Assembly (NCBI GenBank): GCA_015075105.1
Contig: JABTUZ010000002.1
Location: 1,040,001-1,104,000, forward strand
DNA: 64,000 nt
Direction: 5' to 3'
DNA from: Leptospiraceae bacterium
GTDB lineage: Bacteria; Spirochaetota; Leptospiria; Leptospirales; Leptospiraceae
The translations under genes were made by a program, and so were the position numbers. Shown here piece after piece: positions 1 through 64,000 of this stretch; position 1 is the stretch's first letter; each line of letters opens with the position of its first letter. The notes beneath the pieces were generated by a model. It did no database searches, had not been told where the DNA came from, and worked only from the letters and a program-made list of their open reading frames with translations.

Positions 1-300
1 CATTGTAGGGAACGGTGACATTGTAGGGAACGGCGACATTGTAGGGAACGGCGACATTGTAGGGAACGGCGACATTGTAAGGAATGGTGACATTGTAAGG
101 AATGGTGACATTGTAGGGAACGGTGATGTTGTAGGGAACGGTGATGTTGTAAGGAACGATGATATTGTAAGGAACGGTGATGTTGTAGGGAACGGTGATG
201 TTGTAGGGAATGGTGATGTTGTAAGGAACGGTGATGTTGTAAGGAACGGTGATGTTGTAAGGAACGGTGATGTTGTAAGGAACGGTTTGAAACCGTTCCC
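1..300. repeat. Tandem array of sixteen 18-bp units ending in a REP-like palindrome
   Basis: Sixteen units start exactly every 18 bases at 5, 23, 41 and so on to 275. The consensus is GTARGGAAYGGYGAYRTT, and variation is confined mostly to purine or pyrimidine exchanges. The last unit runs into GGAACGGTTTGAAACCGTTCC (about 279-299), an inverted repeat with 10-base arms and a one-base loop. Each unit therefore repeats one arm of the hairpin plus a six-base spacer. The array continues off the left edge. Eighteen bases is six codons, so the array stays open in frame with the RAYT-like gene after it and reads (I/V)V(G/R)NGD. Confidence 0.9.
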
Positions 301-535
301 TACGGGTACGGGTCATAGTTTGTCGGAAATCATTCGCGGATTCAAAACATTTTCATCCAAACGAATAAATGGAACAAAACCGATAGAACAATTCAAATGG
401 CAAAAATCCTATTATGACCGGATCGTACGAAATGAAGTTGAATTGAACCGGATTCGCGAATATATAAAAAACAATACGATGAATTGGGGATTGGACAATG
501 TTATTGTAGGGAACAGTTTTATGGGGGACATATAA
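2..535 (+). CDS. REP-associated tyrosine transposase (RAYT, Y1/HUH family), C-terminal part with in-frame repeat expansion
   Basis: The frame is open from the left edge to the TAA at 533-535. After about 95 residues of (I/V)V(G/R)NGD hexapeptides it reads LSEIIRGFKTFSSKRIN, then FKWQKSYYDRIVRNEVELNR and REYIKNN. This matches the C-terminal half of RAYT proteins, which act on REP palindromes headed by a GTAG-type tetranucleotide. The N-terminal HUH motif would lie left of the window. The C-terminus (DNVIVGNSF) itself carries GTAGGGAACAG, close to the repeat unit. The element may be a live gene with an expanded linker or a remnant, and the window cannot decide which. The next gene starts immediately after the stop codon. 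Confidence 0.6.
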   Translation: MVGNGDIVGNGDIVGNGDIVGNGDIVRNGDIVRNGDIVGNGDVVGNGDVVRNDDIVRNGDVVGNGDVVGNGDVVRNGDVVRNGDVVRNGDVVRNGLKPFPTGTGHSLSEIIRGFKTFSSKRINGTKPIEQFKWQKSYYDRIVRNEVELNRIREYIKNNTMNWGLDNVIVGNSFMGDI

Positions 536-796
536 ATGGAGAAAATTAAATTTGAGAAGATCAATTTTAGAGTTCAGGATTTAATTGAAATTTTGAAAAA
601 ATTTCCACAAGACCTACCTGTCTTGACAAGTGGATATGAAACAGGGTTTGAGAATTTTTATAGTCCTAAAATTATCAAAGTTATGCATTTCCCTGAAAAT
701 AAATACTGGGATGGAGAATTTCAACCTACAGAAAATGAAGACTCCGAAGGAATAGATGTTGTTGTAATTGAAAGATTGGTAAGGGATAATGTCTGA
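536..796 (+). CDS. Small uncharacterised protein (86 aa)
   Basis: The ATG follows directly on the TAA of the RAYT frame, so translation may be coupled. There is no clear Shine-Dalgarno sequence. The protein reads VQDLIEILKKFPQDLPVLTSGYETGFENF, then an acidic stretch and VVVIERLV at the end. It has no signal peptide, membrane segment or catalytic motif. Small proteins with a 'PQDLPVLxSGYExGxE' core do occur in accessory regions of bacterial genomes, but I know no function for them. The gene sits in an island of decayed genes. It is a plausible intact small gene because the frame is compact and its composition is protein-like. Confidence 0.5.
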   Translation: MEKIKFEKINFRVQDLIEILKKFPQDLPVLTSGYETGFENFYSPKIIKVMHFPENKYWDGEFQPTENEDSEGIDVVVIERLVRDNV

Positions 797-1117
797 ACCG
801 GTATTTGTGGGTTAATCGGATTTACAGGATTAAATTTTTTCAAAATGAAAAACGAAATTGAAGAGATAATATTGTGCAAAACAAGATTGAAATACCGAAA
901 GTTATTATATGTGAAATTATACTTTAAAAATTCAAAGAGTTATCGATATAAATGAAAGTCCTACTTGATACAAAGGCTACTCGAGTTAGGAATCATTTCT
1001 GGTGCGGAAAACGAATTGCGTGGATTGAAGCAAATTACAAAAGAACAGTTTAAATTAATTTTAAAGGAAACGGAAACAAATGAAAGTCTTGTTGTCGATT
1101 AAGCCAGAGTTTGCGAG
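797..1117. other. Mostly non-coding stretch with one short open frame (965-1102, +)
   Basis: No convincing complete gene lies between the small ORF and the IS256 left end. One frame from a TTG at 965 to the TAA at 1100-1102 encodes 45 residues with sensible composition, including LELGIISGAENELRGLKQIT and LKETETNESLVVD. It looks like the C-terminal tail of a lost gene. I do not recognise the family, and no ribosome-binding site precedes it. Confidence 0.3.
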
Positions 1118-2430
1118 GGTGTAGGAAATTTTGTGTAAAATCCTTTTCCGTTTAAATTTCCATTCTCCCTTCAAAATTTATTGCAAACTGATTAATCGCA
1201 GCACCCCAATCCCGGATAGGCATGGTCCATTTTTTTGATGCATTCTGCAGAGCCAGATACAACAGTTTTTTTGCCGCATCATCATTGGGAAATGAAGCCC
1301 GGTTTTTGATCACTTTTCGAAGCGTCATATTCAAAGACTCGATTGCATTGGTTGTGTAAATTACTTTTCTGATTTCTGCCGGATAGGCAAGAAAAGGAAT
1401 TATCTCATTCCATCTGTTTTCCCAGGATTTTGAAATCATCGGATATTTTGAATCCCATTTTTTAGAAAATTCCTGAAGTTTTAATTTTGCTTCCTCAACG
1501 TTCACTGCACGATAGATTTTTTTCAAGTCAGATGAAAGCTCTTTTCGATTTTTAAAGGAAACATACTTCAGAGAATTTCTGACCATATGAACGATACAAA
1601 GCTGAACTTCGGCATTTGGATAAATAGTTTTAATCGCTTCCGGAAAACCGGTAAGTCCATCAACACAGGCAATCAATATATCCTGCAACCCACGGTTTTT
1701 TAGTTCAGTCAGGATTTGGAGCCAGAACTTGGATCCTTCATTTTCTTCAATCCAGAAGCCCAAAACCTCTTTTAAACCGTTCATATTGACGCCGATAGCC
1801 ATATGAACAGCCTTGTTTTTGACCTGACCATCGTCTCTAATTTTGACCCTCAATGCATCAAGATAAATAATCGGATAGATTGAATCAATAGGTCTGGTCT
1901 GCCATTTTACTACTTCTTCGATTACACCATCTGTTACTGTGGAGATCAGATCAGGAGAAACTTCAACCTGATAGATTTCCTGAAGATGAGCCTGGATGTC
2001 GCGTGTCGTCATTCCTCGCGCATACATAGAAATTATTTTATCATCAAATCCATTCCAATGGGTCTGGTTTTTCTTGATTATCTTCGGTTCAAATTCGGAA
2101 TTCCGGTCTCTGGGAACGTCGATTTCCAGGTTTCCAAAATCGCCCTTGATAGTCTTTTTCGAAAAACCATTGCGGGAATTGCCGGCACCATTTTGCCGAG
2201 AATGTTTTTCATAACCCAATTCATGGGTCAGTTCCTGCCGCATAGCCTTCTCGACTATAGCTTTGGTTAATTCTTTCAGAAGACCATTTTCACCGATCAA
2301 TTCTTCAGGATTTTTGTATTCCTTGATCAACTCTTCAAGGAGCTCGTCTTTTCTGGATTTTGTTTTTGCCATATTCTTTACCCTCTTTTATTTTCGGAGT
2401 AAAAGATATTTACACAAAATTAATTACACC
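1118..2430. mobile_element. IS256-family insertion sequence with terminal inverted repeats
   Basis: The 22-base ends are inverted repeats matching at 19 of 22 positions. The left end (1118-1139) begins GGTGTAGGAAATTTTGTGTA. The right end (2409-2430, read on the minus strand) begins GGTGTAATTAATTTTGTGTA. They enclose one transposase gene on the minus strand, giving an element of about 1.31 kb, normal for IS256. I see no 8-bp target duplication in the flanks (left ...TTTGCGAG, right TTCTTAAA...). That suggests the element, or DNA next to it, rearranged after insertion. Confidence 0.8.
1152..2372 (-). CDS. IS256-family (mutator-type) transposase, full length
   Basis: The protein has 406 residues, the normal IS256 length, and a DDE-type RNase H fold catalytic core. 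The catalytic residues are visible: Asp in PIIYLDALRVKIRD (about 170), Asp in LIACVDGLTGFPEAI (about 238) and Glu in VIYTTNAIESLNMTLRK (about 344). The family motif LCIVHMVRNSLKYV lies between the second Asp and the Glu. The N-terminal region contains LTHELGYEKH and RNGFSKKTIKG, typical of the DNA-binding part. No frameshift or stop is present, so the enzyme could be active in cut-and-paste or copy-paste movement of its own element. Confidence 0.95.
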   Translation of the reverse strand: MAKTKSRKDELLEELIKEYKNPEELIGENGLLKELTKAIVEKAMRQELTHELGYEKHSRQNGAGNSRNGFSKKTIKGDFGNLEIDVPRDRNSEFEPKIIKKNQTHWNGFDDKIISMYARGMTTRDIQAHLQEIYQVEVSPDLISTVTDGVIEEVVKWQTRPIDSIYPIIYLDALRVKIRDDGQVKNKAVHMAIGVNMNGLKEVLGFWIEENEGSKFWLQILTELKNRGLQDILIACVDGLTGFPEAIKTIYPNAEVQLCIVHMVRNSLKYVSFKNRKELSSDLKKIYRAVNVEEAKLKLQEFSKKWDSKYPMISKSWENRWNEIIPFLAYPAEIRKVIYTTNAIESLNMTLRKVIKNRASFPNDDAAKKLLYLALQNASKKWTMPIRDWGAAINQFAINFEGRMEI

Positions 2431-2519
2431 TTCTTAAAGTCAAGATATGAACGAAACGATGTTATCATTCTTCTATAAGTATATAATCCTTATTGGTTTC
2501 GTAGTCTACTCGATAACTC

Positions 2520-2834
2520 ATGGAACTTATTTTTTATTCTTTAAAAATCAGGTTATCTCTGATAAAACTGCTGATTGGGGAAACTTCGGTGACTTCATTG
2601 ATTGCAGTTGAATATCATTTGCAGGTTAACAATACTATGTATAAAGCTGATGCTGAATGGATACAAATTTTGACTACAATTTGTTCACTCTTCAATCATT
2701 TAAATCAGAATTTAATTGAACTAAAAAACTTCGTTCCTGATTCAAAAATACCAGACTACTACAGGTTGAAATATGAAACGATAAATACCCTTCTGAACAA
2801 GTTTGGATATGTCCACGAATGGAAATCAGATTGA
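2520..2834 (+). CDS. Hypothetical protein (104 aa), doubtful
   Basis: This frame lies between the IS256 right end and a RhuM remnant. The first 30 residues (MELIFYSLKIRLSLIKLLIG) look like chance translation. The later part (YKADAEWIQILTTICSLFNHLNQNLIELKNF, then LKYETINTLLNKFGYVHEW) has helical, protein-like composition, so the real 5' end may be later or lost. No family is recognised and no clear ribosome-binding site is visible. It ends two bases before the ATG of the RhuM remnant. It may itself be a remnant. Confidence 0.3.
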   Translation: MELIFYSLKIRLSLIKLLIGETSVTSLIAVEYHLQVNNTMYKADAEWIQILTTICSLFNHLNQNLIELKNFVPDSKIPDYYRLKYETINTLLNKFGYVHEWKSD

Positions 2835-2836
2835 AC

Positions 2837-3100
2837 ATGAAACCCAAATCCTACCAAATCCGAAACAGCACTGCTGAATTTTTAATTTTCACTTCTCAAG
2901 CTGGGGAGAGCACAATTGAGGTCATGGTTAAAGATGAAACTGTCTGGCTAACACAGAAAATGATTGCTGCACTTTTTGAAGTAGAGGTGAACACAATCAA
3001 TTATCATCTTAAAGAAATTTATAAAAGTGGTGAATTGCTCTAAACCGGAACTATTCGAAATTTTCGAATAGTTCAAACTGAAGGCAAAAGAGAGGGAATC
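2837..3100 (+). pseudogene. RhuM-family protein, N-terminal remnant
   Basis: From the ATG at 2837 the frame reads RNSTAEFLIFTSQAGESTIE, then VMVKDETVWLTQKMIAALFE and NTINYHLKEIYKSGELL. This is the start of the RhuM ('virulence RhuM family') proteins, which are common in restriction and accessory islands. A TAA at 3041-3043 stops it, but the family sequence continues in the same frame as TGTIRNFRIVQTEGKREG to about 3100. Similarity then ends and a different family begins. A full RhuM protein is about 330 residues, so this is a broken gene. The function of the family is not established. Confidence 0.75.
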
Positions 3101-3123
3101 GTGACGACTGTGCAAAAACGTTG

Positions 3124-3225
3124 GGAAATAGTTTTCAGGAAGTTATATACCAGAGAGCATTGGAAATAGAAATGAAATTAGCCGGGATTTCATTCAGAAG
3201 AGAATTTGAAATGCCGATTTTTTAA
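3124..3225 (+). pseudogene. GxxExxY-family protein fragment
   Basis: The frame reads GNSFQEVIYQRALEIEMKLA, then GISFRREFEMPIFY... and meets a TAA at 3223-3225. This is the conserved front part of GxxExxY proteins: the G-x-S-x-x-E-x-x-Y signature is present, followed by the ALxxELxxxGI helix and the start of the nuclease-like strand. The rest of the roughly 120-residue protein is missing. It abuts the RhuM remnant about 25 bases upstream, so two accessory genes were joined by a deletion. Confidence 0.65.
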
Positions 3226-3261
3226 CTTGACTTTTGGGGTCAAAAGTGGCTTAATTGAAAT

Positions 3262-3663
3262 GTGGAAGAAATAGAAATAGATTTGGTGGGAGAACTCGGG
3301 GCTTCGGAAGCTGGTTCTCCACAAATTCTGACATTGTACATTCCAAGTGTTGATAAATACGGTGCTGATATAGCGAATCAGGATAAATGGGTAGAAGAAG
3401 CCGGAATTTTACTTTCCAATATAGGTGGTGGAGTGACTATAAACCCGCCATCAAGAGGTGGATGGAAGTCAAATACCGGTGAAATTATTTGGGATAACAC
3501 GATTATCCTCTATTCATATATTAAGGCAGAGGATCTGATTCAGAATATAACAAATCTTAAAAAATTTTTGCTCAGACTGGAAAGAGAAACAAACCAAGGT
3601 GAGGTTGCCTGTCAATTTGATGGGGTGTTTTATAAAATCATAGATTATGACCAAGAGGTATAG
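3262..3663 (+). CDS. Uncharacterised protein (133 aa) of a restriction-island family
   Basis: The frame opens after a TGA at 3256 and has a GTG at 3262 with no visible ribosome-binding site, so the start is uncertain. It may have lost its N-terminus. The core LTLYIPSVDKYGADIANQDK, then WVEEAGILLSNIGGGVTINPP and IIWDNTIILYSYI resembles a small cytoplasmic family of unknown function that I associate with restriction-modification neighbourhoods. There is no signal peptide or membrane helix. It is followed three bases later by the next gene, which suggests an operon with the three small genes ahead of hsdR. An inverted repeat ACTTTTG/CAAAAGT at 3231-3248 lies just upstream and could be an operator. 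Confidence 0.55.
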   Translation: MEEIEIDLVGELGASEAGSPQILTLYIPSVDKYGADIANQDKWVEEAGILLSNIGGGVTINPPSRGGWKSNTGEIIWDNTIILYSYIKAEDLIQNITNLKKFLLRLERETNQGEVACQFDGVFYKIIDYDQEV

Positions 3664-3666
3664 AGT

Positions 3667-4215
3667 ATGAGAATTAAAGTGAATGATTCGAAAAAAGCAA
3701 CCAAGATTAAGCAAACTACTGTAGAAAAGAAATATTCTCACGAAGAATTTTCCAAGGGAATTGGCGCGAGTGAATTCAGAGAATTAAAAATAGAACATTT
3801 AGAACCTCTTACACTTTCAGGAATTTTTCATTCGGCAATAAAAAATCTTAAATCAACTGGAGGCAGACCCGGAAGAATCGGTGATACATATAGAAAGAAG
3901 ATCCCAATTTCAGATGGCGAGTGGAAAGAGCTTGAGTCCCTTTCGGTTGTGTTGCATAATTTAGGAGTGAATGTTTCTACTGGCCAAGTTGCGGGACTAC
4001 TCATCGAAAAATCTTTAGAGCAAATCAAGCCTTCTGTTGACGCGATAAATGCAGAGTATAGCCAGTTAGTCCAAGCAGCGGCAAATGCAAAAACCGGAAT
4101 GGAAGGTTTAGAACCAATAGCCAATATACTCAAAAACGAGTTATTGTATAAAAGATTAGCTGAACTCATTCCGGGTTTAAGTTTATTCAAGGTTGAGAAG
4201 CATGTCGCGAAATGA
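3667..4215 (+). CDS. Uncharacterised protein (182 aa)
   Basis: The ATG at 3667 has a GAGG sequence eight bases upstream and lies three bases after the previous stop. The N-terminus is lysine-rich (MRIKVNDSKKATKIKQTTVEKK). The middle has GGRPGRIGDTYRKKIPISDG, then EWKELESLSVVLHNLGVNVST, which has the look of a small DNA-binding fold, though I cannot assign one. The C-terminal part is helical with AAANAKTGMEGLEPIANILK. There is no membrane segment. Its stop overlaps the start of the next gene, so the four small genes 3262-4772 appear to be one transcription unit leading into hsdR. Confidence 0.5.
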   Translation: MRIKVNDSKKATKIKQTTVEKKYSHEEFSKGIGASEFRELKIEHLEPLTLSGIFHSAIKNLKSTGGRPGRIGDTYRKKIPISDGEWKELESLSVVLHNLGVNVSTGQVAGLLIEKSLEQIKPSVDAINAEYSQLVQAAANAKTGMEGLEPIANILKNELLYKRLAELIPGLSLFKVEKHVAK

Positions 4216-4465
4216 AACCCGATTAAAAAAATTAGAAGATATAGCTAAATCGGAGTGTATTCTTATTAGATATCTGGATCGGATCATAGAAAAAGAATGG
4301 AACGGTTTATATTTACGTTTACCTGCTTCAGGAGCTGCAATAGCGATTCGATCTGACCTTACATTACCCCATAAAGTTTGGATTTTAAACGGTTTACCAA
4401 TAAGAAGTTTAAAGGAGTTATTCAATGAGTATAATCAACCGAGATGTATTTTTGTTATCGCCTAA
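4202..4465 (+). CDS. Uncharacterised small protein (87 aa)
   Basis: I chose the ATG at 4202 (MSRNETRLKKLEDIAKSE) over an upstream TTG because it overlaps the preceding stop by 14 bases and follows a GAGAAG sequence. The N-terminal part is a charged helix, possibly a short coiled coil. The rest reads EWNGLYLRLPASGAAIAIRS, then HKVWILNGLPIRSLKELFNEYNQ. No family or catalytic motif is recognised. Its 3' end overlaps the next gene by 41 bases in another frame, a compact arrangement typical of phage-like or defence operons. Confidence 0.45.
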   Translation: MSRNETRLKKLEDIAKSECILIRYLDRIIEKEWNGLYLRLPASGAAIAIRSDLTLPHKVWILNGLPIRSLKELFNEYNQPRCIFVIA

Positions 4466-4772
4466 AAAACCGCTTTTTGACTGGTCAAATAAAATTTTCC
4501 CTGATGATCCGATAAAGTTCGACAGGAAACCGTTTGATCACGATGAAGCACATGCCTATTTGATTCCGGAATTGGATAGTCCTAAAGATTTCAAAAAATG
4601 GATACAGAAGAATTATCGTCAATTTTTTGAAGAGCAGTTGTTCGGATGGTGTACTGATGAAACTCTCTGGCCAAGGAAACTGACTTTTAAAATGTTTCAG
4701 GATTGGTTTGATATTTCTTATCAGTCGATGGTATTTGATACCATCCCTGATGAACCGGTTGAATATGACTGA
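4425..4772 (+). CDS. Uncharacterised protein (115 aa) upstream of hsdR
   Basis: A strong AAGGAG lies seven bases before the ATG at 4425, inside the preceding gene. The protein has an aromatic-rich body: AYLIPELDSPKDFKKWIQKN, then FFEEQLFGWCTDETLWP and MFQDWFDISYQSMVFD. It is probably soluble. I believe similar proteins occur among uncharacterised genes of accessory islands, but I know no function. Its stop overlaps the start of hsdR (ATGACTGA at 4765-4772), which implies translational coupling with the restriction gene. Confidence 0.5.
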   Translation: MSIINRDVFLLSPKKPLFDWSNKIFPDDPIKFDRKPFDHDEAHAYLIPELDSPKDFKKWIQKNYRQFFEEQLFGWCTDETLWPRKLTFKMFQDWFDISYQSMVFDTIPDEPVEYD

Positions 4773-7510
4773 TAATAAACTCGCCGAATCTGAAATCGAA
4801 AGCTTTGCAATTGAAACTCTTCAGGGATTGGGCTGGAAGTATGTTCATGGTCTTTCGATTGCACCCGGGGCAGAGGAAGCTCTGAGAGAAAGTTTTTCCG
4901 ATGTAATTCTTGTTTCACGGCTACGAAAAATTGTATCAAAATTGAATCCTTCTATTCCGCATGACGCACAGGAACAGGCGATTCAAAAAGTGCTACGGAT
5001 CAATTCTCCGGATATGCTGCACAACAATGAGGAATTTCACAGGCAATTGATTGAGAAGGTGAAGATTCCTTATCAGGAGAACGGATACGAAAGAAGTCAT
5101 GAAGTGGCTCTGGTTGATTTTGAAAATCCAGAGAATAATGATTTTCTCGTAGTGAATCAATTTACTGTCACCCAGAATAACCAGACAAAGCGTCCGGATG
5201 TTTTGCTTTACCGGAAAGATCGTTCTTTCACTCAATAATCCAACGGTTGTAGTGATCACAGACCGCAATGACCTGGACGATCAATTGTTTGAAACATTTG
5301 CTTCCTCAAAGCAGTTACTCAGGCAGGAACCTGTTCAGGCAAATGACAGGGATCATCTAAAGGATCTTTTGAAAGTTACGTCAGGCGGAATTGTATTTAC
5401 AACGATTCAGAAGTTTATGCCGGAAACCGGAAGATCCGAATACGACAAACTTTCAGATAGAACAAATATTGTAGTGATCGCTGATGAAGCACACAGAACC
5501 CAATATGGATTTGAAGCAAAGTTCATAGACGAGAAAGATTCAGATACCAAGGAAGTTATCGGAAAGCGTATTGCTTACGGTTTTGCGAAGTATATGAGGG
5601 ATGCCCTGCCAAACGCGACCTATATCGGATTTACAGGAACTCCGATTGAAAACACTGATGTAAACACTCCGCAGGTTTTTGGAAATTATGTAGATATATA
5701 TGATATAGCACAATCTGTAAATGATGGTGCAACGGTTAAGATTTATTATGAAAGCCGTCTTGCAAAAGTGAACATTGATCCTGAAGGGAAAAAATTAATC
5801 GAAGAGTTTGATAAAGAACTTGAAGAGGAAGAGGATGTAAGGGCGTATCGCGATACGCCCCAACAGGCAAAAGCAAAGTGGACTAAACTTGAAGCAATTA
5901 TCGGAAGTGAAAACAGGATTAGAAATATTGCAAAAGATATAGTGGCTCATTTTGAATCCAGGCAGGAAGTGTTTTCCGGGAAAGGAATGATTGTAGCCAT
6001 GAGCCGAAGGATTGCCGTTTTACTTTATCAGGAGATTACAGGGCTTCGACCGGATTGGCACAGTGATGATTTAAAAAAAGGCGTGATCAAAGTAGTTATG
6101 ACATCAAGCAGTTCTGATGCTTTGGAAATACAGAAATATTATACAACTAAAGGTGATAGAAAAGATTTATCGGAAAGAATGAAAGATCCTTCTGATCCTT
6201 TGAAACTTGTGATAGTAAGGGATATGTGGCTTACTGGTTTCGATATTCCGTCACTCCATACTATGTATATTGATAAACCGATGAAAGGGCACAATCTTAT
6301 GCAGGCTATCGCAAGGGTGAATCGTGTTTTTCAGGATAAACCCGGAGGACTGATTGTCGATTATCTTGGAATCGGGACAGATTTAAAAAAGGCATTGTCT
6401 TTTTATTCAGAATCGGGCGGAAAGGGCGACCCTACAAATAATTTAGAAAAAGCAATTGAGCTGATGCTTGAAAAACTGGAAATAGTGAAACAGATGTTTT
6501 CAGAACGTGCGTCACGCGATACTAGTCCTGTTCTTAAAGCAGCTTCTTCAGCTAAAATTGTAAAATTTCCTAATTCCCCAAAAGCATACTCCTATTTTGA
6601 TTACTCACATTTTTTTACTGGAACTACAAGAGAAAAATTGTCCATTATCCTGATGGCAGAAGAGCATATACTCGGGCTGAATGACGGGAAGAACCGTTTT
6701 TCCAAAGAAGTGAATTATTTGAGTCAGGCATTTGCTTTGTCTATACCTCATGAAAAAGCAATGGAAATCAAAGAAGAAGTTGCGTTCTTTCAGGCTGTAA
6801 GAGCCCGTCTTATTAAATTTGAAAGAACAGGGAATGGTAACGGTAAGTCCGGAATTGAAATTGAAACCACTATTAAACAGATAATTGACAAATCACTGAG
6901 TTCAGATAAAGTAATTGATATATTTGATGCTGCTGGAATCAAAAAACCGGAGATTTCGATTTTCTCAGAAGAATTTCTATTAGAGATTAAGGGGATGGAG
7001 CATAAGAATCTGGCCCTGGAGCTTTTTAGAAAATTATTGAATGAAGAAATTAAAACTATCACAAGGACAAATCTGGTTCATAGCAGAAAATTACTGGAGA
7101 TGCTTGAGTCTTCCATTAAGAAGTATCAGAACAATTTACTTACAACAGCAGAAATCATTGAAGAGCTTATTGAGTTGGCAAAGAAAATCAAGGAATCTGA
7201 TAAAAGAGGCAAAGAACTGAATTTATCGGTTGATGAGCTGGCTTTTTATGATGCACTTGAAGTGAATGACAGTGCTGTTCAGATTTTAGGAAATGATCAG
7301 CTTCGAATGATTGCACAGGAAATTGCTGAAAAAGTTAAAGCAAATGCAACAATAGACTGGACGATACGCGAAAGCGCAAGAGCAAAGCTGATGGTTCTTG
7401 TGAAAAGAACTCTAAGTAAATATGGTTATCCACCCGATAAACAACAGAAAGCGATTGAGACTGTACTAAAGCAGGCAGAATTGTTGGCAAATAATATTGT
7501 AGGAATGTAA
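4765..7510 (+). pseudogene. hsdR: Type I restriction enzyme R subunit with an internal frame-shifting deletion
   Basis: HsdR is the motor and nuclease subunit of type I restriction complexes. The N-terminal part (ATG 4765) reads KLAESEIESFAIETLQGLGW and continues to [11 protein letters not shown] at about 5210. The protein then resumes in another frame at [20 protein letters not shown] (from about 5213) and runs to 7510. Everything normally between these points is gone: the ELK nuclease motif and the Walker A (GxGKS) of the helicase, which I estimate as 150-200 residues. Later motor motifs remain: [37 protein letters not shown] and [14 protein letters not shown]. Both the lost motifs and the frame change make it inactive. 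A perfect REP-type palindrome lies in its coding region at 5841-5860. The 3' end runs into an 18-bp repeat array. No hsdM or hsdS is present in the window. Confidence 0.9.
5841..5860. repeat. REP-like perfect palindrome inside hsdR
   Basis: The 20-base sequence GGGCGTATCGCGATACGCCC is its own reverse complement and is preceded by GTAA. It is read in frame as part of [10 protein letters not shown] in the HsdR remnant, at a place where type I R subunits have a variable charged linker. It has the same plan as the other palindromes of this island, a GTAR tetranucleotide followed by a stem, which is how RAYT-mobilised REP units are organised. Confidence 0.7.
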
Positions 7511-7679
7511 GGAACAATTATAATGTAAGGAACGGTTATAATGCAAGGAACGGTTATAATGCAAGGAACAATTATAATGTAAGGAACGGTTATAATGTAA
7601 GGAACGGTTATAATGTAAGGAACAATTATAATGTAAGGAACGGTTATAATGCAAGGAACGGTTTGAAACCGTTCCCTAC
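7507..7679. repeat. Second 18-bp tandem array (nine units) ending in the same REP-like palindrome
   Basis: Nine units start at 7507, 7525, 7543 and so on to 7651, exactly 18 bases apart. The consensus is GYAAGGAACRRTTATAAT. The array ends in the same GGAACGGTTTGAAACCGTTCC palindrome and CCTACGG tail as the array at the left edge. The six-base spacers differ from the first array (TATAAT against GATGTT/GACATT), so the two expanded independently from the same hairpin arm. The array begins at the 3' end of hsdR and ends inside what was the 5' part of a DUF1016 gene. On the minus strand it reads as long hexapeptide runs, which I regard as chance. Confidence 0.9.
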
Positions 7680-7682
7680 GGC

Positions 7683-8723
7683 GGGATCTCCACAACCACA
7701 TACCACTCTCTTCTCAAAGACATATCACAAATCTACAAAGTCGCATTATCTGACGGTAACGAAAACTGGTGAGGGATAAAGATCGAGCAGGGAAATAAGG
7801 AGAGGGCTTCGTTTAGAGACAGGATTTTAAAAGAGCTGTCTCGTGATTTGAATAAAAAATTCGGGAAAGGATTTTCTGACCGGAATCTTCGTCACATGCG
7901 TAAATTTTATCAAATGTATGATGCACGGGAGATTCATCCGGAACTGAATTGGACTCATTATATACTATTGATGCTGGTTGAGGATTTCGGAGTGCGTTTA
8001 TCTCTGGAAAAGAAGGCTATCGAGGAATGCTTGACACCAGGTGAATTACGGAAATATATTGATAAAGCAATTTCGCGTCAAACCGGAAAAACAGGTGGTG
8101 AAAGTGCAGATGAGTCCCCTCACCTGCCCAACCGCCCAAGTGAGGGACAGGCAATAAAATCAGGGCTAAAACGCCCATTTCTGGGTCTTTACACCTACCG
8201 TGTTCTGCAAAATTTTTCTCAAGATTTTGCACACAGTATGCAAAATCTTGATCTCCGATTCAACGTTAAAATGGAGACGTTAGACGACACTGTAAAGCAC
8301 AAGGTTGGAGCTATTGTTAGAGTCTTGAGGAAGGGCAAAACTTATTCGTTTGAGTCAGGGGCTAATCTAAAGGAGCTTTACACTTACAAAGCTTATCTTG
8401 AGAAGGTCGTTGATGGGGATACGTTAGTCGTCAATATCGACTTAGGTTTTCGCATGTTTATTAAGCAGAGGTTGCGGTTGAGAGGATTGGATGCTCCTGA
8501 GCTGGGGACGAAACAAGGAGCTACAGCGAAAAAGTTTGTTGAGTCACGACTCAAGGATTTAAAGTTTTTGATTATTAAGACTCACGGGTCGGACAAGTAC
8601 GACAGGGATCTTGTGGATGTGTTTTATCTGAAAGGTGAGGCTGATGAAGAGGCTGTGATGAAAGGAGGAATTTTTTTGAATAACGAGATGATTGATGAAG
8701 GACTGGCTGGGGTTGTTGTCTGA
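7683..8723 (+). pseudogene. DUF1016-like N-terminal domain fused to thermonuclease (SNase) domain, 5' end broken
   Basis: The frame begins at the edge of the repeat array (STTTYHSLLKDISQIYKVAL), meets a TGA at 7770-7772 after NENW, and then runs open to 8723. The usable start may be the TTG at 7848. Residues after the stop (GNKERASFRDRILKELSRDL, FGKGFSDRNLRHMRKFYQMY) match the N-terminal domain of DUF1016/YhcG proteins. The C-terminal part is a staphylococcal-nuclease fold: YLEKVVDGDTLVVNIDLGF, LRLRGLDAPELGTKQG and SDKYDRDLVDVFY keep the expected Arg, Glu and Arg positions. The usual DUF1016 PDDEXK nuclease is replaced by this nuclease. The protein probably cut DNA in defence. The lost N-terminus and the stop make it a likely pseudogene, although the nuclease part is intact. 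Confidence 0.7.
8220..8250. repeat. Palindrome of a dispersed block shared with 55.3 kb
   Basis: CAAGATTTTGCA and TGCAAAATCTTG form a perfect 12-base stem with a 7-base loop inside the DUF1016-SNase gene. The surrounding ~85 bases (8206-8290), including the trailing ACGTTAGACGACA, resemble 55306-55392, where the block is non-coding. Confidence 0.6.
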
Positions 8724-8757
8724 ACTGTGATTTTTAGGATTAAAATAATGTTCCCGC

Positions 8758-8781
8758 AAGGACGCAATTAATTGCGTCCTT
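8758..8781. repeat. REP-like palindrome, possible terminator of the nuclease gene
   Basis: A perfect 24-base palindrome with core GACGCAATTAATTGCGTC lies 35 bases after the stop of the nuclease gene and is followed by TTACG. It has GCAAGG at one side and CCTTAC at the other, the same GTARGG...CCYTAC plan as the other palindromes in the island. It lacks a U-tract, so a role as terminator is only possible. Confidence 0.6.
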
Positions 8782-9121
8782 ACGAAACGTTAGGTGCAGA
8801 GCTTTGATGGACTAGCGTTAGGGATGTGTAGGGCTTGGTCGTCCAGCAACACTTTTGCTATTCTACAAAATATTTCTTTACAGGAAAATTTAAAGTGGTG
8901 CTGGAGGACGGTAGCGACAGCGAACCCCGTCCCTCACCAGTTTTTCTCGGTAGAATCGTTAACCAAATTGGTAAATCCTAAATCGTCCTTAACGATTTAG
9001 TGCAACAGGTATCGTCTAACTCATCTGAAAAATAAAAAGTGGTGAGGAAAAAAATAGAGCAGGGGAATAAGAAGATTTTGAAAAATTTACAAAATCTGTT
9101 TTAGAATGCGTTCTTAGTTTG
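8782..9121. other. Non-coding relic region with inverted repeats
   Basis: No gene is supported here. TCCAGCAACACTTT (8842-8855) pairs at 13 of 14 positions with AAAGTGGTGCTGGA (8892-8905). CTAAATCGT and ACGATTTAG form a perfect 9-base stem with a 5-base loop at 8978-9000. At 9044-9077 TGGTGAGG...ATAGAGCAGGGGAATAAG closely resembles 7767-7799 of the broken DUF1016 gene, so this is a second relic of the same family, with the same TGG TGA. Confidence 0.5.
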
Positions 9122-10057
9122 TTAGTCGTTAAGCATCATGTCTTGAGGCTCACTACAAAAAATATCTGTTTTATCATTTGTAAAAGGGTGGATGAACTCT
9201 AATCTATGTGAGTGGAGAAATTGTCTATGCCCTCCAGTTTTTTGAATATGCTCTTTTTTTAATCCAGACTCAATAAATTCTAAAAACACAGTTTCGTCTC
9301 GTCCATAAATTTTATCTCCTACTACTGGATACCCAAGAGAATGAAGAGTTGCACGAATTTGATGAATCCTGCCGGTTCTCGGGTAGGCAAGCAATTTTGA
9401 GATTGTACCTTTTTCTTCAATTTTTTCAAAATGAGTTTCACATCTTTTTGCTTTATCCTCGGTTGCAGTATTCAAAAATATTTTTTTCTTGATAACTTTT
9501 GAATTTATATCTTTGGATAAAAAACCAATAGCGGATAAGGCTTCGGGAAATTTTCCATAGACATAGACTATGTAAGTTTTTTTGATTTCTCTGTTTTGAA
9601 ATAATTTTTGAAGAGCACTCGCAGCCTTAACTGTTTTTCCAAACATTACTATTCCTGAAGTTTCACGATCTATTCGATTAACTAAATATAAATATTTATT
9701 ATAGTGGCTATTGAGTATTGAAGCAAGATTATTGTTTTTATAACGCCCTGATGGATGTACAGGTAAATTTCCGCTTTTATTAATACCGAGAAAAAATTCA
9801 TCTTCAAAAACTATTTGATATTTTCCATCTACCTCTCGTTCAATAATTTCAGTAGGAGTAAAAATAATCGTATCGGTTTCATTCAATAGATAAGAGACTT
9901 CTCTTGGAATGCCGGACACAGCTATATTTTGATTTTTAATTTCTCTTTGCCATTGCTCATAAGATAGGTAATTGAACTTCTGAGAAAGAAATACATCGAG
10001 TCGCTTTCCTGAGTCATTTGGGCCAATCTGATAAGAAAATTGCTCAATCTTGTTCAT
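9122..10057 (-). CDS. RluA-family pseudouridine synthase
   Basis: Enzymes of this family convert specific uridines in rRNA or tRNA to pseudouridine. The start chosen is the ATG at 10057 (MNKIEQFSYQIGPNDSGKRL), which overlaps the end of the upstream gene by 14 bases. An S4-like N-terminal region (SGKRLDVFLSQKFNYLSYEQ) precedes the catalytic domain, which carries LYLVNRIDRETSGIVMFGKT with the catalytic Asp of the HRIDRxTSG motif; the first residue is Asn instead of His. Other family motifs are AYPRTGRIHQIRATLHSLG and YPVVGDKIYG. The length (311 aa) is normal for RluA/RluD. The exact target cannot be read from the sequence. Confidence 0.9.
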   Translation of the reverse strand: MNKIEQFSYQIGPNDSGKRLDVFLSQKFNYLSYEQWQREIKNQNIAVSGIPREVSYLLNETDTIIFTPTEIIEREVDGKYQIVFEDEFFLGINKSGNLPVHPSGRYKNNNLASILNSHYNKYLYLVNRIDRETSGIVMFGKTVKAASALQKLFQNREIKKTYIVYVYGKFPEALSAIGFLSKDINSKVIKKKIFLNTATEDKAKRCETHFEKIEEKGTISKLLAYPRTGRIHQIRATLHSLGYPVVGDKIYGRDETVFLEFIESGLKKEHIQKTGGHRQFLHSHRLEFIHPFTNDKTDIFCSEPQDMMLND

Positions 10058-11147
10058 TTTCTTCAGCAGGTTCTGTTTCTGTTTGAGGAGATTTAGAAGC
10101 AAGGTAGCTTTCAAGCGATTTCATTTCATCTACCCTTGAAGGGTAAAACTCACACCCTAAACGGAATAACTTTTCTGTTGACTTTATATTTTTAATTACA
10201 GCTCGGTAAGAATTCCTCATATTTTGTGAAAACTGTAAATCAAATATAACAGTAGCCCCATTTGTAAAACTTCGATTCATCATTCTGGTAGGGGAATGCA
10301 AAAAACTTATACCATGTGAATTAAGATCAGATACTTCACAGATTTCTTTTGATTCTTGAAATATTCCGGTTTGTATAATTTCTTTTTTAACGGATGTAGC
10401 TAAAATATTTATTTCATTGAATGATTTTGTATCTAAACAATTTTCCCCAAAAACCTGAATATACCCCAGTGGAACGTAACCTTTATATTTCATGGGAATG
10501 GTGATTTCAGAAATAAATTTATCTTGTAGTTTTGCAATTTTTAGTATTTGTAGATATTCTTCATACGGAAACATATCATTTGGAATAGAATCTTTATCAT
10601 TTCTGTCTGGAATAAAAATTGGCCTGTCAAAACTCATCATCAATCGAAGACGATTGTCCATTTTGTCGGATAAATAAATATATCCATTCCCAAAAGTTTT
10701 TTTTAATTTCACTAAATTAGTCTGCAAGATAGATTCCATATTTTTATCATCAAATTTAAGTGCTTTTAATACATCTGACTGATTTATAATGTTCGTAACA
10801 AACACAGAATCAATACTTCCGTCTGGAAGTGAAATTCTTTCATTTCTTCTGACTGCCGGACCAATGATCATCCTATAAGGTTTTAATACTTCAACTCCAG
10901 AAACCTCATCTCCACCTACAAATAAAAATTCACCGATAATTAGATGGTTGTTGTGGACAATTGATAATTTTCTTTCTCTTGTGTTGAATGCAATTTTGGG
11001 TGAGCGAACAACAAGCCCTTGGGGGCGAAGAGCAATGATTTTAATTGGAAATTCACCGTGGTCAGTTAATATGCTAACGGGAACAATTCCAAATAAAGAA
11101 TTCACTACTTTATTTATACTTTCCGGGTCTGTCAGCTCTTTTTCCAT
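10044..11147 (-). CDS. PilZ-like protein resembling the Leptospira DUF1577 family
   Basis: The protein has 367 residues and no signal peptide or membrane segment. The N-terminal half contains IIALRPQGLVVRSPKIAFNT and YRMIIGPAVRRNERISLPDG, where the RRNER resembles the RxxxR start of a PilZ (cyclic-di-GMP binding) domain. The C-terminal half has a second beta-rich module with CEVSDLNSHGISFLHSPTRM, which resembles the D/NxSxxG element of PilZ, and ends in an acidic tail (ETEPAEENEQD). Leptospira encode similar proteins annotated as DUF1577, with which I associate this one by pattern only. The overlap with the downstream pseudouridine synthase suggests a two-gene unit. A role in cyclic-di-GMP signalling is an inference. 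Confidence 0.55.
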   Translation of the reverse strand: MEKELTDPESINKVVNSLFGIVPVSILTDHGEFPIKIIALRPQGLVVRSPKIAFNTRERKLSIVHNNHLIIGEFLFVGGDEVSGVEVLKPYRMIIGPAVRRNERISLPDGSIDSVFVTNIINQSDVLKALKFDDKNMESILQTNLVKLKKTFGNGYIYLSDKMDNRLRLMMSFDRPIFIPDRNDKDSIPNDMFPYEEYLQILKIAKLQDKFISEITIPMKYKGYVPLGYIQVFGENCLDTKSFNEINILATSVKKEIIQTGIFQESKEICEVSDLNSHGISFLHSPTRMMNRSFTNGATVIFDLQFSQNMRNSYRAVIKNIKSTEKLFRLGCEFYPSRVDEMKSLESYLASKSPQTETEPAEENEQD

Positions 11148-11258
11148 AAACTAAATGTATATTATAATTTTAATTTTTAAAAATTAAAGTCTTTTTTGTG
11201 CGAATTTTATGAAATTTTTGTGACGAGTTGTATGTTGTATTTTCTCAGTAATTTTATT

Positions 11259-11720
11259 TTACTTTGGCTTTTGTCGTTTTAGTCTATCGTAGCGGATTGT
11301 TTTTCTCTTGGAAAGGTAAGCTCCCCCCGCAATCGTGGTTACCGGGGTGGGAACTCCATTCTCGAAGAATCTGCTGGGGAGAATTATGTCCCATTCGGCA
11401 AGGTCAAGCACCAACAGAAGAGTAAAAAGAGCGGTCTTTGTGGTACCAAGCCAGTCTGCAAGAATCCCCAATTCAATCCAGTCCTCGTTATTTGGGGTAA
11501 AATTCTTCTTCTGCAAATTTTGCCCGACCTCTTGATACGCTTTCTTTACCCTCTCCATCTTCTCAAAAGTCCCCCAAAGAATCACATTTCTGTATCTGTT
11601 CAGCAATGCGTGCAAATATTTTCGTCTCGAAAACCCCGTCGTTCTTCTATTGAACTCGTCCATATATTTTGCTGGAACAAGCAAGCTCGATTGGGTTTCT
11701 GTAAATTTTTGTGGGTTCAT
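11259..11720 (-). CDS. DUF1564 family protein, copy A
   Basis: DUF1564 is a paralogous family expanded in Leptospira with unknown function. The 153-residue protein shows the family core: SSLLVPAKYMDEFNRRTTGF, SRRKYLHALLNRYRNVILWG, NFTPNNEDWIELGILADWLG and TTKTALFTLLLVLDLAEWD. The ADWLGTTKTALF part resembles a ribbon-helix-helix or HTH segment, which could mean DNA binding. A good AAGGAG precedes the ATG (ATTTCTCCTTAA on the plus strand). An almost identical copy lies at 39648-40130, and both share a repeat-rich upstream region. Confidence 0.8.
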   Translation of the reverse strand: MNPQKFTETQSSLLVPAKYMDEFNRRTTGFSRRKYLHALLNRYRNVILWGTFEKMERVKKAYQEVGQNLQKKNFTPNNEDWIELGILADWLGTTKTALFTLLLVLDLAEWDIILPSRFFENGVPTPVTTIAGGAYLSKRKTIRYDRLKRQKPK

Positions 11721-12374
11721 AAATTTCTCCTTAAAGTAAAATTTTCTGCTCTCCTTTATAAGGTAAAAAAAGTTTGCTTTAGAAAAAAAATTTTATCGTT
11801 TTTTTAGAAATTTTTTTAACTTTTACAGAAAAAGTCCCAATTCTGTACAAAAGGCGTAATCTCTTGAAATCCCCTAAAACGATGGAGTTCCCATATTTTT
11901 GCATAAAAGGTTCACAATTGGTATAAAACATGCACTTTACTTAAAAGAGTGGAGATCCCATATTTTCACACGAAAAGTGCAAAAACTACACTAAACGCGA
12001 AATTTCAAAAACTCTACTAAAGCTCAAAACCTCATCCTAAAAGATAAACGTATTTGCAAAGATTCTACCTCCACTATTTCCGACCTCAGACTTCCGTTAT
12101 CAGTCCTCTGAATTGGAGATCCCATATTTTTGCATAAAAGGTGAACAATTGGTATAAAGCATGCACTTTACTGAAAAAGATGGAGTTCCCACATTTTTGC
12201 GTGAAAAGTGAACAATTGGTATAAAACATGCACTTTACTGAAAAGAGTGGAGATCCCACATTTTTGCACGAAAAGTCCCAAAACTGCACCAGAAGTGTAG
12301 TTTCCAAATATACAGCAAAAGCAATCAAAATAAACAATTGACTACAAATATATAAGGCTAAAAAAATTACATTT
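11721..12374. repeat. Repeat-rich intergenic region with 67-bp units (copy A)
   Basis: No gene is supported here. Units beginning TGGAGWTCCCAYATTTTTGC start at 11883, 11950, 12114, 12181 and 12248, so neighbours are 67 bases apart. Each unit also contains AATTGGTATAAA and CATGCACTTTACTGAAAAGA. The last unit of the first group (11950-12016) merges into ACACGAAAAGTGCAAAA. The two groups are separated by 12017-12113. The same units occur beside the second DUF1564 copy (40293 and 40360). Reading frames that cross the units on the minus strand look like chance. Confidence 0.8.
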
Positions 12375-13304
12375 ATGAAAAGAATAGTAATACTGAATCC
12401 TAAAAGTAAACATGGTCATGCTCAGAAAGTTTTTGAATCTAAGAAAAAAGAGTTAATAAATGATTTGGGTGAGTTTACAATATACTATACTACAGGTCCT
12501 AAAGATTGTACTGAAAAAGTCAGAAATGTTTTATTGAAGAAAGAATTCGATCAAATACTCATTGCTGGTGGGGACGGGTCTGTAAATGAAGCTGTAAACG
12601 GATATTTTCAAGACGGGAAAGCTATTAAAACTAAAATTCCAATAGGGATCATAAATTTAGGTACAGGTGGGGATTTTATAAAATCTGTTGAAAAAAAATC
12701 GAAGGGTTATAAAGAAGCACTTATAAAAAATACCTATAGGATGATCGATTGTGGTGTGACAACCCTCGACAAAACTAAGGATCCAATTTATTTTATAAAT
12801 ATTTCTTCTATAGGGATGGGTGGAGAAGTAAATCGTCAACTGAAAGAATCTTCCTTTCAGATGGGTATAGCCGCTTACTTTTACCACACTTTAAGCGTAT
12901 TGTATAAGTATGATCCACCAAATTGTAAAATTAAATATAGGTCTCCCGATGGTAAGTGGAATGAATTTGAGTTCGGCTTGACAAATTTATTCGTTTGTAA
13001 CTCGGAATACAATGGTGGTGGTATGTGGTGGGCTCCAAAAGCAAACTTTGAAGACGGGGTCTTCGATATTGTGCTTGTATCAAAAGTTCCTAAATTAAAA
13101 CTAGTTGCTACCTCTCACAAGGTATATACAGGCAAGGTAAGCTCTATGCCCGGGGTAAAAGAGTTTCAAGCAACTGAAGTCTTGGTTATACCCGAAAGAA
13201 CTGTATCTCAAGAGATTGACGGAGAAGTGAGAGAAATTGATTTTCTAAAAAAGCACGATTTTTATTTTAAAATTCTACCAAAATCAATTCCAGTTATAAT
13301 GTAA
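12375..13304 (+). CDS. Diacylglycerol/lipid kinase family protein (DagK/YegS/LCB5 type)
   Basis: The family transfers phosphate from ATP to diacylglycerol or related lipids at the cytoplasmic face of the membrane. The 309-residue protein starts with IVILNPKSKHGHAQK and has the nucleotide-binding motif DQILIAGGDGSVNEAVNG (about 60-75) and GIINLGTGGDFIKSV, where typical members have GTxNDFA. The C-terminal half has the beta-sandwich with NSEYNGGGMWWAPKANFEDG and QEIDGEVREI near the end, all expected. No transmembrane segment. The promoter region is short, after the 67-bp repeats. Substrate cannot be told. Confidence 0.85.
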   Translation: MKRIVILNPKSKHGHAQKVFESKKKELINDLGEFTIYYTTGPKDCTEKVRNVLLKKEFDQILIAGGDGSVNEAVNGYFQDGKAIKTKIPIGIINLGTGGDFIKSVEKKSKGYKEALIKNTYRMIDCGVTTLDKTKDPIYFINISSIGMGGEVNRQLKESSFQMGIAAYFYHTLSVLYKYDPPNCKIKYRSPDGKWNEFEFGLTNLFVCNSEYNGGGMWWAPKANFEDGVFDIVLVSKVPKLKLVATSHKVYTGKVSSMPGVKEFQATEVLVIPERTVSQEIDGEVREIDFLKKHDFYFKILPKSIPVIM

Positions 13305-13384
13305 ATTGGCTGTAACTAAAATTTTACTTTTAAGAAAATAGTCAAAAAATATCAAGGTAGGCGTAATTTGTAAATGAGGGGAAT

Positions 13385-14776
13385 ATGAGTAAAAGAATAG
13401 AAACAGACTCAATGGGAGAAATCGAAGTTGACTCTTCTAAATATTGGGGAGCACAAACCGAAAGGTCATTACACCATTTTCATATAGGTACAGATAAGTT
13501 TCCAAGAGAGATGATAAGGGCCTTGGGTATTTTAAAAAAATCGGCAGCGATCGTAAATTCGGAGCTTGGAATTTTACCCAAAGAGAAATGTGAATTAATT
13601 GTGAAAGCTTCTGACGAAGTGATTTCTGGGAAGTTAGACGAGCATTTTCCTTTATCGATTTGGCAGACAGGTTCTGGCACTCAAACCAATATGAACGCGA
13701 ATGAGGTGATTTCCAATAGAGCAATAGAGATTTCTGGTGGTGTGATGGGAACTAAAAAGCCAATTCATCCAAACGACGATGTAAACAAAGCCCAAAGTTC
13801 AAACGATACATTCCCAACAGCAATGCACATTGCAACTGCCGAGCAATTGATGAAGAAACTGATTCCCGCAGTAAAAATTTTAAGAGATACCCTTAAAACT
13901 AAATCAGAAAAATTTAAAGATATAATTAAAATTGGAAGAACCCATTTACAAGATGCGACCCCTCTTACCTTAGGTCAGGAATTTTCCGGTTATGTTCAAC
14001 AACTTACTTATGGAATAAAGAGGATAGAAAAAGTACTTCCTTCTGTTTACAGACTTGCGTTAGGCGGAACTGCTGTCGGTACTGGTTTAAACACCCATCC
14101 TGATTTTGCTGTAAAAGCTGCGAAGCAGATCGCAAAAGAAACCGGTCTTGACTTTATAACTGCCGAGAATAAATTTGAAAGTTTAGCTGCACACGATTCT
14201 TTAGTGGAGGTTAGTGGAGTACTAAAGACCTTGGCAAGCTCACTTATGAAGATTGCAAACGACATTCGTTGGTTGGCATCTGGGCCTAGATGTGGGATTG
14301 GTGAGATTATAATTCCTGAAAACGAGCCCGGCTCATCTATTATGCCTGGCAAGGTAAATCCTACTCAGTCTGAGGCAATGACAATGGTTGCAAGCCAAGT
14401 AATAGCCAATGATGTTGCGGTAAACATTGGAGGTGCATCGGGGAATTTTGAATTGAATGTTTTTAAGCCTTTGATAATTTTTAATGTGTTAAATTCTATT
14501 CGATTGCTATCAGACTCTTGCGTGTGTTTTGAAGAATTTTGTGCAAGGGGGATAGAGCCTGCTAAAGAAAAAATTGACTACAATTTACACAATTCTTTGA
14601 TGCTTGTAACTGCGCTAAACCCACATATTGGTTACGACAATGCAGCTAAAATCGCAAAGACTGCTCACAAAGATAATTCTACTCTTTTAGAAGCCGGTAA
14701 AAAACTTGGCTTACTCGATGAGAAAAAATTTAATGAGTGGGTTCGTCCCGAAAAAATGATTCAGCCCGGTTTATAA
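13385..14776 (+). CDS. fumC: Fumarate hydratase class II
   Basis: FumC interconverts fumarate and malate in the TCA cycle as a cytoplasmic homotetramer. The 463-residue length is normal. The family signature [20 protein letters not shown] is present, as are [38 protein letters not shown] and the N-terminal [20 protein letters not shown]. The active-site Ser in GSSxMPxKxN and the His in [17 protein letters not shown] are kept. A GAGGGG sequence five bases before the ATG supports the start. Downstream, glpK converges with a gap of 24 bases. Confidence 0.97.
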
Positions 14777-14800
14777 AATTAGGCTTGAGGGAAAACCTTT

Positions 14801-16288
14801 TTAGGTACTTTTTGTTCTGGAGATTCCCCTTTCCCATTTTTTTAGCTCTTTTTCTCTATCTTCAATTTTCATTTTAGGCTTGAAAATTGTGGACTTAGTT
14901 TCATTTTTCTTAAGCGAACTCACTGAAGTATAAAACCCTGTCTCTATCCCTGCGAGGTAGGCTGCACCGAGCACAGTAGTATCTACATTAGCAGGGCGAA
15001 TCACTTCTTTTCCGAGAATATCAGATTGAAATTGCATGAGGTATGAGTTAGAAGTTGCTCCACCATCTACCCTGAGCATTTTTAGGGGTTTTCCTATATC
15101 GTTTTCCATTGCTTTTACAAGGTCATAAGATTGAAGTGCAATAGATTTTAGTGCAGCTCTTGTGATTTGAGCAGGCGTAGTGTCTCTGGATAAACCAAAA
15201 ATTGCACCTCTAGCATCCATATCCCAGTGTGGAGCACCAAGGCCTGCAAAAGCCGGAACGAACACTAAGTCGTCTTCTGTTTTTAGGGATTGAATAATCT
15301 TTTCGGTGTCTTTGGAGTTTTTGAAAAATTTTAAATTATCTCTTAAAAATTGTACTACAGCCCCTCCTATAAATACAGAGCCTTCCAATGCGTAAACAGT
15401 GCTTCCATCCGGGCCACAAGCGAGAGTAGTCAAAAGTCCAGATTTAGAAATTTTAAATTCATTTCCGGTATTGAATAATAAAAAACACCCTGTCCCATAA
15501 GTATTTTTTGCCTCTCCTACCTCAGTACACAATTGACCAAAAAGTGCACCTTGTTGATCGCCTACAAGTGAAGAAATCGGAATTCCATCAGGGAGGTTTT
15601 TCACCCCTTTAGTTTTACCGAATAAAAACTTAGAGTTGTGAGCTTCTGGTAAGATTGTAGATGGGAGATTTAGAATTTTCAGCAAGTCCTTGTCCCATTC
15701 TTTTTTTTCAATATTAAAAATTAGAGTTCGGGATGCGTTAGTGTGGTCTGTTTTGTGAGATGTGCATTTCGTCAGTCTGTACAGTAAGTAAGTGTCAATT
15801 GTACCAAATAAAATTTCTCCTCTATCTGCTTTTTCTCTTGCGCCTTTTACGTTGTCTAAAATCCACTTGATCTTTGTGCCGCTAAAGTATGCGTCCAAAA
15901 CAAGCCCTGTTTTATTTCTGAAAGTCTCTTCAAATCCTTGTTTTTTTAATTCCTGACAATAGGAAGAAGTCCTTCTGCACTGCCAAACAATTGCTTTGTG
16001 AATTGGTTTTCCTGATTTTTTATCGAATAGTACTGTAGTCTCTCTTTGGTTTGTAATTCCGATTGCGACTGCATTTTGAGGTTTAAGTTTCCCTTTTTTA
16101 ATTGCAGCCGAGATGAGCTTTTCGGTTTTAGACCAAATTTCTTCTGCGTCGTGCTCTACCCAACTTGGCTTTGGAAAATATTGTTTAAACTCTTCGTAAG
16201 CACTTGATATTACTTTCCCTTTTTTATCAAAGCAAAAAGTTCTAATCCCTGTAGTACCTGCATCTATTCCTAAAATATATTCACTCAT
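14801..16288 (-). CDS. glpK: Glycerol kinase
   Basis: GlpK phosphorylates glycerol to sn-glycerol-3-phosphate with ATP in the cytoplasm. The 495-residue protein is of standard length in the FGGY family. It begins with the phosphate-binding motif YILGIDAGTTGIRTFCFDKK. It has AIGITNQRETTVLFDKKSGK, AIVWQCRRTSSYCQELKKQG and the late signature MLRVDGGATSNSYLMQFQSD. No defect is seen. The gene is immediately downstream of the MBL hydrolase on the same strand (gap 14 bases). Leptospira-type organisms use long-chain fatty acids and glycerol, which fits, but the neighbouring transport genes are not in the window. Confidence 0.97.
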   Translation of the reverse strand: MSEYILGIDAGTTGIRTFCFDKKGKVISSAYEEFKQYFPKPSWVEHDAEEIWSKTEKLISAAIKKGKLKPQNAVAIGITNQRETTVLFDKKSGKPIHKAIVWQCRRTSSYCQELKKQGFEETFRNKTGLVLDAYFSGTKIKWILDNVKGAREKADRGEILFGTIDTYLLYRLTKCTSHKTDHTNASRTLIFNIEKKEWDKDLLKILNLPSTILPEAHNSKFLFGKTKGVKNLPDGIPISSLVGDQQGALFGQLCTEVGEAKNTYGTGCFLLFNTGNEFKISKSGLLTTLACGPDGSTVYALEGSVFIGGAVVQFLRDNLKFFKNSKDTEKIIQSLKTEDDLVFVPAFAGLGAPHWDMDARGAIFGLSRDTTPAQITRAALKSIALQSYDLVKAMENDIGKPLKMLRVDGGATSNSYLMQFQSDILGKEVIRPANVDTTVLGAAYLAGIETGFYTSVSSLKKNETKSTIFKPKMKIEDREKELKKWERGISRTKST

Positions 16289-16302
16289 GTTGTACTCCTA
16301 TA

Positions 16303-17259
16303 TTAAATAACAATTTCTAATCCTTCATAAGCCATGATAATTTCTAAAGCATTATTTTTGTCGAGCATCTCTTTGTATTTTAAAGCCCTTAAATACACAG
16401 CGTCTAACTTATCGTCGTTGTATGAGGGGTCGTGGTGAAACATAACCAATTTTTTTACATTGGCTTTGAGTGCAATATCTGTAGCGATAGATGCCGAGCT
16501 ATGCCCCCAGTCTATTTTTTGGAGAGATTCTTCAAAAGTATATTGTGTGTCAAAGACTAAAACATCTGCATCTTTAAAAAATTCTAAATAGTCTTCAATG
16601 TTTTCCATTTCGTCGATATTGAATTCCGAGTCTGAGGCAAAAATCAACATCTTACCATCTTCTTTGAATTTGTATGCAAAGTTTCCACCGGGATGGCGAA
16701 CTGCTTTTGTAACACTGGTGATATTTTTACCTATTTCAAAATTTTGACCTTCTTCAATAAAATGAAAAGATTTTGTAGCGCGAAGCCCTTCAAAAGGAAC
16801 AGGGAAATGGGTAGCCGGGTGTTGGTATTTTAATCTTTCTTCTAAGTTTTGCATCGAGGTATAAATTTCAAACTGATTTCCAGGAATATATAGTGGCACA
16901 AAAAAAGGAATTCCTTGGATATGATCCCAATGGGTATGGGTAAATACCCAGTAGGCTCTACCTTGGCCTACAAGAAAACCTTGGGATAGCAATGAGTTTC
17001 CGAGTTCTCTAAGTCCAGTGCCACCGTCGATGATGATCAGGTTATCGTCCTTGTCTCGTATCTCAAGACAAGTAGTATTCCCACCATAGGTGTTGATTTG
17101 AGAAAATGAGAGTGAATCTAAAAATTTCTGGATATTTCCTTTGCTTTGAATATCTACGGGAGTTGCAATGGATAGAATATTTTCAATTTTTTCTCTAATT
17201 AGACTCCCTTTGATAGGAGAAGCAATAGAACCTCTTACACCCCAGAATTTTATACGCAT
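16303..17259 (-). CDS. MBL-fold metallohydrolase
   Basis: I prefer the ATG at 17259 (MRIKFWGVRGSIASPIKGSL) over one 12 residues upstream because this is where the family begins. The metal-binding motif is FTHTHWDHIQGIPFF (HxHxDH), with later ligands in VRHPGGNFAYKF, LIFASDSEF and FHHDPSYNDD. The KFWGVRGSI start and overall order resemble the phosphodiesterase-like branch (PhnP/RNase Z-like relatives). About 319 residues. Substrate unknown. It is transcribed with glpK; the combination has no obvious metabolic reason. Confidence 0.85.
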   Translation of the reverse strand: MRIKFWGVRGSIASPIKGSLIREKIENILSIATPVDIQSKGNIQKFLDSLSFSQINTYGGNTTCLEIRDKDDNLIIIDGGTGLRELGNSLLSQGFLVGQGRAYWVFTHTHWDHIQGIPFFVPLYIPGNQFEIYTSMQNLEERLKYQHPATHFPVPFEGLRATKSFHFIEEGQNFEIGKNITSVTKAVRHPGGNFAYKFKEDGKMLIFASDSEFNIDEMENIEDYLEFFKDADVLVFDTQYTFEESLQKIDWGHSSASIATDIALKANVKKLVMFHHDPSYNDDKLDAVYLRALKYKEMLDKNNALEIIMAYEGLEIVI

Positions 17260-17387
17260 AGTGATAATGAAAAGAAAGTGTTTGCAAGTTTGCAAGCATT
17301 TCTATCAATATAATAAAAAAATCTAAAAAAAATGAAATATTTTGTTGAAATAAATAGAATCCGAATTAATATTTAAGAAAGGTGAAA

Positions 17388-17696
17388 ATGTTAAGTACTG
17401 ATATTAAAATAGAAAACGGGGTTTGTGTGATTTCGGTCAACGGAAATATCAGCATGAAGCATGCAATTCTTTTAAAAGAGTTAATTATTAAACAAGCAGA
17501 TATCGGATATTTAGACATAATTCTGGACTTTGGAAAAGAAGTGTATTTGGATTCATCTGGAATAGGTGCTATATTTAATTCTCAGAAGTACTTGGCAGAA
17601 AGGAATGGAAGCCTGAAAATAAAGAATGTAAGTCAAGACGTTATGACAATTTTACGCATTGCAAACTTAGATAAACATTTAAACATAATCAAATAA
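17388..17696 (+). CDS. STAS-domain anti-anti-sigma factor
   Basis: SpoIIAA/RsbV-like proteins bind anti-sigma kinases when unphosphorylated and so release a sigma factor or other partner. The protein is a single STAS domain of 102 residues: VCVISVNGNISMKHAILLKE, LDIILDFGKEVYLDSSGIGA with the phosphorylatable serine in the DSSGIG loop, and LKIKNVSQDVMTILRIANLD. The ATG at 17388 follows AAAGG by five bases. A SpoIIE-type phosphatase that could dephosphorylate such proteins is encoded at 42.5 kb, and another STAS protein at 28.75 kb. Confidence 0.9.
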   Translation: MLSTDIKIENGVCVISVNGNISMKHAILLKELIIKQADIGYLDIILDFGKEVYLDSSGIGAIFNSQKYLAERNGSLKIKNVSQDVMTILRIANLDKHLNIIK

Positions 17697-17792
17697 AGAA
17701 AAAACTCCGATATATTTAAAAATCGGTTTGACAGAAAGTGGCAAAACCTTCTTTTAAACGATTACAGGTATTTTTTTATTGCAGGGGGCTAG

Positions 17793-18341
17793 ATGCAGAA
17801 GCAGACCAGATGGAAATATTATATTGACAAAGAATTCCAGAATCATTTTATTTTTGGTTTTTCGGGAATATTGATTATTAACGCACTATTAACTATAGGC
17901 ATTGTTTGGCTTGTGAAAAGCAATCCATACAGCCTATTGCCTGAGGGTGCTTCGGTTTTGGTTCAGGTTGACGCAGAAAAGGCAGTTGGACTTTCAAAGC
18001 AGCCGGACGGGAAGTACGCAATTGATGATGCGGGAACACCATTTTTTCCATTGAAAAGTGGGGCAGACGGAAGACCCTTGCATCAGTACAATGCTTTTGA
18101 TATTTACCTTACACCGGTAATCTTGATTAGCTTATTGAATATTCTGGTAATAATCGCATACAGCTTATTCTTCTCGCACAGAATGGCAGGTCCTGTTCAT
18201 AGGATTAAAATGTCTCTCGAGGACTATGTTGCAGGAAAGCAGGTTGGATATATCAAACTTCGTAAAAATGACCATTTTAGTGAATTGGCTGACCTACTGA
18301 ATAAGGCGTTAAAATTGGAGGAAAAGAAGAAAAATGGGTAA
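17793..18341 (+). CDS. Two-helix membrane protein with HAMP-like domain
   Basis: The 182-residue protein has one membrane helix near the N-terminus (IFGFSGILIINALLTIGIVW), a periplasmic stretch of about 75 residues, a second helix (LTPVILISLLNILVIIAYSL) and a cytoplasmic HAMP-like segment (SHRMAGPVHRIKMSLEDYVA, then FSELADLLNKALKLEEKKK). There is no kinase or methyl-accepting output domain. It may relay a signal to a partner or serve a structural role. The ATG is preceded by AGGGGG. Its 3' end overlaps the HEAT gene by eight bases, so both are co-translated. Confidence 0.75.
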   Translation: MQKQTRWKYYIDKEFQNHFIFGFSGILIINALLTIGIVWLVKSNPYSLLPEGASVLVQVDAEKAVGLSKQPDGKYAIDDAGTPFFPLKSGADGRPLHQYNAFDIYLTPVILISLLNILVIIAYSLFFSHRMAGPVHRIKMSLEDYVAGKQVGYIKLRKNDHFSELADLLNKALKLEEKKKNG

Positions 18342-19023
18342 GAAATTATTAAGCCTTTTATTTGGAGTTGTTCTTTTCAGCTTCACTGCATCTGTTTTTT
18401 CTCAGGATGCTTTATACGACGTATATGAAAAAATTGAAAAGCTGACTATGAAAGATGTAGATCAATTAGTTCAATTGATGCAAGATAAAGAAATTGTTCC
18501 TTCGGCAAAAGCTAGGGCAATCAATAGAGTTGCGGTAATTTATCAACACCAAACCCAAGAAATCGAAAAACAACAAAATCTAATTACTGTTTTGTCAGGG
18601 GTGATTGATCAAAACAAAGCAGATAGCCCTACAAGTCCGCAGTACAAGGTTAGAAGCGCGGCATGTCTTGCACTTAGAATTTTTGACCCTTCTACTCACG
18701 CAAATGCGGCTATAGAGGCAGCAAAAAAACCTTTATTGGAAGACAATCATTTGGATGTTTTGACTGCTTGTGCACATGCACTTGGCGACTTTAACAGAAA
18801 CAGCATCCCGGCTACTAAGGCTTTGTTAGAAAGGTTGAGCAAGGATTATACAAAAGAGAACAGAACATCAGAGGATGTAAGGACTGTATCAGTGGTTGTG
18901 AACGCCCTTGGCAAGTTAGGCTCCAAGCAATCATTTATCCCTCTTATGAAAGTACTTCAATCGGGGTATCCGGTTTCTGTAAAAAAAGAGGCTCAGATTG
19001 CGATAGATCGACTTCGTTGGTGA
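18334..19023 (+). CDS. Exported HEAT-repeat protein
   Basis: A signal peptide (MGKKLLSLLFGVVLFSFTAS then VFSQ) precedes about 205 residues of paired helices resembling HEAT/Armadillo repeats, for example PQYKVRSAACLALRIFDP, LDVLTACAHALGDFNRN and SVVVNALGKLGSKQSFIPLM. Such repeats bind other proteins. It overlaps the HAMP protein upstream and lies ahead of the PUR-like gene and flaA2-flaA1, so a link with the envelope or the periplasmic flagella is plausible but unproved. Confidence 0.7.
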   Translation: MGKKLLSLLFGVVLFSFTASVFSQDALYDVYEKIEKLTMKDVDQLVQLMQDKEIVPSAKARAINRVAVIYQHQTQEIEKQQNLITVLSGVIDQNKADSPTSPQYKVRSAACLALRIFDPSTHANAAIEAAKKPLLEDNHLDVLTACAHALGDFNRNSIPATKALLERLSKDYTKENRTSEDVRTVSVVVNALGKLGSKQSFIPLMKVLQSGYPVSVKKEAQIAIDRLRW

Positions 19024-19197
19024 GATAGGTTTTTAGCGTGAAATATTTTTTAGAGAATCTTTTCTTTTATTTTACGCATTCTTTTCTTTATCGTCTAAGT
19101 TTTTCTTTTTATTTTCCGATAATAAATAATAGAAAACTCAGAAATTTCAATAGGCTTTGGTTTTTTTGAGAAGATTGGAGAGTCTTGTTAGGTAGAA

Positions 19198-19407
19198 ATG
19201 ATTGATCCTGAAATAAAGACAGAAAAAATAGTAACCCAGAATAAAACTTTTTTGATTGACTTAAAAAAAAATCAAGCGGGTTATTATCTAAAAGTTTCAG
19301 AATGGTCAAATAGTAAAAAATCATCTATTTTTATTCCTGCGGAGGGAATAGATCGGATGGTGGAGATATTAGAAAGTTATAAAGCACTTATTTTATCGGA
19401 AGGTTGA
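19198..19407 (+). CDS. PUR-alpha-like nucleic-acid-binding protein (69 aa)
   Basis: The small protein reads EKIVTQNKTFLIDLKKNQAG, then YYLKVSEWSNSKKSSIFIPA and GIDRMVEILESYKALI. This is the beta-beta-beta-beta-alpha pattern of one PUR repeat, as in spirochaetal PUR-domain proteins (for example Borrelia BpuR) and DUF3276 proteins, which bind RNA or single-stranded DNA. No membrane segment. It is a single gene directly upstream of flaA2, with 55 bases between them. The assignment rests on fold pattern, not on invariant residues. Confidence 0.55.
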   Translation: MIDPEIKTEKIVTQNKTFLIDLKKNQAGYYLKVSEWSNSKKSSIFIPAEGIDRMVEILESYKALILSEG

Positions 19408-19462
19408 AAGGTGCTTTTTGTGAAAAATAATTATATATAAAGGGTTTATCCAAGGAGTGTTT

Positions 19463-20209
19463 ATGAGTAAAAAAGTATTGTGTTTCTTGTTTTTGATTGC
19501 GGTCACTAGTTCTGTTTTTGGACAGCAACCGGCAAATCAACCACCGGCGAATCAGCCGGCAGGGGATAAGCCAAAAGACCCCTTAGATAAAATTGCCCTT
19601 GAAGATTTTGAAGAATCAGAAGATTGGAGAGCTAAGTCAACTACTCCACTCGGCGAGACCAAAACTTTAAAAATGATTCAACGTGGTACAATGAAGGATG
19701 TTTTTGATGAAAAAACTGTTCCAGATGCACTTGCCAATGAGTCAGAGCAGGAAAAACAAGAGCAAAGAACAAGGATCAATAAGAATCACATATTGGGAAT
19801 AAAGACCTTTTTTGTAAACAGGGGATTTGACCGGGTAGAAGTTGCTCCTCCACATGAATATATTATAAAAGGGAAGGCTCGTCAGGTTTCTGTATGGGTT
19901 CTTGGTAGAAAATATCGCCATACTCTGTACGCAAAATTCAGGGACTACAGAGGAGTTACTCATAACGTAAGGCTTGGTCGATTGGATTTTTTCGGATGGA
20001 GAAAATTGACTGCAACGATTCCGGGTTATCTTCCTCAAAGTACTCGATTCGCACTATTGGATAAGAATCTTCATTTTGTATCTCTTTTTGTTACAAGTGA
20101 TGTTCACGAAATTGGTGGAAATTTTTACTTTTATTTAGATGATCTTGAGGTCCGAGCAGACAAATCCGATGCAAGGTATCCCGGATATGAGATTAAGGAC
20201 AACTGGTAG
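19463..20209 (+). CDS. flaA2: Flagellar filament outer-layer (sheath) protein FlaA2
   Basis: FlaA proteins coat the FlaB core of the periplasmic flagella of spirochaetes and influence filament curvature. The start at ATG 19463 ([20 protein letters not shown]) has AAGGAG six bases before it. A signal peptide ending near FGQQ is followed by a Pro/Asn-rich stretch ([16 protein letters not shown]) and the FlaA domain with [20 protein letters not shown] and [20 protein letters not shown]. It has 248 residues, and the Leptospira FlaA2 is of similar size. FlaA1 follows after 11 bases, as in Leptospira. Confidence 0.88.
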
Positions 20210-20220
20210 AATCCGGTTCA

Positions 20221-21177
20221 ATGAAGAGAAGAGGGTTTCGTATGATAAAACATAAAATTATAAAAAGTATTCTAATGGTTACTGGGTCTCTGCTTATATT
20301 GGTAGGATTTGGGTTCGCACAGACAAAGAGAAGTATTCAAACAGCAATCGGAAATGACATTGCAGGAGCAGAATTAAAGGCAGTTACTTTGGAGTCATGG
20401 GACAACCCGGCTCCAAGTGCTCCTTATGGTTGGGAAGTATTTACAGACAAGGACGATCCGGCATCTCATGATAAGCCTTACAATCCAAATTTACCTCCTT
20501 CACCACAGGCAGCAAGAGAAGTAAAGGTGTTACCGGGTAAGCCTGGAGACGTAAAACAAGCAGACCCTTCTACTTCCAAGGTATTAGGGGTTAAATTTCA
20601 ATTTACTTACCCTGGCCACAATGAAGTAACTATTCGTCCTCCAAGAGTAGATGAGTACAAGGTGCTTCGTCAGAGAAGCTATCTAGATGAGAACAACAAG
20701 CAAAAAATATACCAAATCTATGGGCTTGAACTTCCAGGAATGGCAAAAGCAGTTTCTGTGTGGGTTTGTGGAAGAGGTAATGAATACAATTTAGAGGGTT
20801 GGTTTGAAGATTGGAAAGGTGACTCCCATATCTATAAATTCGGCTCTTTAGATTTTATTGGTTGGAGACCTTTATCTATCCATATCCCTGCGGGAGTTCC
20901 TCAAGAGGTAAATTCTTATCCACAGGTAAAAACTTTAGTATTCAAACAATTTAAAGTTCGCTCTACACCATTTACAAGTGGTGAGGTTGTGTATCTATTT
21001 TTTGATGAGTTGAGAGTTCTTACTGACGTATTTGAAGTTCACTTTGATGGAGCGTCTCTTGATTTTGATGAGGGAGATTGTCAACAAAAGCAAAAACTCG
21101 ATAAGATGTTAAAAGTAAAAACTGAGAAGAATTGTGGTGAAAATAAAGAAAAGCCGGCTCCTCAGAATAAGCCTTAA
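20221..21177 (+). CDS. flaA1: Flagellar filament outer-layer (sheath) protein FlaA1
   Basis: This is the second FlaA paralogue. Two starts are possible: the ATG at 20221 and the one at 20242 ([20 protein letters not shown]), which has AGAGGG seven bases upstream and gives a more ordinary signal peptide. The FlaA domain shows [40 protein letters not shown] and [15 protein letters not shown], aligning with the same elements in FlaA2. The C-terminus is lysine- and proline-rich. A terminator-like hairpin follows at 21200-21247, so the flaA operon probably ends here. Confidence 0.88.
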
Positions 21178-21199
21178 AGGTTTAGATTAAAATTAAAAT

Positions 21200-21247
21200 A
21201 AAAACCCTCATCTATCCTGAAGTTTGATGGGAAGGCGAGGGTTTTTT
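21200..21247 (+). terminator. Rho-independent terminator after flaA1
   Basis: AAAAACCCTC (21200-21209) pairs with GAGGGTTTTT (21237-21246), leaving a 27-base loop that can pair further (CATC with GATG). The T-run after the stem is typical of intrinsic terminators. Confidence 0.7.
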
Positions 21248-21297
21248 CGTTTTCTAATAAGATTTTCTTGTTTACGAAATTGGCAAAAGAAATTATT

Positions 21298-21336
21298 TTG
21301 ACCTTAAATCAAATTATTGCTAAATTCTATAGCAAT
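21298..21336 (+). promoter_or_regulatory. Predicted promoter of greA with overlapping inverted repeat
   Basis: TTGACC (21298-21303) and TAAATT (21321-21326) are separated by 17 bases, close to sigma-70 spacing. The perfect inverted repeat ATTGCTA/TAGCAAT (21316-21322 and 21330-21336) covers the -10 element and the probable start point. It could be an operator or the start of a 5' hairpin. Prediction from sequence only. Confidence 0.4.
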
Positions 21337-21395
21337 CTCAAAAAATGCAAGATCGTCAAAACCGATTAGCGGACATGAGCTAAGGAGAAACACCC

Positions 21396-24152
21396 GTGTC
21401 AGAAACTGTGGTTACAACCGAGAAACCAGCTAGCGATCTCGATAGACTAACATCTCTATTCAATGAAGAAATTTACCTGAGGGTGGACGCAAGCTCCGGC
21501 TCTGTAAGTCCTTCTAAGTTTAAAATTATCGACGATTTGATTGAATTCTTGAAATCAAAATCTAAATTAGAAGAAGCCAAGATAAAAATTGAAGAGCATT
21601 TAAAGGATCACCCGGAGAGTATTTTTGCAAAATATTTAACCGGGATGCTTGCACTTCACCAAAATAAAATCGAAGAATCCAACCACCTAAAGAATTTATT
21701 GGATCAATTCCGTAATTATAAAAAATGGCCAATCATCGAATACATTGCTGATAATATTTTGCAATTCGGAGACCAGAGAATAGCTCTGAAATTTAAAGCA
21801 GAGGCTTTAGAAAATCTAAAGAAAAATAAAGAGCTAAAAGTTGTTCTGGAGAAGTTAGCAAAAACTGACAGGAAAAATCCTGAAATCGCCAAAAAATACG
21901 CTCTCTCTATTTTGGAAGAAGATAGAGAAAAGGCAATATTGTATTTGAAGCAGGCAGCAGAGTCATTTGCAAAAGTAAAGGATTTTGACCAAATTGACGA
22001 AATTTGGCCGATTCTGATTGAGCATAATTTTACAGACATACCATTTTTTGAGAAGATTGAAAGAATACTCGTAGGTCACAGAGAAAAGACAAGACTTGTA
22101 GTGTTGTTGTACCCTTTGGTGGAGCCGTACAAAAAGTTAGAAGACTGGGACAAGACTATCTATCTATTAAAAAAGATCTTAGATTATGAGCCTCAATCTC
22201 CTAAGGCAAGAAATGATTTGATTCGTGCGTACAAGACTAAGTATGCCGACCATTCTCTTTTAGAAGATTTCTTGAAGATGAGTGAAATCGGAAATAACAG
22301 AAAACCGATTAGTGTTTGTATAACAAATTTTGAGAGAAATATCGTATTCGATACGAATAACTATGTATTGCATAGGAGTTGGGGAGTAGGGAAAATTACT
22401 TCTATTAGCAGTACAGGTGATTCTATATTTGTGGATTTCAAAGATAAGAAAGAGCATAAGCTGTCTATTCAAATGGCGATCACAAGTTTGAAACCTCTAA
22501 AATCGGATCATATTTTAGTGAAATACTACGAAAATTCAGAAGCTGTAATCAATCTTTTTAATAACGATATTTCTGCGTTCTTTTTGGAACTTCTTACTTC
22601 AAACGATAACTCTATGAGTATGGCTGAAGTAAAATCAGAGATCATCGGAAAGTTTCTTAAAAAAACTGAAGATTGGTCGAAATGGTGGAGTAAGGCAAAG
22701 TCAACTCTAAAGAAAGAGCCAAAGATAGGTTTTAATCCAAACAAGAAAGATGAAATTTTTTATCGAGACAAACCTATTACACTATCTGAGCAGCTTTCAG
22801 AGAGATTCAATAGCCAGACAGAGCCGAATAAGAAGTTGGAAATTGCAATGGAGGCGCTCAAAGATTCGACTGAAGCAGAAGGGGCTCTTGAGTTAATAAA
22901 CCACTTTTACTACGAAGAAGAAAGTTCTAAAGATACTATGAGAAAAATTGTAGCTTATCTGTTTTTGGAAGAATCTGTGAAAGAATTGGGTGAGGATATT
23001 ACTCGACTTCAAAAAGAATCTGATATAGCGAGTCTAATTCGAGCCTTGAGTAAGACTGAATTATTGACCTATTCAAAGCAAATTACCAATAGCGAAATTA
23101 AAAAAAGTTTTGTGAATCTTATTCATAAATTTCACCCAGAGAATGCAGAAATTTTAATTCGTACTTTGTATGAAGTTCCTGTCAAAATTCACAAGCACGT
23201 ATTTGGCGTATTGGTCAACGATGGAAAATTTTCAGAGCTTAACAAATTCATAGAAAATATTTTAGATAAATCCAAAGAAAACCCAGAAGTCTTTCTGTGG
23301 GTAGCCAAGTCGATATTAACCGACCTTTGGACATACAAAGAAATTCAGGTGAAGTTTTCCGATTTAGTTCTTAGGGTGTTTAGGCTGCTCAAGCCACTTG
23401 TTAAGAAAGAAGAAAAAGGCATGAAGTTGAAAAACCTAACAAATGAAATTTTGTTTGGAGACGAGGGAGCAATTGTAAAAAAAGCAATAGAGTCTGGAGA
23501 TACCGAATATATTAGAAAGCTCTACGCATTGTACAAGGAAGTTCCTTATATAACAGATTCCGAAAAGAAAAAATTTCATGATTTAATCAATGAAATGAAG
23601 CCTGATTTTCAATGGGATGAATCCAATTATGATGAAGATGAATTAGACGATGATATTTGGAACACAATTCCGACTAATGGAATTTTAGTTACAAGATTTG
23701 CGTTCAACGCCAAGAAAGCAGAGTTCGATCACTTGGTCAATGTAGAAATGGCAGAGAATTCCAGAGATATTGGAGAAGCGCAAGAGAAGGGAGATTTACG
23801 GGAAAACGCCGAATACAAGGCTGCAATGGAAAGACAAGTACAACTTCAAGCTGAGATTAAGAAAATTGAGTCTGATCTGAAAAGTGCGATTATTTTAGAT
23901 ATTGCTGGGGTTAGTACGGATAGAATCAATGTGGGTTGCACTGTAAAATTGAAAAATTCCAGTACAGGGGAAGTCCAAGAATACTCTATATTGGGGCCTT
24001 GGGATGCAGACACAAATAAAAATATAATTAGTTATTTGTCTCCATTGGGAAAAAGCCTTCTTGGAAAAAGAGTTGGAGACGAGGCAGTTGTAAGTTTTGA
24101 AAATCACCAGACAAATTTTTCTGTCTTAGATATAGTTCGCTACTCGACTTAA
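21396..24152 (+). CDS. greA: Transcript cleavage factor GreA with long N-terminal extension
   Basis: GreA rescues backtracked RNA polymerase. The 918-residue protein is almost six times the usual 160. The C-terminal ~150 residues are a complete GreA: a coiled coil with RDIGEAQEKGDLRENAEYKA (the acidic tip GDLxENAEY) and a C-terminal globular domain ending SFENHQTNFSVLDIVRY. The first ~750 residues are helical and TPR-like (AKYLTGMLALHQNKIEESNH, DKTIYLLKKILDYEPQSPKA). Spirochaetes are known for such long GreA proteins. The GTG start at 21396 is supported by AAGGAG eight bases upstream. What the N-terminal part binds is unknown. Confidence 0.9.
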   Translation: MSETVVTTEKPASDLDRLTSLFNEEIYLRVDASSGSVSPSKFKIIDDLIEFLKSKSKLEEAKIKIEEHLKDHPESIFAKYLTGMLALHQNKIEESNHLKNLLDQFRNYKKWPIIEYIADNILQFGDQRIALKFKAEALENLKKNKELKVVLEKLAKTDRKNPEIAKKYALSILEEDREKAILYLKQAAESFAKVKDFDQIDEIWPILIEHNFTDIPFFEKIERILVGHREKTRLVVLLYPLVEPYKKLEDWDKTIYLLKKILDYEPQSPKARNDLIRAYKTKYADHSLLEDFLKMSEIGNNRKPISVCITNFERNIVFDTNNYVLHRSWGVGKITSISSTGDSIFVDFKDKKEHKLSIQMAITSLKPLKSDHILVKYYENSEAVINLFNNDISAFFLELLTSNDNSMSMAEVKSEIIGKFLKKTEDWSKWWSKAKSTLKKEPKIGFNPNKKDEIFYRDKPITLSEQLSERFNSQTEPNKKLEIAMEALKDSTEAEGALELINHFYYEEESSKDTMRKIVAYLFLEESVKELGEDITRLQKESDIASLIRALSKTELLTYSKQITNSEIKKSFVNLIHKFHPENAEILIRTLYEVPVKIHKHVFGVLVNDGKFSELNKFIENILDKSKENPEVFLWVAKSILTDLWTYKEIQVKFSDLVLRVFRLLKPLVKKEEKGMKLKNLTNEILFGDEGAIVKKAIESGDTEYIRKLYALYKEVPYITDSEKKKFHDLINEMKPDFQWDESNYDEDELDDDIWNTIPTNGILVTRFAFNAKKAEFDHLVNVEMAENSRDIGEAQEKGDLRENAEYKAAMERQVQLQAEIKKIESDLKSAIILDIAGVSTDRINVGCTVKLKNSSTGEVQEYSILGPWDADTNKNIISYLSPLGKSLLGKRVGDEAVVSFENHQTNFSVLDIVRYST

Positions 24153-24174
24153 ATTTTACAATAGAGTACTCTAA

Positions 24175-25938
24175 CTATTTGGAAGGAATTCTTACAAGGT
24201 CTGTAAACCAATCAGAAAGATTTCCGACTTTATCTGCGACTTGAATTTGAATAAGATAGTGTTTTTTAAATTGTCGCAAGCTTTTTGGAATTTGTATTTT
24301 TATAAATTGCCTGTCTAAGTCAAATTCAAACGGGTAGGATTGTCCTTCAAATAGCACAGTCATTTTTCCTATTCCTGAGCCTTTGTCTGAAATAGAATAA
24401 AACCTTTCGATAAAATTTTCACCGATTGAATCCTGTGGATTAAAATATCGATGAATCAAATAAGGGTAGTATATTTTGGGTGGAACAATATCTTTCATAA
24501 CTACAAGAATCCCTGTCCTACTCAATTCAAAAGAAAGCCCGTTTTTTGATGATTTTGTTTTTAACAGATTCAAGATTTTTGTTTCTTTGTCATACAAATA
24601 GAGTGATTGCCCTTGGGAGAGGTTTCCTATTTTGAGGGTTGCTTCTGCTTTTCCAAGCCAACTATAATCATAAGCTGTTATTTCATAGCTCTGTCCTTCT
24701 GGTAGCAGTCCATCGGTTTGTAAACTTTCTGGAAGAGAATTTAGCTTTTGGATTTTGATTTCTCCTTTTCCGATAATTTTATTTTTTTTGAGGTTTATGA
24801 TGACATTAGAATCGTCAGACAAAAAAATCTTTGTATCTACTTTTTTGTTTTGAATTGGAGAAGATTCTTTTACAATAACAGAAAATTCTATAGTGCTGGT
24901 ATTCTTGTTTGAGTCAAAAACAGAAATGTTTAGAAGGATTTTCTCGTTCAAGGGAAAGTCATTTGTGTTGAAGGAGTAATTTTTTTCTTCCCGACCATCG
25001 AATAAATTGTAAACGTAGTTAGGTGGGCTAAGAGAAGACCTATTGATGTCGTATAACGCATGCTTTTCTGAAAGCTCTTTATAGGACAGGAAATCTAAAT
25101 TTTTCGTATAGAGTTCTTTTTCGTTTGCTTTAAGAGTGAATCCAAAAATTCCATTTCGATTGATCGATGAAATTAAATCATAAGCTGTTACCTTGACTTT
25201 TACTTTTCCTGAAACAGTTATGGGTGTTTCTGTTTCTTCGATTTCAAATAAATTGTCTTTCTTTTGTGTCGCTTTCAAATAATGCATTTCTCCGTTGTCT
25301 GTTTCTATAGATACGAGATTCACAATAGGGTATTGTTTATCTATTTGTGAATAGTTTTTAAAAATCATTGGATTATAGAATCCTTTGGAATCAAAAATTT
25401 CAAGATGAAGATGGGCTATGCCTACACCGGTTTCCCCTGTTCTTGCGATCCAATCTTTTTTTTTAAATTGAAATTCATTCGCATTGAGTCTGACAGAAAA
25501 CTTTTCTTCATTGAGTAATAGCAGTGATTGTCGCAAAAGCTCAAAACCCGATATACTTCCTTTAAAATCATTTAGATGAGCATACCTTGTTTTTAATCTT
25601 GTATTGGGAGAATAGGTAATTATCGAAAGACCATAACCGCTTGGCGAATAACTGATAGATTCAACGTATCCTTTAGTAGCAGATAAGAGTTTCAACCCGT
25701 TGATTCCATAAGTTTTAAAATCCAAGCCCAGATGAACAGAGGAATTTCTATATTCTGTAAATGTCCCAGAAATTGGAGTTAAATATTCCAAGGGCCATTC
25801 AACTTCTTCTAATTGAAATGTATCTAAAGAGTATAGTCGAGTAGCAGAAAAAAAGAGCAATAGAAAAGATAAGAGTAGTCGATGTTTCGATTTTTTATTT
25901 TTTAACGTAAAAGAATATTTTAAACAATAGTTGTACAT
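24175..25938 (-). CDS. Exported M23 (LytM-type) peptidase domain protein
   Basis: M23 enzymes cut peptidoglycan cross-links or peptides; some relatives only scaffold. An N-terminal hydrophobic segment (HRLLLSFLLLFFSATRLYS) is a signal peptide or anchor. The M23 domain (about 50-200) has HLGLDFKTYG (His and Asp ligands), TRYAHLNDF and GIAHLHLEIFDSKG (the HxH ligand pair), so all metal ligands are present. The remaining ~380 residues are beta-rich, Ig-like modules (for example ILLNISVFDSNKNTSTIEFS), which is a long extension for the family. It converges with greA and is followed on the minus strand by acyP upstream. Confidence 0.85.
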   Translation of the reverse strand: MYNYCLKYSFTLKNKKSKHRLLLSFLLLFFSATRLYSLDTFQLEEVEWPLEYLTPISGTFTEYRNSSVHLGLDFKTYGINGLKLLSATKGYVESISYSPSGYGLSIITYSPNTRLKTRYAHLNDFKGSISGFELLRQSLLLLNEEKFSVRLNANEFQFKKKDWIARTGETGVGIAHLHLEIFDSKGFYNPMIFKNYSQIDKQYPIVNLVSIETDNGEMHYLKATQKKDNLFEIEETETPITVSGKVKVKVTAYDLISSINRNGIFGFTLKANEKELYTKNLDFLSYKELSEKHALYDINRSSLSPPNYVYNLFDGREEKNYSFNTNDFPLNEKILLNISVFDSNKNTSTIEFSVIVKESSPIQNKKVDTKIFLSDDSNVIINLKKNKIIGKGEIKIQKLNSLPESLQTDGLLPEGQSYEITAYDYSWLGKAEATLKIGNLSQGQSLYLYDKETKILNLLKTKSSKNGLSFELSRTGILVVMKDIVPPKIYYPYLIHRYFNPQDSIGENFIERFYSISDKGSGIGKMTVLFEGQSYPFEFDLDRQFIKIQIPKSLRQFKKHYLIQIQVADKVGNLSDWFTDLVRIPSK

Positions 25939-25984
25939 ACGCTTCCCTTGTGTTTTTAAATTGGAGATTTTTTTATTATCGGTC

Positions 25985-26269
25985 TTAAGATTTTATTTCA
26001 AAAGTTCTGAATGTATTTCTTGGCTCTTCCCAACGAATACTTGAGTTAGTCACTTTTGATCCGGAGGGGCCTCTTTGCAAAATTTTAAAAAAATCTTCTA
26101 TAAAGATTTTCTCCCCTTCTACTACAGTTTCTACCTCGCCGCTTGGGAGATTTTGTGTAAAACCTTTCAATCTCGATTCTTGTGCTTTTTGAAGAACAAA
26201 GTATCTGAATCCAACTCCCTGAACCTTACCTTCTACAATAATTTTTGCTCTTGCGATTTCTTTTGGCAT
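25985..26269 (-). CDS. acyP: Acylphosphatase
   Basis: Acylphosphatase hydrolyses acyl phosphates such as carbamoyl phosphate in the cytoplasm. The 94-residue length is typical. The substrate-binding loop EGKVQGVGFRYFVLQKAQES has the catalytic Arg of GVGFR. The catalytic Asn is in GFTQNLPSGEVETVVEGE. The gene lies 46 bases upstream of the M23 gene on the same strand and is divergent from the LptE-like gene. Confidence 0.93.
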   Translation of the reverse strand: MPKEIARAKIIVEGKVQGVGFRYFVLQKAQESRLKGFTQNLPSGEVETVVEGEKIFIEDFFKILQRGPSGSKVTNSSIRWEEPRNTFRTFEIKS

Positions 26270-26288
26270 TGCTTTTGATGTCTCTTAA

Positions 26289-26957
26289 ATGGGAAAGTAT
26301 CTTCTAAATTCTATAACTTATGTTTTTTTGTCATTCTTCTTTTCTTGTGCGTACTTTACAAGAGAGCCCGGCCGTCCTCCAAAAATCAATGGTATCCCGA
26401 TTTCTGATGAAAAAAGATTGGTTTATGTGCAAAATTTCAGAAACAATTCTTACGGTCCTACTCTTCATACTATGCTTACAAGACTCGTGAAAGAAGAAAT
26501 TAATGCAAGAGGCAGGTTTATTCAGACTAGAGATAAGTCTAATGCTCAGTATAGAATTTATGGAGAGATCGCTCACTACCAATTGGTTGGAAATATCGTA
26601 GATCAAGCAGGGCAACATATTAGTAGAGAGATGCTTGTGGTTGTTAGACTTGAAATCCAAAAAGCAGGCGGGGAAAAATTGGTCTTGGAGAGAAATGAGA
26701 TTCCCGGAAGAGTGTATTATTCCGAGCAAATCGGTTTTATGGAAACTGAAGAGCAGGCTCAGACCAGACTTCTAAGAAATCTTGCTATTCGGATTGCAGA
26801 GGAAGCTGAGAACGCTTGGTATTTTTCTTTGACTGGAGTCGATGAGGGAGAAAACGAAAAGGAGTCTGGCACAGATACCAAAAAACCCAAATCTCGCTCT
26901 AAGAATTCTGAAAGTGAACCAAAACCAGATAAGCTAAAAAATGATAAAAAACCATAA
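26289..26957 (+). CDS. Lipoprotein resembling LptE
   Basis: LptE plugs the LptD barrel in the outer membrane during lipopolysaccharide export. The N-terminal hydrophobic segment ends in FLSFFFSCAY, a lipobox-like site with Cys at about 20. The mature part reads KRLVYVQNFRNNSYGPTLHT, MLTRLVKEEINARGRFIQTR and AQYRIYGEIAHYQLVG, matching the fold order of LptE (strand, helix, strand). The tail from about 185 is highly charged (ENEKESGTDTKKPKSRSKNS), which is unusual. The call is by pattern and position in the envelope; no invariant residue proves it. The ATG has no clear ribosome-binding site. Confidence 0.55.
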   Translation: MGKYLLNSITYVFLSFFFSCAYFTREPGRPPKINGIPISDEKRLVYVQNFRNNSYGPTLHTMLTRLVKEEINARGRFIQTRDKSNAQYRIYGEIAHYQLVGNIVDQAGQHISREMLVVVRLEIQKAGGEKLVLERNEIPGRVYYSEQIGFMETEEQAQTRLLRNLAIRIAEEAENAWYFSLTGVDEGENEKESGTDTKKPKSRSKNSESEPKPDKLKNDKKP

Positions 26958-26974
26958 TTTGTGAAGAGATGAAT

Positions 26975-27484
26975 ATGAAAAAAAATGAAGATACAAAAGA
27001 AATTGGTAATTCCAAGCAAGAATTGGCTGATACTTCTATATCGGAAGAGATGAGAATCTTTGAGGATGTACTCAAGAAAAAAGGTTTAAAAATTACTACA
27101 CAAAGAATGTTGGTTGCAGAGAAAATTTTTTCGGTTCATAGTCATTTCACTGCGGATAGTTTGTTGGATTTATTGAAAGACCGTAGAAGTGAAATTTCTA
27201 AGGCTACCATTTATAGAATTATTTCTATAATGGTTGAAGCAAACCTTTTGAGTGAGCACGATTTTGGCAAAGAGTTCAAATTTTACGAGCATATCATAGG
27301 TCACGAACACCACGATCATATAATTTGTCTTGAATGCGGAAGGATTGAAGAATTTGTAAGTGAAAAAATAGAAGAGTTGCAGGCTTTGGCGGCAAAAGAG
27401 AAAGGGTTTATTATAAAAGGACATCACCTGAATATTTTTGGAGTATGTGCCAATCCAAAAACTTGCTCTCAAAGTAAAAAGTGA
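26975..27484 (+). CDS. Fur-family metal-dependent transcription regulator
   Basis: Fur-family repressors sense iron, zinc or peroxide and bind AT-rich operators. The winged helix reads LKITTQRMLVAEKIFSVHSH, SEISKATIYRIISIMVEANL. The metal-binding part has the signature EHIIGHEHHDHIICLECGRI and ends in GVCANPKTCSQSKK, giving two Cys pairs that could bind structural zinc. A hydrophilic N-terminal extension of about 20 residues is longer than in most Fur proteins. The ATG at 26975 has GAAGAG upstream; the ATG at 26969 is also possible. PerR and Fur cannot be distinguished with confidence here. Confidence 0.88.
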   Translation: MKKNEDTKEIGNSKQELADTSISEEMRIFEDVLKKKGLKITTQRMLVAEKIFSVHSHFTADSLLDLLKDRRSEISKATIYRIISIMVEANLLSEHDFGKEFKFYEHIIGHEHHDHIICLECGRIEEFVSEKIEELQALAAKEKGFIIKGHHLNIFGVCANPKTCSQSKK

Positions 27485-27513
27485 ACAAGGTTGGAAATAG
27501 TTTCGTTTAGATC

Positions 27514-27537
27514 GAGAAAGTTCTTCTGCTCTTTCTC
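27514..27537 (+). other. Hairpin between the Fur gene and tgt
   Basis: GAGAAAG (27514-27520) and CTTTCTC (27531-27537) form a perfect 7-base stem with a 10-base loop. It ends five bases before the TTG proposed as the tgt start, so it might affect tgt translation or act as a weak terminator; no T-run follows. Confidence 0.4.
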
Positions 27538-27542
27538 TAAAG

Positions 27543-28661
27543 TTGGGTATATTGCTGTTTGAAATAAAAAAAACCGATCCGAATAGTTTTGCAAGAGTCG
27601 GCGTATTGAATCTACAGGGAATACAAATTCCTACTCCTATATTTATGCCGGTTGGAACTCGCGGCTCGATTAAAACATTATCTTCGGAAGATATTGAGTC
27701 CTTGAATTTGCGTCTAATTCTGGGAAATACTTACCATCTGTATTTGAGACCCGGTACTGAAGTTTTAGAAAAATTCGGTGGATTGAAAAATTTTATGTCC
27801 TATAAAAATGCGCTATTGACCGATAGTGGCGGGTTTCAGGTATTTAGCCTACAGGGTCTTGTAAAATTTAAAAATGACGGGGTAGAGTTTCAGTCTCATA
27901 TTGACGGCTCAAGGCATATTTTCACCCCGGAAAAAGTTATAGATATTCAAAAAATTATCGGATCGGACATAATGATGGTGTTGGATGACTGTCCGGCTTA
28001 CGGAACTGACACAAAAAGAATTTCTGAATCTTTGGAAAGGACTCATTCTTGGGCAAAAAAATCCATAGAGCACTGGGAAAAGACGAATTCTAACCAGAAT
28101 TTATTTGGAATTTGCCAAGGTGGAACAATTTCAGAATTTAGGCAAAATTCGCTAAAAAAAATTCAGGATTTGCCGTTTAGCGGCATAGCTTTGGGAGGCT
28201 TGTCTGTGGGGGAGCCTCGTGAGGAATTTGTGAGAATTTTATCTGAAATAGCCCCATTTTTGGATAGAAACCGCCCAAGATATTTGATGGGAGTTGGAAC
28301 TGTGCCGGATATTTTGGATGGAGTAAAAAATGGGATAGACATGTTCGATTGCGTTTTGCCTACCAGAAATGCAAGAAATGCACAAGTTTTTACTTCTACA
28401 GGTAAGATTAACCTGAGAAATGAAAAGTATAAATTTTCAGAAAAACCATTGGATTCAAAATGTAATTGCAGAGTTTGTAAAAATTATAGTCTTGGTTATT
28501 TGAGGCACCTTCATACTGTAAAAGAAATGCTTGCGTTTTCCCTATCAACTTACCATAATTTATTTTTTATGGAAAATTTTATGGAAAAAGTCCGAATTTC
28601 AATAAAAGATGGATATTTTTCAGAAGAATATGCCTATTGGAAAAATTTATATAAAAACTAA
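27543..28661 (+). CDS. tgt: tRNA-guanine transglycosylase (queuine tRNA-ribosyltransferase)
   Basis: Tgt exchanges guanine-34 of GU(N)-anticodon tRNAs for preQ1, a step in queuosine synthesis. The 372-residue protein has [48 protein letters not shown], the catalytic Asp in [20 protein letters not shown] and the zinc site [18 protein letters not shown]. No ATG or GTG exists between the upstream in-frame stop (27498) and the first conserved residues ([16 protein letters not shown]), so initiation must be at TTG 27543 or 27552, and no clear Shine-Dalgarno is seen. queA, another queuosine gene, is at 35.0 kb. Confidence 0.95.
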
Positions 28662-28753
28662 AAAATTTGTCGTTGACTTATTCGTCTGGAATAGATGAAC
28701 ATGTATTGGAATAGGGGCACGGCCATTTTTGACTAAGGAGTTATAAAGAAGGT

Positions 28754-29089
28754 ATGGAAATAGCGAGGAGAGAAAATAAAACTATAATCATCTTAGATAT
28801 CAATGGCGAGATAGATTTGTATAACGCTCCAGAGATAAAAGACGTTATCGCAAAATTGATTGAAGAGCAAAAATACCAAATAATTATTAATTTGGAAAAG
28901 GTTTCTTATATCGACTCGTCAGGGATTGGAGCATTGATTTCTAGTCTTTCTAACTTGAAGAAATATCAAGGTGGATTAAAGATTATCAATGTAGCAGGAT
29001 CTGTTAGGAAAGTTTTCGAATTAACAAAATTGACTTCATTTTTTGAAATATTTGATAATGAAGGTGATGCGGTCGCCGCATTCAAATAA
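28754..29089 (+). CDS. STAS-domain anti-anti-sigma factor
   Basis: A single STAS domain of 111 residues: TIIILDINGEIDLYNAPEIK, the phosphorylation loop VSYIDSSGIGALISSLSNLK, and GGLKIINVAGSVRKVFELTK then LTSFFEIFDNEGDAVAAF. It is of the SpoIIAA/RsbV type and closer to that consensus than the paralogue at 17.4 kb. The matching kinase is not in the window; a SpoIIE-type phosphatase is at 42.5 kb. The LysM lipoprotein gene follows after 25 bases, suggesting an operon. Confidence 0.92.
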   Translation: MEIARRENKTIIILDINGEIDLYNAPEIKDVIAKLIEEQKYQIIINLEKVSYIDSSGIGALISSLSNLKKYQGGLKIINVAGSVRKVFELTKLTSFFEIFDNEGDAVAAFK

Positions 29090-29114
29090 ATTCAGTAGAA
29101 TTTTAGAGGTTATC

Positions 29115-30620
29115 ATGCTCAGACGAATTTTATTTATTCAGGTTTATTTTGTAATCATACCTGTAATATTATTTTTTATTGGTTGCGGTACTCCGCTTCC
29201 AATAGCAGAAATGGCAAAGGCAAAACAAGAAATCGCTAGAGCATCTGTTCTTAAAGCAGATGAGTTCGCAAAGACCGAATATGATGAAGCCAGAAAAGGC
29301 TTATTCAACGCCCATAATTTTGCAGCGGATGAAAAACCGGATCCGGCAGAAGCAAAAAGTGCAGCAGAATACGCTGTAGCTCGTGCTTATGATGCGATTG
29401 AAAAAACTCTACCGAAACTTAGTTCCAAGACAAGAGACGAGGCTTCTCGAGCAATTGATGCTGCCGATGTAGCTTTTGCTGTTCAATTAGCGGCTGATGA
29501 TTTTAATAAATCGGTAGATTTGCGTAAAGAGGGGGACGGACTTTCACAGGACGGAGAAAAGCAGCTTTTCGACTATCCGAAAGAATCTGACGACGATAAG
29601 AAGTTAAACCTTCGACTTAGAGGGTTTGACACTTACGAAAAAGCCTACCGAAAGTATGAAGAGTCAAGAGAATTAGCCGAAAGAGCAAAAAATTTAGCAC
29701 TTTCTCAAAAACAACAAATGCTTGATTCGATTTCAGATATCGAAGACAATCTTGCCACTGCAGAAAAATATTCTGAAGGAAATGATCCAAGAATTGCCAG
29801 AACAAGAGCTTTACTGGATGACGCAAAATCAAATATCAATGACGGAAAGATTAAAGACGGTTACAATAAATTAGAAACTGCAAGAAAAGAATCTCAAGAA
29901 ATAGTTGCCGCATCGGTTAAATCTTATGCAGCCAAGAAAAAAGAAGAAGCCAAGAATAAAATCGCAGACACAGAAGAAGCTATATCTTCTTTGCCTCAAG
30001 ATAAGATTTCTGCAAACCCCCAAGCTAAGTCTTCTTTTCAAACTGCAACCGAAAATGTGGAAGCTGCCAAAGAAGCCTTAAAATCTGCGGAAGAATTATA
30101 TGATCAAGAAAAATATCAAGACTCCATAAAACAAAGCGAAGAGGCTATTCGATTAGCTGATATTGTAGTTGAGCAGAAAGATTCTTTGATGGCTATGTTG
30201 AATAAAGCCCCTGCAAATACAAGGTCTGCTGATATTGATGGCGATGATTCGGATAGTTCTGAAAATTCTAAAGCACCAGGCGAGGGTTGGAAAACCTACA
30301 TAGTCAGGAAAAAGGTTCCTTCTGATTGTTTGTGGAGAATTGCTGGTTACAAAGAGCATTATGGTAATCCAAGACTTTGGACAAGGATATACAAAGCAAA
30401 CAAAGCTAAGATTAAAAACCCGGATTTGATCTACCCCAAACAGAAATTTGATATTCCTCCAAAAAAGGGATCTTTAAAAAAACCAAAGAAAAGTGTAAAT
30501 AAACCTGAAGAAAAAAGAGACAAAGATTTAGCGGACACTCCTAAAAATTCTAACGGGGAAGAGTCTGATGATTCTTTAGATTCTTCTTCGGGAGATGAAG
30601 AATCTCCTAAAAACAATTAG
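29115..30620 (+). CDS. Lipoprotein with long helical region and C-terminal LysM domain
   Basis: The start is the ATG at 29115 (MLRRILFIQVYFVIIPVILF), with AGAGG before it; a TTG further upstream is inside the STAS gene. The signal peptide ends at FFIGCGTPLP, with a lipid-attachment Cys at about 25. Residues 30-370 are alanine-, lysine- and glutamate-rich helices, probably coiled coil (DEASRAIDAADVAFAVQLAA, EAKNKIADTEEAISSLP). A LysM-like domain follows: YIVRKKVPSDCLWRIAGYKE, HYGNPRLWTRIYKANKAKIK and NPDLIYPKQKFDIP. The tail is charged and serine-rich. The architecture suggests a periplasmic spacer that binds peptidoglycan. Confidence 0.8.
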   Translation: MLRRILFIQVYFVIIPVILFFIGCGTPLPIAEMAKAKQEIARASVLKADEFAKTEYDEARKGLFNAHNFAADEKPDPAEAKSAAEYAVARAYDAIEKTLPKLSSKTRDEASRAIDAADVAFAVQLAADDFNKSVDLRKEGDGLSQDGEKQLFDYPKESDDDKKLNLRLRGFDTYEKAYRKYEESRELAERAKNLALSQKQQMLDSISDIEDNLATAEKYSEGNDPRIARTRALLDDAKSNINDGKIKDGYNKLETARKESQEIVAASVKSYAAKKKEEAKNKIADTEEAISSLPQDKISANPQAKSSFQTATENVEAAKEALKSAEELYDQEKYQDSIKQSEEAIRLADIVVEQKDSLMAMLNKAPANTRSADIDGDDSDSSENSKAPGEGWKTYIVRKKVPSDCLWRIAGYKEHYGNPRLWTRIYKANKAKIKNPDLIYPKQKFDIPPKKGSLKKPKKSVNKPEEKRDKDLADTPKNSNGEESDDSLDSSSGDEESPKNN

Positions 30621-30640
30621 AGAAATTTTCACTGGATTTT

Positions 30641-30679
30641 AAAAAAGGGTAATAAGTAGTTTTAATTACCCTTTTTTTT
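30641..30679 (+). terminator. Rho-independent terminator after the LysM lipoprotein
   Basis: AAAAAAGGGTAAT (30641-30653) pairs perfectly with ATTACCCTTTTTT (30665-30677) around an 11-base loop, followed by a T-run. Confidence 0.85.
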
Positions 30680-30680
30680 A

Positions 30681-30766
30681 AAAAAGCAATTGTTCAAAAA
30701 TCCAATAAAAGTGCCATTTTCTAGCGTTGTAAAAAGCCCTGAAAGGGGTTTTTGCAGTAGCGTCAT
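30681..30766 (+). repeat. 86-bp dispersed repeat, copy 1
   Basis: This stretch matches 44749-44834 at 85 of 86 positions in the same orientation. It contains AATTGTTCAAAAA, CCAATAAAAGTGCCATTTTC and an imperfect hairpin (AAAAAGCCC/GGGGTTTTT around TGAAA). It ends in GCAGTAGCGTCAT. No open frame of note. It directly follows a terminator. Confidence 0.85.
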
Positions 30767-31007
30767 GAATATATTCCATTCGCTTCAAAAAAAGAAGTTA
30801 GGCGACATTAAAATTTTTGCATTTAAATTAATGAGACTTGAAAGACTCGAGTTTTTATATTGATAGTAAATGGCAATTTCTCTGATTTTTTGAATATTTT
30901 TATTTCCATGATAGACTTGTTACAGGTGTGCCTTTTTTAAAAAATTCTTAAAAAATTAAATAATATATTGACAAAAATCTGCCATCATTTAATATGCGTT
31001 TACGTCC
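30767..31007 (+). promoter_or_regulatory. AT-rich intergenic stretch with predicted promoter of the ketoacyl-synthase-like gene
   Basis: TTGACA (30968-30973) and TAATAT (30990-30995) are 16 bases apart. The start codon at 31008 is only about 12 bases after the -10 element and has no ribosome-binding site, so the mRNA would be leaderless or nearly so. GTTAGGCGACAT at about 30796 resembles ACGTTAGGCGACA at 55379. Nothing else is recognised. Confidence 0.45.
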
Positions 31008-32168
31008 ATGACTAACCCAATTTCTTTTGTCCGGAAGAAATTCCAAAATCCGTATAACCTCCCCGGAAGACCGGTAATCACAGGAATAGGCATAGTTTCT
31101 CCGATTGGAATTGGCAAAGATATATTCTGGAAAAACCTATTAGCCGGGGAAACTGGATTAGACAAGATCACGCTTTTCGATGTATCGTCATTCTCCCTCA
31201 GCAATGCAGCCGAAGTAAAAAATTTTCAACCAGAAAAATATTTCAATGAGCGTCAGTTGAAACACTTTCCCAGAGCAGCACAATTTGCGAGTGTTGCATT
31301 CCAATTAGCAAAAGAAGATGCCTCTCTAAATTATTTCGACCCTTACAGAACTGATGTAGTAATCGGGGCATCGCAGATTTCTTTTTTTAACACAAAAGAA
31401 GAATCTTATGATGAGATTTTCCAACTCGATGAAGATGCAAGTAGTACAACTTTAAAGACTACAATCCTCACTCCTGCCGGTGTAATTGCAAATTCTATTC
31501 AATCCGAGGGCTATGTTTCAACCATAGCATCGGCTTGTTCCGGTGGAATTGACGCTATCGGAATTGCAGCAAAGAGAATTAGAGATAACGAATCTGATTA
31601 TGTAATTTGTGGTGGGGTAAATACACCCATCACTGAGAATTTTATAAACGCTTTCTTGAAAGCAAAAATGCTCACAAGTAATGAAGAATCTCCAGATACC
31701 CATTCCCCCATCCATAAAAAACAAACTAAGCCTTATCTTGGAGAAGGAAGTGTTGTATTTATTGTAGAAGACAGAAAAAAAGCAATAGCAAGAAATGCAA
31801 AAATTTACGCTGAGATTGCGAGTTTTTCTAAAGCCATAGAAAATACTAACAGGGCTTTTCAATCTAAGAGTTCTACAAACAAATGGAAAACAAACATACC
31901 AAAAACCATTAGAGACAAAATCCCAACGCCCTCAGTAAAAGAAATTGTAGGCAGAGAAATTGAATCCTCTAGCGCATTTCAAATAGCAATAGGAGCAATT
32001 TCAATCTACACCGGAATAACCCCACCCACTTGTAATTATTTTTCTGACTCAAAAACAAACCAACACCATTCATACAAAATTAAAAATTTTTTCAAATCCA
32101 GAAACTTCGTAGTTCATGGGCACGACTTGTCTGGTGTAAGTACATCTATTTTGCTAAAGGATTTTTAA
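31008..32168 (+). CDS. Beta-ketoacyl synthase-like protein lacking catalytic histidines
   Basis: The 386-residue protein follows the thiolase-fold plan of FabF-type enzymes: GRPVITGIGIVSPIGIGKDI at the start, GYVSTIASACSGGIDAIGIA with the active-site Cys, and YVICGGVNTPITENFINAFL. The usual HGTxTxxND and GHxxGAAG histidine motifs are not present. The corresponding region reads SVKEIVGREIESSSAFQIAI, then GAISIYTGITPPTCNYF. The middle domain is also shorter than usual. So normal condensation is unlikely. A chain-length-factor-like partner, a decarboxylase, or a degenerate enzyme are all possible. The next gene starts one base after its stop. Confidence 0.8.
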   Translation: MTNPISFVRKKFQNPYNLPGRPVITGIGIVSPIGIGKDIFWKNLLAGETGLDKITLFDVSSFSLSNAAEVKNFQPEKYFNERQLKHFPRAAQFASVAFQLAKEDASLNYFDPYRTDVVIGASQISFFNTKEESYDEIFQLDEDASSTTLKTTILTPAGVIANSIQSEGYVSTIASACSGGIDAIGIAAKRIRDNESDYVICGGVNTPITENFINAFLKAKMLTSNEESPDTHSPIHKKQTKPYLGEGSVVFIVEDRKKAIARNAKIYAEIASFSKAIENTNRAFQSKSSTNKWKTNIPKTIRDKIPTPSVKEIVGREIESSSAFQIAIGAISIYTGITPPTCNYFSDSKTNQHHSYKIKNFFKSRNFVVHGHDLSGVSTSILLKDF

Positions 32169-34181
32169 ATGGAAAATTTTGAACTTTATATTATCTGGCT
32201 TGTTGTTTTAAACAGCTTTGCGATCCTACTTATACTGCATGCAATTTTTAAAATGCAAAAAAGTATGACTAAATATTCTTATTTAGCATTTTTAGTGTTT
32301 AGCATAATCTATATAAATTTGATCTATATAATTCGATTCTTTGTCACAGATTTAGAAATAGCACACACTATTTCAAAATTTATATTTTTCTCTTTTAGTT
32401 TGAATTTTATTCTATTCGGAGTTTTTATTTTTCTAATTTTTGGAAAATCCGTAGAACTAAAAAATTTGCGATTCTGGATATTTTGCAGTTTGAATTTTGT
32501 TTTTGGAATTGCTGCATTTATTCCCGGCGCTATCATCAGTGGAGTAGTTCAAAATGAAAAAAGCATAAATCCAGTTTATGGAGTCTTATACCCATTTTAT
32601 ATAGTTGGGAATTTTATTTTGGCAACTTATATTTTTACGATAGCGTATATCGCATACAGAAAAGAACAAAATGAAGTCTTGAAATACCAGCTAACAATAC
32701 TTTTTTTTACAGGGATTGTGGTTTTCTTTTTTGTTGGAGTGATGAACGGAATGGCTCCTGCGATTGAAGAGAATTCGATCTCTTCTTTTATTGACCCTCT
32801 TGGATTTTTACTATTTTATATGGGGATGGTGAACATCATTTCAAACGAAAACAATCTTTTTATCAAGAAAGAATTTAATAAATTCATAAAACTTCCTCCT
32901 TTCAAGAAATCAGAAAATGTATTTGCTCTTAAACAACTTTTGGTAGAGTTGAACAATATTTTTATAAAAAATCCTGAAATGGTGAAAGCCCATCTAAATT
33001 TTATAGGACAAAACTCTGAAGACCTAAATATTTTCTTAGAAAAAAAAGACCCAAAGTTAAAACTTGAAGGAAAGTCAAAAAGTACTATTCCTCCCGGTTG
33101 GTATCAGGGAATGCTCGATTCATTTTCAAAACTATATAATGAGAATAGGAGATTGGCATTTTTTTTAATTCGTGCAGAAAACCTTTTAGGAGAAGGATGG
33201 ATTTCAAAAAAGATTGAGAAATTAAAACTTGCAACCGGACTACCGGAAAAAGACTTTTATATATTTTCAAATTATTCATCTGAAATTCAAAATAATCTAA
33301 AGGAAAATAATGAAGCTTTCGGAAGTGAAATACTTTGCTTTTCTGTTTCTCTAAAAAAAATTCTACTCCAAATTCAAAGCTATTCACTCTCCAATCAAAT
33401 TGTAACTTTTTTAGGTGAATCAGGTACAGGGAAAAGCCTCTTTGCGAAAGCACTGCATTTTTCAAGGAATGGGGGAGAGCTAAAAGAAATTTCTTGTCAG
33501 TCGATAACTCGTGAAAAACTCATCAATACTATAAATGAATTTTTGGCTGCAAAGAAAGGAGAAACTCGCACAGGGCTTCTCATCAAACATTTAGATTATT
33601 TGGAGCAAGAAAAATTTTTACTACTCGAGCCTATCATAAAAGATTTAGCAGGAAAGAAATTTATATATTTTACCTGCTCCAATGAATTTATCAATAGTAT
33701 GCACAATATTCCTACAAATATTTTTACAAGAATAAAGGGGCTCACCGTATCCATTCCTCCTATCAGAGAAAGGGCAGAAGATATATTTTTTCAAGTAATT
33801 TATTTCTTAAAAAAATATTCTGACAAGTTTGATAAAAAATTTGAAGCTATATCTGTGGAAATGATGCACGCACTTCGAAAGCAAACATGGACAGGAAATT
33901 CAGAAGAACTAATTCAAACTATCCAAAGTTTGATTTTGAACGGGCAATCCCCTGTACTTTCCATCACTCCCAAATTTTCAGAAATCACAGAAAATCCTAC
34001 AGTTGCGGATTTATCTGATCTCACTCCTTTGGAGTTGTCTGAAAGAGAAACTATTTTAAGATACCTTCAATCCAATAAGTACAATAAAAACAGAACAAGG
34101 ATTGATCTTGGGATCACTATCAACACTTTAAACACTAAGATAGAAAAATATAAAATACATTTTCCTGATTCAAAAATCTAA
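32169..34181 (+). CDS. Seven-helix membrane sensor fused to a degenerate NtrC-type AAA+ domain
   Basis: About 230 residues at the N-terminus form seven membrane helices (for example YIIWLVVLNSFAILLILHAI) like the 7TM sensor region of some histidine kinases. A soluble linker follows. The C-terminal ~290 residues resemble sigma-54 activators: Walker A is FLGESGTGKSLFAKAL, and VSIPPIRERAEDIFFQVIYF and a Fis-like helix-turn-helix (LSERETILRYLQSNKYNKNR) are present. The sigma-54-contacting GAFTGA loop is absent, and the Walker B region reads TGLLIKHLDYLEQ, without the DE pair. It may be a membrane-bound DNA-binding regulator that does not use sigma-54. Confidence 0.75.
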   Translation: MENFELYIIWLVVLNSFAILLILHAIFKMQKSMTKYSYLAFLVFSIIYINLIYIIRFFVTDLEIAHTISKFIFFSFSLNFILFGVFIFLIFGKSVELKNLRFWIFCSLNFVFGIAAFIPGAIISGVVQNEKSINPVYGVLYPFYIVGNFILATYIFTIAYIAYRKEQNEVLKYQLTILFFTGIVVFFFVGVMNGMAPAIEENSISSFIDPLGFLLFYMGMVNIISNENNLFIKKEFNKFIKLPPFKKSENVFALKQLLVELNNIFIKNPEMVKAHLNFIGQNSEDLNIFLEKKDPKLKLEGKSKSTIPPGWYQGMLDSFSKLYNENRRLAFFLIRAENLLGEGWISKKIEKLKLATGLPEKDFYIFSNYSSEIQNNLKENNEAFGSEILCFSVSLKKILLQIQSYSLSNQIVTFLGESGTGKSLFAKALHFSRNGGELKEISCQSITREKLINTINEFLAAKKGETRTGLLIKHLDYLEQEKFLLLEPIIKDLAGKKFIYFTCSNEFINSMHNIPTNIFTRIKGLTVSIPPIRERAEDIFFQVIYFLKKYSDKFDKKFEAISVEMMHALRKQTWTGNSEELIQTIQSLILNGQSPVLSITPKFSEITENPTVADLSDLTPLELSERETILRYLQSNKYNKNRTRIDLGITINTLNTKIEKYKIHFPDSKI

Positions 34182-34213
34182 AGAGAAAATTCATGCTAGT
34201 TTAAATAAAAATT

Positions 34214-34981
34214 ATGCTTAATCCTAAAGACTATTTGCAAGCCTCAGTCTTCTCTCCAGAAAATCTTCTTAGAGAAGCAAGAAGACAAAAAAATTTACCT
34301 CTTGCCTCTGTGCCTTCTACCTGCCTTCTCGATCCGGATGGAGATATTGTTCAATTTGTATTAAAAACAAATAAAGCAAAATTAGACAAATATTGGGCGT
34401 GCTATCATACAAATCTTTATAGAGTCCATTTCGAAGACGAAGTTTTTGGGATTATCGGAAATGCAGTTGGGGCACCTTTTGCAGTTTTACTTGCAGAGCA
34501 ATGTTTTGCATCCGGATGCAACACATTGATTAGCATAACTTCTGCCGGCATTATCAACCCTACAAAAAATAATTCTAAGTTTATTTTGATTGAATCTTCT
34601 TTAAGAGATGAAGGCACCAGCTTTCATTATTTACCTCCTGATAAAGAATCGAAAATACAAGATCATTTGTTAAAAAATTTATTACCTTTAATCGAGAACC
34701 AAGAGTTGTCTTTAGAATTAGGAAAAAGCTGGACTACAGATGCACCTTACAGAGAAACAAAATCTGCCATCGACTACGCAAAATCAAAAGGAGTTCATTC
34801 TGTGGAAATGGAGTCTTCTGCCTTATACGCTTTTGCTCTAGCCAAGAAAAAGGACGTTATTTGTTTTGCTCACCTTACCAACTCGATGGCACAAAGTGAA
34901 ATCGACTTTGAAAAAGGTATAGAAAACGGAAGCATTGATTCATTAAATTTAGTCTATCGTACAATTCAAGCACTGAAATAA
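34214..34981 (+). CDS. Nucleoside phosphorylase family protein
   Basis: The PNP/UDP phosphorylase family cleaves nucleosides with phosphate. The 255-residue protein has FGIIGNAVGAPFAVLLAEQC, TLISITSAGIINP (usually TxGSxGxLxP) and HSVEMESSALYAFALAKKKD, where the MESSALY motif binds the ribose. TDAPYRET resembles the uridine phosphorylase-type 'TDxPYRET' motif. Cytoplasmic. Substrate cannot be given with certainty; uridine phosphorylase-like is the best guess. queA follows 22 bases downstream and may be co-transcribed. Confidence 0.8.
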   Translation: MLNPKDYLQASVFSPENLLREARRQKNLPLASVPSTCLLDPDGDIVQFVLKTNKAKLDKYWACYHTNLYRVHFEDEVFGIIGNAVGAPFAVLLAEQCFASGCNTLISITSAGIINPTKNNSKFILIESSLRDEGTSFHYLPPDKESKIQDHLLKNLLPLIENQELSLELGKSWTTDAPYRETKSAIDYAKSKGVHSVEMESSALYAFALAKKKDVICFAHLTNSMAQSEIDFEKGIENGSIDSLNLVYRTIQALK

Positions 34982-35003
34982 ATCTCTTCATAACAAGGGA
35001 AAT

Positions 35004-36146
35004 TTGAAGGTAATAAAAATATACAAAACTTTTGAAACTAAAAAATTTAGACTACCAAAAAAATTTTTAGAAAAAGATATTTGTAACAAGTACTATGAAA
35101 AGAGAGAAAAAAAAGTGGATCTAAGTGAGTTTGATTTTGAATTAGACGAGTCTCTAATCGCAAAATATCCAGTAAAAAATAGGGATGAAAGTAGGTTGAT
35201 GGTTGTCGAAAAAAAAACCGGGAAGATTTCTATTGAGCCGTTTTTTAAAAATATAAAAAATTATTTGAAACCGAATGATCTTTTAGTTTTCAATAATACT
35301 AAGGTTAGCAAAAGAAGAGCATTTCTATTAGATGAAAAAAATAAAAAATACGAAGTTTTATTTTTAGAGAAGTTGAAAGATTCAAAGTCTTGGCTTTGCC
35401 TGATTAAAAATTTAAAAAAACTACCCCCTCACCTCATTCTAAAATCTATTTCTGGTGATTATAAATTCCAATTTGTTGGCAGAAAAGAAATATACGGAAT
35501 ACTTGAACCTCAGGATTTCATAAATGAGTTTGACTTTGAAAATTTTGGAGAAATTCCTATTCCCCCTTATTTCAAAAGAAATTCCGAAAAATCAGACGAA
35601 AAAAGATACCAGACAGTCTTTAGTGAAAACCTTGGGTCGGTTGCAGCGCCCACTGCAGGATTACATTTTTCTAAAGAGCTTTTAGAAGACCTTAAAAAAA
35701 AAGGGGTACTTCATACCTCTGTAGAGTTAAAAATCGGTTACGGTACATTTAGCCCGATAATCACAGAACAAATTTTAAATAAAAAACTCCACAAAGAAAC
35801 TTACTCAATTTCAAAAGAATCTGCCAAAGTTTTCCATTCGATTGATAGAACTAAGCAAAAAATCTGTGCAGTTGGAACTACAACACTTCGAGTTTTAGAA
35901 ACAGAATTTTTAAAAAATAAAGGCAAATTTACTAATGGAGAAGGAGAGACTGATTTATTTATATTCCCAGAGGACTCTATTCAGTCTATTGATTCACTTG
36001 TAACAAATTTTCACTTACCTAAAAGTAGTCTACTACTATTAGTGAGTGCATTTGCCGGAAAAGAATTAATCCTCGAAGCATATAAAAAGGCAATTTCAGA
36101 AAAAATGAGGTTTTTTTCTTATGGCGACTCCATGTTGATTTTATAA
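35004..36146 (+). CDS. queA: S-adenosylmethionine:tRNA ribosyltransferase-isomerase
   Basis: QueA adds the cyclopentane epoxide precursor from SAM to preQ1 in tRNA. The conserved protein starts at LSEFDFELDESLIAKYPVKN and continues with RDESRLMVVEKKTGKI, LLVFNNTKVSKRRAFL, YQTVFSENLGSVAAPTAGLH, VELKIGYGTFSPI and DSLVTNFHLPKSSLLLLVSA. The frame extends about 37 residues further upstream to a TTG at 35004. QueA normally starts where this protein reads VDLSEF, and a GTG lies there at 35115, so the start is uncertain. The last residues RFFSYGDSMLIL are typical. Queuosine gene tgt is 6 kb away. Confidence 0.93.
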   Translation: MKVIKIYKTFETKKFRLPKKFLEKDICNKYYEKREKKVDLSEFDFELDESLIAKYPVKNRDESRLMVVEKKTGKISIEPFFKNIKNYLKPNDLLVFNNTKVSKRRAFLLDEKNKKYEVLFLEKLKDSKSWLCLIKNLKKLPPHLILKSISGDYKFQFVGRKEIYGILEPQDFINEFDFENFGEIPIPPYFKRNSEKSDEKRYQTVFSENLGSVAAPTAGLHFSKELLEDLKKKGVLHTSVELKIGYGTFSPIITEQILNKKLHKETYSISKESAKVFHSIDRTKQKICAVGTTTLRVLETEFLKNKGKFTNGEGETDLFIFPEDSIQSIDSLVTNFHLPKSSLLLLVSAFAGKELILEAYKKAISEKMRFFSYGDSMLIL

Positions 36147-36176
36147 TCTATGATATTTAAATAATCTTTTACAAAA

Positions 36177-36572
36177 TTATTCCTTCACTCCAAGATTCAT
36201 TTTTTTAATTTCACCTGACTTGAGCGCATCGGCAAATTTTATAAATACTTCAAAATGGGTTTTTTTTTCAATATTTAACAGTATGGATTTATTTTTCCAT
36301 TCTCCAGACAAAATCTTTTTTTCAACTAAGCTCCATTCTATTTTGTCTTTATCTAAAAAAAATTCCCCTAAGGAATTGATGTTTACAATTATATCACCAT
36401 TTGTATTCCCGGATACATTTTTTGCATTCGGAATATCTAACTCCATAGACTGGAAATTTTTCGTAAAACTAACGCTTAGCATTACAAAAATCAAAAGTAT
36501 AAAAATAATATCCATAAAGCTCGTCATGTCTAAAAGACTGATTCCCTGGGACTTTTTAGCTCTTCTTCTCAC
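36177..36572 (-). CDS. exbD: ExbD/TolR-family biopolymer transport protein
   Basis: ExbD couples proton motive force to TonB-dependent uptake with ExbB. The 131-residue protein has one N-terminal membrane helix (LLDMTSFMDIIFILLIFVML) with the essential Asp of the 'SFMDIIF' motif, then a periplasmic domain with VNINSLGEFFLDKDKIEW and ILLNIEKKTHFEVFIKFADAL. It overlaps exbB upstream by 17 bases. ExbD and TolR are hard to tell apart; no tonB or tolA is present in the window. Confidence 0.87.
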   Translation of the reverse strand: MRRRAKKSQGISLLDMTSFMDIIFILLIFVMLSVSFTKNFQSMELDIPNAKNVSGNTNGDIIVNINSLGEFFLDKDKIEWSLVEKKILSGEWKNKSILLNIEKKTHFEVFIKFADALKSGEIKKMNLGVKE

Positions 36573-37110
36573 GAGAAACCCTATACACTATTCCAAAAGA
36601 CTCAGTCTCTATCTCATCTAACTCACCTTTTAAATATTGATGAAATACCAATGAAGGCACAGCAATCAACAAACCAAAAATTGTAGTAAGGAGAGCCTCG
36701 CTAATCCCACCTGCAAAAATTTCAGGACTAGCTTGACCTGTAGCCCTCATTTTTTGAAAAGCAGAATAAATACCAAGAACAGTACCTAGTAGCCCAAGTA
36801 GTGTGGCAATCCCGCCGAGGCTTCCCACCCAGTTTATCTTTTTTTCATACGAAAAAATCAAATGCTCAAACTTTTCTTCCCATCTTTTTTCAATGTCTCT
36901 TGTATCTTCCAAAATCTTAAAAAATGACCTACCGAATGGTGTTCGTAATTGATCAGTGTTCTCTAGAAATAAATCCTTTTGAATACTGCGAAATTCAAAA
37001 AAAAGATGAATCACCAAAGAAAGATTTAAAATAGATACGCATAAAAGTGGGAACATAATACACCCCCCACTCAAAAAAAGTCTAACTATTTCCATATATT
37101 TTATCACCAT
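36556..37110 (-). CDS. exbB: ExbB/TolQ/MotA-family proton channel protein
   Basis: The 184-residue protein has three membrane helices, the first near LFLSGGCIMFPLLCVSILNL and the other two near WVGSLGGIATLLGLLGTVLG and ISEALLTTIFGLLIAVPSLV. GTVLGIYSAFQKMRATG and GGISEALLTTIFGLLIAVPS are family signatures. The start may be the ATG at 37110 or at 37095 (MEIVRLF), which has GGTGAT before it. The gene is divergent from the GT87 gene (72 bases between them), and exbD follows. Confidence 0.88.
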   Translation of the reverse strand: MVIKYMEIVRLFLSGGCIMFPLLCVSILNLSLVIHLFFEFRSIQKDLFLENTDQLRTPFGRSFFKILEDTRDIEKRWEEKFEHLIFSYEKKINWVGSLGGIATLLGLLGTVLGIYSAFQKMRATGQASPEIFAGGISEALLTTIFGLLIAVPSLVFHQYLKGELDEIETESFGIVYRVSREKKS

Positions 37111-37182
37111 AAAATTTAGATTTTCTTTTTAATACCAAATTTTCATTTTCAACGAATACGAAAAATAAAATCTAGTATTTTC

Positions 37183-38484
37183 ATGCTGAATATTTTACGA
37201 CTGGGAAAACAATTATTTTCTGAATTAAATAAAAAAGATAAATTTTTTCTTTCGTTTAGCTTTTTGATTCTTATCACCACATTTATTTTAGGAGCACAAA
37301 AGATCGGCTTAAAATCAGACTTTCAAGATTATTACAAGGCTTCGGAATTATTTAGAAATTCAAAAGATATTTATCAACTCGAATTATTAAAATCTTTGAA
37401 AGAATCCATTAAACCAGAAGATGCTTTTAAAACAGAAAACCTGATTAAACTAGAAAGCCTGAAAAATAGCGTAGGAACGTATATCTATCCCCCAACTTTT
37501 GCTTTCTTACTTCTTTCTATATCATGGTTGCCATACACTTTCAGTTCTGCAATTTTTTATATTCTGAATTTTTCCTTTTTACTAATCTCGATGTATTGGA
37601 TTTTGCAAATCACAAACACCAAAAAGAAATATCTAATTCTTTTTCTTTCTATAATTTTGAGTTTCAGGTATTTAGAAAATCATTTTTATAACAATCAAGT
37701 TGCTTTTATTTTACTTGGATTGATATTATATTCTATTCGCACTAAAAACCCATACTCCTCCGGGGCAGCGCTTTCTCTTGCAATTGTAATCAAACTTACG
37801 CCAGGAATATTTCTATTATATTTTTTATTTCAAAAAGATTGGAAAAAAATTAGTCTGACAATTTTTTTCTTGGTGCTTTGGGTGCTACTTCCTTTTTTAT
37901 CAGGGCTTCAATACAATTGGAGCTTACTTACTGATTGGATAGACATGGTGTTGAAAAATTTTCTACAAAACCCAGAGTTTAGAGCTTGGAAAAATAACCA
38001 ATCTCTCATAGCTACCTTAGCAAAATATTTTCTGCCAAACGGAGACTTGCAAAATCAAACTGAATTTGGAATGCCTTTTATAACTTTATCTCCTAAATTT
38101 GTAAAAATTATATTCTACTTTTTCGCATTACTCTTTTTTGGATCGGGGCTGTTAAAATACTATAAATCTAAAGTAAATCTCTCAAACTCTCAAGTTATAT
38201 CTTTGCTGTTTATACTTTCTGTAATATTTAGTGGAATCAGTTGGATTCATTCATTTGTATTTTTACTATTTCCAATAACGTATGGTTTAGTTAATATTTT
38301 AGAAAATACTGTCTCCTTATTTTCTAAAATTCTTTTTTGGATTTCTGTAACCCTACCAATCCTAAGCGGTAGAGTGTTTGTCGGAAATTTCTTGGAAGAC
38401 CTTTTACTGATGATTTCTGTTTTACTTTATACTTCTACACTTTTGTATATCTCTATCTTGAGTTTTAAAAAAAATGGAAACTAA
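37183..38484 (+). CDS. GT87/DUF2029-type membrane glycosyltransferase
   Basis: These integral membrane enzymes usually transfer mannose or a similar sugar from a polyprenyl donor. The 433-residue protein has about nine membrane helices. A periplasmic acidic motif is seen in GLKSDFQDYYKASELFRNSK, then VGTYIYPPTFAFLLLSISWL. Helices carry typical elements such as NNQVAFILLGLILYSI and GAALSLAIVIKLTPGIFLLYFL. The 3' end overlaps the GT4 gene by 11 bases, so the two enzymes may build one glycan. Confidence 0.8.
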   Translation: MLNILRLGKQLFSELNKKDKFFLSFSFLILITTFILGAQKIGLKSDFQDYYKASELFRNSKDIYQLELLKSLKESIKPEDAFKTENLIKLESLKNSVGTYIYPPTFAFLLLSISWLPYTFSSAIFYILNFSFLLISMYWILQITNTKKKYLILFLSIILSFRYLENHFYNNQVAFILLGLILYSIRTKNPYSSGAALSLAIVIKLTPGIFLLYFLFQKDWKKISLTIFFLVLWVLLPFLSGLQYNWSLLTDWIDMVLKNFLQNPEFRAWKNNQSLIATLAKYFLPNGDLQNQTEFGMPFITLSPKFVKIIFYFFALLFFGSGLLKYYKSKVNLSNSQVISLLFILSVIFSGISWIHSFVFLLFPITYGLVNILENTVSLFSKILFWISVTLPILSGRVFVGNFLEDLLLMISVLLYTSTLLYISILSFKKNGN

Positions 38485-39613
38485 TCTAAAATTCAAACCA
38501 AGAGTAGGAATAGATGCAAGACCTTTCGCTTACGGAATGACAGGAAACTCCAGATACTTGCACGAAGTATTAAAAAAATTAATCCATTTTAATTCTCCTT
38601 TTGAATACTACCTTTACTCACACAAAGAATTTCATCCGGTATTTGAAGATGTTTATGAAAGTCCACTAATAAAAGTATCTGTTTATGATAAATTCCAGAT
38701 CCCGGGTTTTCTATGGCTAAATTATATTCTACCCAAGGAATTAAAAGAAGATAGAGTAGATATTTTTTGGGGAACTCTGCAAATGCTCCCTTTCTTCAAA
38801 ATGAATATACCGGAAGTTGTAAACTACCACGACTTGAATTTTATTTCTGCACCAAATACCATGACGAAAGCAAATTATTTTCAACACAAAATTTTTTCAC
38901 CAATCACTTTACGTCATGCGGACAAAATTTTTTGCCTTTCTAAAAATACAAAAAATGATATACATCAAAATTTCCCAAGATTCAAAGAGAAGCTGACCGT
39001 TATTTATCCGGGGGTCAATCAAAAAACAGAAGGATTGCATGTAAATCCGCCTTACGATAATTTTTTATTTACAATTGGAACTTTAGAGCCAAGAAAAAAT
39101 CTAAAGACTCTAATTCTTGCTTACATTCAATTAAAAACCGAAAACCCTAACTTCCCTCTAAAACTAATTGTGGCTGGTAGAGTAGGCTGGAAAGAAAAAG
39201 AACTGTCCGATAGTTTACTAAAAGGTGAATATGAAAAATTTGGTTTATACTTTTTGCAAAACCCTGATGACGATGTATTGACCTTTTTATACAAAAACTG
39301 TTATGCTTTTTTATTTCCTTCTATCCACGAAGGATTTGGTCTTCCACTACTCGAGGCTTTAATAGAAAATAAAATCTGTGTCGCCTCGGACATACCTGTA
39401 TTCAGAGAAGTGCTAACTGATGAAGATATTTTTGTTGAGCCGCTAAATATCATTAATTGGAAAGAAGCTCTATTGAAAATTGAAAAAGAAAATTTGAACA
39501 AAAGGAAAAAAGTCTGGAATAGGGAAGATTGGAGCTGGGATAAATCGGCTAACTCAATTGAGAAAGAATTAAACTCAATCTGGAAAAAGAAAATAGATAG
39601 GCTTTCTTTTTAA
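38474..39613 (+). CDS. Glycosyltransferase family 4 protein
   Basis: The 379-residue cytoplasmic GT-B enzyme begins with RVGIDARPFAYGMTGNSRYL. The acceptor half has VVNYHDLNFISAPNTMTKAN and KIFCLSKNTKNDI. The donor-binding half has FTIGTLEPRKNLKTLILAY, AFLFPSIHEGFGLPLLEALI (the E-x7-E motif) and CVASDIPVFREVL. It overlaps the GT87 gene. Acceptor and donor are unknown; mannose transfer is common in the family. The nearby Leptospira-type envelope genes fit a role in surface glycan synthesis. Confidence 0.88.
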   Translation: METNLKFKPRVGIDARPFAYGMTGNSRYLHEVLKKLIHFNSPFEYYLYSHKEFHPVFEDVYESPLIKVSVYDKFQIPGFLWLNYILPKELKEDRVDIFWGTLQMLPFFKMNIPEVVNYHDLNFISAPNTMTKANYFQHKIFSPITLRHADKIFCLSKNTKNDIHQNFPRFKEKLTVIYPGVNQKTEGLHVNPPYDNFLFTIGTLEPRKNLKTLILAYIQLKTENPNFPLKLIVAGRVGWKEKELSDSLLKGEYEKFGLYFLQNPDDDVLTFLYKNCYAFLFPSIHEGFGLPLLEALIENKICVASDIPVFREVLTDEDIFVEPLNIINWKEALLKIEKENLNKRKKVWNREDWSWDKSANSIEKELNSIWKKKIDRLSF

Positions 39614-39647
39614 ATCTATATGTGGTTTTTGCTATGAAAATCTCTTT

Positions 39648-40130
39648 TCAACGAGGTGTTTTCCTCTTTTCGTCGGGTTTGTGTCGTTTTAGTCTGTTGT
39701 AGCGGGTTGTTTTTCTCTTGGAAAGGTAAGCTCCCCCCGCAATCGTGGTCACCGGGGTGGGAACTCCATTCTCGAAGAATCGACTGGGGAGAATTATGTC
39801 CCATTCGGCAAGGTCAAGCACTAACAGAAGAGTAAAAAGAGCGGTCTTTGTGGTACCAAGCCAGTCTGCAAGAATCCCCAATTCAATCCAGTCATCGTTA
39901 TTCGGGGTAAAATTCTTCTTCTGCAAATTTTGCCCGACTTCTTGATACGCTTTCTTTACTCTATCCATTTTCTCAAAAGTCCCCCAAAGAATCACATTTC
40001 TGTATCTGTTCAGCAATGCGTGCAAATATTTTCGTCTCGAAAAACCCGTCGTTCTTCTATTGAACTCGTCCATATATTTTGCTGGAACAAGCAAGCTCGA
40101 TTGGGTTTCTGTAAATTTTTGTGGGTTCAT
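39648..40130 (-). CDS. DUF1564 family protein, copy B
   Basis: This 160-residue protein is nearly identical to the one at 11259-11720 over the first 140 residues. Differences seen are Glu to Asp in FEKM(E/D)RVKKAY, Glu to Asp in TPNN(E/D)DWIE, and a changed and longer C-terminus (RKTTRYNRLKRHKPDEKRKT here). The upstream sequence, including the AAGGAG and the start of the 67-bp repeats, is also shared. The duplicated block is about 770 bp. This implies a recent copy or conversion event. Function unknown. Confidence 0.8.
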   Translation of the reverse strand: MNPQKFTETQSSLLVPAKYMDEFNRRTTGFSRRKYLHALLNRYRNVILWGTFEKMDRVKKAYQEVGQNLQKKNFTPNNDDWIELGILADWLGTTKTALFTLLLVLDLAEWDIILPSRFFENGVPTPVTTIAGGAYLSKRKTTRYNRLKRHKPDEKRKTPR

Positions 40131-40506
40131 AAATTTCTCCTTAAAGTAAAATTTTCTGCTCTCCTTTATAAGGTAAAAAAAGTTTGCTTTAGAAAAAAAA
40201 TTTTTGCATTTTTTAGAAAATTTTTTTAGCTTTTACAGAAAAAGTCCCAAATCTGCACTAAAGGCGTAATTTCTTGAAATCCCCATAAAAAATGGAGATC
40301 CCACATTTTTGCATAAAAGGTTCACAATTGGTATAAAACATGCACTTTACAGAAAAGAGTGGAGATCCCACATTTGTGCACGAAAAGTGCAAAATCTGCA
40401 CTAAACGCGAAAGCTCAAAACCTCTAACGAAAAAAAATCTACTTGTAAGAAATAGCTGAATTATTTTTACTGATATTGATTCTCAATTTCTTTTTAGGGG
40501 CCAAAT
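40131..40506. repeat. Intergenic region with two 67-bp repeat units (copy B)
   Basis: Units beginning TGGAGATCCCACATTTTTGC start at 40293 and 40360, exactly 67 bases apart, and correspond to the units at 11883 and 11950. TTTGTGCAC...GTGCAAA in the second unit can form a hairpin around GAAAA. The rest up to the ATG at 40507 is AT-rich without a recognised element; GATATTGATTCTCAATTTC about 40 bases before the ATG is a possible metal-regulator or promoter site but is not convincing. Confidence 0.75.
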
Positions 40507-41379
40507 ATGCTTTCTTCCATTCTATCTAAAAAACCATACACTGGGATAATTTCTTTTATTTTAGTTTTATTTACCATGCCTTTGGGTCACTCTGCTATGA
40601 TTTTAATGGAGAAGGGGTTTGGTCACGAGTACGTCTTTCATGCAGCTATAGCATTAGGACTATTTGGTTTAACATTACTCGTAATCGGGGTGGTGGCAAA
40701 AAACAAAACTTTTTCTACCTTTATGGGGCTTTTTTCCGGGTTGTTTGTATGGACTGGTTGGGTTGAGTTTTCTTTTGTTTACTACGCAAAAAGATTCGAG
40801 GTAAAAGGACTAATCGAAAACGGAGAAATGGTAACTAAACCGGAATATTTAATTATGCCATCTTCTATTGGATTTCTAGGAGTACTATTTCTAATTTACG
40901 TATTAGGAAATAATTCTAACTGTCCATTTTTTATCTGGTTTCAAAAAAGGCTTAGAATTTTTTCAAAGATCAAAGAAATTCCTACAGAAAAAAATCCTGC
41001 TGTTGTAACCTTCGCAGAATTTATTGCAATACTTTGGACATTTTATTTACTACTACTTTTTGCTTATGACAAAAACTTTTTTGGTGATAGACATCCTGTC
41101 ACTTATATAATCGCATTCGGCTCTTTATTCTGGTCATTGTATTTATTCATGCGTCTTATGACATTCAACCAATTTGCATACTCTCTTCGTTATTCAATTC
41201 CCACTGTAATTATTTTCTGGAATTTTGTAGAGATATTGGGAAGATGGAATCTGATGAAAGAAATTTGGTTAGAACCAAAGCAATACTCTCTTGAAATGGG
41301 TCTATTGCTTTTAATATTTACTTTAGTTACAAGCTATTCTATATTTCTAGGATTCAAACCAAAAAAAAATTTGCAGTGA
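40507..41379 (+). CDS. Polytopic membrane protein of unknown function
   Basis: The 290-residue protein has seven or eight predicted membrane helices, for example TGIISFILVLFTMPLGHSAM, AAIALGLFGLTLLVIGVVAK and EMGLLLLIFTLVTSYSIFLG. A histidine-containing first helix (GHSAMILMEKGFGHEYVFH) is notable. The sequence shows no enzyme motif that I recognise. The next gene, an outer-membrane barrel, overlaps or directly follows it, which suggests that the two act together. The start ATG at 40507 follows TTTAGGGGCCAAAT, where AGGGG is a fair ribosome-binding site. Confidence 0.7.
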   Translation: MLSSILSKKPYTGIISFILVLFTMPLGHSAMILMEKGFGHEYVFHAAIALGLFGLTLLVIGVVAKNKTFSTFMGLFSGLFVWTGWVEFSFVYYAKRFEVKGLIENGEMVTKPEYLIMPSSIGFLGVLFLIYVLGNNSNCPFFIWFQKRLRIFSKIKEIPTEKNPAVVTFAEFIAILWTFYLLLLFAYDKNFFGDRHPVTYIIAFGSLFWSLYLFMRLMTFNQFAYSLRYSIPTVIIFWNFVEILGRWNLMKEIWLEPKQYSLEMGLLLLIFTLVTSYSIFLGFKPKKNLQ

Positions 41380-41384
41380 GTTTT

Positions 41385-42458
41385 ATGTTTTATTCAAAAT
41401 TTAAAAAACCCTATATCACCTTTTCTCTATTCATTTTATTATTCGGATACCAATCCATAAATAGTCAAAGTGAAACCTTGAAAACCAGTACTACTGAAAT
41501 TGAAGACAGTAAAAAGAAAATGTATGACCCTGATAAAGCATTGATCATGGCTACACCAGTCTATGGGGGGCTTATAAGCGGAATAGAATTTCCTTATAGA
41601 TTTCCCTATTTTCAAAACGGAAACTTTACCTCTAAAGATTTCCAATTATTACGAGGAGAAAAAGATCTTCATGGATCAGGAAATGGTGGTGGAGTAGAGC
41701 TTGGAATCGTAAAAGGAAACTGGAGTTATGTAACAGTCAATTTTCAATTTGAGAACACACCTTACGAAACAGTAGGAAGTGCTACGAATCATATTGAAAA
41801 GACTCGTTCTAGCTTTGTGGGAACTTTAAATTATTTACAATACTCTTGGGAAAACAAGTCCCAGTTTGTACCTACTTTTGGAATAGGCTTCTTTAATGGA
41901 TTTGTAAATACTACGGTAAAAGATTTTGTAGCTTTTGATCCTTCTCAGAAATCTGTAATCTATTCGAGTTATGTCAATGCATCAAGCCATGTTGTGAATC
42001 CTTTTCCAAAATTAGGAATGAAAATAAAGATCCCTGTTCAACATTGGTATGTAGCTCCATTCTATTCTTATTTTTACGAAGAAGTGACAGCTAACGTATC
42101 TTACGGTACAGGGAAGGTGCTTTCTCCTGATCCTGCTTTATTCAATCCATTTACCTTTGCAGAAACAATTGGAAATTCATCAAACAATTCTCTTCTATAT
42201 CCGGGGGAGGCACGCAGTCTAAAAAAATACTATCAAAACGTTGTAGGTGCAAATATATTTTTGGACTTTCACTATTTTATTCAGCTAAGAGCGAATATTT
42301 ACAGAAATCTAACTAGAAATTTATGGACTGCAAGAGTATTCCTTACATTTTTTTTCCACAAAAATATAGGAATTTCTGCCTATTATGAATACGCAGAGAG
42401 AATCACAGGTCACTACAACTACTGGCTTATAGGCCCAACCTTCGCAACCCAGTTTTAA
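41385..42458 (+). CDS. Predicted outer-membrane beta-barrel protein
   Basis: A start at ATG 41385 (MFYSKFKKPYITFSLFILLF, GYQSINSQ) gives a signal peptide; a GTG nine bases upstream overlaps the previous stop. The mature part of about 330 residues alternates polar and aromatic residues in strand-sized pieces: WSYVTVNFQFENTPYETVGS, LNYLQYSWENKSQFVPTFGI, HWYVAPFYSYFYEEVTANVS. The last residues are GHYNYWLIGPTFATQF, ending in the C-terminal Phe typical of barrels. No family is recognised. It lies in one unit with the membrane protein before it. Confidence 0.7.
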   Translation: MFYSKFKKPYITFSLFILLFGYQSINSQSETLKTSTTEIEDSKKKMYDPDKALIMATPVYGGLISGIEFPYRFPYFQNGNFTSKDFQLLRGEKDLHGSGNGGGVELGIVKGNWSYVTVNFQFENTPYETVGSATNHIEKTRSSFVGTLNYLQYSWENKSQFVPTFGIGFFNGFVNTTVKDFVAFDPSQKSVIYSSYVNASSHVVNPFPKLGMKIKIPVQHWYVAPFYSYFYEEVTANVSYGTGKVLSPDPALFNPFTFAETIGNSSNNSLLYPGEARSLKKYYQNVVGANIFLDFHYFIQLRANIYRNLTRNLWTARVFLTFFFHKNIGISAYYEYAERITGHYNYWLIGPTFATQF

Positions 42459-42520
42459 TATTTCATATAGTCAAAATATTCTTTTTGACATTTTTTTCTG
42501 AAAAATTTGTTATTATTCCG

Positions 42521-44638
42521 GTGTCTTTTTCTAAACTTTTATTAACAATATCTATAATTTTCTTTTTCTCATGTACGAAAGAAAAAAAGATTTTTCCGGT
42601 AGCTATAAAAGGTATTTTAGATATTAGCCAAAAAAGTGAAAAGAAATGGGAGTTTGATCTTGATGGAAACTTGAAGTTAGACGGAGAATGGGAATTTTAT
42701 TGGAAAGAATTTTTAGAGCCTGTTACACTCTCTAACCCTGACTCAATCACTTCTAATACTAACACACAAAAATTTTCTCCAGATTGGATAAATATTCCAT
42801 CCGCATGGAATAACCTGCCTGTTCCAAATAGCAACAAAGAAAAAGTTGCTGGCGCTTTCGGTTTTGCAACATACAGACTCAGAATTCTCACTGACTCAGC
42901 CCAAGAACTTTCTATAAAGTTTCCTTACATAAACACGTCTTACAGACTTTTCATAAACGGTAAATTTATATCTGAAGTAGGAACTCCATCCGACTCAAAA
43001 AATTCTTCCAGTCCAAGTGTTCATTCTGATGTATTTGAAATTCCAATTTCTGAAACAAAGAAAAATGAAATAGAAATACTCATCCATGTTTCAAACTATT
43101 TCCACTCAAAAGGCGGGATTCGTAACTCCATACTACTCGGTAAAAATCAAAAAATAAAAAATCTTCATGATAGAAATTTATTTTTTGATTCATTCCTTGC
43201 AGGTAGTATATTTATCACAGGTCTTTACCATTTAGGACTGTATTTACTCAGAAGAAAAGAGTCATCCCCGTTGTACTTAGGGATTTTTTGTATCCTGATG
43301 AGCTTTCGTACTTTATTAATAAGCGAAAACTACTGGTATGAAATTTTCCCGAATTTTCCTTATGAAGTGGGCATAAAGTTAGAGTACTTAGTTTTTTATT
43401 TTGGTCCTGCGATTTTCTTACTTTATATCAATCAAGTTTTTCCTAAAGATGAAATAAAGATTCTATCTAAAATATTAAGAATTTTTTCTTATTCACTCAC
43501 TATTGTAATGTTAATTACCCCTGTTAGGATTGCCTCCAATACTTTAATTTTTATGGAATCAATGACGTTAGTTGGAATGCTATACGTTATTTATATTATG
43601 ATTCAAGCAATACGAAATAGACGTGAAGGAGCCAAATCTTTTGCTTTTGGGATTTGTATTATTTTTATTGCTATAATAAATGATATGCTCTATGTAAACC
43701 AAATTCTTTCTACGGGTTATTTTGCTCCTTTTGGGGTATTTTTATTTTTTCTTTCACAAGCCTATTTGCTTTCTATTCGTTCATCAAAGGCATTTGACCA
43801 AGTGGAAGAACTCACAAACTCATTAGAAAAAAAAGTACTAACTCGAACAAATGAATTACTTCAATCCAAAAAAATTATTGAAACTGAAAAACTCATATCC
43901 GAAGAATATCTTAAAAAACTGAAGAAAGACCTCCATGTTGCCAGGAGTATCCAAAGAGCAATTCTCCCGACGAAACCTAAAAACGAAAAATTAAAATTCT
44001 ATTCAAAATATCTACCTATGTCTGAAGTAGGTGGAGATATTTATCATATAGAAGAAATTCATCCAAATTATATTAGAATATTTATTGCAGATGTCACAGG
44101 ACATGGAATGCAGGCTGCCTTAATAACGATGTGCGTTCTTGCGGATTATCAACATTTAAAAAATTCACACTTAAGTCCTTCCGAAATCCTTCGTAAAATA
44201 AATATCCAATTTTGTGAGAGGTATTCATTCTTATCTACATTTTTTACTTGTATGGCAATGGATATAGACTTAAACTCCAATATCTTGTCTTTCTCTTCAG
44301 CGGGACATCCTGCACAATTCAAGTTCTCTTCAGGGAAAATCGAATTATTTGAAAGAACAGGAAGACTAATCGGCTTAGCTAAAGATTCAAATTATACTTT
44401 AGTGGAGACCGCATTTCAACCGAATGATAAGCTCTTTTTATTTACTGATGGTTTGTATGAAGAAATTAATTCAGAGCATATAGAATATGGTGAAGATCGA
44501 CTCATAAAAATTATAGAAGAAAATATTACAAAAGATTTAGATATTATTATAGAAACCACACTTGCAGATTTAGACGACTTTTTGGGTGGTTCCGAAAAAA
44601 GAGACGATATTACTTTTATCGGGATCGAATTTTTATAG
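42521..44638 (+). CDS. 7TMR-DISM sensor with SpoIIE/PP2C phosphatase output
   Basis: SpoIIE-type enzymes dephosphorylate STAS anti-anti-sigma factors. I prefer the GTG at 42521 (MSFSKLLLTISIIFFFSC) because it gives a lipoprotein-like signal. Next comes a periplasmic carbohydrate-binding-like domain (KFSPDWINIPSAWNNLPVPN, FGFATYRLRI, SYRLFINGKFISEVGTPSDS), seven membrane helices (about 225-430), a coiled coil (EELTNSLEKKVLTRTNELLQ) and the phosphatase: ARSIQRAILPTKP, SEVGGDIYHIEEI, IFIADVTGHGMQAALITMCV, LSFSSAGHPAQF, LFLFTDGLYEEINSEH and KRDDITFIGIEFL. All metal-binding Asp motifs are there. Likely targets are the STAS proteins at 17.4 and 28.8 kb. Confidence 0.9.
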   Translation: MSFSKLLLTISIIFFFSCTKEKKIFPVAIKGILDISQKSEKKWEFDLDGNLKLDGEWEFYWKEFLEPVTLSNPDSITSNTNTQKFSPDWINIPSAWNNLPVPNSNKEKVAGAFGFATYRLRILTDSAQELSIKFPYINTSYRLFINGKFISEVGTPSDSKNSSSPSVHSDVFEIPISETKKNEIEILIHVSNYFHSKGGIRNSILLGKNQKIKNLHDRNLFFDSFLAGSIFITGLYHLGLYLLRRKESSPLYLGIFCILMSFRTLLISENYWYEIFPNFPYEVGIKLEYLVFYFGPAIFLLYINQVFPKDEIKILSKILRIFSYSLTIVMLITPVRIASNTLIFMESMTLVGMLYVIYIMIQAIRNRREGAKSFAFGICIIFIAIINDMLYVNQILSTGYFAPFGVFLFFLSQAYLLSIRSSKAFDQVEELTNSLEKKVLTRTNELLQSKKIIETEKLISEEYLKKLKKDLHVARSIQRAILPTKPKNEKLKFYSKYLPMSEVGGDIYHIEEIHPNYIRIFIADVTGHGMQAALITMCVLADYQHLKNSHLSPSEILRKINIQFCERYSFLSTFFTCMAMDIDLNSNILSFSSAGHPAQFKFSSGKIELFERTGRLIGLAKDSNYTLVETAFQPNDKLFLFTDGLYEEINSEHIEYGEDRLIKIIEENITKDLDIIIETTLADLDDFLGGSEKRDDITFIGIEFL

Positions 44639-44748
44639 CACAATATCTGCCTTTTTTGGAGTACAAGTCAATTTCTGCTTCTTAGCAATAAAAATATTTT
44701 AAGATTGCATTATTTATAAAAGGCGTACCTGCAAAAAGTCGTTTTTTG

Positions 44749-44834
44749 AAAAAGCAATTGTTCAAAAAGCCAATAAAAGTGCCATTTTCTAGCGTTGTAA
44801 AAAGCCCTGAAAGGGGTTTTTGCAGTAGCGTCAT
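44749..44834 (+). repeat. 86-bp dispersed repeat, copy 2
   Basis: Differs from 30681-30766 at one base (GTTCAAAAAGCC here, GTTCAAAAATCC there). Just upstream, CTGCAAAAA (about 44729-44737) pairs with TTTTTGCAG inside the repeat (about 44817-44825), so this copy can form a longer outer stem that copy 1 lacks. It lies between the phosphatase gene and the sahR-like gene. Confidence 0.85.
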
Positions 44835-44852
44835 AAAAAATATAAAATAAAG

Positions 44853-44883
44853 ACTTGCATATATCAAGTTATCTTTATATATG
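44853..44883 (+). promoter_or_regulatory. Predicted promoter and operator of the sahR-ahcY unit
   Basis: TTGCAT (44855-44860) and TATATG (44878-44883) lie 17 bases apart. The perfect inverted repeat ACTTG-CATATAT-CAAGT (44853-44869) overlaps the -35 element. ArsR-type repressors bind such AT-rich inverted repeats, so autoregulation by the next gene is likely. Prediction only. Confidence 0.45.
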
Positions 44884-44918
44884 GCTATAAGGAAATATTA
44901 AAAAATCTTACTCTTTCG

Positions 44919-45896
44919 ATGAAAAGAAGCCTAATCCATGAACTAAAAGCGATTTCTGATGAAACAAGGATCAGAATCCTGCATATCTTGTCTTTTGCCT
45001 CTTTTAGTGTAAACGAAATCACTGAAATATTGAGTATGGGTCAATCCAGAGTTTCCAGACACCTGAAGATTATGAATGATGCCGGGATATTAGAATCTAT
45101 TCGAGAGGGAACTTGGGTGTATTATAAAATCAACGAAAATGTACCTGAAAATAATTTTATTAAAGACCTCTCGAGTTTGATTTTATCGCACAAAGAAGAA
45201 ATCCCAAAAAGAGAAATTGATGAAAAAAACACGGAAAGGTTGCTAAAAAAAAGAGAAGACAGAAAAACCGGCTATTTCAATAAAATTGGAAAAGATTTAG
45301 ATAGAGTACAAAGCAAGGTTTTAAATCCAAAAATCTATCGCGAAAAAATACTATCCTTTCTTCCCTCGAAAAATAGAATGATAATAGACCTTGGATGTGG
45401 GCCCGGAGGACTATTTCCATATCTTCTAAAAAAAAGCGATCGCGTAACCGGAATTGATTCTTCGGTAAAGATGGTCGATGATGCAAATTCTATTTTCGGA
45501 GAAAACAAAAATATCAAAGTAATACACAGCTATTTAGAGAAGCTGCCTATTTCGTCTAACTTCTCGGATGCAGTGGTTGCCTCTATGGTTTTGCACCATG
45601 TTTCAAATCCGAAGTTCATCATGGATGAGGCCAACAGAATTTTGAAAACGGGTGGGGTATTTTGTATCATTGACTTAAAAAAACACAATTCAGAGTTTAT
45701 GAGGGATAGTTTTGCCGATCTCTGGCTTGGATTTGAAGAAAATCTTCTTAGCGAATGGTTGAAGATTTCTGGATTCGATATTAAGAAAATCGAAGAAATT
45801 CCAACTCAATCTGAATTTAAAATATTAGCAATCAAAGCAATAAAAAAAGGAGGGCGTAATGTCCACAGCAACAAAAGAACAAACACAAAAGTATAA
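44919..45896 (+). CDS. sahR: ArsR-type regulator fused to SAM-dependent methyltransferase fold (SahR-like)
   Basis: SahR of Desulfovibrio and other bacteria represses SAH-recycling and methionine genes. It has this architecture and it lies next to ahcY. The N-terminal ~95 residues are an ArsR winged helix ([48 protein letters not shown]). The C-terminal ~190 residues are a class I methyltransferase fold ([54 protein letters not shown]), which can serve as an SAH or SAM sensor. The cysteine metal sites of classic ArsR are not evident. Its end overlaps the start of ahcY by 38 bases. Confidence 0.82.
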
Positions 45897-47178
45897 GGTA
45901 AAAGATATCGGTCTTGCAGACTGGGGAAGAGAGGAGATCATCCTAGCAGAAAAGGAAATGCCGGGGCTGATGGCAATTCGAAAAGAATTCAAAGGTAAAA
46001 AACCTTTGGCGGGTGCAAGAATCGCAGGATCTCTTCACATGACAATTCAGACAGCAGTTCTAATTGAGACGTTAGTTGAGCTTGGTGCAGAAATCAGATG
46101 GGCTTCTTGCAATATTTTTTCAACCCAAGACCATGCAGCGGCAGCCATTGCAAAAGCAGGAATTCCTGTATTTGCATGGAAAGGAGAAACAGAAGAAGAA
46201 TATTGGTGGTGCACAGAGCAAACGCTTTACTTCGATGGCGGCAAAGGCCCAAATATGATTCTCGACGACGGGGGAGACCTAACGTATCATATTCACACTA
46301 AACACCCTGACTTATTAAAAGATATAAGAGGGGTTTCCGAAGAAACTACCACAGGTGTAAACCAACTGATGAAAATGATGGCAAAGGGAGAATTAAAAAT
46401 CCCTGCAATCAATGTGAACGATTCTGTTACAAAATCAAAATTTGACAACCTCTACGGTTGTAGAGAATCTCTTGCAGACGGAATCAAGCGTGCAACGGAC
46501 GTTATGCTCGCAGGGAAGCTCTGTATTGTTGCGGGATATGGCGATGTAGGGAAAGGATCGGCAGCCTCCCTAAGAAATTTTGGCGCAAGAGTTATCATAA
46601 CCGAAATCGATCCGATCTGTGCCCTTCAAGCTGCTATGGAAGGCTATCAAGTCCTTCGCATGGAAGATATTGTTGACAAGGCAGATATAGTTGTGACTGC
46701 AACCGGAAACAACGACATAGTAACCCTTGAACACATGAAGGCGATGAAAGATGGAGCAATTCTTTGTAACATTGGTCACTTCGATACAGAAATTCAAATG
46801 GCAAGACTAAACTCAATGCCGGGAATTCAAAAGAAAGAAATCAAACCTCAAGTGGATAAATATACTTTTCCTGACGGGAAGTCTATCATTGTACTTGCAG
46901 AAGGTCGCTTAGTCAATCTCGGATGCGCTACAGGGCATCCTTCTTTTGTGATGAGTAATTCTTTTTCCAACCAAGTTCTCGCTCAAATTGAGCTGTACAA
47001 CAATACCGATAAATATCCTGTTGGTGTATATAGACTTCCAAAGCACCTTGATGAAAAAGTGGCTGCATTCCATTTAGAACAAATTGGAGTGAGGCTAACT
47101 ACACTCACTAAAGAACAAGCAGAATATCTTGGTGTTTCGCTTAACGGCCCTTTTAAACCGGAGCATTATAGATACTAA
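45859..47178 (+). CDS. ahcY: Adenosylhomocysteinase (SAH hydrolase)
   Basis: AhcY splits S-adenosylhomocysteine to adenosine and homocysteine with bound NAD. The 439-residue length is normal. Motifs are [60 protein letters not shown] and the NAD site [20 protein letters not shown]. The C-terminus [11 protein letters not shown]-like tail ([11 protein letters not shown]) is typical. GGAGGG precedes the ATG by five bases, inside the sahR-like gene. Co-expression with that regulator is almost certain because of the overlap. Confidence 0.98.
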
Positions 47179-47455
47179 GTTAAAAGTAGTGACTAATTTT
47201 TAGCTAAACAAAGTCACTTCCTATTTTAATTAATCTATATGAAGGTGATGCGTTTTCTCTCACTACTTTTTCTTGCCAATGAATTAGTGAGAGAAACAAA
47301 TCTTTTCGTGTATATTTTATTATTAAATATTTAGAAAATTTTATAACCGGATTAGATAAGAAAATTAATGCAAATTTTTAATTTGAATAAAGAGAAGTTG
47401 AAAATTCCTTCGTTGTTAAATTATAAACACACTCTTAAAGTTGGTTTAAAACAAT
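47179..47455. promoter_or_regulatory. Leader region before the ferredoxin-metH unit with two inverted repeats
   Basis: AGTGACT/AGTCACT pair around a 17-base loop soon after ahcY (about 47188-47218) and may form a weak terminator. TTCTCTCACTA (47255-47265) and TAGTGAGAGAA (47285-47295) form a perfect 11-base stem with a 19-base loop about 160 bases upstream of the ferredoxin gene. The second could be an RNA leader structure or an operator. It does not match a riboswitch class that I know, and no cobalamin-box sequence is seen. Confidence 0.45.
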
Positions 47456-47758
47456 ATGCCACACATCGTTACTGAATACTGTTTTCAATGCGAAGCTACA
47501 GTTTGTGCTGCTATCTGTCCGATGGCAGCATTTCGAGAAGGTGAAGATATGCTCTATATTTCTCCTGACGATTGTATAGACTGCGGAAACTGTGTATCCG
47601 AATGCCCGACTGGAGCTATCTTCCCTGATTACGACTTGCCTAAAAAATTTCATAGCTATATAGAAATAAACGAAGCAGAGTCTAAAAAATATCCAGTAAT
47701 AAGTTCTGTAAAAAATAAATACAAAAAGGAAAAAACGGAAGCAAAGCATTCCGCATAA
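47456..47758 (+). CDS. Two-cluster 4Fe-4S ferredoxin
   Basis: The 100-residue protein has one Cys set in [20 protein letters not shown] and a second in [20 protein letters not shown], a CxxCxxCxxxCP site for one 4Fe-4S cluster. The first set is looser (C-x2-C-x4-C-x3-C), so it is an Alvin-type or single-cluster variant. The C-terminal ~40 residues are lysine-rich. It lies eight bases before metH. MetH needs a reductant to reactivate oxidised cob(II)alamin, and this ferredoxin could supply it, which is an inference from position. Confidence 0.85.
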
Positions 47759-47766
47759 CGTACAAA

Positions 47767-50700
47767 ATGAAATATTCTAACCCTAATTCAAAAGAACTGA
47801 TCACATTACTTACAAAACAGATATTAATTTTAGACGGGGCTATGGGAACCATGATTCAAAGGCATAAGCCCACAGAAGAAGATTTTCGCGGGGATTTACT
47901 AAAAAACCATCCCTCGCCTTTAAAAGGGAATAACGACCTATTATCTATCACCCGGCCTAATATTATAGAGTCTATCCACTTAGAGTATCTTCGTGCAGGG
48001 GCAAATATAATCGAAACAAATACTTTTAGTGCAAACTCAGTTTCTCAAGCCGATTATAAATTAGAGCATTTAGTAGAAAAAATAAATCGAGATTCCGTAA
48101 AGTGTGCTAAAAAGGCAATCGAAAATTTTCGGAATGAAAATTCAACCCAACCTTGTTTTATTGCCGGAGCTATCGGACCGACAAACAGAACTGCGTCGAT
48201 GTCGCCTGACGTAAACAACCCGGCATTTCGCGCAGTTAGCTTTGATGATCTTGTCGAAGCCTACTATGAACAAGTAAAGCCATTAGTAGAAGAGGGGGTT
48301 GATCTGCTTTTACCGGAAACAACTTTTGACACTCTAAACTTGAAAGCCGCAATTTATGCGATAGAAAAATATTTTGAAGAAACAAATACCAGAATTCCTG
48401 TGAGTCTATCTGTAACGATAACAGACGCTTCCGGTAGAACTCTTTCCGGTCAAACTTTAGAAGCATTTTATAACTCGATACGTCATGCGAAACCGATAAG
48501 TATCGGAATCAACTGTGCACTCGGTGCATCCGAAATGAGACCCTATCTACAAGAGCTTTCCGATAAATGTGAATTCTATGTAAGCTGCTACCCAAACGCA
48601 GGGTTGCCTAACGCATTTGGGGGATACGACCAAGGCGCAGAAGAATTCGCAAACTATCTAACTGATTTTGCAAAGCATAGCTGGTTAAATATTGCAGGCG
48701 GTTGTTGTGGAACAACTCCAGAACACATTCAAGCGGCTGCCAATGCACTAAAAAATTATTCCCCAAGAGTTCCACCGACTATTTTGCATGAAACAAGGCT
48801 ATCCGGTCTCGAAGCCTTAAACTTAACTGAAGACAAGGGCTTTATATTGGTTGGAGAGAGAACAAACGTTACCGGATCTCCTAAATTCAAAAAACTCATT
48901 TTGGAAGAAAATTTTAATGAAGCCCTATCTGTTGCTGCACAGCAGGTAGAAGCAGGAGCCAATATAATTGATATAAATTTTGATGAGGCGCTTTTGGATG
49001 GTGAAGCCTCAATGACTAAATTTTTAAACTTAGTAGCCAGCGAGCCTGAAATTTCCAAAGTACCGATAATGATAGACAGTTCCAAGCCAAGCGTGATATA
49101 CGCCGGACTAAAATGCTTACAAGGAAAAGGAATAGTTAACTCAATCAGCTTAAAAGAAGGAGAAGAAAAATTTTTAGAAGAAGCAAGAGAAATTAAAAAA
49201 TTTGGAGCAGCTGTAGTTGTCATGGCTTTTGATGAAAAAGGGCAGGCAGCAACCAAAGAAGAGAAAATTAGAATTTGCACAAGGGCGTATAGACTACTCA
49301 CCGAAAAATGTGGGTATGAGTCTTGTGATATAATTTTTGACCCAAATATTTTAACCGTAGGAACTGGAATAGAAGAGCATAACAATTATGCAAAAGATTT
49401 TATAGAAGCCATCCCTGAAATTAAAAAACTTTGCCCTAATGCAAAAATTAGTGGAGGAGTGAGTAATATTTCTTTTTCTTTCAGAGGGAATAATCCGGTT
49501 AGAGAAGCTATGCACACTGCATTTTTGTACCATGCTATAAAATCCGGAATGGATATGGCGATAGTTAACGCCGGGATGCTTGGTGTATATGAAGAAATAC
49601 CAAAAGACCTACTCGAAAAAGTGGAAGATGTACTACTGAATAGAAAATCTGACTCTACAGAAAAGTTAATCGACTTTGCATCCGGTTTTAAAGGAGAAGA
49701 AAAATCCAAAGAAAAAGAAATTCTTTGGAGAAAAGAAAGCGTTGAATCCCGCCTAACGCATTCTCTTGTAAAAGGAATTACTGATTTTATCGACCTAGAC
49801 ACTGAAGAAGCAAGAGCAAAATACAATCGACCGCTTGACGTAATCGAAGGGCCTCTAATGGACGGGATGAAGGTAGTGGGGGAGTTGTTTGGAGCAGGAA
49901 AAATGTTTTTGCCTCAAGTAGTAAAAAGTGCAAGAGTAATGAAAAAAGCAGTAGCTTACCTTCTTCCTTTTATGGAAAAAGAAAAATCGGAAGGTGTCGG
50001 ACGGCCAAAATTTTTAATCGCAACGGTAAAAGGAGACGTGCACGATATTGGAAAAAATATTGTTGGGGTAGTTCTTGCCTGTAATAATTATGAAGTGATT
50101 GACTTAGGTGTAATGGTTCCTTCTGAAAAAATTTTAGAAGAAGCAAGAAAGCAAAATGTAAACGCTATCGGAGTCTCAGGCCTTATTACTCCTTCTCTCG
50201 ATGAGATGGTTCACGTTGCAAAAGAAATGAAAAGAGAAAACTTTTCCATCCCACTTTTCATTGGTGGAGCTACTACAAGTCCAATCCATACAGCAGTAAA
50301 AATTGCAGAAGAGTATTCGCCTGTTGTGCATGTACTCGATGCATCGAGAGTTGTAGAAGTAGTCAATAATTTACTAAATCCAGATACAAAAAAATCTTTT
50401 ATAGAAACAGTGGCTCAAGATCAAGAAAAGATTCGTAAGGACTACTACGACAAAAAAATAGATAGAAAACTACTTAGTATAACAGATGCAAGAAAAAATG
50501 GAGTAAAAACAGATTGGACAAATGCTGATATTCCAACTCCATCGTTTACAGGTTTAAAAATATTTGAAGATATACCACTTTCTGTTCTAAGAGACTACAT
50601 AGACTGGTCTCCTTTTTTTCATGCTTGGGAATTGAAGGGGCACTATCCCGATATTTTATCTGATGAAAAATTTGGACGACAGGCGAAAGAGTTATTTGAA

Positions 50701-51444
50701 AATGCACAAACTCTTCTCGATACTATTATCAAAAATAAAATATATTCTGCAAAAGCAATTGTGGGAATGTACCCTGTCAATTCTGTAGGAGATGATATAG
50801 AAGTTTATGAAGATTTATCGAGAAATAAAACAATCGCAACATTCCACACTCTTCGTCAACAAATGATTAAACCAGAAGGTCAATTCAATAATTCACTTTC
50901 TGATTATATTGCTCCTAAAAACTCTAATCGAATTGATTATCTCGGTTGCTTTGCTGTAAGCGCCGGATTTGGAGTAGAAGAATTTGCAGATAGCTTCAAG
51001 AAAAAATTAGACGACTACAACGCTATCTTAGCAAAAGCGTTAGGCGACAGACTTGCTGAGTCTTTAGCAGAATATATGCACAAAGTTATCCGAGATGAGT
51101 GGGGTTATGGAAAAGAAGAAAATCTAACCAAAGAAGACCTCATTAGAGATAAGTACAGAGGGATCCGACCCGCAGCGGGCTACCCTGCATCCCCGGATCA
51201 TACAGAAAAAAGAATTCTCTTCAATTTACTCCAAGCAGAAAAAAACGTAGGGATAAAACTATCTGAAAATTTTGCAATGATCCCTCCAAGTTCTGTGAGT
51301 GGACTATATTTTTCTCATCCTGAGTCAAAATATTTTGCAATCGGTAAGGTTGGAAAAGATCAGATTGAAGACTATGCAAAAAGAAAAAATATGAGTGTAG
51401 TGGAAGTCGAAAAATGGCTCGCACCACAAATCGACTACAAGTAA
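47767..51444 (+). CDS. metH: Cobalamin-dependent methionine synthase, full length
   Basis: MetH transfers the methyl group of methyltetrahydrofolate to homocysteine through cobalamin. The 1225-residue protein has all four modules: homocysteine domain ([20 protein letters not shown], zinc site [14 protein letters not shown]), folate domain ([20 protein letters not shown]), cobalamin domain ([20 protein letters not shown] with the DxHxxG lower-ligand His) and the SAM activation domain ([20 protein letters not shown]). The length is normal and there is no defect. With ahcY it closes the cycle from SAH to methionine. It is probably transcribed with the ferredoxin gene. Confidence 0.98.
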
Positions 51445-51499
51445 AATTCTTTACAAGTAATTTGAATTTAGAAAAAATAGAATTATTGGAGAATAATTT

Positions 51500-51678
51500 A
51501 TGGTAACTGTAAAAACAAACCTATTTACCGCAGCAAAGATCGCACAAGAATTAGGTGTTTCTGACACAAAAGGAAAAAAATCATCAAAGAATTAAATATA
51601 GAGCCTGCCGAAAAAAAGGGAGTTTGTAATTACTATTCCAAAGATGTGATTGCTAAAGTAAAAAAAGCAATTGCATAG
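51500..51678 (+). pseudogene. Small HTH-like protein gene with a -1 frameshift at an A-run
   Basis: The ATG at 51500 has GGAG eight bases upstream. The first frame reads MVTVKTNLFTAAKIAQELGV, then SDTKGKKSSKN and stops at a TAA. If the ribosome slips back one base at the A AAA AAA run after GGA (about 51571-51577), the protein continues KKIIKELNIEPAEKKGVCNY and YSKDVIAKVKKAIA to the TAG at 51676-51678, about 59 residues. The two halves together form one helix-turn-helix-like protein. Programmed frameshifting, a real mutation, or a sequencing error in the homopolymer are all possible. Confidence 0.6.
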
Positions 51679-51731
51679 TTCGACTCATTGTTCGGAAAAA
51701 TTTTACAAAACAGAATAATTCAAATCTCTTT

Positions 51732-52262
51732 TCAATCGTTAAAAAATATTCTAAATATTTTTCCAGATATTGATAATAAACTTTTCTTTTTAAAAAAGTG
51801 AATCTTAGTATTGATAGTATCTGTTCTGAATGTAATTTCAGAATAAAGGGGAGCAATAACGTAATTTTCATACAAATTCGGATATTGTTTACTTTCGTCC
51901 ACAACTCCATTTTTAAAGGCTTCCAATACTTTAGTAATGATTCGCTTTTCCTCCCTCGACAGTAAGTCCTCGTATTCTTTTATAAGGATCAGTAAAAATC
52001 CACCAACGCCATTCGAGATCAATTTTGGCTCTACCTCTAAATAACCATCCTCTTTCATCTTTACGATTATTTCATTCAATAAATGAGGGTAGGGGCTATC
52101 CTCAAGATGAATGTACTTTTGATCTGTGATTACACTTGAATGCCTTTGAAAATATGCCCCTTCACAATAGTACAATAACTTAGAAAGTTCAACCCTCCCT
52201 CTTCCTTGAGAAGACTTTTTTAAAATAAAAGAAATGACAGATGACAATTTTTCAGAAGACAT
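51732..52262 (-). CDS. Panacea/SocA-like domain protein
   Basis: The Panacea (SocA/GepA, DUF4065) domain often acts as antitoxin to many different toxins. The 176-residue protein has LSKLLYYCEGAYFQRHSSVI, then TDQKYIHLEDSPYPHLLNEI, which is the domain's hallmark (KLLYYA...Y....G....YxxxxxGP), and a later helix REEKRIITKVLEAFKNGVVD. The last 30 residues are basic and hydrophobic. No toxin-like gene is next to it: the divergent neighbour is lipB and downstream is the frameshifted small gene. It is separated from lipB by 11 bases. Confidence 0.6.
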   Translation of the reverse strand: MSSEKLSSVISFILKKSSQGRGRVELSKLLYYCEGAYFQRHSSVITDQKYIHLEDSPYPHLLNEIIVKMKEDGYLEVEPKLISNGVGGFLLILIKEYEDLLSREEKRIITKVLEAFKNGVVDESKQYPNLYENYVIAPLYSEITFRTDTINTKIHFFKKKSLLSISGKIFRIFFND

Positions 52263-52273
52263 AAAATTAACCT

Positions 52274-52915
52274 ATGATAATTACAAACAAAATCCCCAAT
52301 ATTCCTTATTCAAGATACGACAAAATTCAAAACTTTCTAAGAAAAAAAAGAAGGGAAATTCTTATTTTTTTGGAACATAGTTCTTGTATCACTGCCGGAA
52401 TCAATTATAAAATCGAAAACCTATTAGTCAAAGAGGATTTTTTAAAAGAAAAAAAAATAGATCTATTTTTTTTAAAAAGAGGAGGGGACTTTACGGCTCA
52501 CGAAAAAGGGCAGCTAGTAATTTATCCGCATATCGACCTAAAGAAAAGGAATTTACACATTACAAATTTTCTAAAAGTTTTTATAGACTCCATTCAAGTT
52601 GCAATTTTTCAAACTTGGAAACTACAAACTGTTTACAATGAAGCTGACCCCGGTTTATACATCCAAGAAAACCCAAAAAAAAAGATAGTATCTATTGGGG
52701 TTAGTTTCAAATCTTTTTTTACAAGTTTTGGTGCTGCAATAAATATCCAAAATAATTTAGAAATTTTTTCCTATATCAATCCTTGCGGAAAAGACAGCAA
52801 AGATATAGTTTCAATCAAAAGTCTTGGTTTGGATTACCAGAAAGAAAATGCTTTAATCAAAAATTTTACCGAAAAGTTCTTGCAGAAAATAGAAGAAAGA
52901 CATTGGTTGAGCTAA
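52274..52915 (+). CDS. lipB: Octanoyltransferase LipB
   Basis: LipB moves octanoate from acyl carrier protein to lipoyl domains. The 213-residue protein has LFFLKRGGDFTAHEKGQLVI (the RGGDxTYHGPGQLV motif, somewhat divergent), KKKIVSIGVSFKSF with the catalytic Lys, and FSYINPCGKDSKDIVSIKSL with the catalytic Cys in the PCG motif. It lacks the usual Trp-Val-Thr stretch but otherwise looks functional. Its TAA overlaps the ATG of the next gene by one base. Confidence 0.85.
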   Translation: MIITNKIPNIPYSRYDKIQNFLRKKRREILIFLEHSSCITAGINYKIENLLVKEDFLKEKKIDLFFLKRGGDFTAHEKGQLVIYPHIDLKKRNLHITNFLKVFIDSIQVAIFQTWKLQTVYNEADPGLYIQENPKKKIVSIGVSFKSFFTSFGAAINIQNNLEIFSYINPCGKDSKDIVSIKSLGLDYQKENALIKNFTEKFLQKIEERHWLS

Positions 52916-53562
52916 TGAGTTTAAAAGTAGAAACTTTTCCTGTGTACCCACTCGGTTGCAATTGCTCCATTGTTTATGACGAATCGGACAAAGAAGCAAT
53001 CGTAATAGACCCTGGAGGGGAAGAGTTAAAAATTCTAGATTTTTTAAAAAATAATAATTTAAAACTAATGTACATCATCCACACTCACGCACACTTTGAT
53101 CACTGTCTCGCTACAAACGCAGTGTATGATTCTCACACTGATACAAAAGTTTGTCTTCATAAAGAAGATCTTCCTTTATACCAAAATTTGCCCACTCAAT
53201 GCCAAAGATTTGGATTTCAGTACAATCAAAAAATTAAAACTATTGATAAATTTTTAGAAGACGAAGACGAAATTCGTTTTGGGAATAACAATTCTATGAA
53301 AATCTTACATACACCGGGACATAGCCCGGGATCAGTATGTTTTCAAATTGAAACTCTAAAAGAATCTATATTATTTTCAGGAGATACACTTTTTTCAGGA
53401 AGCATAGGTCGAACCGATCTCTGGGGTGGCGATTATGATACAATTATTAAGTCTATAAAAACAAGAATCCTACCACTCGAAGACTCTACAAGAGTCATCC
53501 CCGGTCACGGAGAATTTACACAAATCTATCGTGAAAAAAAATCCAATCCTTTTTTAATATAA
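52915..53562 (+). CDS. MBL-fold hydrolase, glyoxalase II-like
   Basis: The start is the ATG at 52915 (MSLKVETFPVYPLGCNCSIV), which overlaps the lipB stop by one base; the longer frame upstream only shadows lipB. The 215-residue protein has the metal motif YIIHTHAHFDHCLATNAVYD, ILHTPGHSPGSVCFQIETLK, LFSGDTLFSGSIGRTDLWGG and RVIPGHGEFTQI, all ligands of the glyoxalase II-like branch. The C-terminal substrate domain of true glyoxalase II is absent, so its substrate is unknown. It is translationally coupled to lipB. Confidence 0.9.
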   Translation: MSLKVETFPVYPLGCNCSIVYDESDKEAIVIDPGGEELKILDFLKNNNLKLMYIIHTHAHFDHCLATNAVYDSHTDTKVCLHKEDLPLYQNLPTQCQRFGFQYNQKIKTIDKFLEDEDEIRFGNNNSMKILHTPGHSPGSVCFQIETLKESILFSGDTLFSGSIGRTDLWGGDYDTIIKSIKTRILPLEDSTRVIPGHGEFTQIYREKKSNPFLI

Positions 53563-53592
53563 TTTTATTTTTCACAATCTTACGGGAGGACT

Positions 53593-53994
53593 ATGAGTAA
53601 AGTTTATTTAACAACAATTTTTTTATTTCTAATTAATTTAGGAGTGTATTTTCAAGCATATAAAATATACAAGAAAACATCGAATGATCTTTTTACGGCG
53701 AAAAATTACACTACCCAACTAAAAAAATTTATACCTAATTTAGATTGTAATAGAAATATTAATTTGTATCTTACTTTACCAGAAATATTTGATAGAAAAA
53801 ACTTTGACGCAGCTTTTTTAGCAAAATACGCTCTTTCTCCTTGTGAAATAAACTATAAAGAAAATGGTATGGTTCAAATAGACCAAAAGGGATTGTATAT
53901 TATGAATTCTCTTCACACAAATTTTACCGAATCAAAGAAAAAGTTTAAATTATTACAAGACAATTCTGAATTTATTCTATTTGAAGTAGAGTGA
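53593..53994 (+). CDS. Small single-helix membrane protein
   Basis: The 133-residue protein has one N-terminal membrane helix (VYLTTIFLFLINLGVYFQAY) followed by a soluble, probably periplasmic domain with AFLAKYALSPCEINYKENGM. The ATG at 53593 is preceded by GGGAGG, a strong ribosome-binding site. It lies three bases before the GT-C-like gene, so the two are a unit; small proteins of this kind often accompany polyprenyl-sugar glycosyltransferases. No function is assigned. Confidence 0.6.
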   Translation: MSKVYLTTIFLFLINLGVYFQAYKIYKKTSNDLFTAKNYTTQLKKFIPNLDCNRNINLYLTLPEIFDRKNFDAAFLAKYALSPCEINYKENGMVQIDQKGLYIMNSLHTNFTESKKKFKLLQDNSEFILFEVE

Positions 53995-53997
53995 TGT

Positions 53998-55221
53998 ATG
54001 ATGATTTCTTTTATAATTAAAATAATTTTTTCTAATTTACTCCTATTCCCCTTACTCGGATTGATTTTTTTTAATTTTATTGAGCCAAACTCTATCGCTT
54101 TGTTTAGAGTTTGTTCAGTAATCGTCGTTTTTATTTTTAACTTATTTTTAATATTTCTTTTCAAGGATAAATTTACAAATCAAAACGACTTCAAAAATTT
54201 TAAATTTTTTCTGATAGTTTTTTTAATTTCAAGTGTATTCTTCTTCTTTAGAGTTTTAGTAATCGAGCCTTGCGGTGGTTGGGATGCATGGGCAATGTGG
54301 AATGCAAAAGCAAAAGATTTTACGAATTTATTTTTAAATGAGAAGCCATACAAAATGTTTAAAGAAACATGGGCTCACCCGGGCTACCCCACACTTATCC
54401 CTTTACAAATTGCATTTCTTTCTGTCAATATTGGCTTTTTTACTGAGTATGTATCCTATTTTCTGAACTATACATATCTAATTTTATTTTTCTTGATGAT
54501 GATGGACATTTATTCTTCTTCTAAAAATAAAAATGGAGTAGTGAATTATATTTTTGTAATTCCTTTTTCTTTAATATTTCTAATTCACCAATCTTCTGAT
54601 TTATATGCGGACTATTTTCTGTCAATTCTTTATACTTTTATTTTTTATTTGTATTTTAAGAACAAAGAAAATTTGAACTCGCTGAATTTAACCATAATAT
54701 TTTTTTTAAGTAGTTGTTTATTTTTAATTAAGAACGAAGGAGCTTTTTTATTTTTATCTATTTTATTTTTTTTACTTCTTAACCATAAAATAAACTTCTT
54801 AAAATTCAGCTTTCCTGCTTTAATAGGTATTATTCTGCCATTAAGTTTATTTTTATATTATAAAATAAATTCCCCTGAATTCAACCCAGTCCCGATTACA
54901 ATTGACCATCTCAAAAACTCTCTTACTGATTTTCAAAGATATAAAAATGTATTATTTGCCTTAATTTTTTTTCACGGTGTTGTAATGTATTTCACAATAA
55001 CAATTCTAATATATCATTTTAGAAAAATGAAAATTCACTTCTTAAACTATCTTTTTCCATTACTAATCGTACATATTATTTATAATGGAATTTTCCTTGT
55101 TACGTCCTCCGACTAAATGTGGCACATTCAAACTGCCTACATTAGATTGAATTTGCATTTAGTCCCCGCATTTTTTTTAATTTCACTTTATCTTGCCGGA
55201 GAAAACGAATTAACCGATTAG
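53998..55221 (+). pseudogene. GT-C-like polytopic membrane protein interrupted by one in-frame TAA
   Basis: The protein has about ten membrane helices and a periplasmic motif IEPCGGWDAWAMWNAKAKDF, then KETWAHPGYPTLIPLQIAFL, as seen in membrane glycosyltransferases of GT-C type. After NGIFLVTSSD a TAA occurs at 55114-55116. The same frame then continues MWHIQTAYIRLNLHLVPAFF and LISLYLAGENELTD to a TAG at 55219-55221, which is the expected end of the family (TSxDLxWHL...RLxxHLxP). One base (TTA to TAA) explains the lesion. The 372-residue product may be inactive. The gene follows a small membrane protein. Confidence 0.75.
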
Positions 55222-55540
55222 GAAGCCCGCCAGAATGCCCATCACCATCTCTATGAAGTGACGCTATAGAGACTGCCAATAATTGATTTTTATATATCCC
55301 GTATTTTGCAAAGTTTTTTCTTAATTTTGCACACAGTGTGCAAAATTTGAATCTCAAATTTTTATTTTAGAATAAATACGTTAGGCGACAACGTGTTACT
55401 TTTTCAATAAATTATAAGGACTTATCTCAAATCAATGTCTTTTTCTTAAAATATAAAAAAAATTTCTAAAAACTGGTAATTTTTATAAAAAAAACCAATC
55501 TTTTTTCCCTTATATATAGTGCACCTGCAAAAAATATTTC
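55222..55540. other. Non-coding stretch with palindrome AATTTTGCACAC/GTGTGCAAAATT
   Basis: No gene is supported here. AATTTTGCACAC and GTGTGCAAAATT form a perfect 12-base stem around one A at 55323-55347. The flanks (55306-55392, ending ACGTTAGGCGACA) resemble 8206-8290 in the DUF1016 gene. The stretch CACCTGCAAAAA...CTAGCG near 55520 recalls part of the 86-bp repeat. A minus-strand open frame across 55142-55357 is likely by chance. Confidence 0.55.
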
Positions 55541-56464
55541 CTAGCGTACACATTCAAATAGACTATTTTCACCTAAATAATTATTGATCCGTTTTTCACT
55601 CAATTGTATATATTCACTATTTACGTCATAACCTATATAGTGACGATGATTTTTAATCGAAGACAAACAAGTCGTTCCACTGCCGCAAAATGGATCTAAA
55701 ACAATGTCATCCTTATAGGAATACAATTGAATTAGTCTATTAGGAAGTTCTTCAGGAAATGGTGCCGGGTGCCCAATACTTTTAGCCGACACAGACGGGA
55801 AAGTCCAAACGCTTTTAGTCCACTCTAAAAATTCTTTGTCGTTAATTGTGTTTATCTTTTTTATTTTTTTGTCATTAATTCTTGAGTAAGACCCCTTACA
55901 AAAAATAAGAATATATTCATGCACGTCTCGTAAACATGGATTACTTGCAGACATCCAACTCCCCCAAGCTGTTGAGGTGCCAGCACTACTTGCCTTATTC
56001 CATATAATTTCTCCTCTCATTAAGTATCCAATTTCTAACATATCGCTAATAAGGTACGAATGAAGTGGGATATATGGCTTTCTACCTATATTTGCAATAT
56101 TGATACAAGCTCTACCACCTATCACTAGTTTTTTATACGTTTCAAAAAAAACATTTTTTAATAAATTTCTATATTCATCCAAAGATAAATCATCGTCGTA
56201 TTCTTTTTGAACATTGTAGGGAGGAGAGGTTACCATTAAGTGAACACTATTGTTTGGTAATTCGTCCATATTCTCACTAGATTTACAAAATATCTTGTTT
56301 AAAGCTTGTTCAGAAATTGTATTCTCTAAATAATCAAGATTTTTCTTATCATCTATTTTATTTTTGTATAACTTACTATTATAAAATTTTGATGAGTCGT
56401 GCCCAATTCTACCGGGTGCACCAAACGAACTTGTAATTGTTCTTTTTCTGACTACTTTTGCCAT
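55541..56464 (-). CDS. Type II DNA methyltransferase, beta class (N4-cytosine or N6-adenine)
   Basis: The 307-residue protein has motif IV LMVTSPPYNVQKEYDDDLSL before motif I VLDPFCGSGTTCLSSIKNHR, the beta-class order. TSPPY leaves either N4-cytosine or N6-adenine methylation. The target-recognition part lies between (WGSWMSASNPCLRDVHEYIL). Its start overlaps the end of the endonuclease gene by 13 bases, so they are one unit with the endonuclease first. If the endonuclease is ThaI-like, CGCG would be protected, which implies N4-cytosine methylation. This is an inference. Confidence 0.92.
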   Translation of the reverse strand: MAKVVRKRTITSSFGAPGRIGHDSSKFYNSKLYKNKIDDKKNLDYLENTISEQALNKIFCKSSENMDELPNNSVHLMVTSPPYNVQKEYDDDLSLDEYRNLLKNVFFETYKKLVIGGRACINIANIGRKPYIPLHSYLISDMLEIGYLMRGEIIWNKASSAGTSTAWGSWMSASNPCLRDVHEYILIFCKGSYSRINDKKIKKINTINDKEFLEWTKSVWTFPSVSAKSIGHPAPFPEELPNRLIQLYSYKDDIVLDPFCGSGTTCLSSIKNHRHYIGYDVNSEYIQLSEKRINNYLGENSLFECVR

Positions 56465-57093
56465 TTATTCATCCATCTTAAATAAATGTCGTAGTCGAGT
56501 TTTTCTTTTTCCCAATAGACAGTTATACACTTAGTATTTTGATGCTGCAATAATTCAATTAAAGCTTTTTTTGATAATTCAATTCCACGAGGGTTTGTTC
56601 CTTTTTTTGGAAGTTTCAAATACTGTTTGGCTCCCATTCTTTTCAATATTTCTTTTTGTACTCTTAATGGTATAAAATATAACCCCCCGGGATGATCTGT
56701 ACTTTTTCTTTTCCACTTAATCAAAGCTAGTATTAAGTCGCAGGTAGGTTGGTAATTATCCAAATACTCTTTTGCTTTTTTTGAGTCAACAGTCCATAAA
56801 ACCTTGATTCCAGTTAAACCAGTTATTGTTTTTATAGATATTGGCTTTTTTAAAACTTTGACATCTATCTCACTTTCTGTAATTGGGATTTCTGTTTCAA
56901 TTTCTTCTTTTCCATAAATAGTCATAAGTAATGAAATAATTATTCGCTCTCTAATAGAACCAACTTCCATTCCTACTCTTCCGGCTCTTGAAGACTCTAG
57001 CTCGGCAACTTGAAACATGACTGATAGTTTTTCTTTAACTTTCTGTATTATTTTTGGATCTTCAAAATACTCATCTATATATTTTAAACTCAT
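56452..57093 (-). CDS. ThaI-like type II restriction endonuclease
   Basis: The 213-residue protein resembles the ThaI family, whose founding enzyme cuts CGCG. Conserved stretches are AELESSRAGRVGMEVGSIRE, ETEIPITESEIDVKVLKKPI and SIKTITGLTGIKVLWTVDSK, with LPKKGTNPRGIELSKKALIE near the end. The ESEIDVK...SIKT region supplies the D...(E)xK acidic and lysine residues of a PD-(D/E)XK-type core. The size equals that of the family. The assignment rests on recognition of the family pattern without a search. It lies beside the prophage junction but outside the tail module. Confidence 0.65.
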   Translation of the reverse strand: MSLKYIDEYFEDPKIIQKVKEKLSVMFQVAELESSRAGRVGMEVGSIRERIIISLLMTIYGKEEIETEIPITESEIDVKVLKKPISIKTITGLTGIKVLWTVDSKKAKEYLDNYQPTCDLILALIKWKRKSTDHPGGLYFIPLRVQKEILKRMGAKQYLKLPKKGTNPRGIELSKKALIELLQHQNTKCITVYWEKEKLDYDIYLRWMNKWQK

Positions 57094-57172
57094 ACCTTAT
57101 CCTTCAAGTGCTAAAATTTAAGTCAAATTAAAAATTGTATATTTCAATTCTCTTTTCCCCATTTTCTCCGCC

Positions 57173-57328
57173 TCACAAATATTCTACTCCAATCGCAGTT
57201 ATATCGTCTTGCTTTTCTGTGCTACCTAAAAATTCATCTAAGCTATTTAAACTTTTTTTCAATATTTTTCCAATATTAAAATTTTTATTTTGTTCGACTA
57301 CAGAAAGTAGAGAATTTTCTCCAAACTC
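57173..57328 (-). pseudogene. 3' remnant of a SpoIIE-type phosphatase gene at the prophage junction
   Basis: Read on the minus strand, 57328 to 57173 gives EFGENSLLSVVEQNKNFNIG, then KILKKSLNSLDEFLGSTEKQ and DDITAIGVEYL followed by TGA. This is the C-terminal ~51 residues of a PP2C/SpoIIE domain, close to the end of the complete gene at 42.5 kb (YGEDRLIKIIEEN...RDDITFIGIEFL). The similarity stops at about 57328 and phage genes begin on the same strand. The palindrome TTGTGCGCACAA lies at 57333-57344. The rest of the gene should be beyond the far side of the phage. Confidence 0.8.
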
Positions 57329-57389
57329 TTACTTGTGCGCACAATTGAAAACGCCCTTGCGCATTAGAAATGCAACTGAACGAGTTTTT

Positions 57390-57992
57390 TCAAACACCTA
57401 TTCCGGAAAATTCGGAATCGATATTGAGCGAATATTCTCCTGAATCAATTCTTGCTTCCAGGCGACTGCGAATGCCCGATAGAGTTCCGATCAACGTTTT
57501 GAATTGCAATGATTTTGAACGCACTCGCGCAACGATCTGCCCAAACTGTGTAGCAGAAAATGAGTTTCCAAAAATTGCCTTTGCTTCATTGGTCAGAACA
57601 ATGCAATCAACCTGAGAACGTTTTTCCAAATGAAATTCATTTGCTTCTAATTCTTTGACAGCAAAGCTTTGCTTTTCTGCAGAGGTGTAATTTGCTTGAA
57701 CCGAATTTGTGATTGAATCGATTTTTGAGCGAATTTTGGATTTCAGAATTTCCTTAACTTCCGACTCGCTGATAATTCCGAGTTGAAATTTTTCAGCGTC
57801 GGATAACTCAATAGGTCTTCCATCAGCATTCAGTGTAAGCATTCCGGATGCCTCTCTTTTAAACGGAAAAAATTCTCCAATATGACATTGCAAGCCAAGC
57901 TTATACGATTGAATCTGATATCGACTAAACTCAGATTCGTTTATCGTCTGAAATTTGATTCCTTGATTATTGTAACAATAGATAGTCTTCAT
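57390..57992 (-). CDS. Phage tail-associated protein (fibre or fibre-assembly type)
   Basis: The 200-residue protein starts MKTIYCYNNQGIKFQTINES and has a hydrophobic-charged body with MLTLNADGRPIELSDAEKFQ, LGIISESEVKEILKSKIRSK and a predicted coiled region (SAEKQSFAVKELEANEFHLE). DUF4376-like tail fibre proteins show similar elements, but I cannot name the family. Its start overlaps the end of the tail-fibre gene by four bases (ATGA), so it is in the same late operon. It is the last phage gene before the junction. Confidence 0.55.
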   Translation of the reverse strand: MKTIYCYNNQGIKFQTINESEFSRYQIQSYKLGLQCHIGEFFPFKREASGMLTLNADGRPIELSDAEKFQLGIISESEVKEILKSKIRSKIDSITNSVQANYTSAEKQSFAVKELEANEFHLEKRSQVDCIVLTNEAKAIFGNSFSATQFGQIVARVRSKSLQFKTLIGTLSGIRSRLEARIDSGEYSLNIDSEFSGIGV

Positions 57993-59359
57993 GGATTAAA
58001 CTCTCCCCCTGCGATATAAATATATGTTCCTAATTGATTTGAGCGTACTGATTTCCCGACTTGCGGAGTTCCATGAGCGCCATCATCGACGAAATCAGTT
58101 ACTATAAACCCAGGGCCTGAATTTGGTTGATTTGTTCCGACAAAGTAAGAGAATGGTCCGCCGAGATTATCAGCTGCGCGATCTGCAAGAGAGACATTAA
58201 ATCCTTGAAATTGAAACGGCAATAGAATTCCAGATTGGTATGCACTCGCAAGAGTCGTTTCCGGTTTTAGTTTTCGAATTTGCGCTGTCGTGCTTGCATT
58301 TGCGTCTGATGTCCGTATCCGGTGAGGATAAATTTTGATTGTTCCTGGTGCGCTTGTGTCGCTTGTCGAATCGTAATCTATTGTAATCGTTCGATTGATT
58401 GCATCAAAATCTATAATACGATAGTCGCTACCGCTAAACGAACAAACTAAATTCAGACTCGTCCAGTTTGCAGATAAAATCGAATCACCAAAATCAATAG
58501 AATCGTGATAGCGAACCATCCAATTCAATAGCTCGATAAGTGGATCGTTTACGTCTGTATTTTTTGAACCTGATGTATCAAGTTGAATGGTCGTCGGATT
58601 TCCGGGTGTGAATCCTGTATAGTCGATTGCGTCTGACGCACCGAAAAATAAAGTCTGACTCCGTAGTTCAGGAACAAGTGTAGCCCAGTTTGCCTGCAAT
58701 AATGTCGCTGTTTTCGAATCGGCAGGATGAAGTCTCGATATGCAGAGATTTGGGAAACTTGCAGACGGAGGGCACAGCGATGGGTGCTTTGGGTAGTGGA
58801 AAAGTTCACCGACAAGCTTAACACTTCTTTTGACCTTGGTAATTTCGTTTGTTATTGATTGAATTTGTTCTGACTTTACTTCTCGAAAAACACGCAAATC
58901 ATTCCCAAGAGTTATTGTTCCCGATGCAACACTAATTTCGCGGAGCGGAACATCTTTAGGATCTAGAGAACCTTGTCGTGCAAGAACCTCATAATCATTA
59001 TCTAACCAGATAACAGGCCCATCTGAAGGGATGTTGTCTGGGCTCGTGAATTCGGTTTCGGAGAATTTATGACGAACAATAATTTTTGAAGATGCGTTAT
59101 CCGGCACAGATATTCCGGATAAAACAGGCACTTCGATTCTTTTCCCGTCAGGATCATACGCAATTGTAATTTCCGGTAAATCGATCTTTGCGGATCCGGA
59201 GCCGATAGCAACAACCCCACCTTTATGGATTCCCGTTCCAAGGAGATCCTTGTCTCTTTTGATTAATTCCTGAGCTTTTTTTTCCTGCTCATTTTTCCAA
59301 TCTTCAGGAAAAACCCTTTTACCGGTTTCTGGAAATTGAATTCCTGCAAGTGTTTCCAT
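57989..59359 (-). CDS. Phage tail fibre/collar-like protein
   Basis: The 456-residue protein has a helical N-terminal part (VFPEDWKNEQEKKAQELIKR), a beta-rich middle and a C-terminal region LADRAADNLGGPFSYFVGTN, then GTPQVGKSVRSNQLGTYIYI and AGGEFNP. That end resembles the collar-type C-terminus of tail-fibre proteins (VGxxxRPxNxxxxYIIKAG). There is no signal peptide. It probably binds the host surface. It follows baseplate genes in the usual order (J, I, fibre). Confidence 0.75.
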   Translation of the reverse strand: METLAGIQFPETGKRVFPEDWKNEQEKKAQELIKRDKDLLGTGIHKGGVVAIGSGSAKIDLPEITIAYDPDGKRIEVPVLSGISVPDNASSKIIVRHKFSETEFTSPDNIPSDGPVIWLDNDYEVLARQGSLDPKDVPLREISVASGTITLGNDLRVFREVKSEQIQSITNEITKVKRSVKLVGELFHYPKHPSLCPPSASFPNLCISRLHPADSKTATLLQANWATLVPELRSQTLFFGASDAIDYTGFTPGNPTTIQLDTSGSKNTDVNDPLIELLNWMVRYHDSIDFGDSILSANWTSLNLVCSFSGSDYRIIDFDAINRTITIDYDSTSDTSAPGTIKIYPHRIRTSDANASTTAQIRKLKPETTLASAYQSGILLPFQFQGFNVSLADRAADNLGGPFSYFVGTNQPNSGPGFIVTDFVDDGAHGTPQVGKSVRSNQLGTYIYIAGGEFNP

Positions 59360-59395
59360 GCTTCACCTCTATTTTTTGTGAAGCAAATTTGTGCG

Positions 59396-60064
59396 TTAGT
59401 AGATGTAGAGTTCTCTTTTTTTATCGGCTCTACGCGAGTTAAATTTTCCGGTTAAGGTTCCGCCCATTACAAATGGCAGAAACTCACCTTTGTCTTCCCA
59501 TATTTCAAAAACATTTCCACCTGTGTTCATTTTTTCAAGCGTTTTTATTAAAACATTCCGATCAAAATTATCCGGAAGAGATGGAATCATTAATCGATAA
59601 CGGAAGAGAATGTATTTTCTCGTCATCATAGGAGAATTTACCATTCCTCCAATACGGAAATGTTCGATTCCTGCTTCAGAAGAACGATAAATTGAAAAAT
59701 ATTGTATCTCATTTGAATCAACATTTGCGAGAATTTGAATCGATTTTAATTTCGCCGAAACAGCAGGTACGGTTTTCCGGGAAATTTCTTTAAGAAGCAG
59801 TCGGGACTTGAATTGATCGTCACTTTCTCCTGGTAGTTTGGATAATTCCAGCTCAATTCCCCATTCTGCAAGTCCTTGGGAATCCGAGCTGTCGAGCCAG
59901 ATTTGTCTGTACAACCAACTGATTTTTTCTGAGCGATTATTTAGTATGGATAAAATTGATTTCAGTCCACGATACCAAAGTGATGTGATCCCCTTGTCAC
60001 GTATTGTATGCCTTTGATTTTTCCAAACCCAGTGATCGAATTTGAATAAGTAGCGGTCAGGCAT
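59396..60064 (-). CDS. Phage tail/baseplate protein, gpI or YmfQ-like position
   Basis: The start is the ATG at 60064 (MPDRYLFKFDHWVWKNQRHT), with GGAGAAG five bases upstream inside the previous gene. The 222-residue protein contains SEKISWLYRQIWLDSSDSQG, LAEWGIELELSKLPGESDDQ and FKSRLLLKEISRKTVPAV. The pattern 'W...L.L....E....R..L' of YmfQ/DUF2313 and gpI-type tail proteins is present. It directly follows the gpJ-like baseplate gene with an eight-base overlap. The exact family is uncertain. Confidence 0.6.
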   Translation of the reverse strand: MPDRYLFKFDHWVWKNQRHTIRDKGITSLWYRGLKSILSILNNRSEKISWLYRQIWLDSSDSQGLAEWGIELELSKLPGESDDQFKSRLLLKEISRKTVPAVSAKLKSIQILANVDSNEIQYFSIYRSSEAGIEHFRIGGMVNSPMMTRKYILFRYRLMIPSLPDNFDRNVLIKTLEKMNTGGNVFEIWEDKGEFLPFVMGGTLTGKFNSRRADKKRELYIY

Positions 60065-61187
60065 ATACTTCTCCAATGATTGCGTAACCTGATGCTGGTT
60101 CAGCTATTGAGCCGGCAGGTACATCCACATTTCCGGGAGGAACAAATTCAACTTCGATACAATTTGGAAGCGATAGATAAAGAGCCTTTAGATTTGCATC
60201 GATGAAATCCTGACCTTCAACAAGAGAGAGAAAATATCCTTCGCTAATTTCATCCAAAATACTTTGAGAAGGAATTTTATCGGAAGAACTGAACTTGACA
60301 TGAACGATCTTGTCAACCTGAGTGGTGTTCAAGTTCTCCACGGACACATGAGCGACTCCTCCGGGATCATTTTCTTCAAGTAAAAAATGATCTTCGATTT
60401 CGGCAATTTGTACAGACGTTAATGATCCTGAAGCTCCCTGAACAAGAATTTTTACTTCTCCATTCGTACCAAGAGTTTTAGCGCTTTTAAAAATCGCTCT
60501 TTTTACATAGGTAAATTTTTCGGCTTCTGAAACATACCAGTCCGGAGTCCACATAGCAGATATTGAATCGTGAATTTTGATTCTCGACCTGACGAAAGAA
60601 ATTGATTCCCTGAATTGTCCTGTCTGAACCGGATCAGGGTTTGGGTTTGTAATATAATCAATCCCATCGGGAGGCGAATCAATTAAAACGATTGAATCCT
60701 GCACTACATTTCCAACTGGTCCTGTCAGAAGACATTCAACGTCCGCTTCAATAGTAAATTTTCCATTGATATCTGCGGAGACATTGGCGGGCAAAATAAA
60801 AGAATCCAGAATACGAAAACGAATTCTGGTTTCTTCAGCGCCATCCGTTGAAACAACAAGACCTTGTGGAATTTCAATATCCTGAATTGGTTGAATTGAA
60901 GAGCCAATCCTGCAACGGATAACACTTGGTAGTTCTGGTTTCCATTTCATTCCTCGCCGAATCAAATGTTCCTGCAAATCTTCTTCCTCTGCTGTATGTG
61001 GATGAATCGCTTTTTGTATTGATACAAGATTAATATCTACGAAAAGATAGAGTGCGTTTCTGATTGCACGAATGAGAGTGGAGATTTTTGACAAAGGACT
61101 GAATGCAAAATTTTTGAATACGCTGGAGTTTTTGATTTCAGTCATCATCTCAGTTTCAATTTGGGTTTTGGTTACATTCAGATTCAT
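60057..61187 (-). CDS. Baseplate J-like protein
   Basis: Baseplate J (gp47/J) builds wedges of contractile-tail phages. The 376-residue protein has LIRAIRNALYLFVDINLVSI, IQKAIHPHTAEEEDLQEHLI with RRGMKWKPELPSVIRCRIG, and a central SIQPIQDIEIPQGLVVSTDG then SDKIPSQSILDEISEGYFLS. The low-complexity INPNPDPVQTGQFRESISFV region is typical of the fold: FRxxI...P. Its 5' end lies three bases after the gp25-like gene and the 3' end overlaps the next gene. It supports a myovirus-like or tail-like particle. Confidence 0.85.
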   Translation of the reverse strand: MNLNVTKTQIETEMMTEIKNSSVFKNFAFSPLSKISTLIRAIRNALYLFVDINLVSIQKAIHPHTAEEEDLQEHLIRRGMKWKPELPSVIRCRIGSSIQPIQDIEIPQGLVVSTDGAEETRIRFRILDSFILPANVSADINGKFTIEADVECLLTGPVGNVVQDSIVLIDSPPDGIDYITNPNPDPVQTGQFRESISFVRSRIKIHDSISAMWTPDWYVSEAEKFTYVKRAIFKSAKTLGTNGEVKILVQGASGSLTSVQIAEIEDHFLLEENDPGGVAHVSVENLNTTQVDKIVHVKFSSSDKIPSQSILDEISEGYFLSLVEGQDFIDANLKALYLSLPNCIEVEFVPPGNVDVPAGSIAEPASGYAIIGEVYA

Positions 61188-61189
61188 AA

Positions 61190-61546
61190 TTACCTCATGA
61201 TATAATTTTTCAGGGTCTGACCAGACTTTAAACGGAAATTCAACGATAGCCGTTTTTCACTCGTTAGTTCAACATCAATTGAATCAGGATCAATCAGAGG
61301 ATTGAGTGCGAGGATTCTCTCGGCATCGCGGACTCTGTATCTGTCATCCGATTCATCGGAATTGGTAGCGAGTCTTTGTTTGCTGTAAATTCCCGGGTAA
61401 TCTATATCATCCGCTACTCCCAGTTCGAGAGATTCCATAACTTGATAAAGAACGCATTGCATGATATCCGGTTCTGTCGCCAGATCATTTGAACCTGAAT
61501 CCAGGAATAAATCATATAACTCAGTTGGATCATTGGCTAAATCCAT
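61190..61546 (-). CDS. Phage baseplate wedge protein, gp25/W-like
   Basis: The 118-residue protein has DLFLDSGSNDLATEPDIMQC, VLYQVMESLELGVADDIDYP and DDRYRVRDAERILALNPLID, with the typical 'RV.DAERIL' near a strand and a C-terminal LSLNFRLKSGQTLKNYIM. Size and position between gpV and gpJ agree with gp25/gpW. Its stop is three bases before the gpJ-like start and its ATG overlaps the gpV-like stop by one base. Confidence 0.7.
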   Translation of the reverse strand: MDLANDPTELYDLFLDSGSNDLATEPDIMQCVLYQVMESLELGVADDIDYPGIYSKQRLATNSDESDDRYRVRDAERILALNPLIDPDSIDVELTSEKRLSLNFRLKSGQTLKNYIMR

Positions 61547-62127
61547 CAGGTTCCTCCTTTCGGCGGGCCGGAAACCGATGGACCAATTGGCGAGTCCGTA
61601 TAATCTGTAAGGTGCGAACTAAGTCCGACAGACCCAGGTGTTCCTTCGAAAGCAGTAACTTCTTGTTTTGCCTTGACGTTTCCCGTAGTTTTAATGTCGC
61701 CTAACGTCTGCTCTATATTGCCATTTTTTATAGTAAACTTTTTTCCTTTGAGGTCAAGTTCGACTCCCAACGAATCAAATTTCCAGGTAATCGCCCCATT
61801 GTTATGGCTAACTAAGATTTCTGTCTGATTCATTTTCACCGAGTGGATTTTTGAGGCTTTAAACTCAATTTCATCGTATTCATCCACTTCAACTAACGTA
61901 TATTTTTCGGGACTATTATCCCGCGAGATAATTACACATTTGGATCCTACAAGAGGCTTTCCTTTGAAAAACCATGTTACATCGTGCTTAACTTCGTTTC
62001 TTACTTTTACCTTGCATGAATTTTGAGATACCGACAAAATTGTTCCGGATAACGGGTAGTGCATCGGATGACCGATCTTCCACGCTTTGACAATTGCCGA
62101 GATAATGTCTCTTGCTTTTTCCATCAA
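61546..62127 (-). CDS. Phage baseplate spike protein, gpV-like
   Basis: The 193-residue protein has an OB-like N-terminal part (MHYPLSGTILSVSQNSCKVK, VGSKCVIISRDNSPEKYTLV) followed by repetitive beta-helix-type segments (KFDSLGVELDLKGKKFTIKN, IEQTLGDIKTTGNVKAKQEV). The C-terminus VGLSSHLTDYTDSPIGPSVS, then GPPKGGT, is a classic spike-tip ending. The His-containing 'SH..TD......G.P' region can bind a metal at the apex. It overlaps the gpD-like gene by four bases. Confidence 0.85.
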   Translation of the reverse strand: MMEKARDIISAIVKAWKIGHPMHYPLSGTILSVSQNSCKVKVRNEVKHDVTWFFKGKPLVGSKCVIISRDNSPEKYTLVEVDEYDEIEFKASKIHSVKMNQTEILVSHNNGAITWKFDSLGVELDLKGKKFTIKNGNIEQTLGDIKTTGNVKAKQEVTAFEGTPGSVGLSSHLTDYTDSPIGPSVSGPPKGGT

Positions 62128-63206
62128 CTTCGAATCAACCTCCCTTCCTGTTTTTGAGGCGGAGATTCCGGTTTCTTTTTTGGCTCTTCATAAAAATATC
62201 CCGGAAAAATTTCTTGCCTGTATTTTGCATTTCCTCCATCGAAGTTTTTTATGATCTTATTCACAAAAGTTTTCGCGCTTCTTGACGTATCCTCCAAGTC
62301 TAGAATTTCTATTATCTGGGAATGTTGGACAGATGGAAACCCAAATGTAGTAAATTTTCCGTTAAACCCGGAACCGCATTGTTCCGCAAATAGTTCTTTT
62401 GCTCTCGAAGTTGCCTGCTTCTTATCCAACCCGTCGATCTCGTAATACTTTTTTTCTCCCTTGATTCCGAACTGCCCAGAGTATTGAGTTCCTGTTTTGG
62501 GATTTTCACCCCTGACGATAATTATGAAATCTTTTTTCAAGCGCGGGATCAAACTATCCTCAATGATATTGTATTTGAATTGAAAAACTGGAATATCTTT
62601 CGAAGATCCACTTTCTGTTCCTGACGCGGCTTTGGATTTTGTAACCTTTTTATCTTTCTCTTGAGTGAATGCATTTCGTTTTACAAAAGCTTTCTGAACG
62701 CACAATTTCCAGTCTCGGAAAAATACATCGAGTCCATATTTTGCGCTTAGTTCCCATAGTGCAAATCGACCGCTTTTGTTCGCGCAATTATTGATTGAAA
62801 TCGTCTTTGGCGCTTCTGGGTCGATCTTTAGTGTAATATCTTTTTTGATTTTAGAATGAAGGCAATCCTGCAGAAATCCTGCTAGTGGGTGATTATTATA
62901 ATTTCTCTTCATTGTTTGAAGCTGACAATAGTGCATAGGGTCTACGCATTTGATTTCAAACGGAATCGTTGGACTTACCTCCCTGACATATCCCGAAAAT
63001 TCAGGGAAAAGTCCGTACTGTGTATAGCCGGCTTTCCAGGTCACTTTATCATCCGGCTTTATATCGTCTTTTTTCAAATTCTTGTATTTAGGAAGTTTAA
63101 CGACTAACGTATCTGTAGGAATTTCACGCGAGGTTTCAAGAATCACTTCGCGAACGATGGGAATTTTGAATTCCCCGATTTTCAATTCCTGATCCAAGAG
63201 CAACAT
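62124..63206 (-). CDS. Phage late control/hub protein, gpD-like
   Basis: The 360-residue protein belongs to the gpD/gp27 hub family by position and pattern: ILETSREIPTDTLVVKLPKY, KDDIKPDDKVTWKAGYTQYG, FPEFSGYVREVSPTIPFEIK and CANKSGRFALWELSAKYGLD. The C-terminal third has DLEDTSRSAKTFVNKIIKNF and basic tail KKPESPPQKQEGRLI. It lies between the LysM-type and gpV-like genes, as expected. It overlaps both neighbours. Confidence 0.75.
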   Translation of the reverse strand: MLLLDQELKIGEFKIPIVREVILETSREIPTDTLVVKLPKYKNLKKDDIKPDDKVTWKAGYTQYGLFPEFSGYVREVSPTIPFEIKCVDPMHYCQLQTMKRNYNNHPLAGFLQDCLHSKIKKDITLKIDPEAPKTISINNCANKSGRFALWELSAKYGLDVFFRDWKLCVQKAFVKRNAFTQEKDKKVTKSKAASGTESGSSKDIPVFQFKYNIIEDSLIPRLKKDFIIIVRGENPKTGTQYSGQFGIKGEKKYYEIDGLDKKQATSRAKELFAEQCGSGFNGKFTTFGFPSVQHSQIIEILDLEDTSRSAKTFVNKIIKNFDGGNAKYRQEIFPGYFYEEPKKKPESPPQKQEGRLIRS

Positions 63207-63568
63207 TACTTCAACCTCTTTTCGCAGGCGACCAAGTCTGCTTTCGATACAAGTGCCGGAATAAAATATTCTACTCCTATATTTTCATAGGGTTGAGCGT
63301 TCAGGTTTTCCTCTCTCAATAGTCCGGCAAAATGTTCTGTTAGATAATAGAGAAGAGAAATGGACTCAAAAGTATCGCCTTCTTCTGCAATGTGAAAAGT
63401 CGGCTCTGTCGGAATATCCGGAATGTTTAACCGGTTACCGGCTACAAGATTTTCCCAATCCTTGATATGAGGATTGTTATCCCTGATTACAGGATAGAGT
63501 TCCCACTTATTATATAGCTTGGCAGAAATTCTCTGCAGGGTATCATTTTCCCGAATCGTATAGATCAC
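63206..63568 (-). CDS. Phage tail protein with LysM domain, gpX-like
   Basis: The 120-residue protein has two LysM-like segments: TIRENDTLQRISAKLYNKWE, ENLVAGNRLNIPDIP, and FHIAEEGDTFESISLLYYLT with ENLNAQPYENIGVEYFIP. In contractile phages such proteins join tube and hub. It overlaps the DUF6046-like gene by four bases and the gpD-like gene by one base. Confidence 0.8.
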   Translation of the reverse strand: MIYTIRENDTLQRISAKLYNKWELYPVIRDNNPHIKDWENLVAGNRLNIPDIPTEPTFHIAEEGDTFESISLLYYLTEHFAGLLREENLNAQPYENIGVEYFIPALVSKADLVACEKRLK

Positions 63569-64000
63569 AAAGAATCTCCCGTAGAATCAGAGCCAGCTTT
63601 GTCGAGAGCGTAATCTTCTTCGTCTGAAAGTGCCGTCAGGATGATTGGCTGGTTATATTGTATTCCGCTGTCCGGAAGCTCAAATGTTTTCAGAACAATA
63701 TTTTTGATTTTTAATGCGTTAAGTCTATCGTTAATAACAGGCAGAGAAGTTTGTTCGATCCAAAGCGATCTCAGTTCTTTGAGTTTTGACAGCATGGATT
63801 GCAAAAGCGGAAGCGAAAAACTGTATGTCGCCGCAAGCAGGGTAAATTCTATTCTCACCTGCCAGTCATCAAACCCGGACATCTCTTTAATTGTGCCTTT
63901 ACGTCCATTGATCTTGGTAACTGTAATAATCTTTTCCTGACGAAGACTGATTTTTGTCGCCGAGGGGAACTCATATCCGAACAGCTCGTCTCCGAGCGTT
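63565..64000 (-). CDS. DUF6046-like phage protein, partial at the right edge
   Basis: The frame is open beyond an internal ATG (63882) up to the window edge, so it runs at least 144 codons. Upstream residues read LGDELFGYEFPSATKISLRQ, then EKIITVTKINGRKGTIKEMS and GFDDWQVRIEFTLLAATYSF. This is the pattern of DUF6046, a phage-associated family of unknown role found close to LysM tail genes. The 3' end (KIKNIVLKTFELPDSGIQYN) is complete. The rest of the gene lies to the right. Confidence 0.65.
   Translation of the reverse strand, partial: TLGDELFGYEFPSATKISLRQEKIITVTKINGRKGTIKEMSGFDDWQVRIEFTLLAATYSFSLPLLQSMLSKLKELRSLWIEQTSLPVINDRLNALKIKNIVLKTFELPDSGIQYNQPIILTALSDEEDYALDKAGSDSTGDSL

Follow-up and report, generated by a model that had tools for sequence, protein, structure and literature searches.

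The question raised by this locus is whether a small HTH gene, whose coding sequence changes frame close to an A AAA AAA heptamer, is decoded by ribosomes that slip into the -1 frame or has lost a single base, either in the strain itself or only in its assembled sequence. The gene lies in a window of 64,000 nucleotides (contig JABTUZ010000002.1, positions 1,040,001 to 1,104,000, of the Leptospiraceae bacterium assembly GCA_015075105.1), and all coordinates below are counted from the first letter of this window. The explanation favoured here, with a probability of roughly 0.87, is a single-base frame lesion in a minimal RacA/excisionase-like HTH gene, which is either recent or present in the assembly only, and for which no recoding is needed. 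The frame break in this small gene is real but ordinary, and recoding is unlikely.

Reading frames of the HTH gene

The gene and its surroundings comprise the following features.

47767..51444, + strand: metH (methionine synthase), the upstream neighbour (NF007024, 1999.5 bits), ending 55 nt 5' of the HTH start
51488..51491, + strand: RBS-like GGAG, 8 nt 5' of ATG 51500, read directly
51500..51595, + strand: first half of the HTH gene in frame 0, from ATG to TAA, 31 codons, N-terminal HTH part
51562..51564, + strand: TGA in the -1 frame, bounding the possible shift zone on its 5' side
51572..51574, + strand: codon 25 (GGA, Gly), the favoured place of the lesion, hydrophobic in 11 aligned homologues
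51574..51580, + strand: A7 run in the phase A AAA AAA, encoding a conserved Lys-Lys pair
51574..51678, + strand: second half of the HTH gene in the -1 frame, 34 residues and then TAG, without an early start codon of its own
51732..52262, - strand: SocA/Panacea-domain protein, the convergent downstream neighbour (PF13274, E 2.6e-9)

The frame-0 stop of the HTH gene is the TAA at 51593-51595, and the -1 frame is open from just past the TGA at 51562-51564 through the TAG at 51676-51678. Because of this TGA and this TAA, the change of frame is confined to 51565-51595, a zone that includes the A7 run at 51574-51580, and joining the halves at the A-run gives an HTH protein of 59 residues. On its own, the first half matches HTH_11 weakly (E 0.029, below the cut-off). 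The second half was also considered as an independent gene, which was ruled out, since the first ATG, GTG or TTG of the -1 frame is the GTG at 51646. An Rfam scan of 51400-51800 gave zero matches, and a search for terminator-like sites within 51100-52350 found none.

Homologues and distribution

A search of the phylum with the read-through protein, made before any relative was known, returned relatives that match across the join (residues 6-58, E 7.9e-9; residues 5-57, E 7.6e-8; residues 2-55, E 1.6e-5), showing that the two halves belong to one protein beyond chance, as the original prediction had proposed. This search covered 392 genomes, including the genome of the window, at E 0.01, and four of them matched, i.e., the window and three relatives; the same four were recovered from the phylum genomes by a profile search at E 1e-4. 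Each of the three relatives (L005, L006 and L007, all of the same phylum) encodes the small protein in one unbroken frame, the third starting within a longer stop-to-stop frame. The read-through aligns with them without gaps save at the N-terminus and the last residue, and a profile built from these relatives alone gives the window protein 50.4 bits, again without an internal gap. A frame shift at the same place, which the original prediction would have looked for in relatives, is thus absent from three of three, in a comparison in which the genus is represented by this genome alone. The relatives are just 36-40% identical, so that the state of the break in close relatives lies outside this comparison, and this weighs against the lesion.

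The HTH gene is rare in the phylum, being carried by 4 of the 392 genomes, own included. It was found in none of the 7 other genomes of the family (E 0.001) and in none of the 29 others of the order, either at E 0.01 or with the profile at E 0.001, while 2 of the 47 other genomes of the class carry it. When E values up to 1 were allowed in the order, weak partial matches appeared in 13 of the 29 other genomes, the best of which (0.0061) lies inside a 639-aa frame; these were not accepted as homologues. The three other genomes in the class of genome G040 yielded no further copy. Plasmid records gave 12 matches to the window protein (best E 0.05), all from Ligilactobacillus, and relative P0002 as the query gave 8 plasmid and 3 phage records, with best E values of 0.09 and 0.07. 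None of 459 candidates from viral contigs and none of 149 from genome contigs was confirmed. Eight genomes with metH loci, drawn from the best 80 of 591 metH relatives, were searched with P0003 as the query, and in one of the eight a 225-aa frame matched weakly (E 0.007). As read from the ORFs, the neighbours of the gene look different in the relatives, and a shared operon is not apparent.

Kind of protein

The window protein reaches no Pfam or NCBIfam cut-off; the families that come nearest are RWP-RK, HTH_11, RacA and the ICEBs1 excisionase (E 0.01-0.03). A family profile that includes the window sequence has its best match among solved structures in the RacA DNA-binding domain (chain 5i41, E 8e-4), and when E values up to 1 are allowed, HTH_17 and MerR_1 are each matched by two of the four aligned proteins (best 7.5e-5 and 5.9e-4). 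Thus the product is read as a putative HTH DNA-binding protein of about 59 residues, minimal and RacA/excisionase-like (MerR-type). It would resemble the RacA N-terminal domain, the small HTH proteins of HTH_17 and MerR_1 and the ICEBs1 excisionase in having an HTH followed by a short C-terminal part at a similar length, whereas it differs from RacA-type proteins in ending at about 59 residues, with neither a coiled coil nor an effector part. The best single family match of the read-through is phrog_989 in PHROGs (E 3e-5, residues 5-42), a phage family of unknown function; however, only one of the four family members matches it, and a search of phage records with the window protein gave zero matches.

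Position of the lesion

If the halves were joined by slippage on the A-run, residue 25, a core site of the recognition helix, would be Gly. This residue is I, V and V in the three relatives, V in RacA, and V, I, L or F in all 11 aligned homologues, a set that consists of the three relatives, five HTH_17 matches from the own genome (two of them below the cut-off) and one each of the 12, 8 and 3 listed plasmid/phage records, and that contains several weak matches and was aligned by MAFFT only. In the profile of the relatives, Gly has a probability of 0.009 at this position vs. 0.398 for Val. A slip at the AAA preceding codon 25 would give Arg, as read from the sequence.

The Gly at residue 25, set against the hydrophobic residues of the homologues, argues that the lesion sits at codon 25. 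Slippage requires two coincidences, i.e., a broken frame and an independent odd substitution just before AAA AAA, whereas the loss of one base in codon 25 requires a single event. As far as the aligned residues can tell, the most plausible position of the lesion is within codon 25, either overlapping the A-run or immediately 5' of it. One base lost there would explain both the frame break and the odd Gly; however, Gly 25 could also be real variation, which is a point against the lesion. As written, the gene would encode only 31 residues and stop within the HTH, and this truncated product is presumably inactive, suggesting a loss of function. More generally, the residues flanking a break, compared with those of intact relatives, can suggest a lesion that lies outside a run.

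The original prediction of a -1 shift at A AAA AAA thus holds for the frame break and for the A7 run in the right phase, but finds no support for the A7 as the point of the shift, which residue 25 would rather place in codon 25. The homopolymer error that it had offered as an alternative is possible as an error, but the residue evidence, by putting the lesion inside codon 25, speaks against a simple change in the length of the A-run.

Heptamer background

An in-phase heptamer is ordinary in this window, because 54 of them (41 A AAA AAA and 13 A AAA AAG, one inside metH) occur in the 46 ORFs of at least 150 aa, which make up 51,309 bases of long-ORF sequence. Among the phases of A7 in the long ORFs, the shift phase is the commonest (41 vs. 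23 and 21); in E. coli, according to a passage of PMC4066793, A7 is underrepresented in every frame. Of 16,643 31-nt long-ORF windows, 424 (2.5%) contain an in-phase A AAA AA[A/G], and among the 1,370 that code for Lys-Lys the share is 31%. Since about one such heptamer occurs per kilobase of long ORF here, a textbook slippery heptamer at a frame break means little in this AT-rich window.

The A7 run of the HTH gene encodes Lys 26 and Lys 27, which are invariant across the four-member alignment, and two relatives show AAA AAA and AAA AAG at the site in genes that are unbroken. In L006, the full, classic A AAA AAG stands in the shift phase at the same place, which counts against the lesion, though the gene there is unbroken. 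Because the Lys-Lys pair is conserved and two relatives have such codons in unbroken genes, the A-run is expected from the protein sequence in an AT-rich genome, and because the family has Lys-Lys here and the heptamer is common at such pairs, the closeness of the break to the A7 is weaker evidence. The A-run is probably a bystander to the lesion.

Deletion or sequence error

The break fits the BLASTp-validated singleton class of Antonov et al. 2013, as described in parts of PMC3711429. The HTH gene shares with the singleton frameshifted genes and young pseudogenes treated there one frame break, intact homologues and no conserved site, and no difference was seen in the tests. According to the same passages of PMC3711429, an unclustered frameshift can stem from a sequencing error, a recent indel, an adjacent gene pair or an orphan gene with recoding. 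The break in the HTH gene is absent from its homologues and the rest of the gene is alignable, as is the case for a pseudogene or an error. A single-base lesion of either origin is further favoured by the whole protein in one frame in the three relatives, without internal gaps across the site, by the commonplace heptamer with no well-placed fold right after it, by a search of the own genome that found no second copy (E 0.001), and by true decay elsewhere in the window (hsdR, described below). However, for a dead gene, both halves are remarkably clean.

A true one-base deletion in the strain, which would have left a young pseudogene, has close to an even chance. The gene appears dispensable in the group, being carried by 0 of 7 family and 0 of 29 order genomes, and the hsdR of the window looks truly broken, but neither side of the break shows a second lesion. 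The original prediction had taken the good coding sequence on both sides as an argument against old decay, and the well-preserved halves agree with it, suggesting that the lesion is probably not old. As no other damage is seen, it would be recent, or else present in the assembly only.

A sequence or assembly error, with the gene intact in the cell and one base missing from the record, is a serious candidate at somewhat under even odds. It agrees with the lack of further damage in the gene, and passages of PMC3711429 expect BLASTp-validated singleton frameshifts to reflect sequencing errors, not true indels. However, 75 A/T runs of at least 7 lie inside the 46 open ORFs, suggesting that runs are generally read right, although this count is biased by the choice of ORFs for their openness, and the favoured lesion is not a simple miscount of the A-run.

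Programmed frameshifting and slippage

A programmed -1 ribosomal frameshift at A AAA AAA, the other possibility raised by the original prediction, would produce the full protein and, as a by-product, the 31-residue piece, and is very unlikely. The slippery heptamer is present in the right phase inside the frame overlap, which is the sole possible zone, as in programmed -1 frameshift genes that use A AAA AAG/A, among them dnaX and the IS3-family transposases. However, the HTH gene is neither dnaX nor a known transposase, its short product ends inside its only domain, its relatives need no shift (3/3 continuous), and no well-placed structure follows the heptamer. Passages of PMC3711429 and PMC4066793 name A_AAA_AAA and A_AAA_AAG as known shift motifs, but the long ORFs of the window hold 54 such heptamers, and slippage would set Gly at a core, hydrophobic site.

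Stimulators of the shift appear weak or absent, and none is convincing. An SD-like AGGTG lies upstream with a spacer of 17, at the limit of the range, and only 5 of the 54 control heptamers have an SD-like element in range, which makes it a small point in favour of the shift and against the lesion. The main hairpin lies about 60 nt downstream, near the stop, while the 30-nt stretches that begin 3-8 nt past the heptamer show no fold (0 kcal/mol), and the folding energy of the 56 nt downstream is equalled by 17 of the 54 controls. Compared with shuffles, the post-heptamer regions gave z -1.85 (11/200 as good) and z -1.11 (25/200), the first of which, as a somewhat better fold, speaks against the lesion. 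A low level of slippage is possible despite the lacking stimulators, because a passage of PMC4066793 reports measurable shifting in E. coli for 39 of 64 heptamers that had no stimulator, and this is a further point against the lesion. Literature searches on programmed ribosomal frameshifting in Leptospira or with A-AAA-AAG, and on Leptospira pseudogenes or homopolymers, returned nothing relevant as judged by title.

If the shift were true, a regulator would depend entirely on recoding for its production while having almost no stimulator, an unusual arrangement. In such a case, a lineage-specific -1 shift at a nearly bare A7, made by the ribosome or during transcription, might keep the HTH protein at a low dose in the genus, with Gly 25 as a real derived residue, a scenario that we regard as highly improbable. 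Transcriptional slippage or phase variation of the A-run, in which a fraction of transcripts or cells would carry one extra A, is very unlikely. The A7 run at the break speaks for it, but the run is short (runs of A above 7 are named for programmed transcriptional realignment in a passage of PMC3711429), the 46 ORFs hold as many as 75 A/T runs of 7-9, which makes such runs common in this window, and the product would still carry Gly 25.

Other features of the window

The hsdR gene (type I restriction subunit) at 4708-7510 (+) is read in two frames, with parts at 4708-5238 and 5198-7510. It jumps from position 134 of 198 in the HSDR_N profile to position 35 of SWI2_SNF2, so that an internal stretch between HSDR_N and SWI2/SNF2 is apparently missing, which has the look of a true deletion. 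Where hsdR ends (7466-7654), the minus-strand reading is a tandem LHYNRS/LHYNCS repeat. A 74-residue fragment at 2819-3043 (+) is cut short by a stop and has no Pfam match at E 0.001; we take it to resemble the start of a RhuM-type protein.

The genes at 11259-11720 (-) and 39648-40130 (-) are identical in their first 45 residues, the former encoding a DUF1564 protein, and DUF1577 is found at 10044-11147; the two families together presumably point to Leptospira-type genomes. Tightly packed minus-strand genes at 57390-63882 (-), one with a LysM-like start, give the impression of a contractile tail or injection cluster, and no Pfam match at E 0.001 was obtained for the one gene scanned among them (57989-59359). 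A protein of 918 residues at 21396-24152 (+) combines a GreA/GreB C-terminal domain with a long N-terminal part that has a sub-threshold TPR match.
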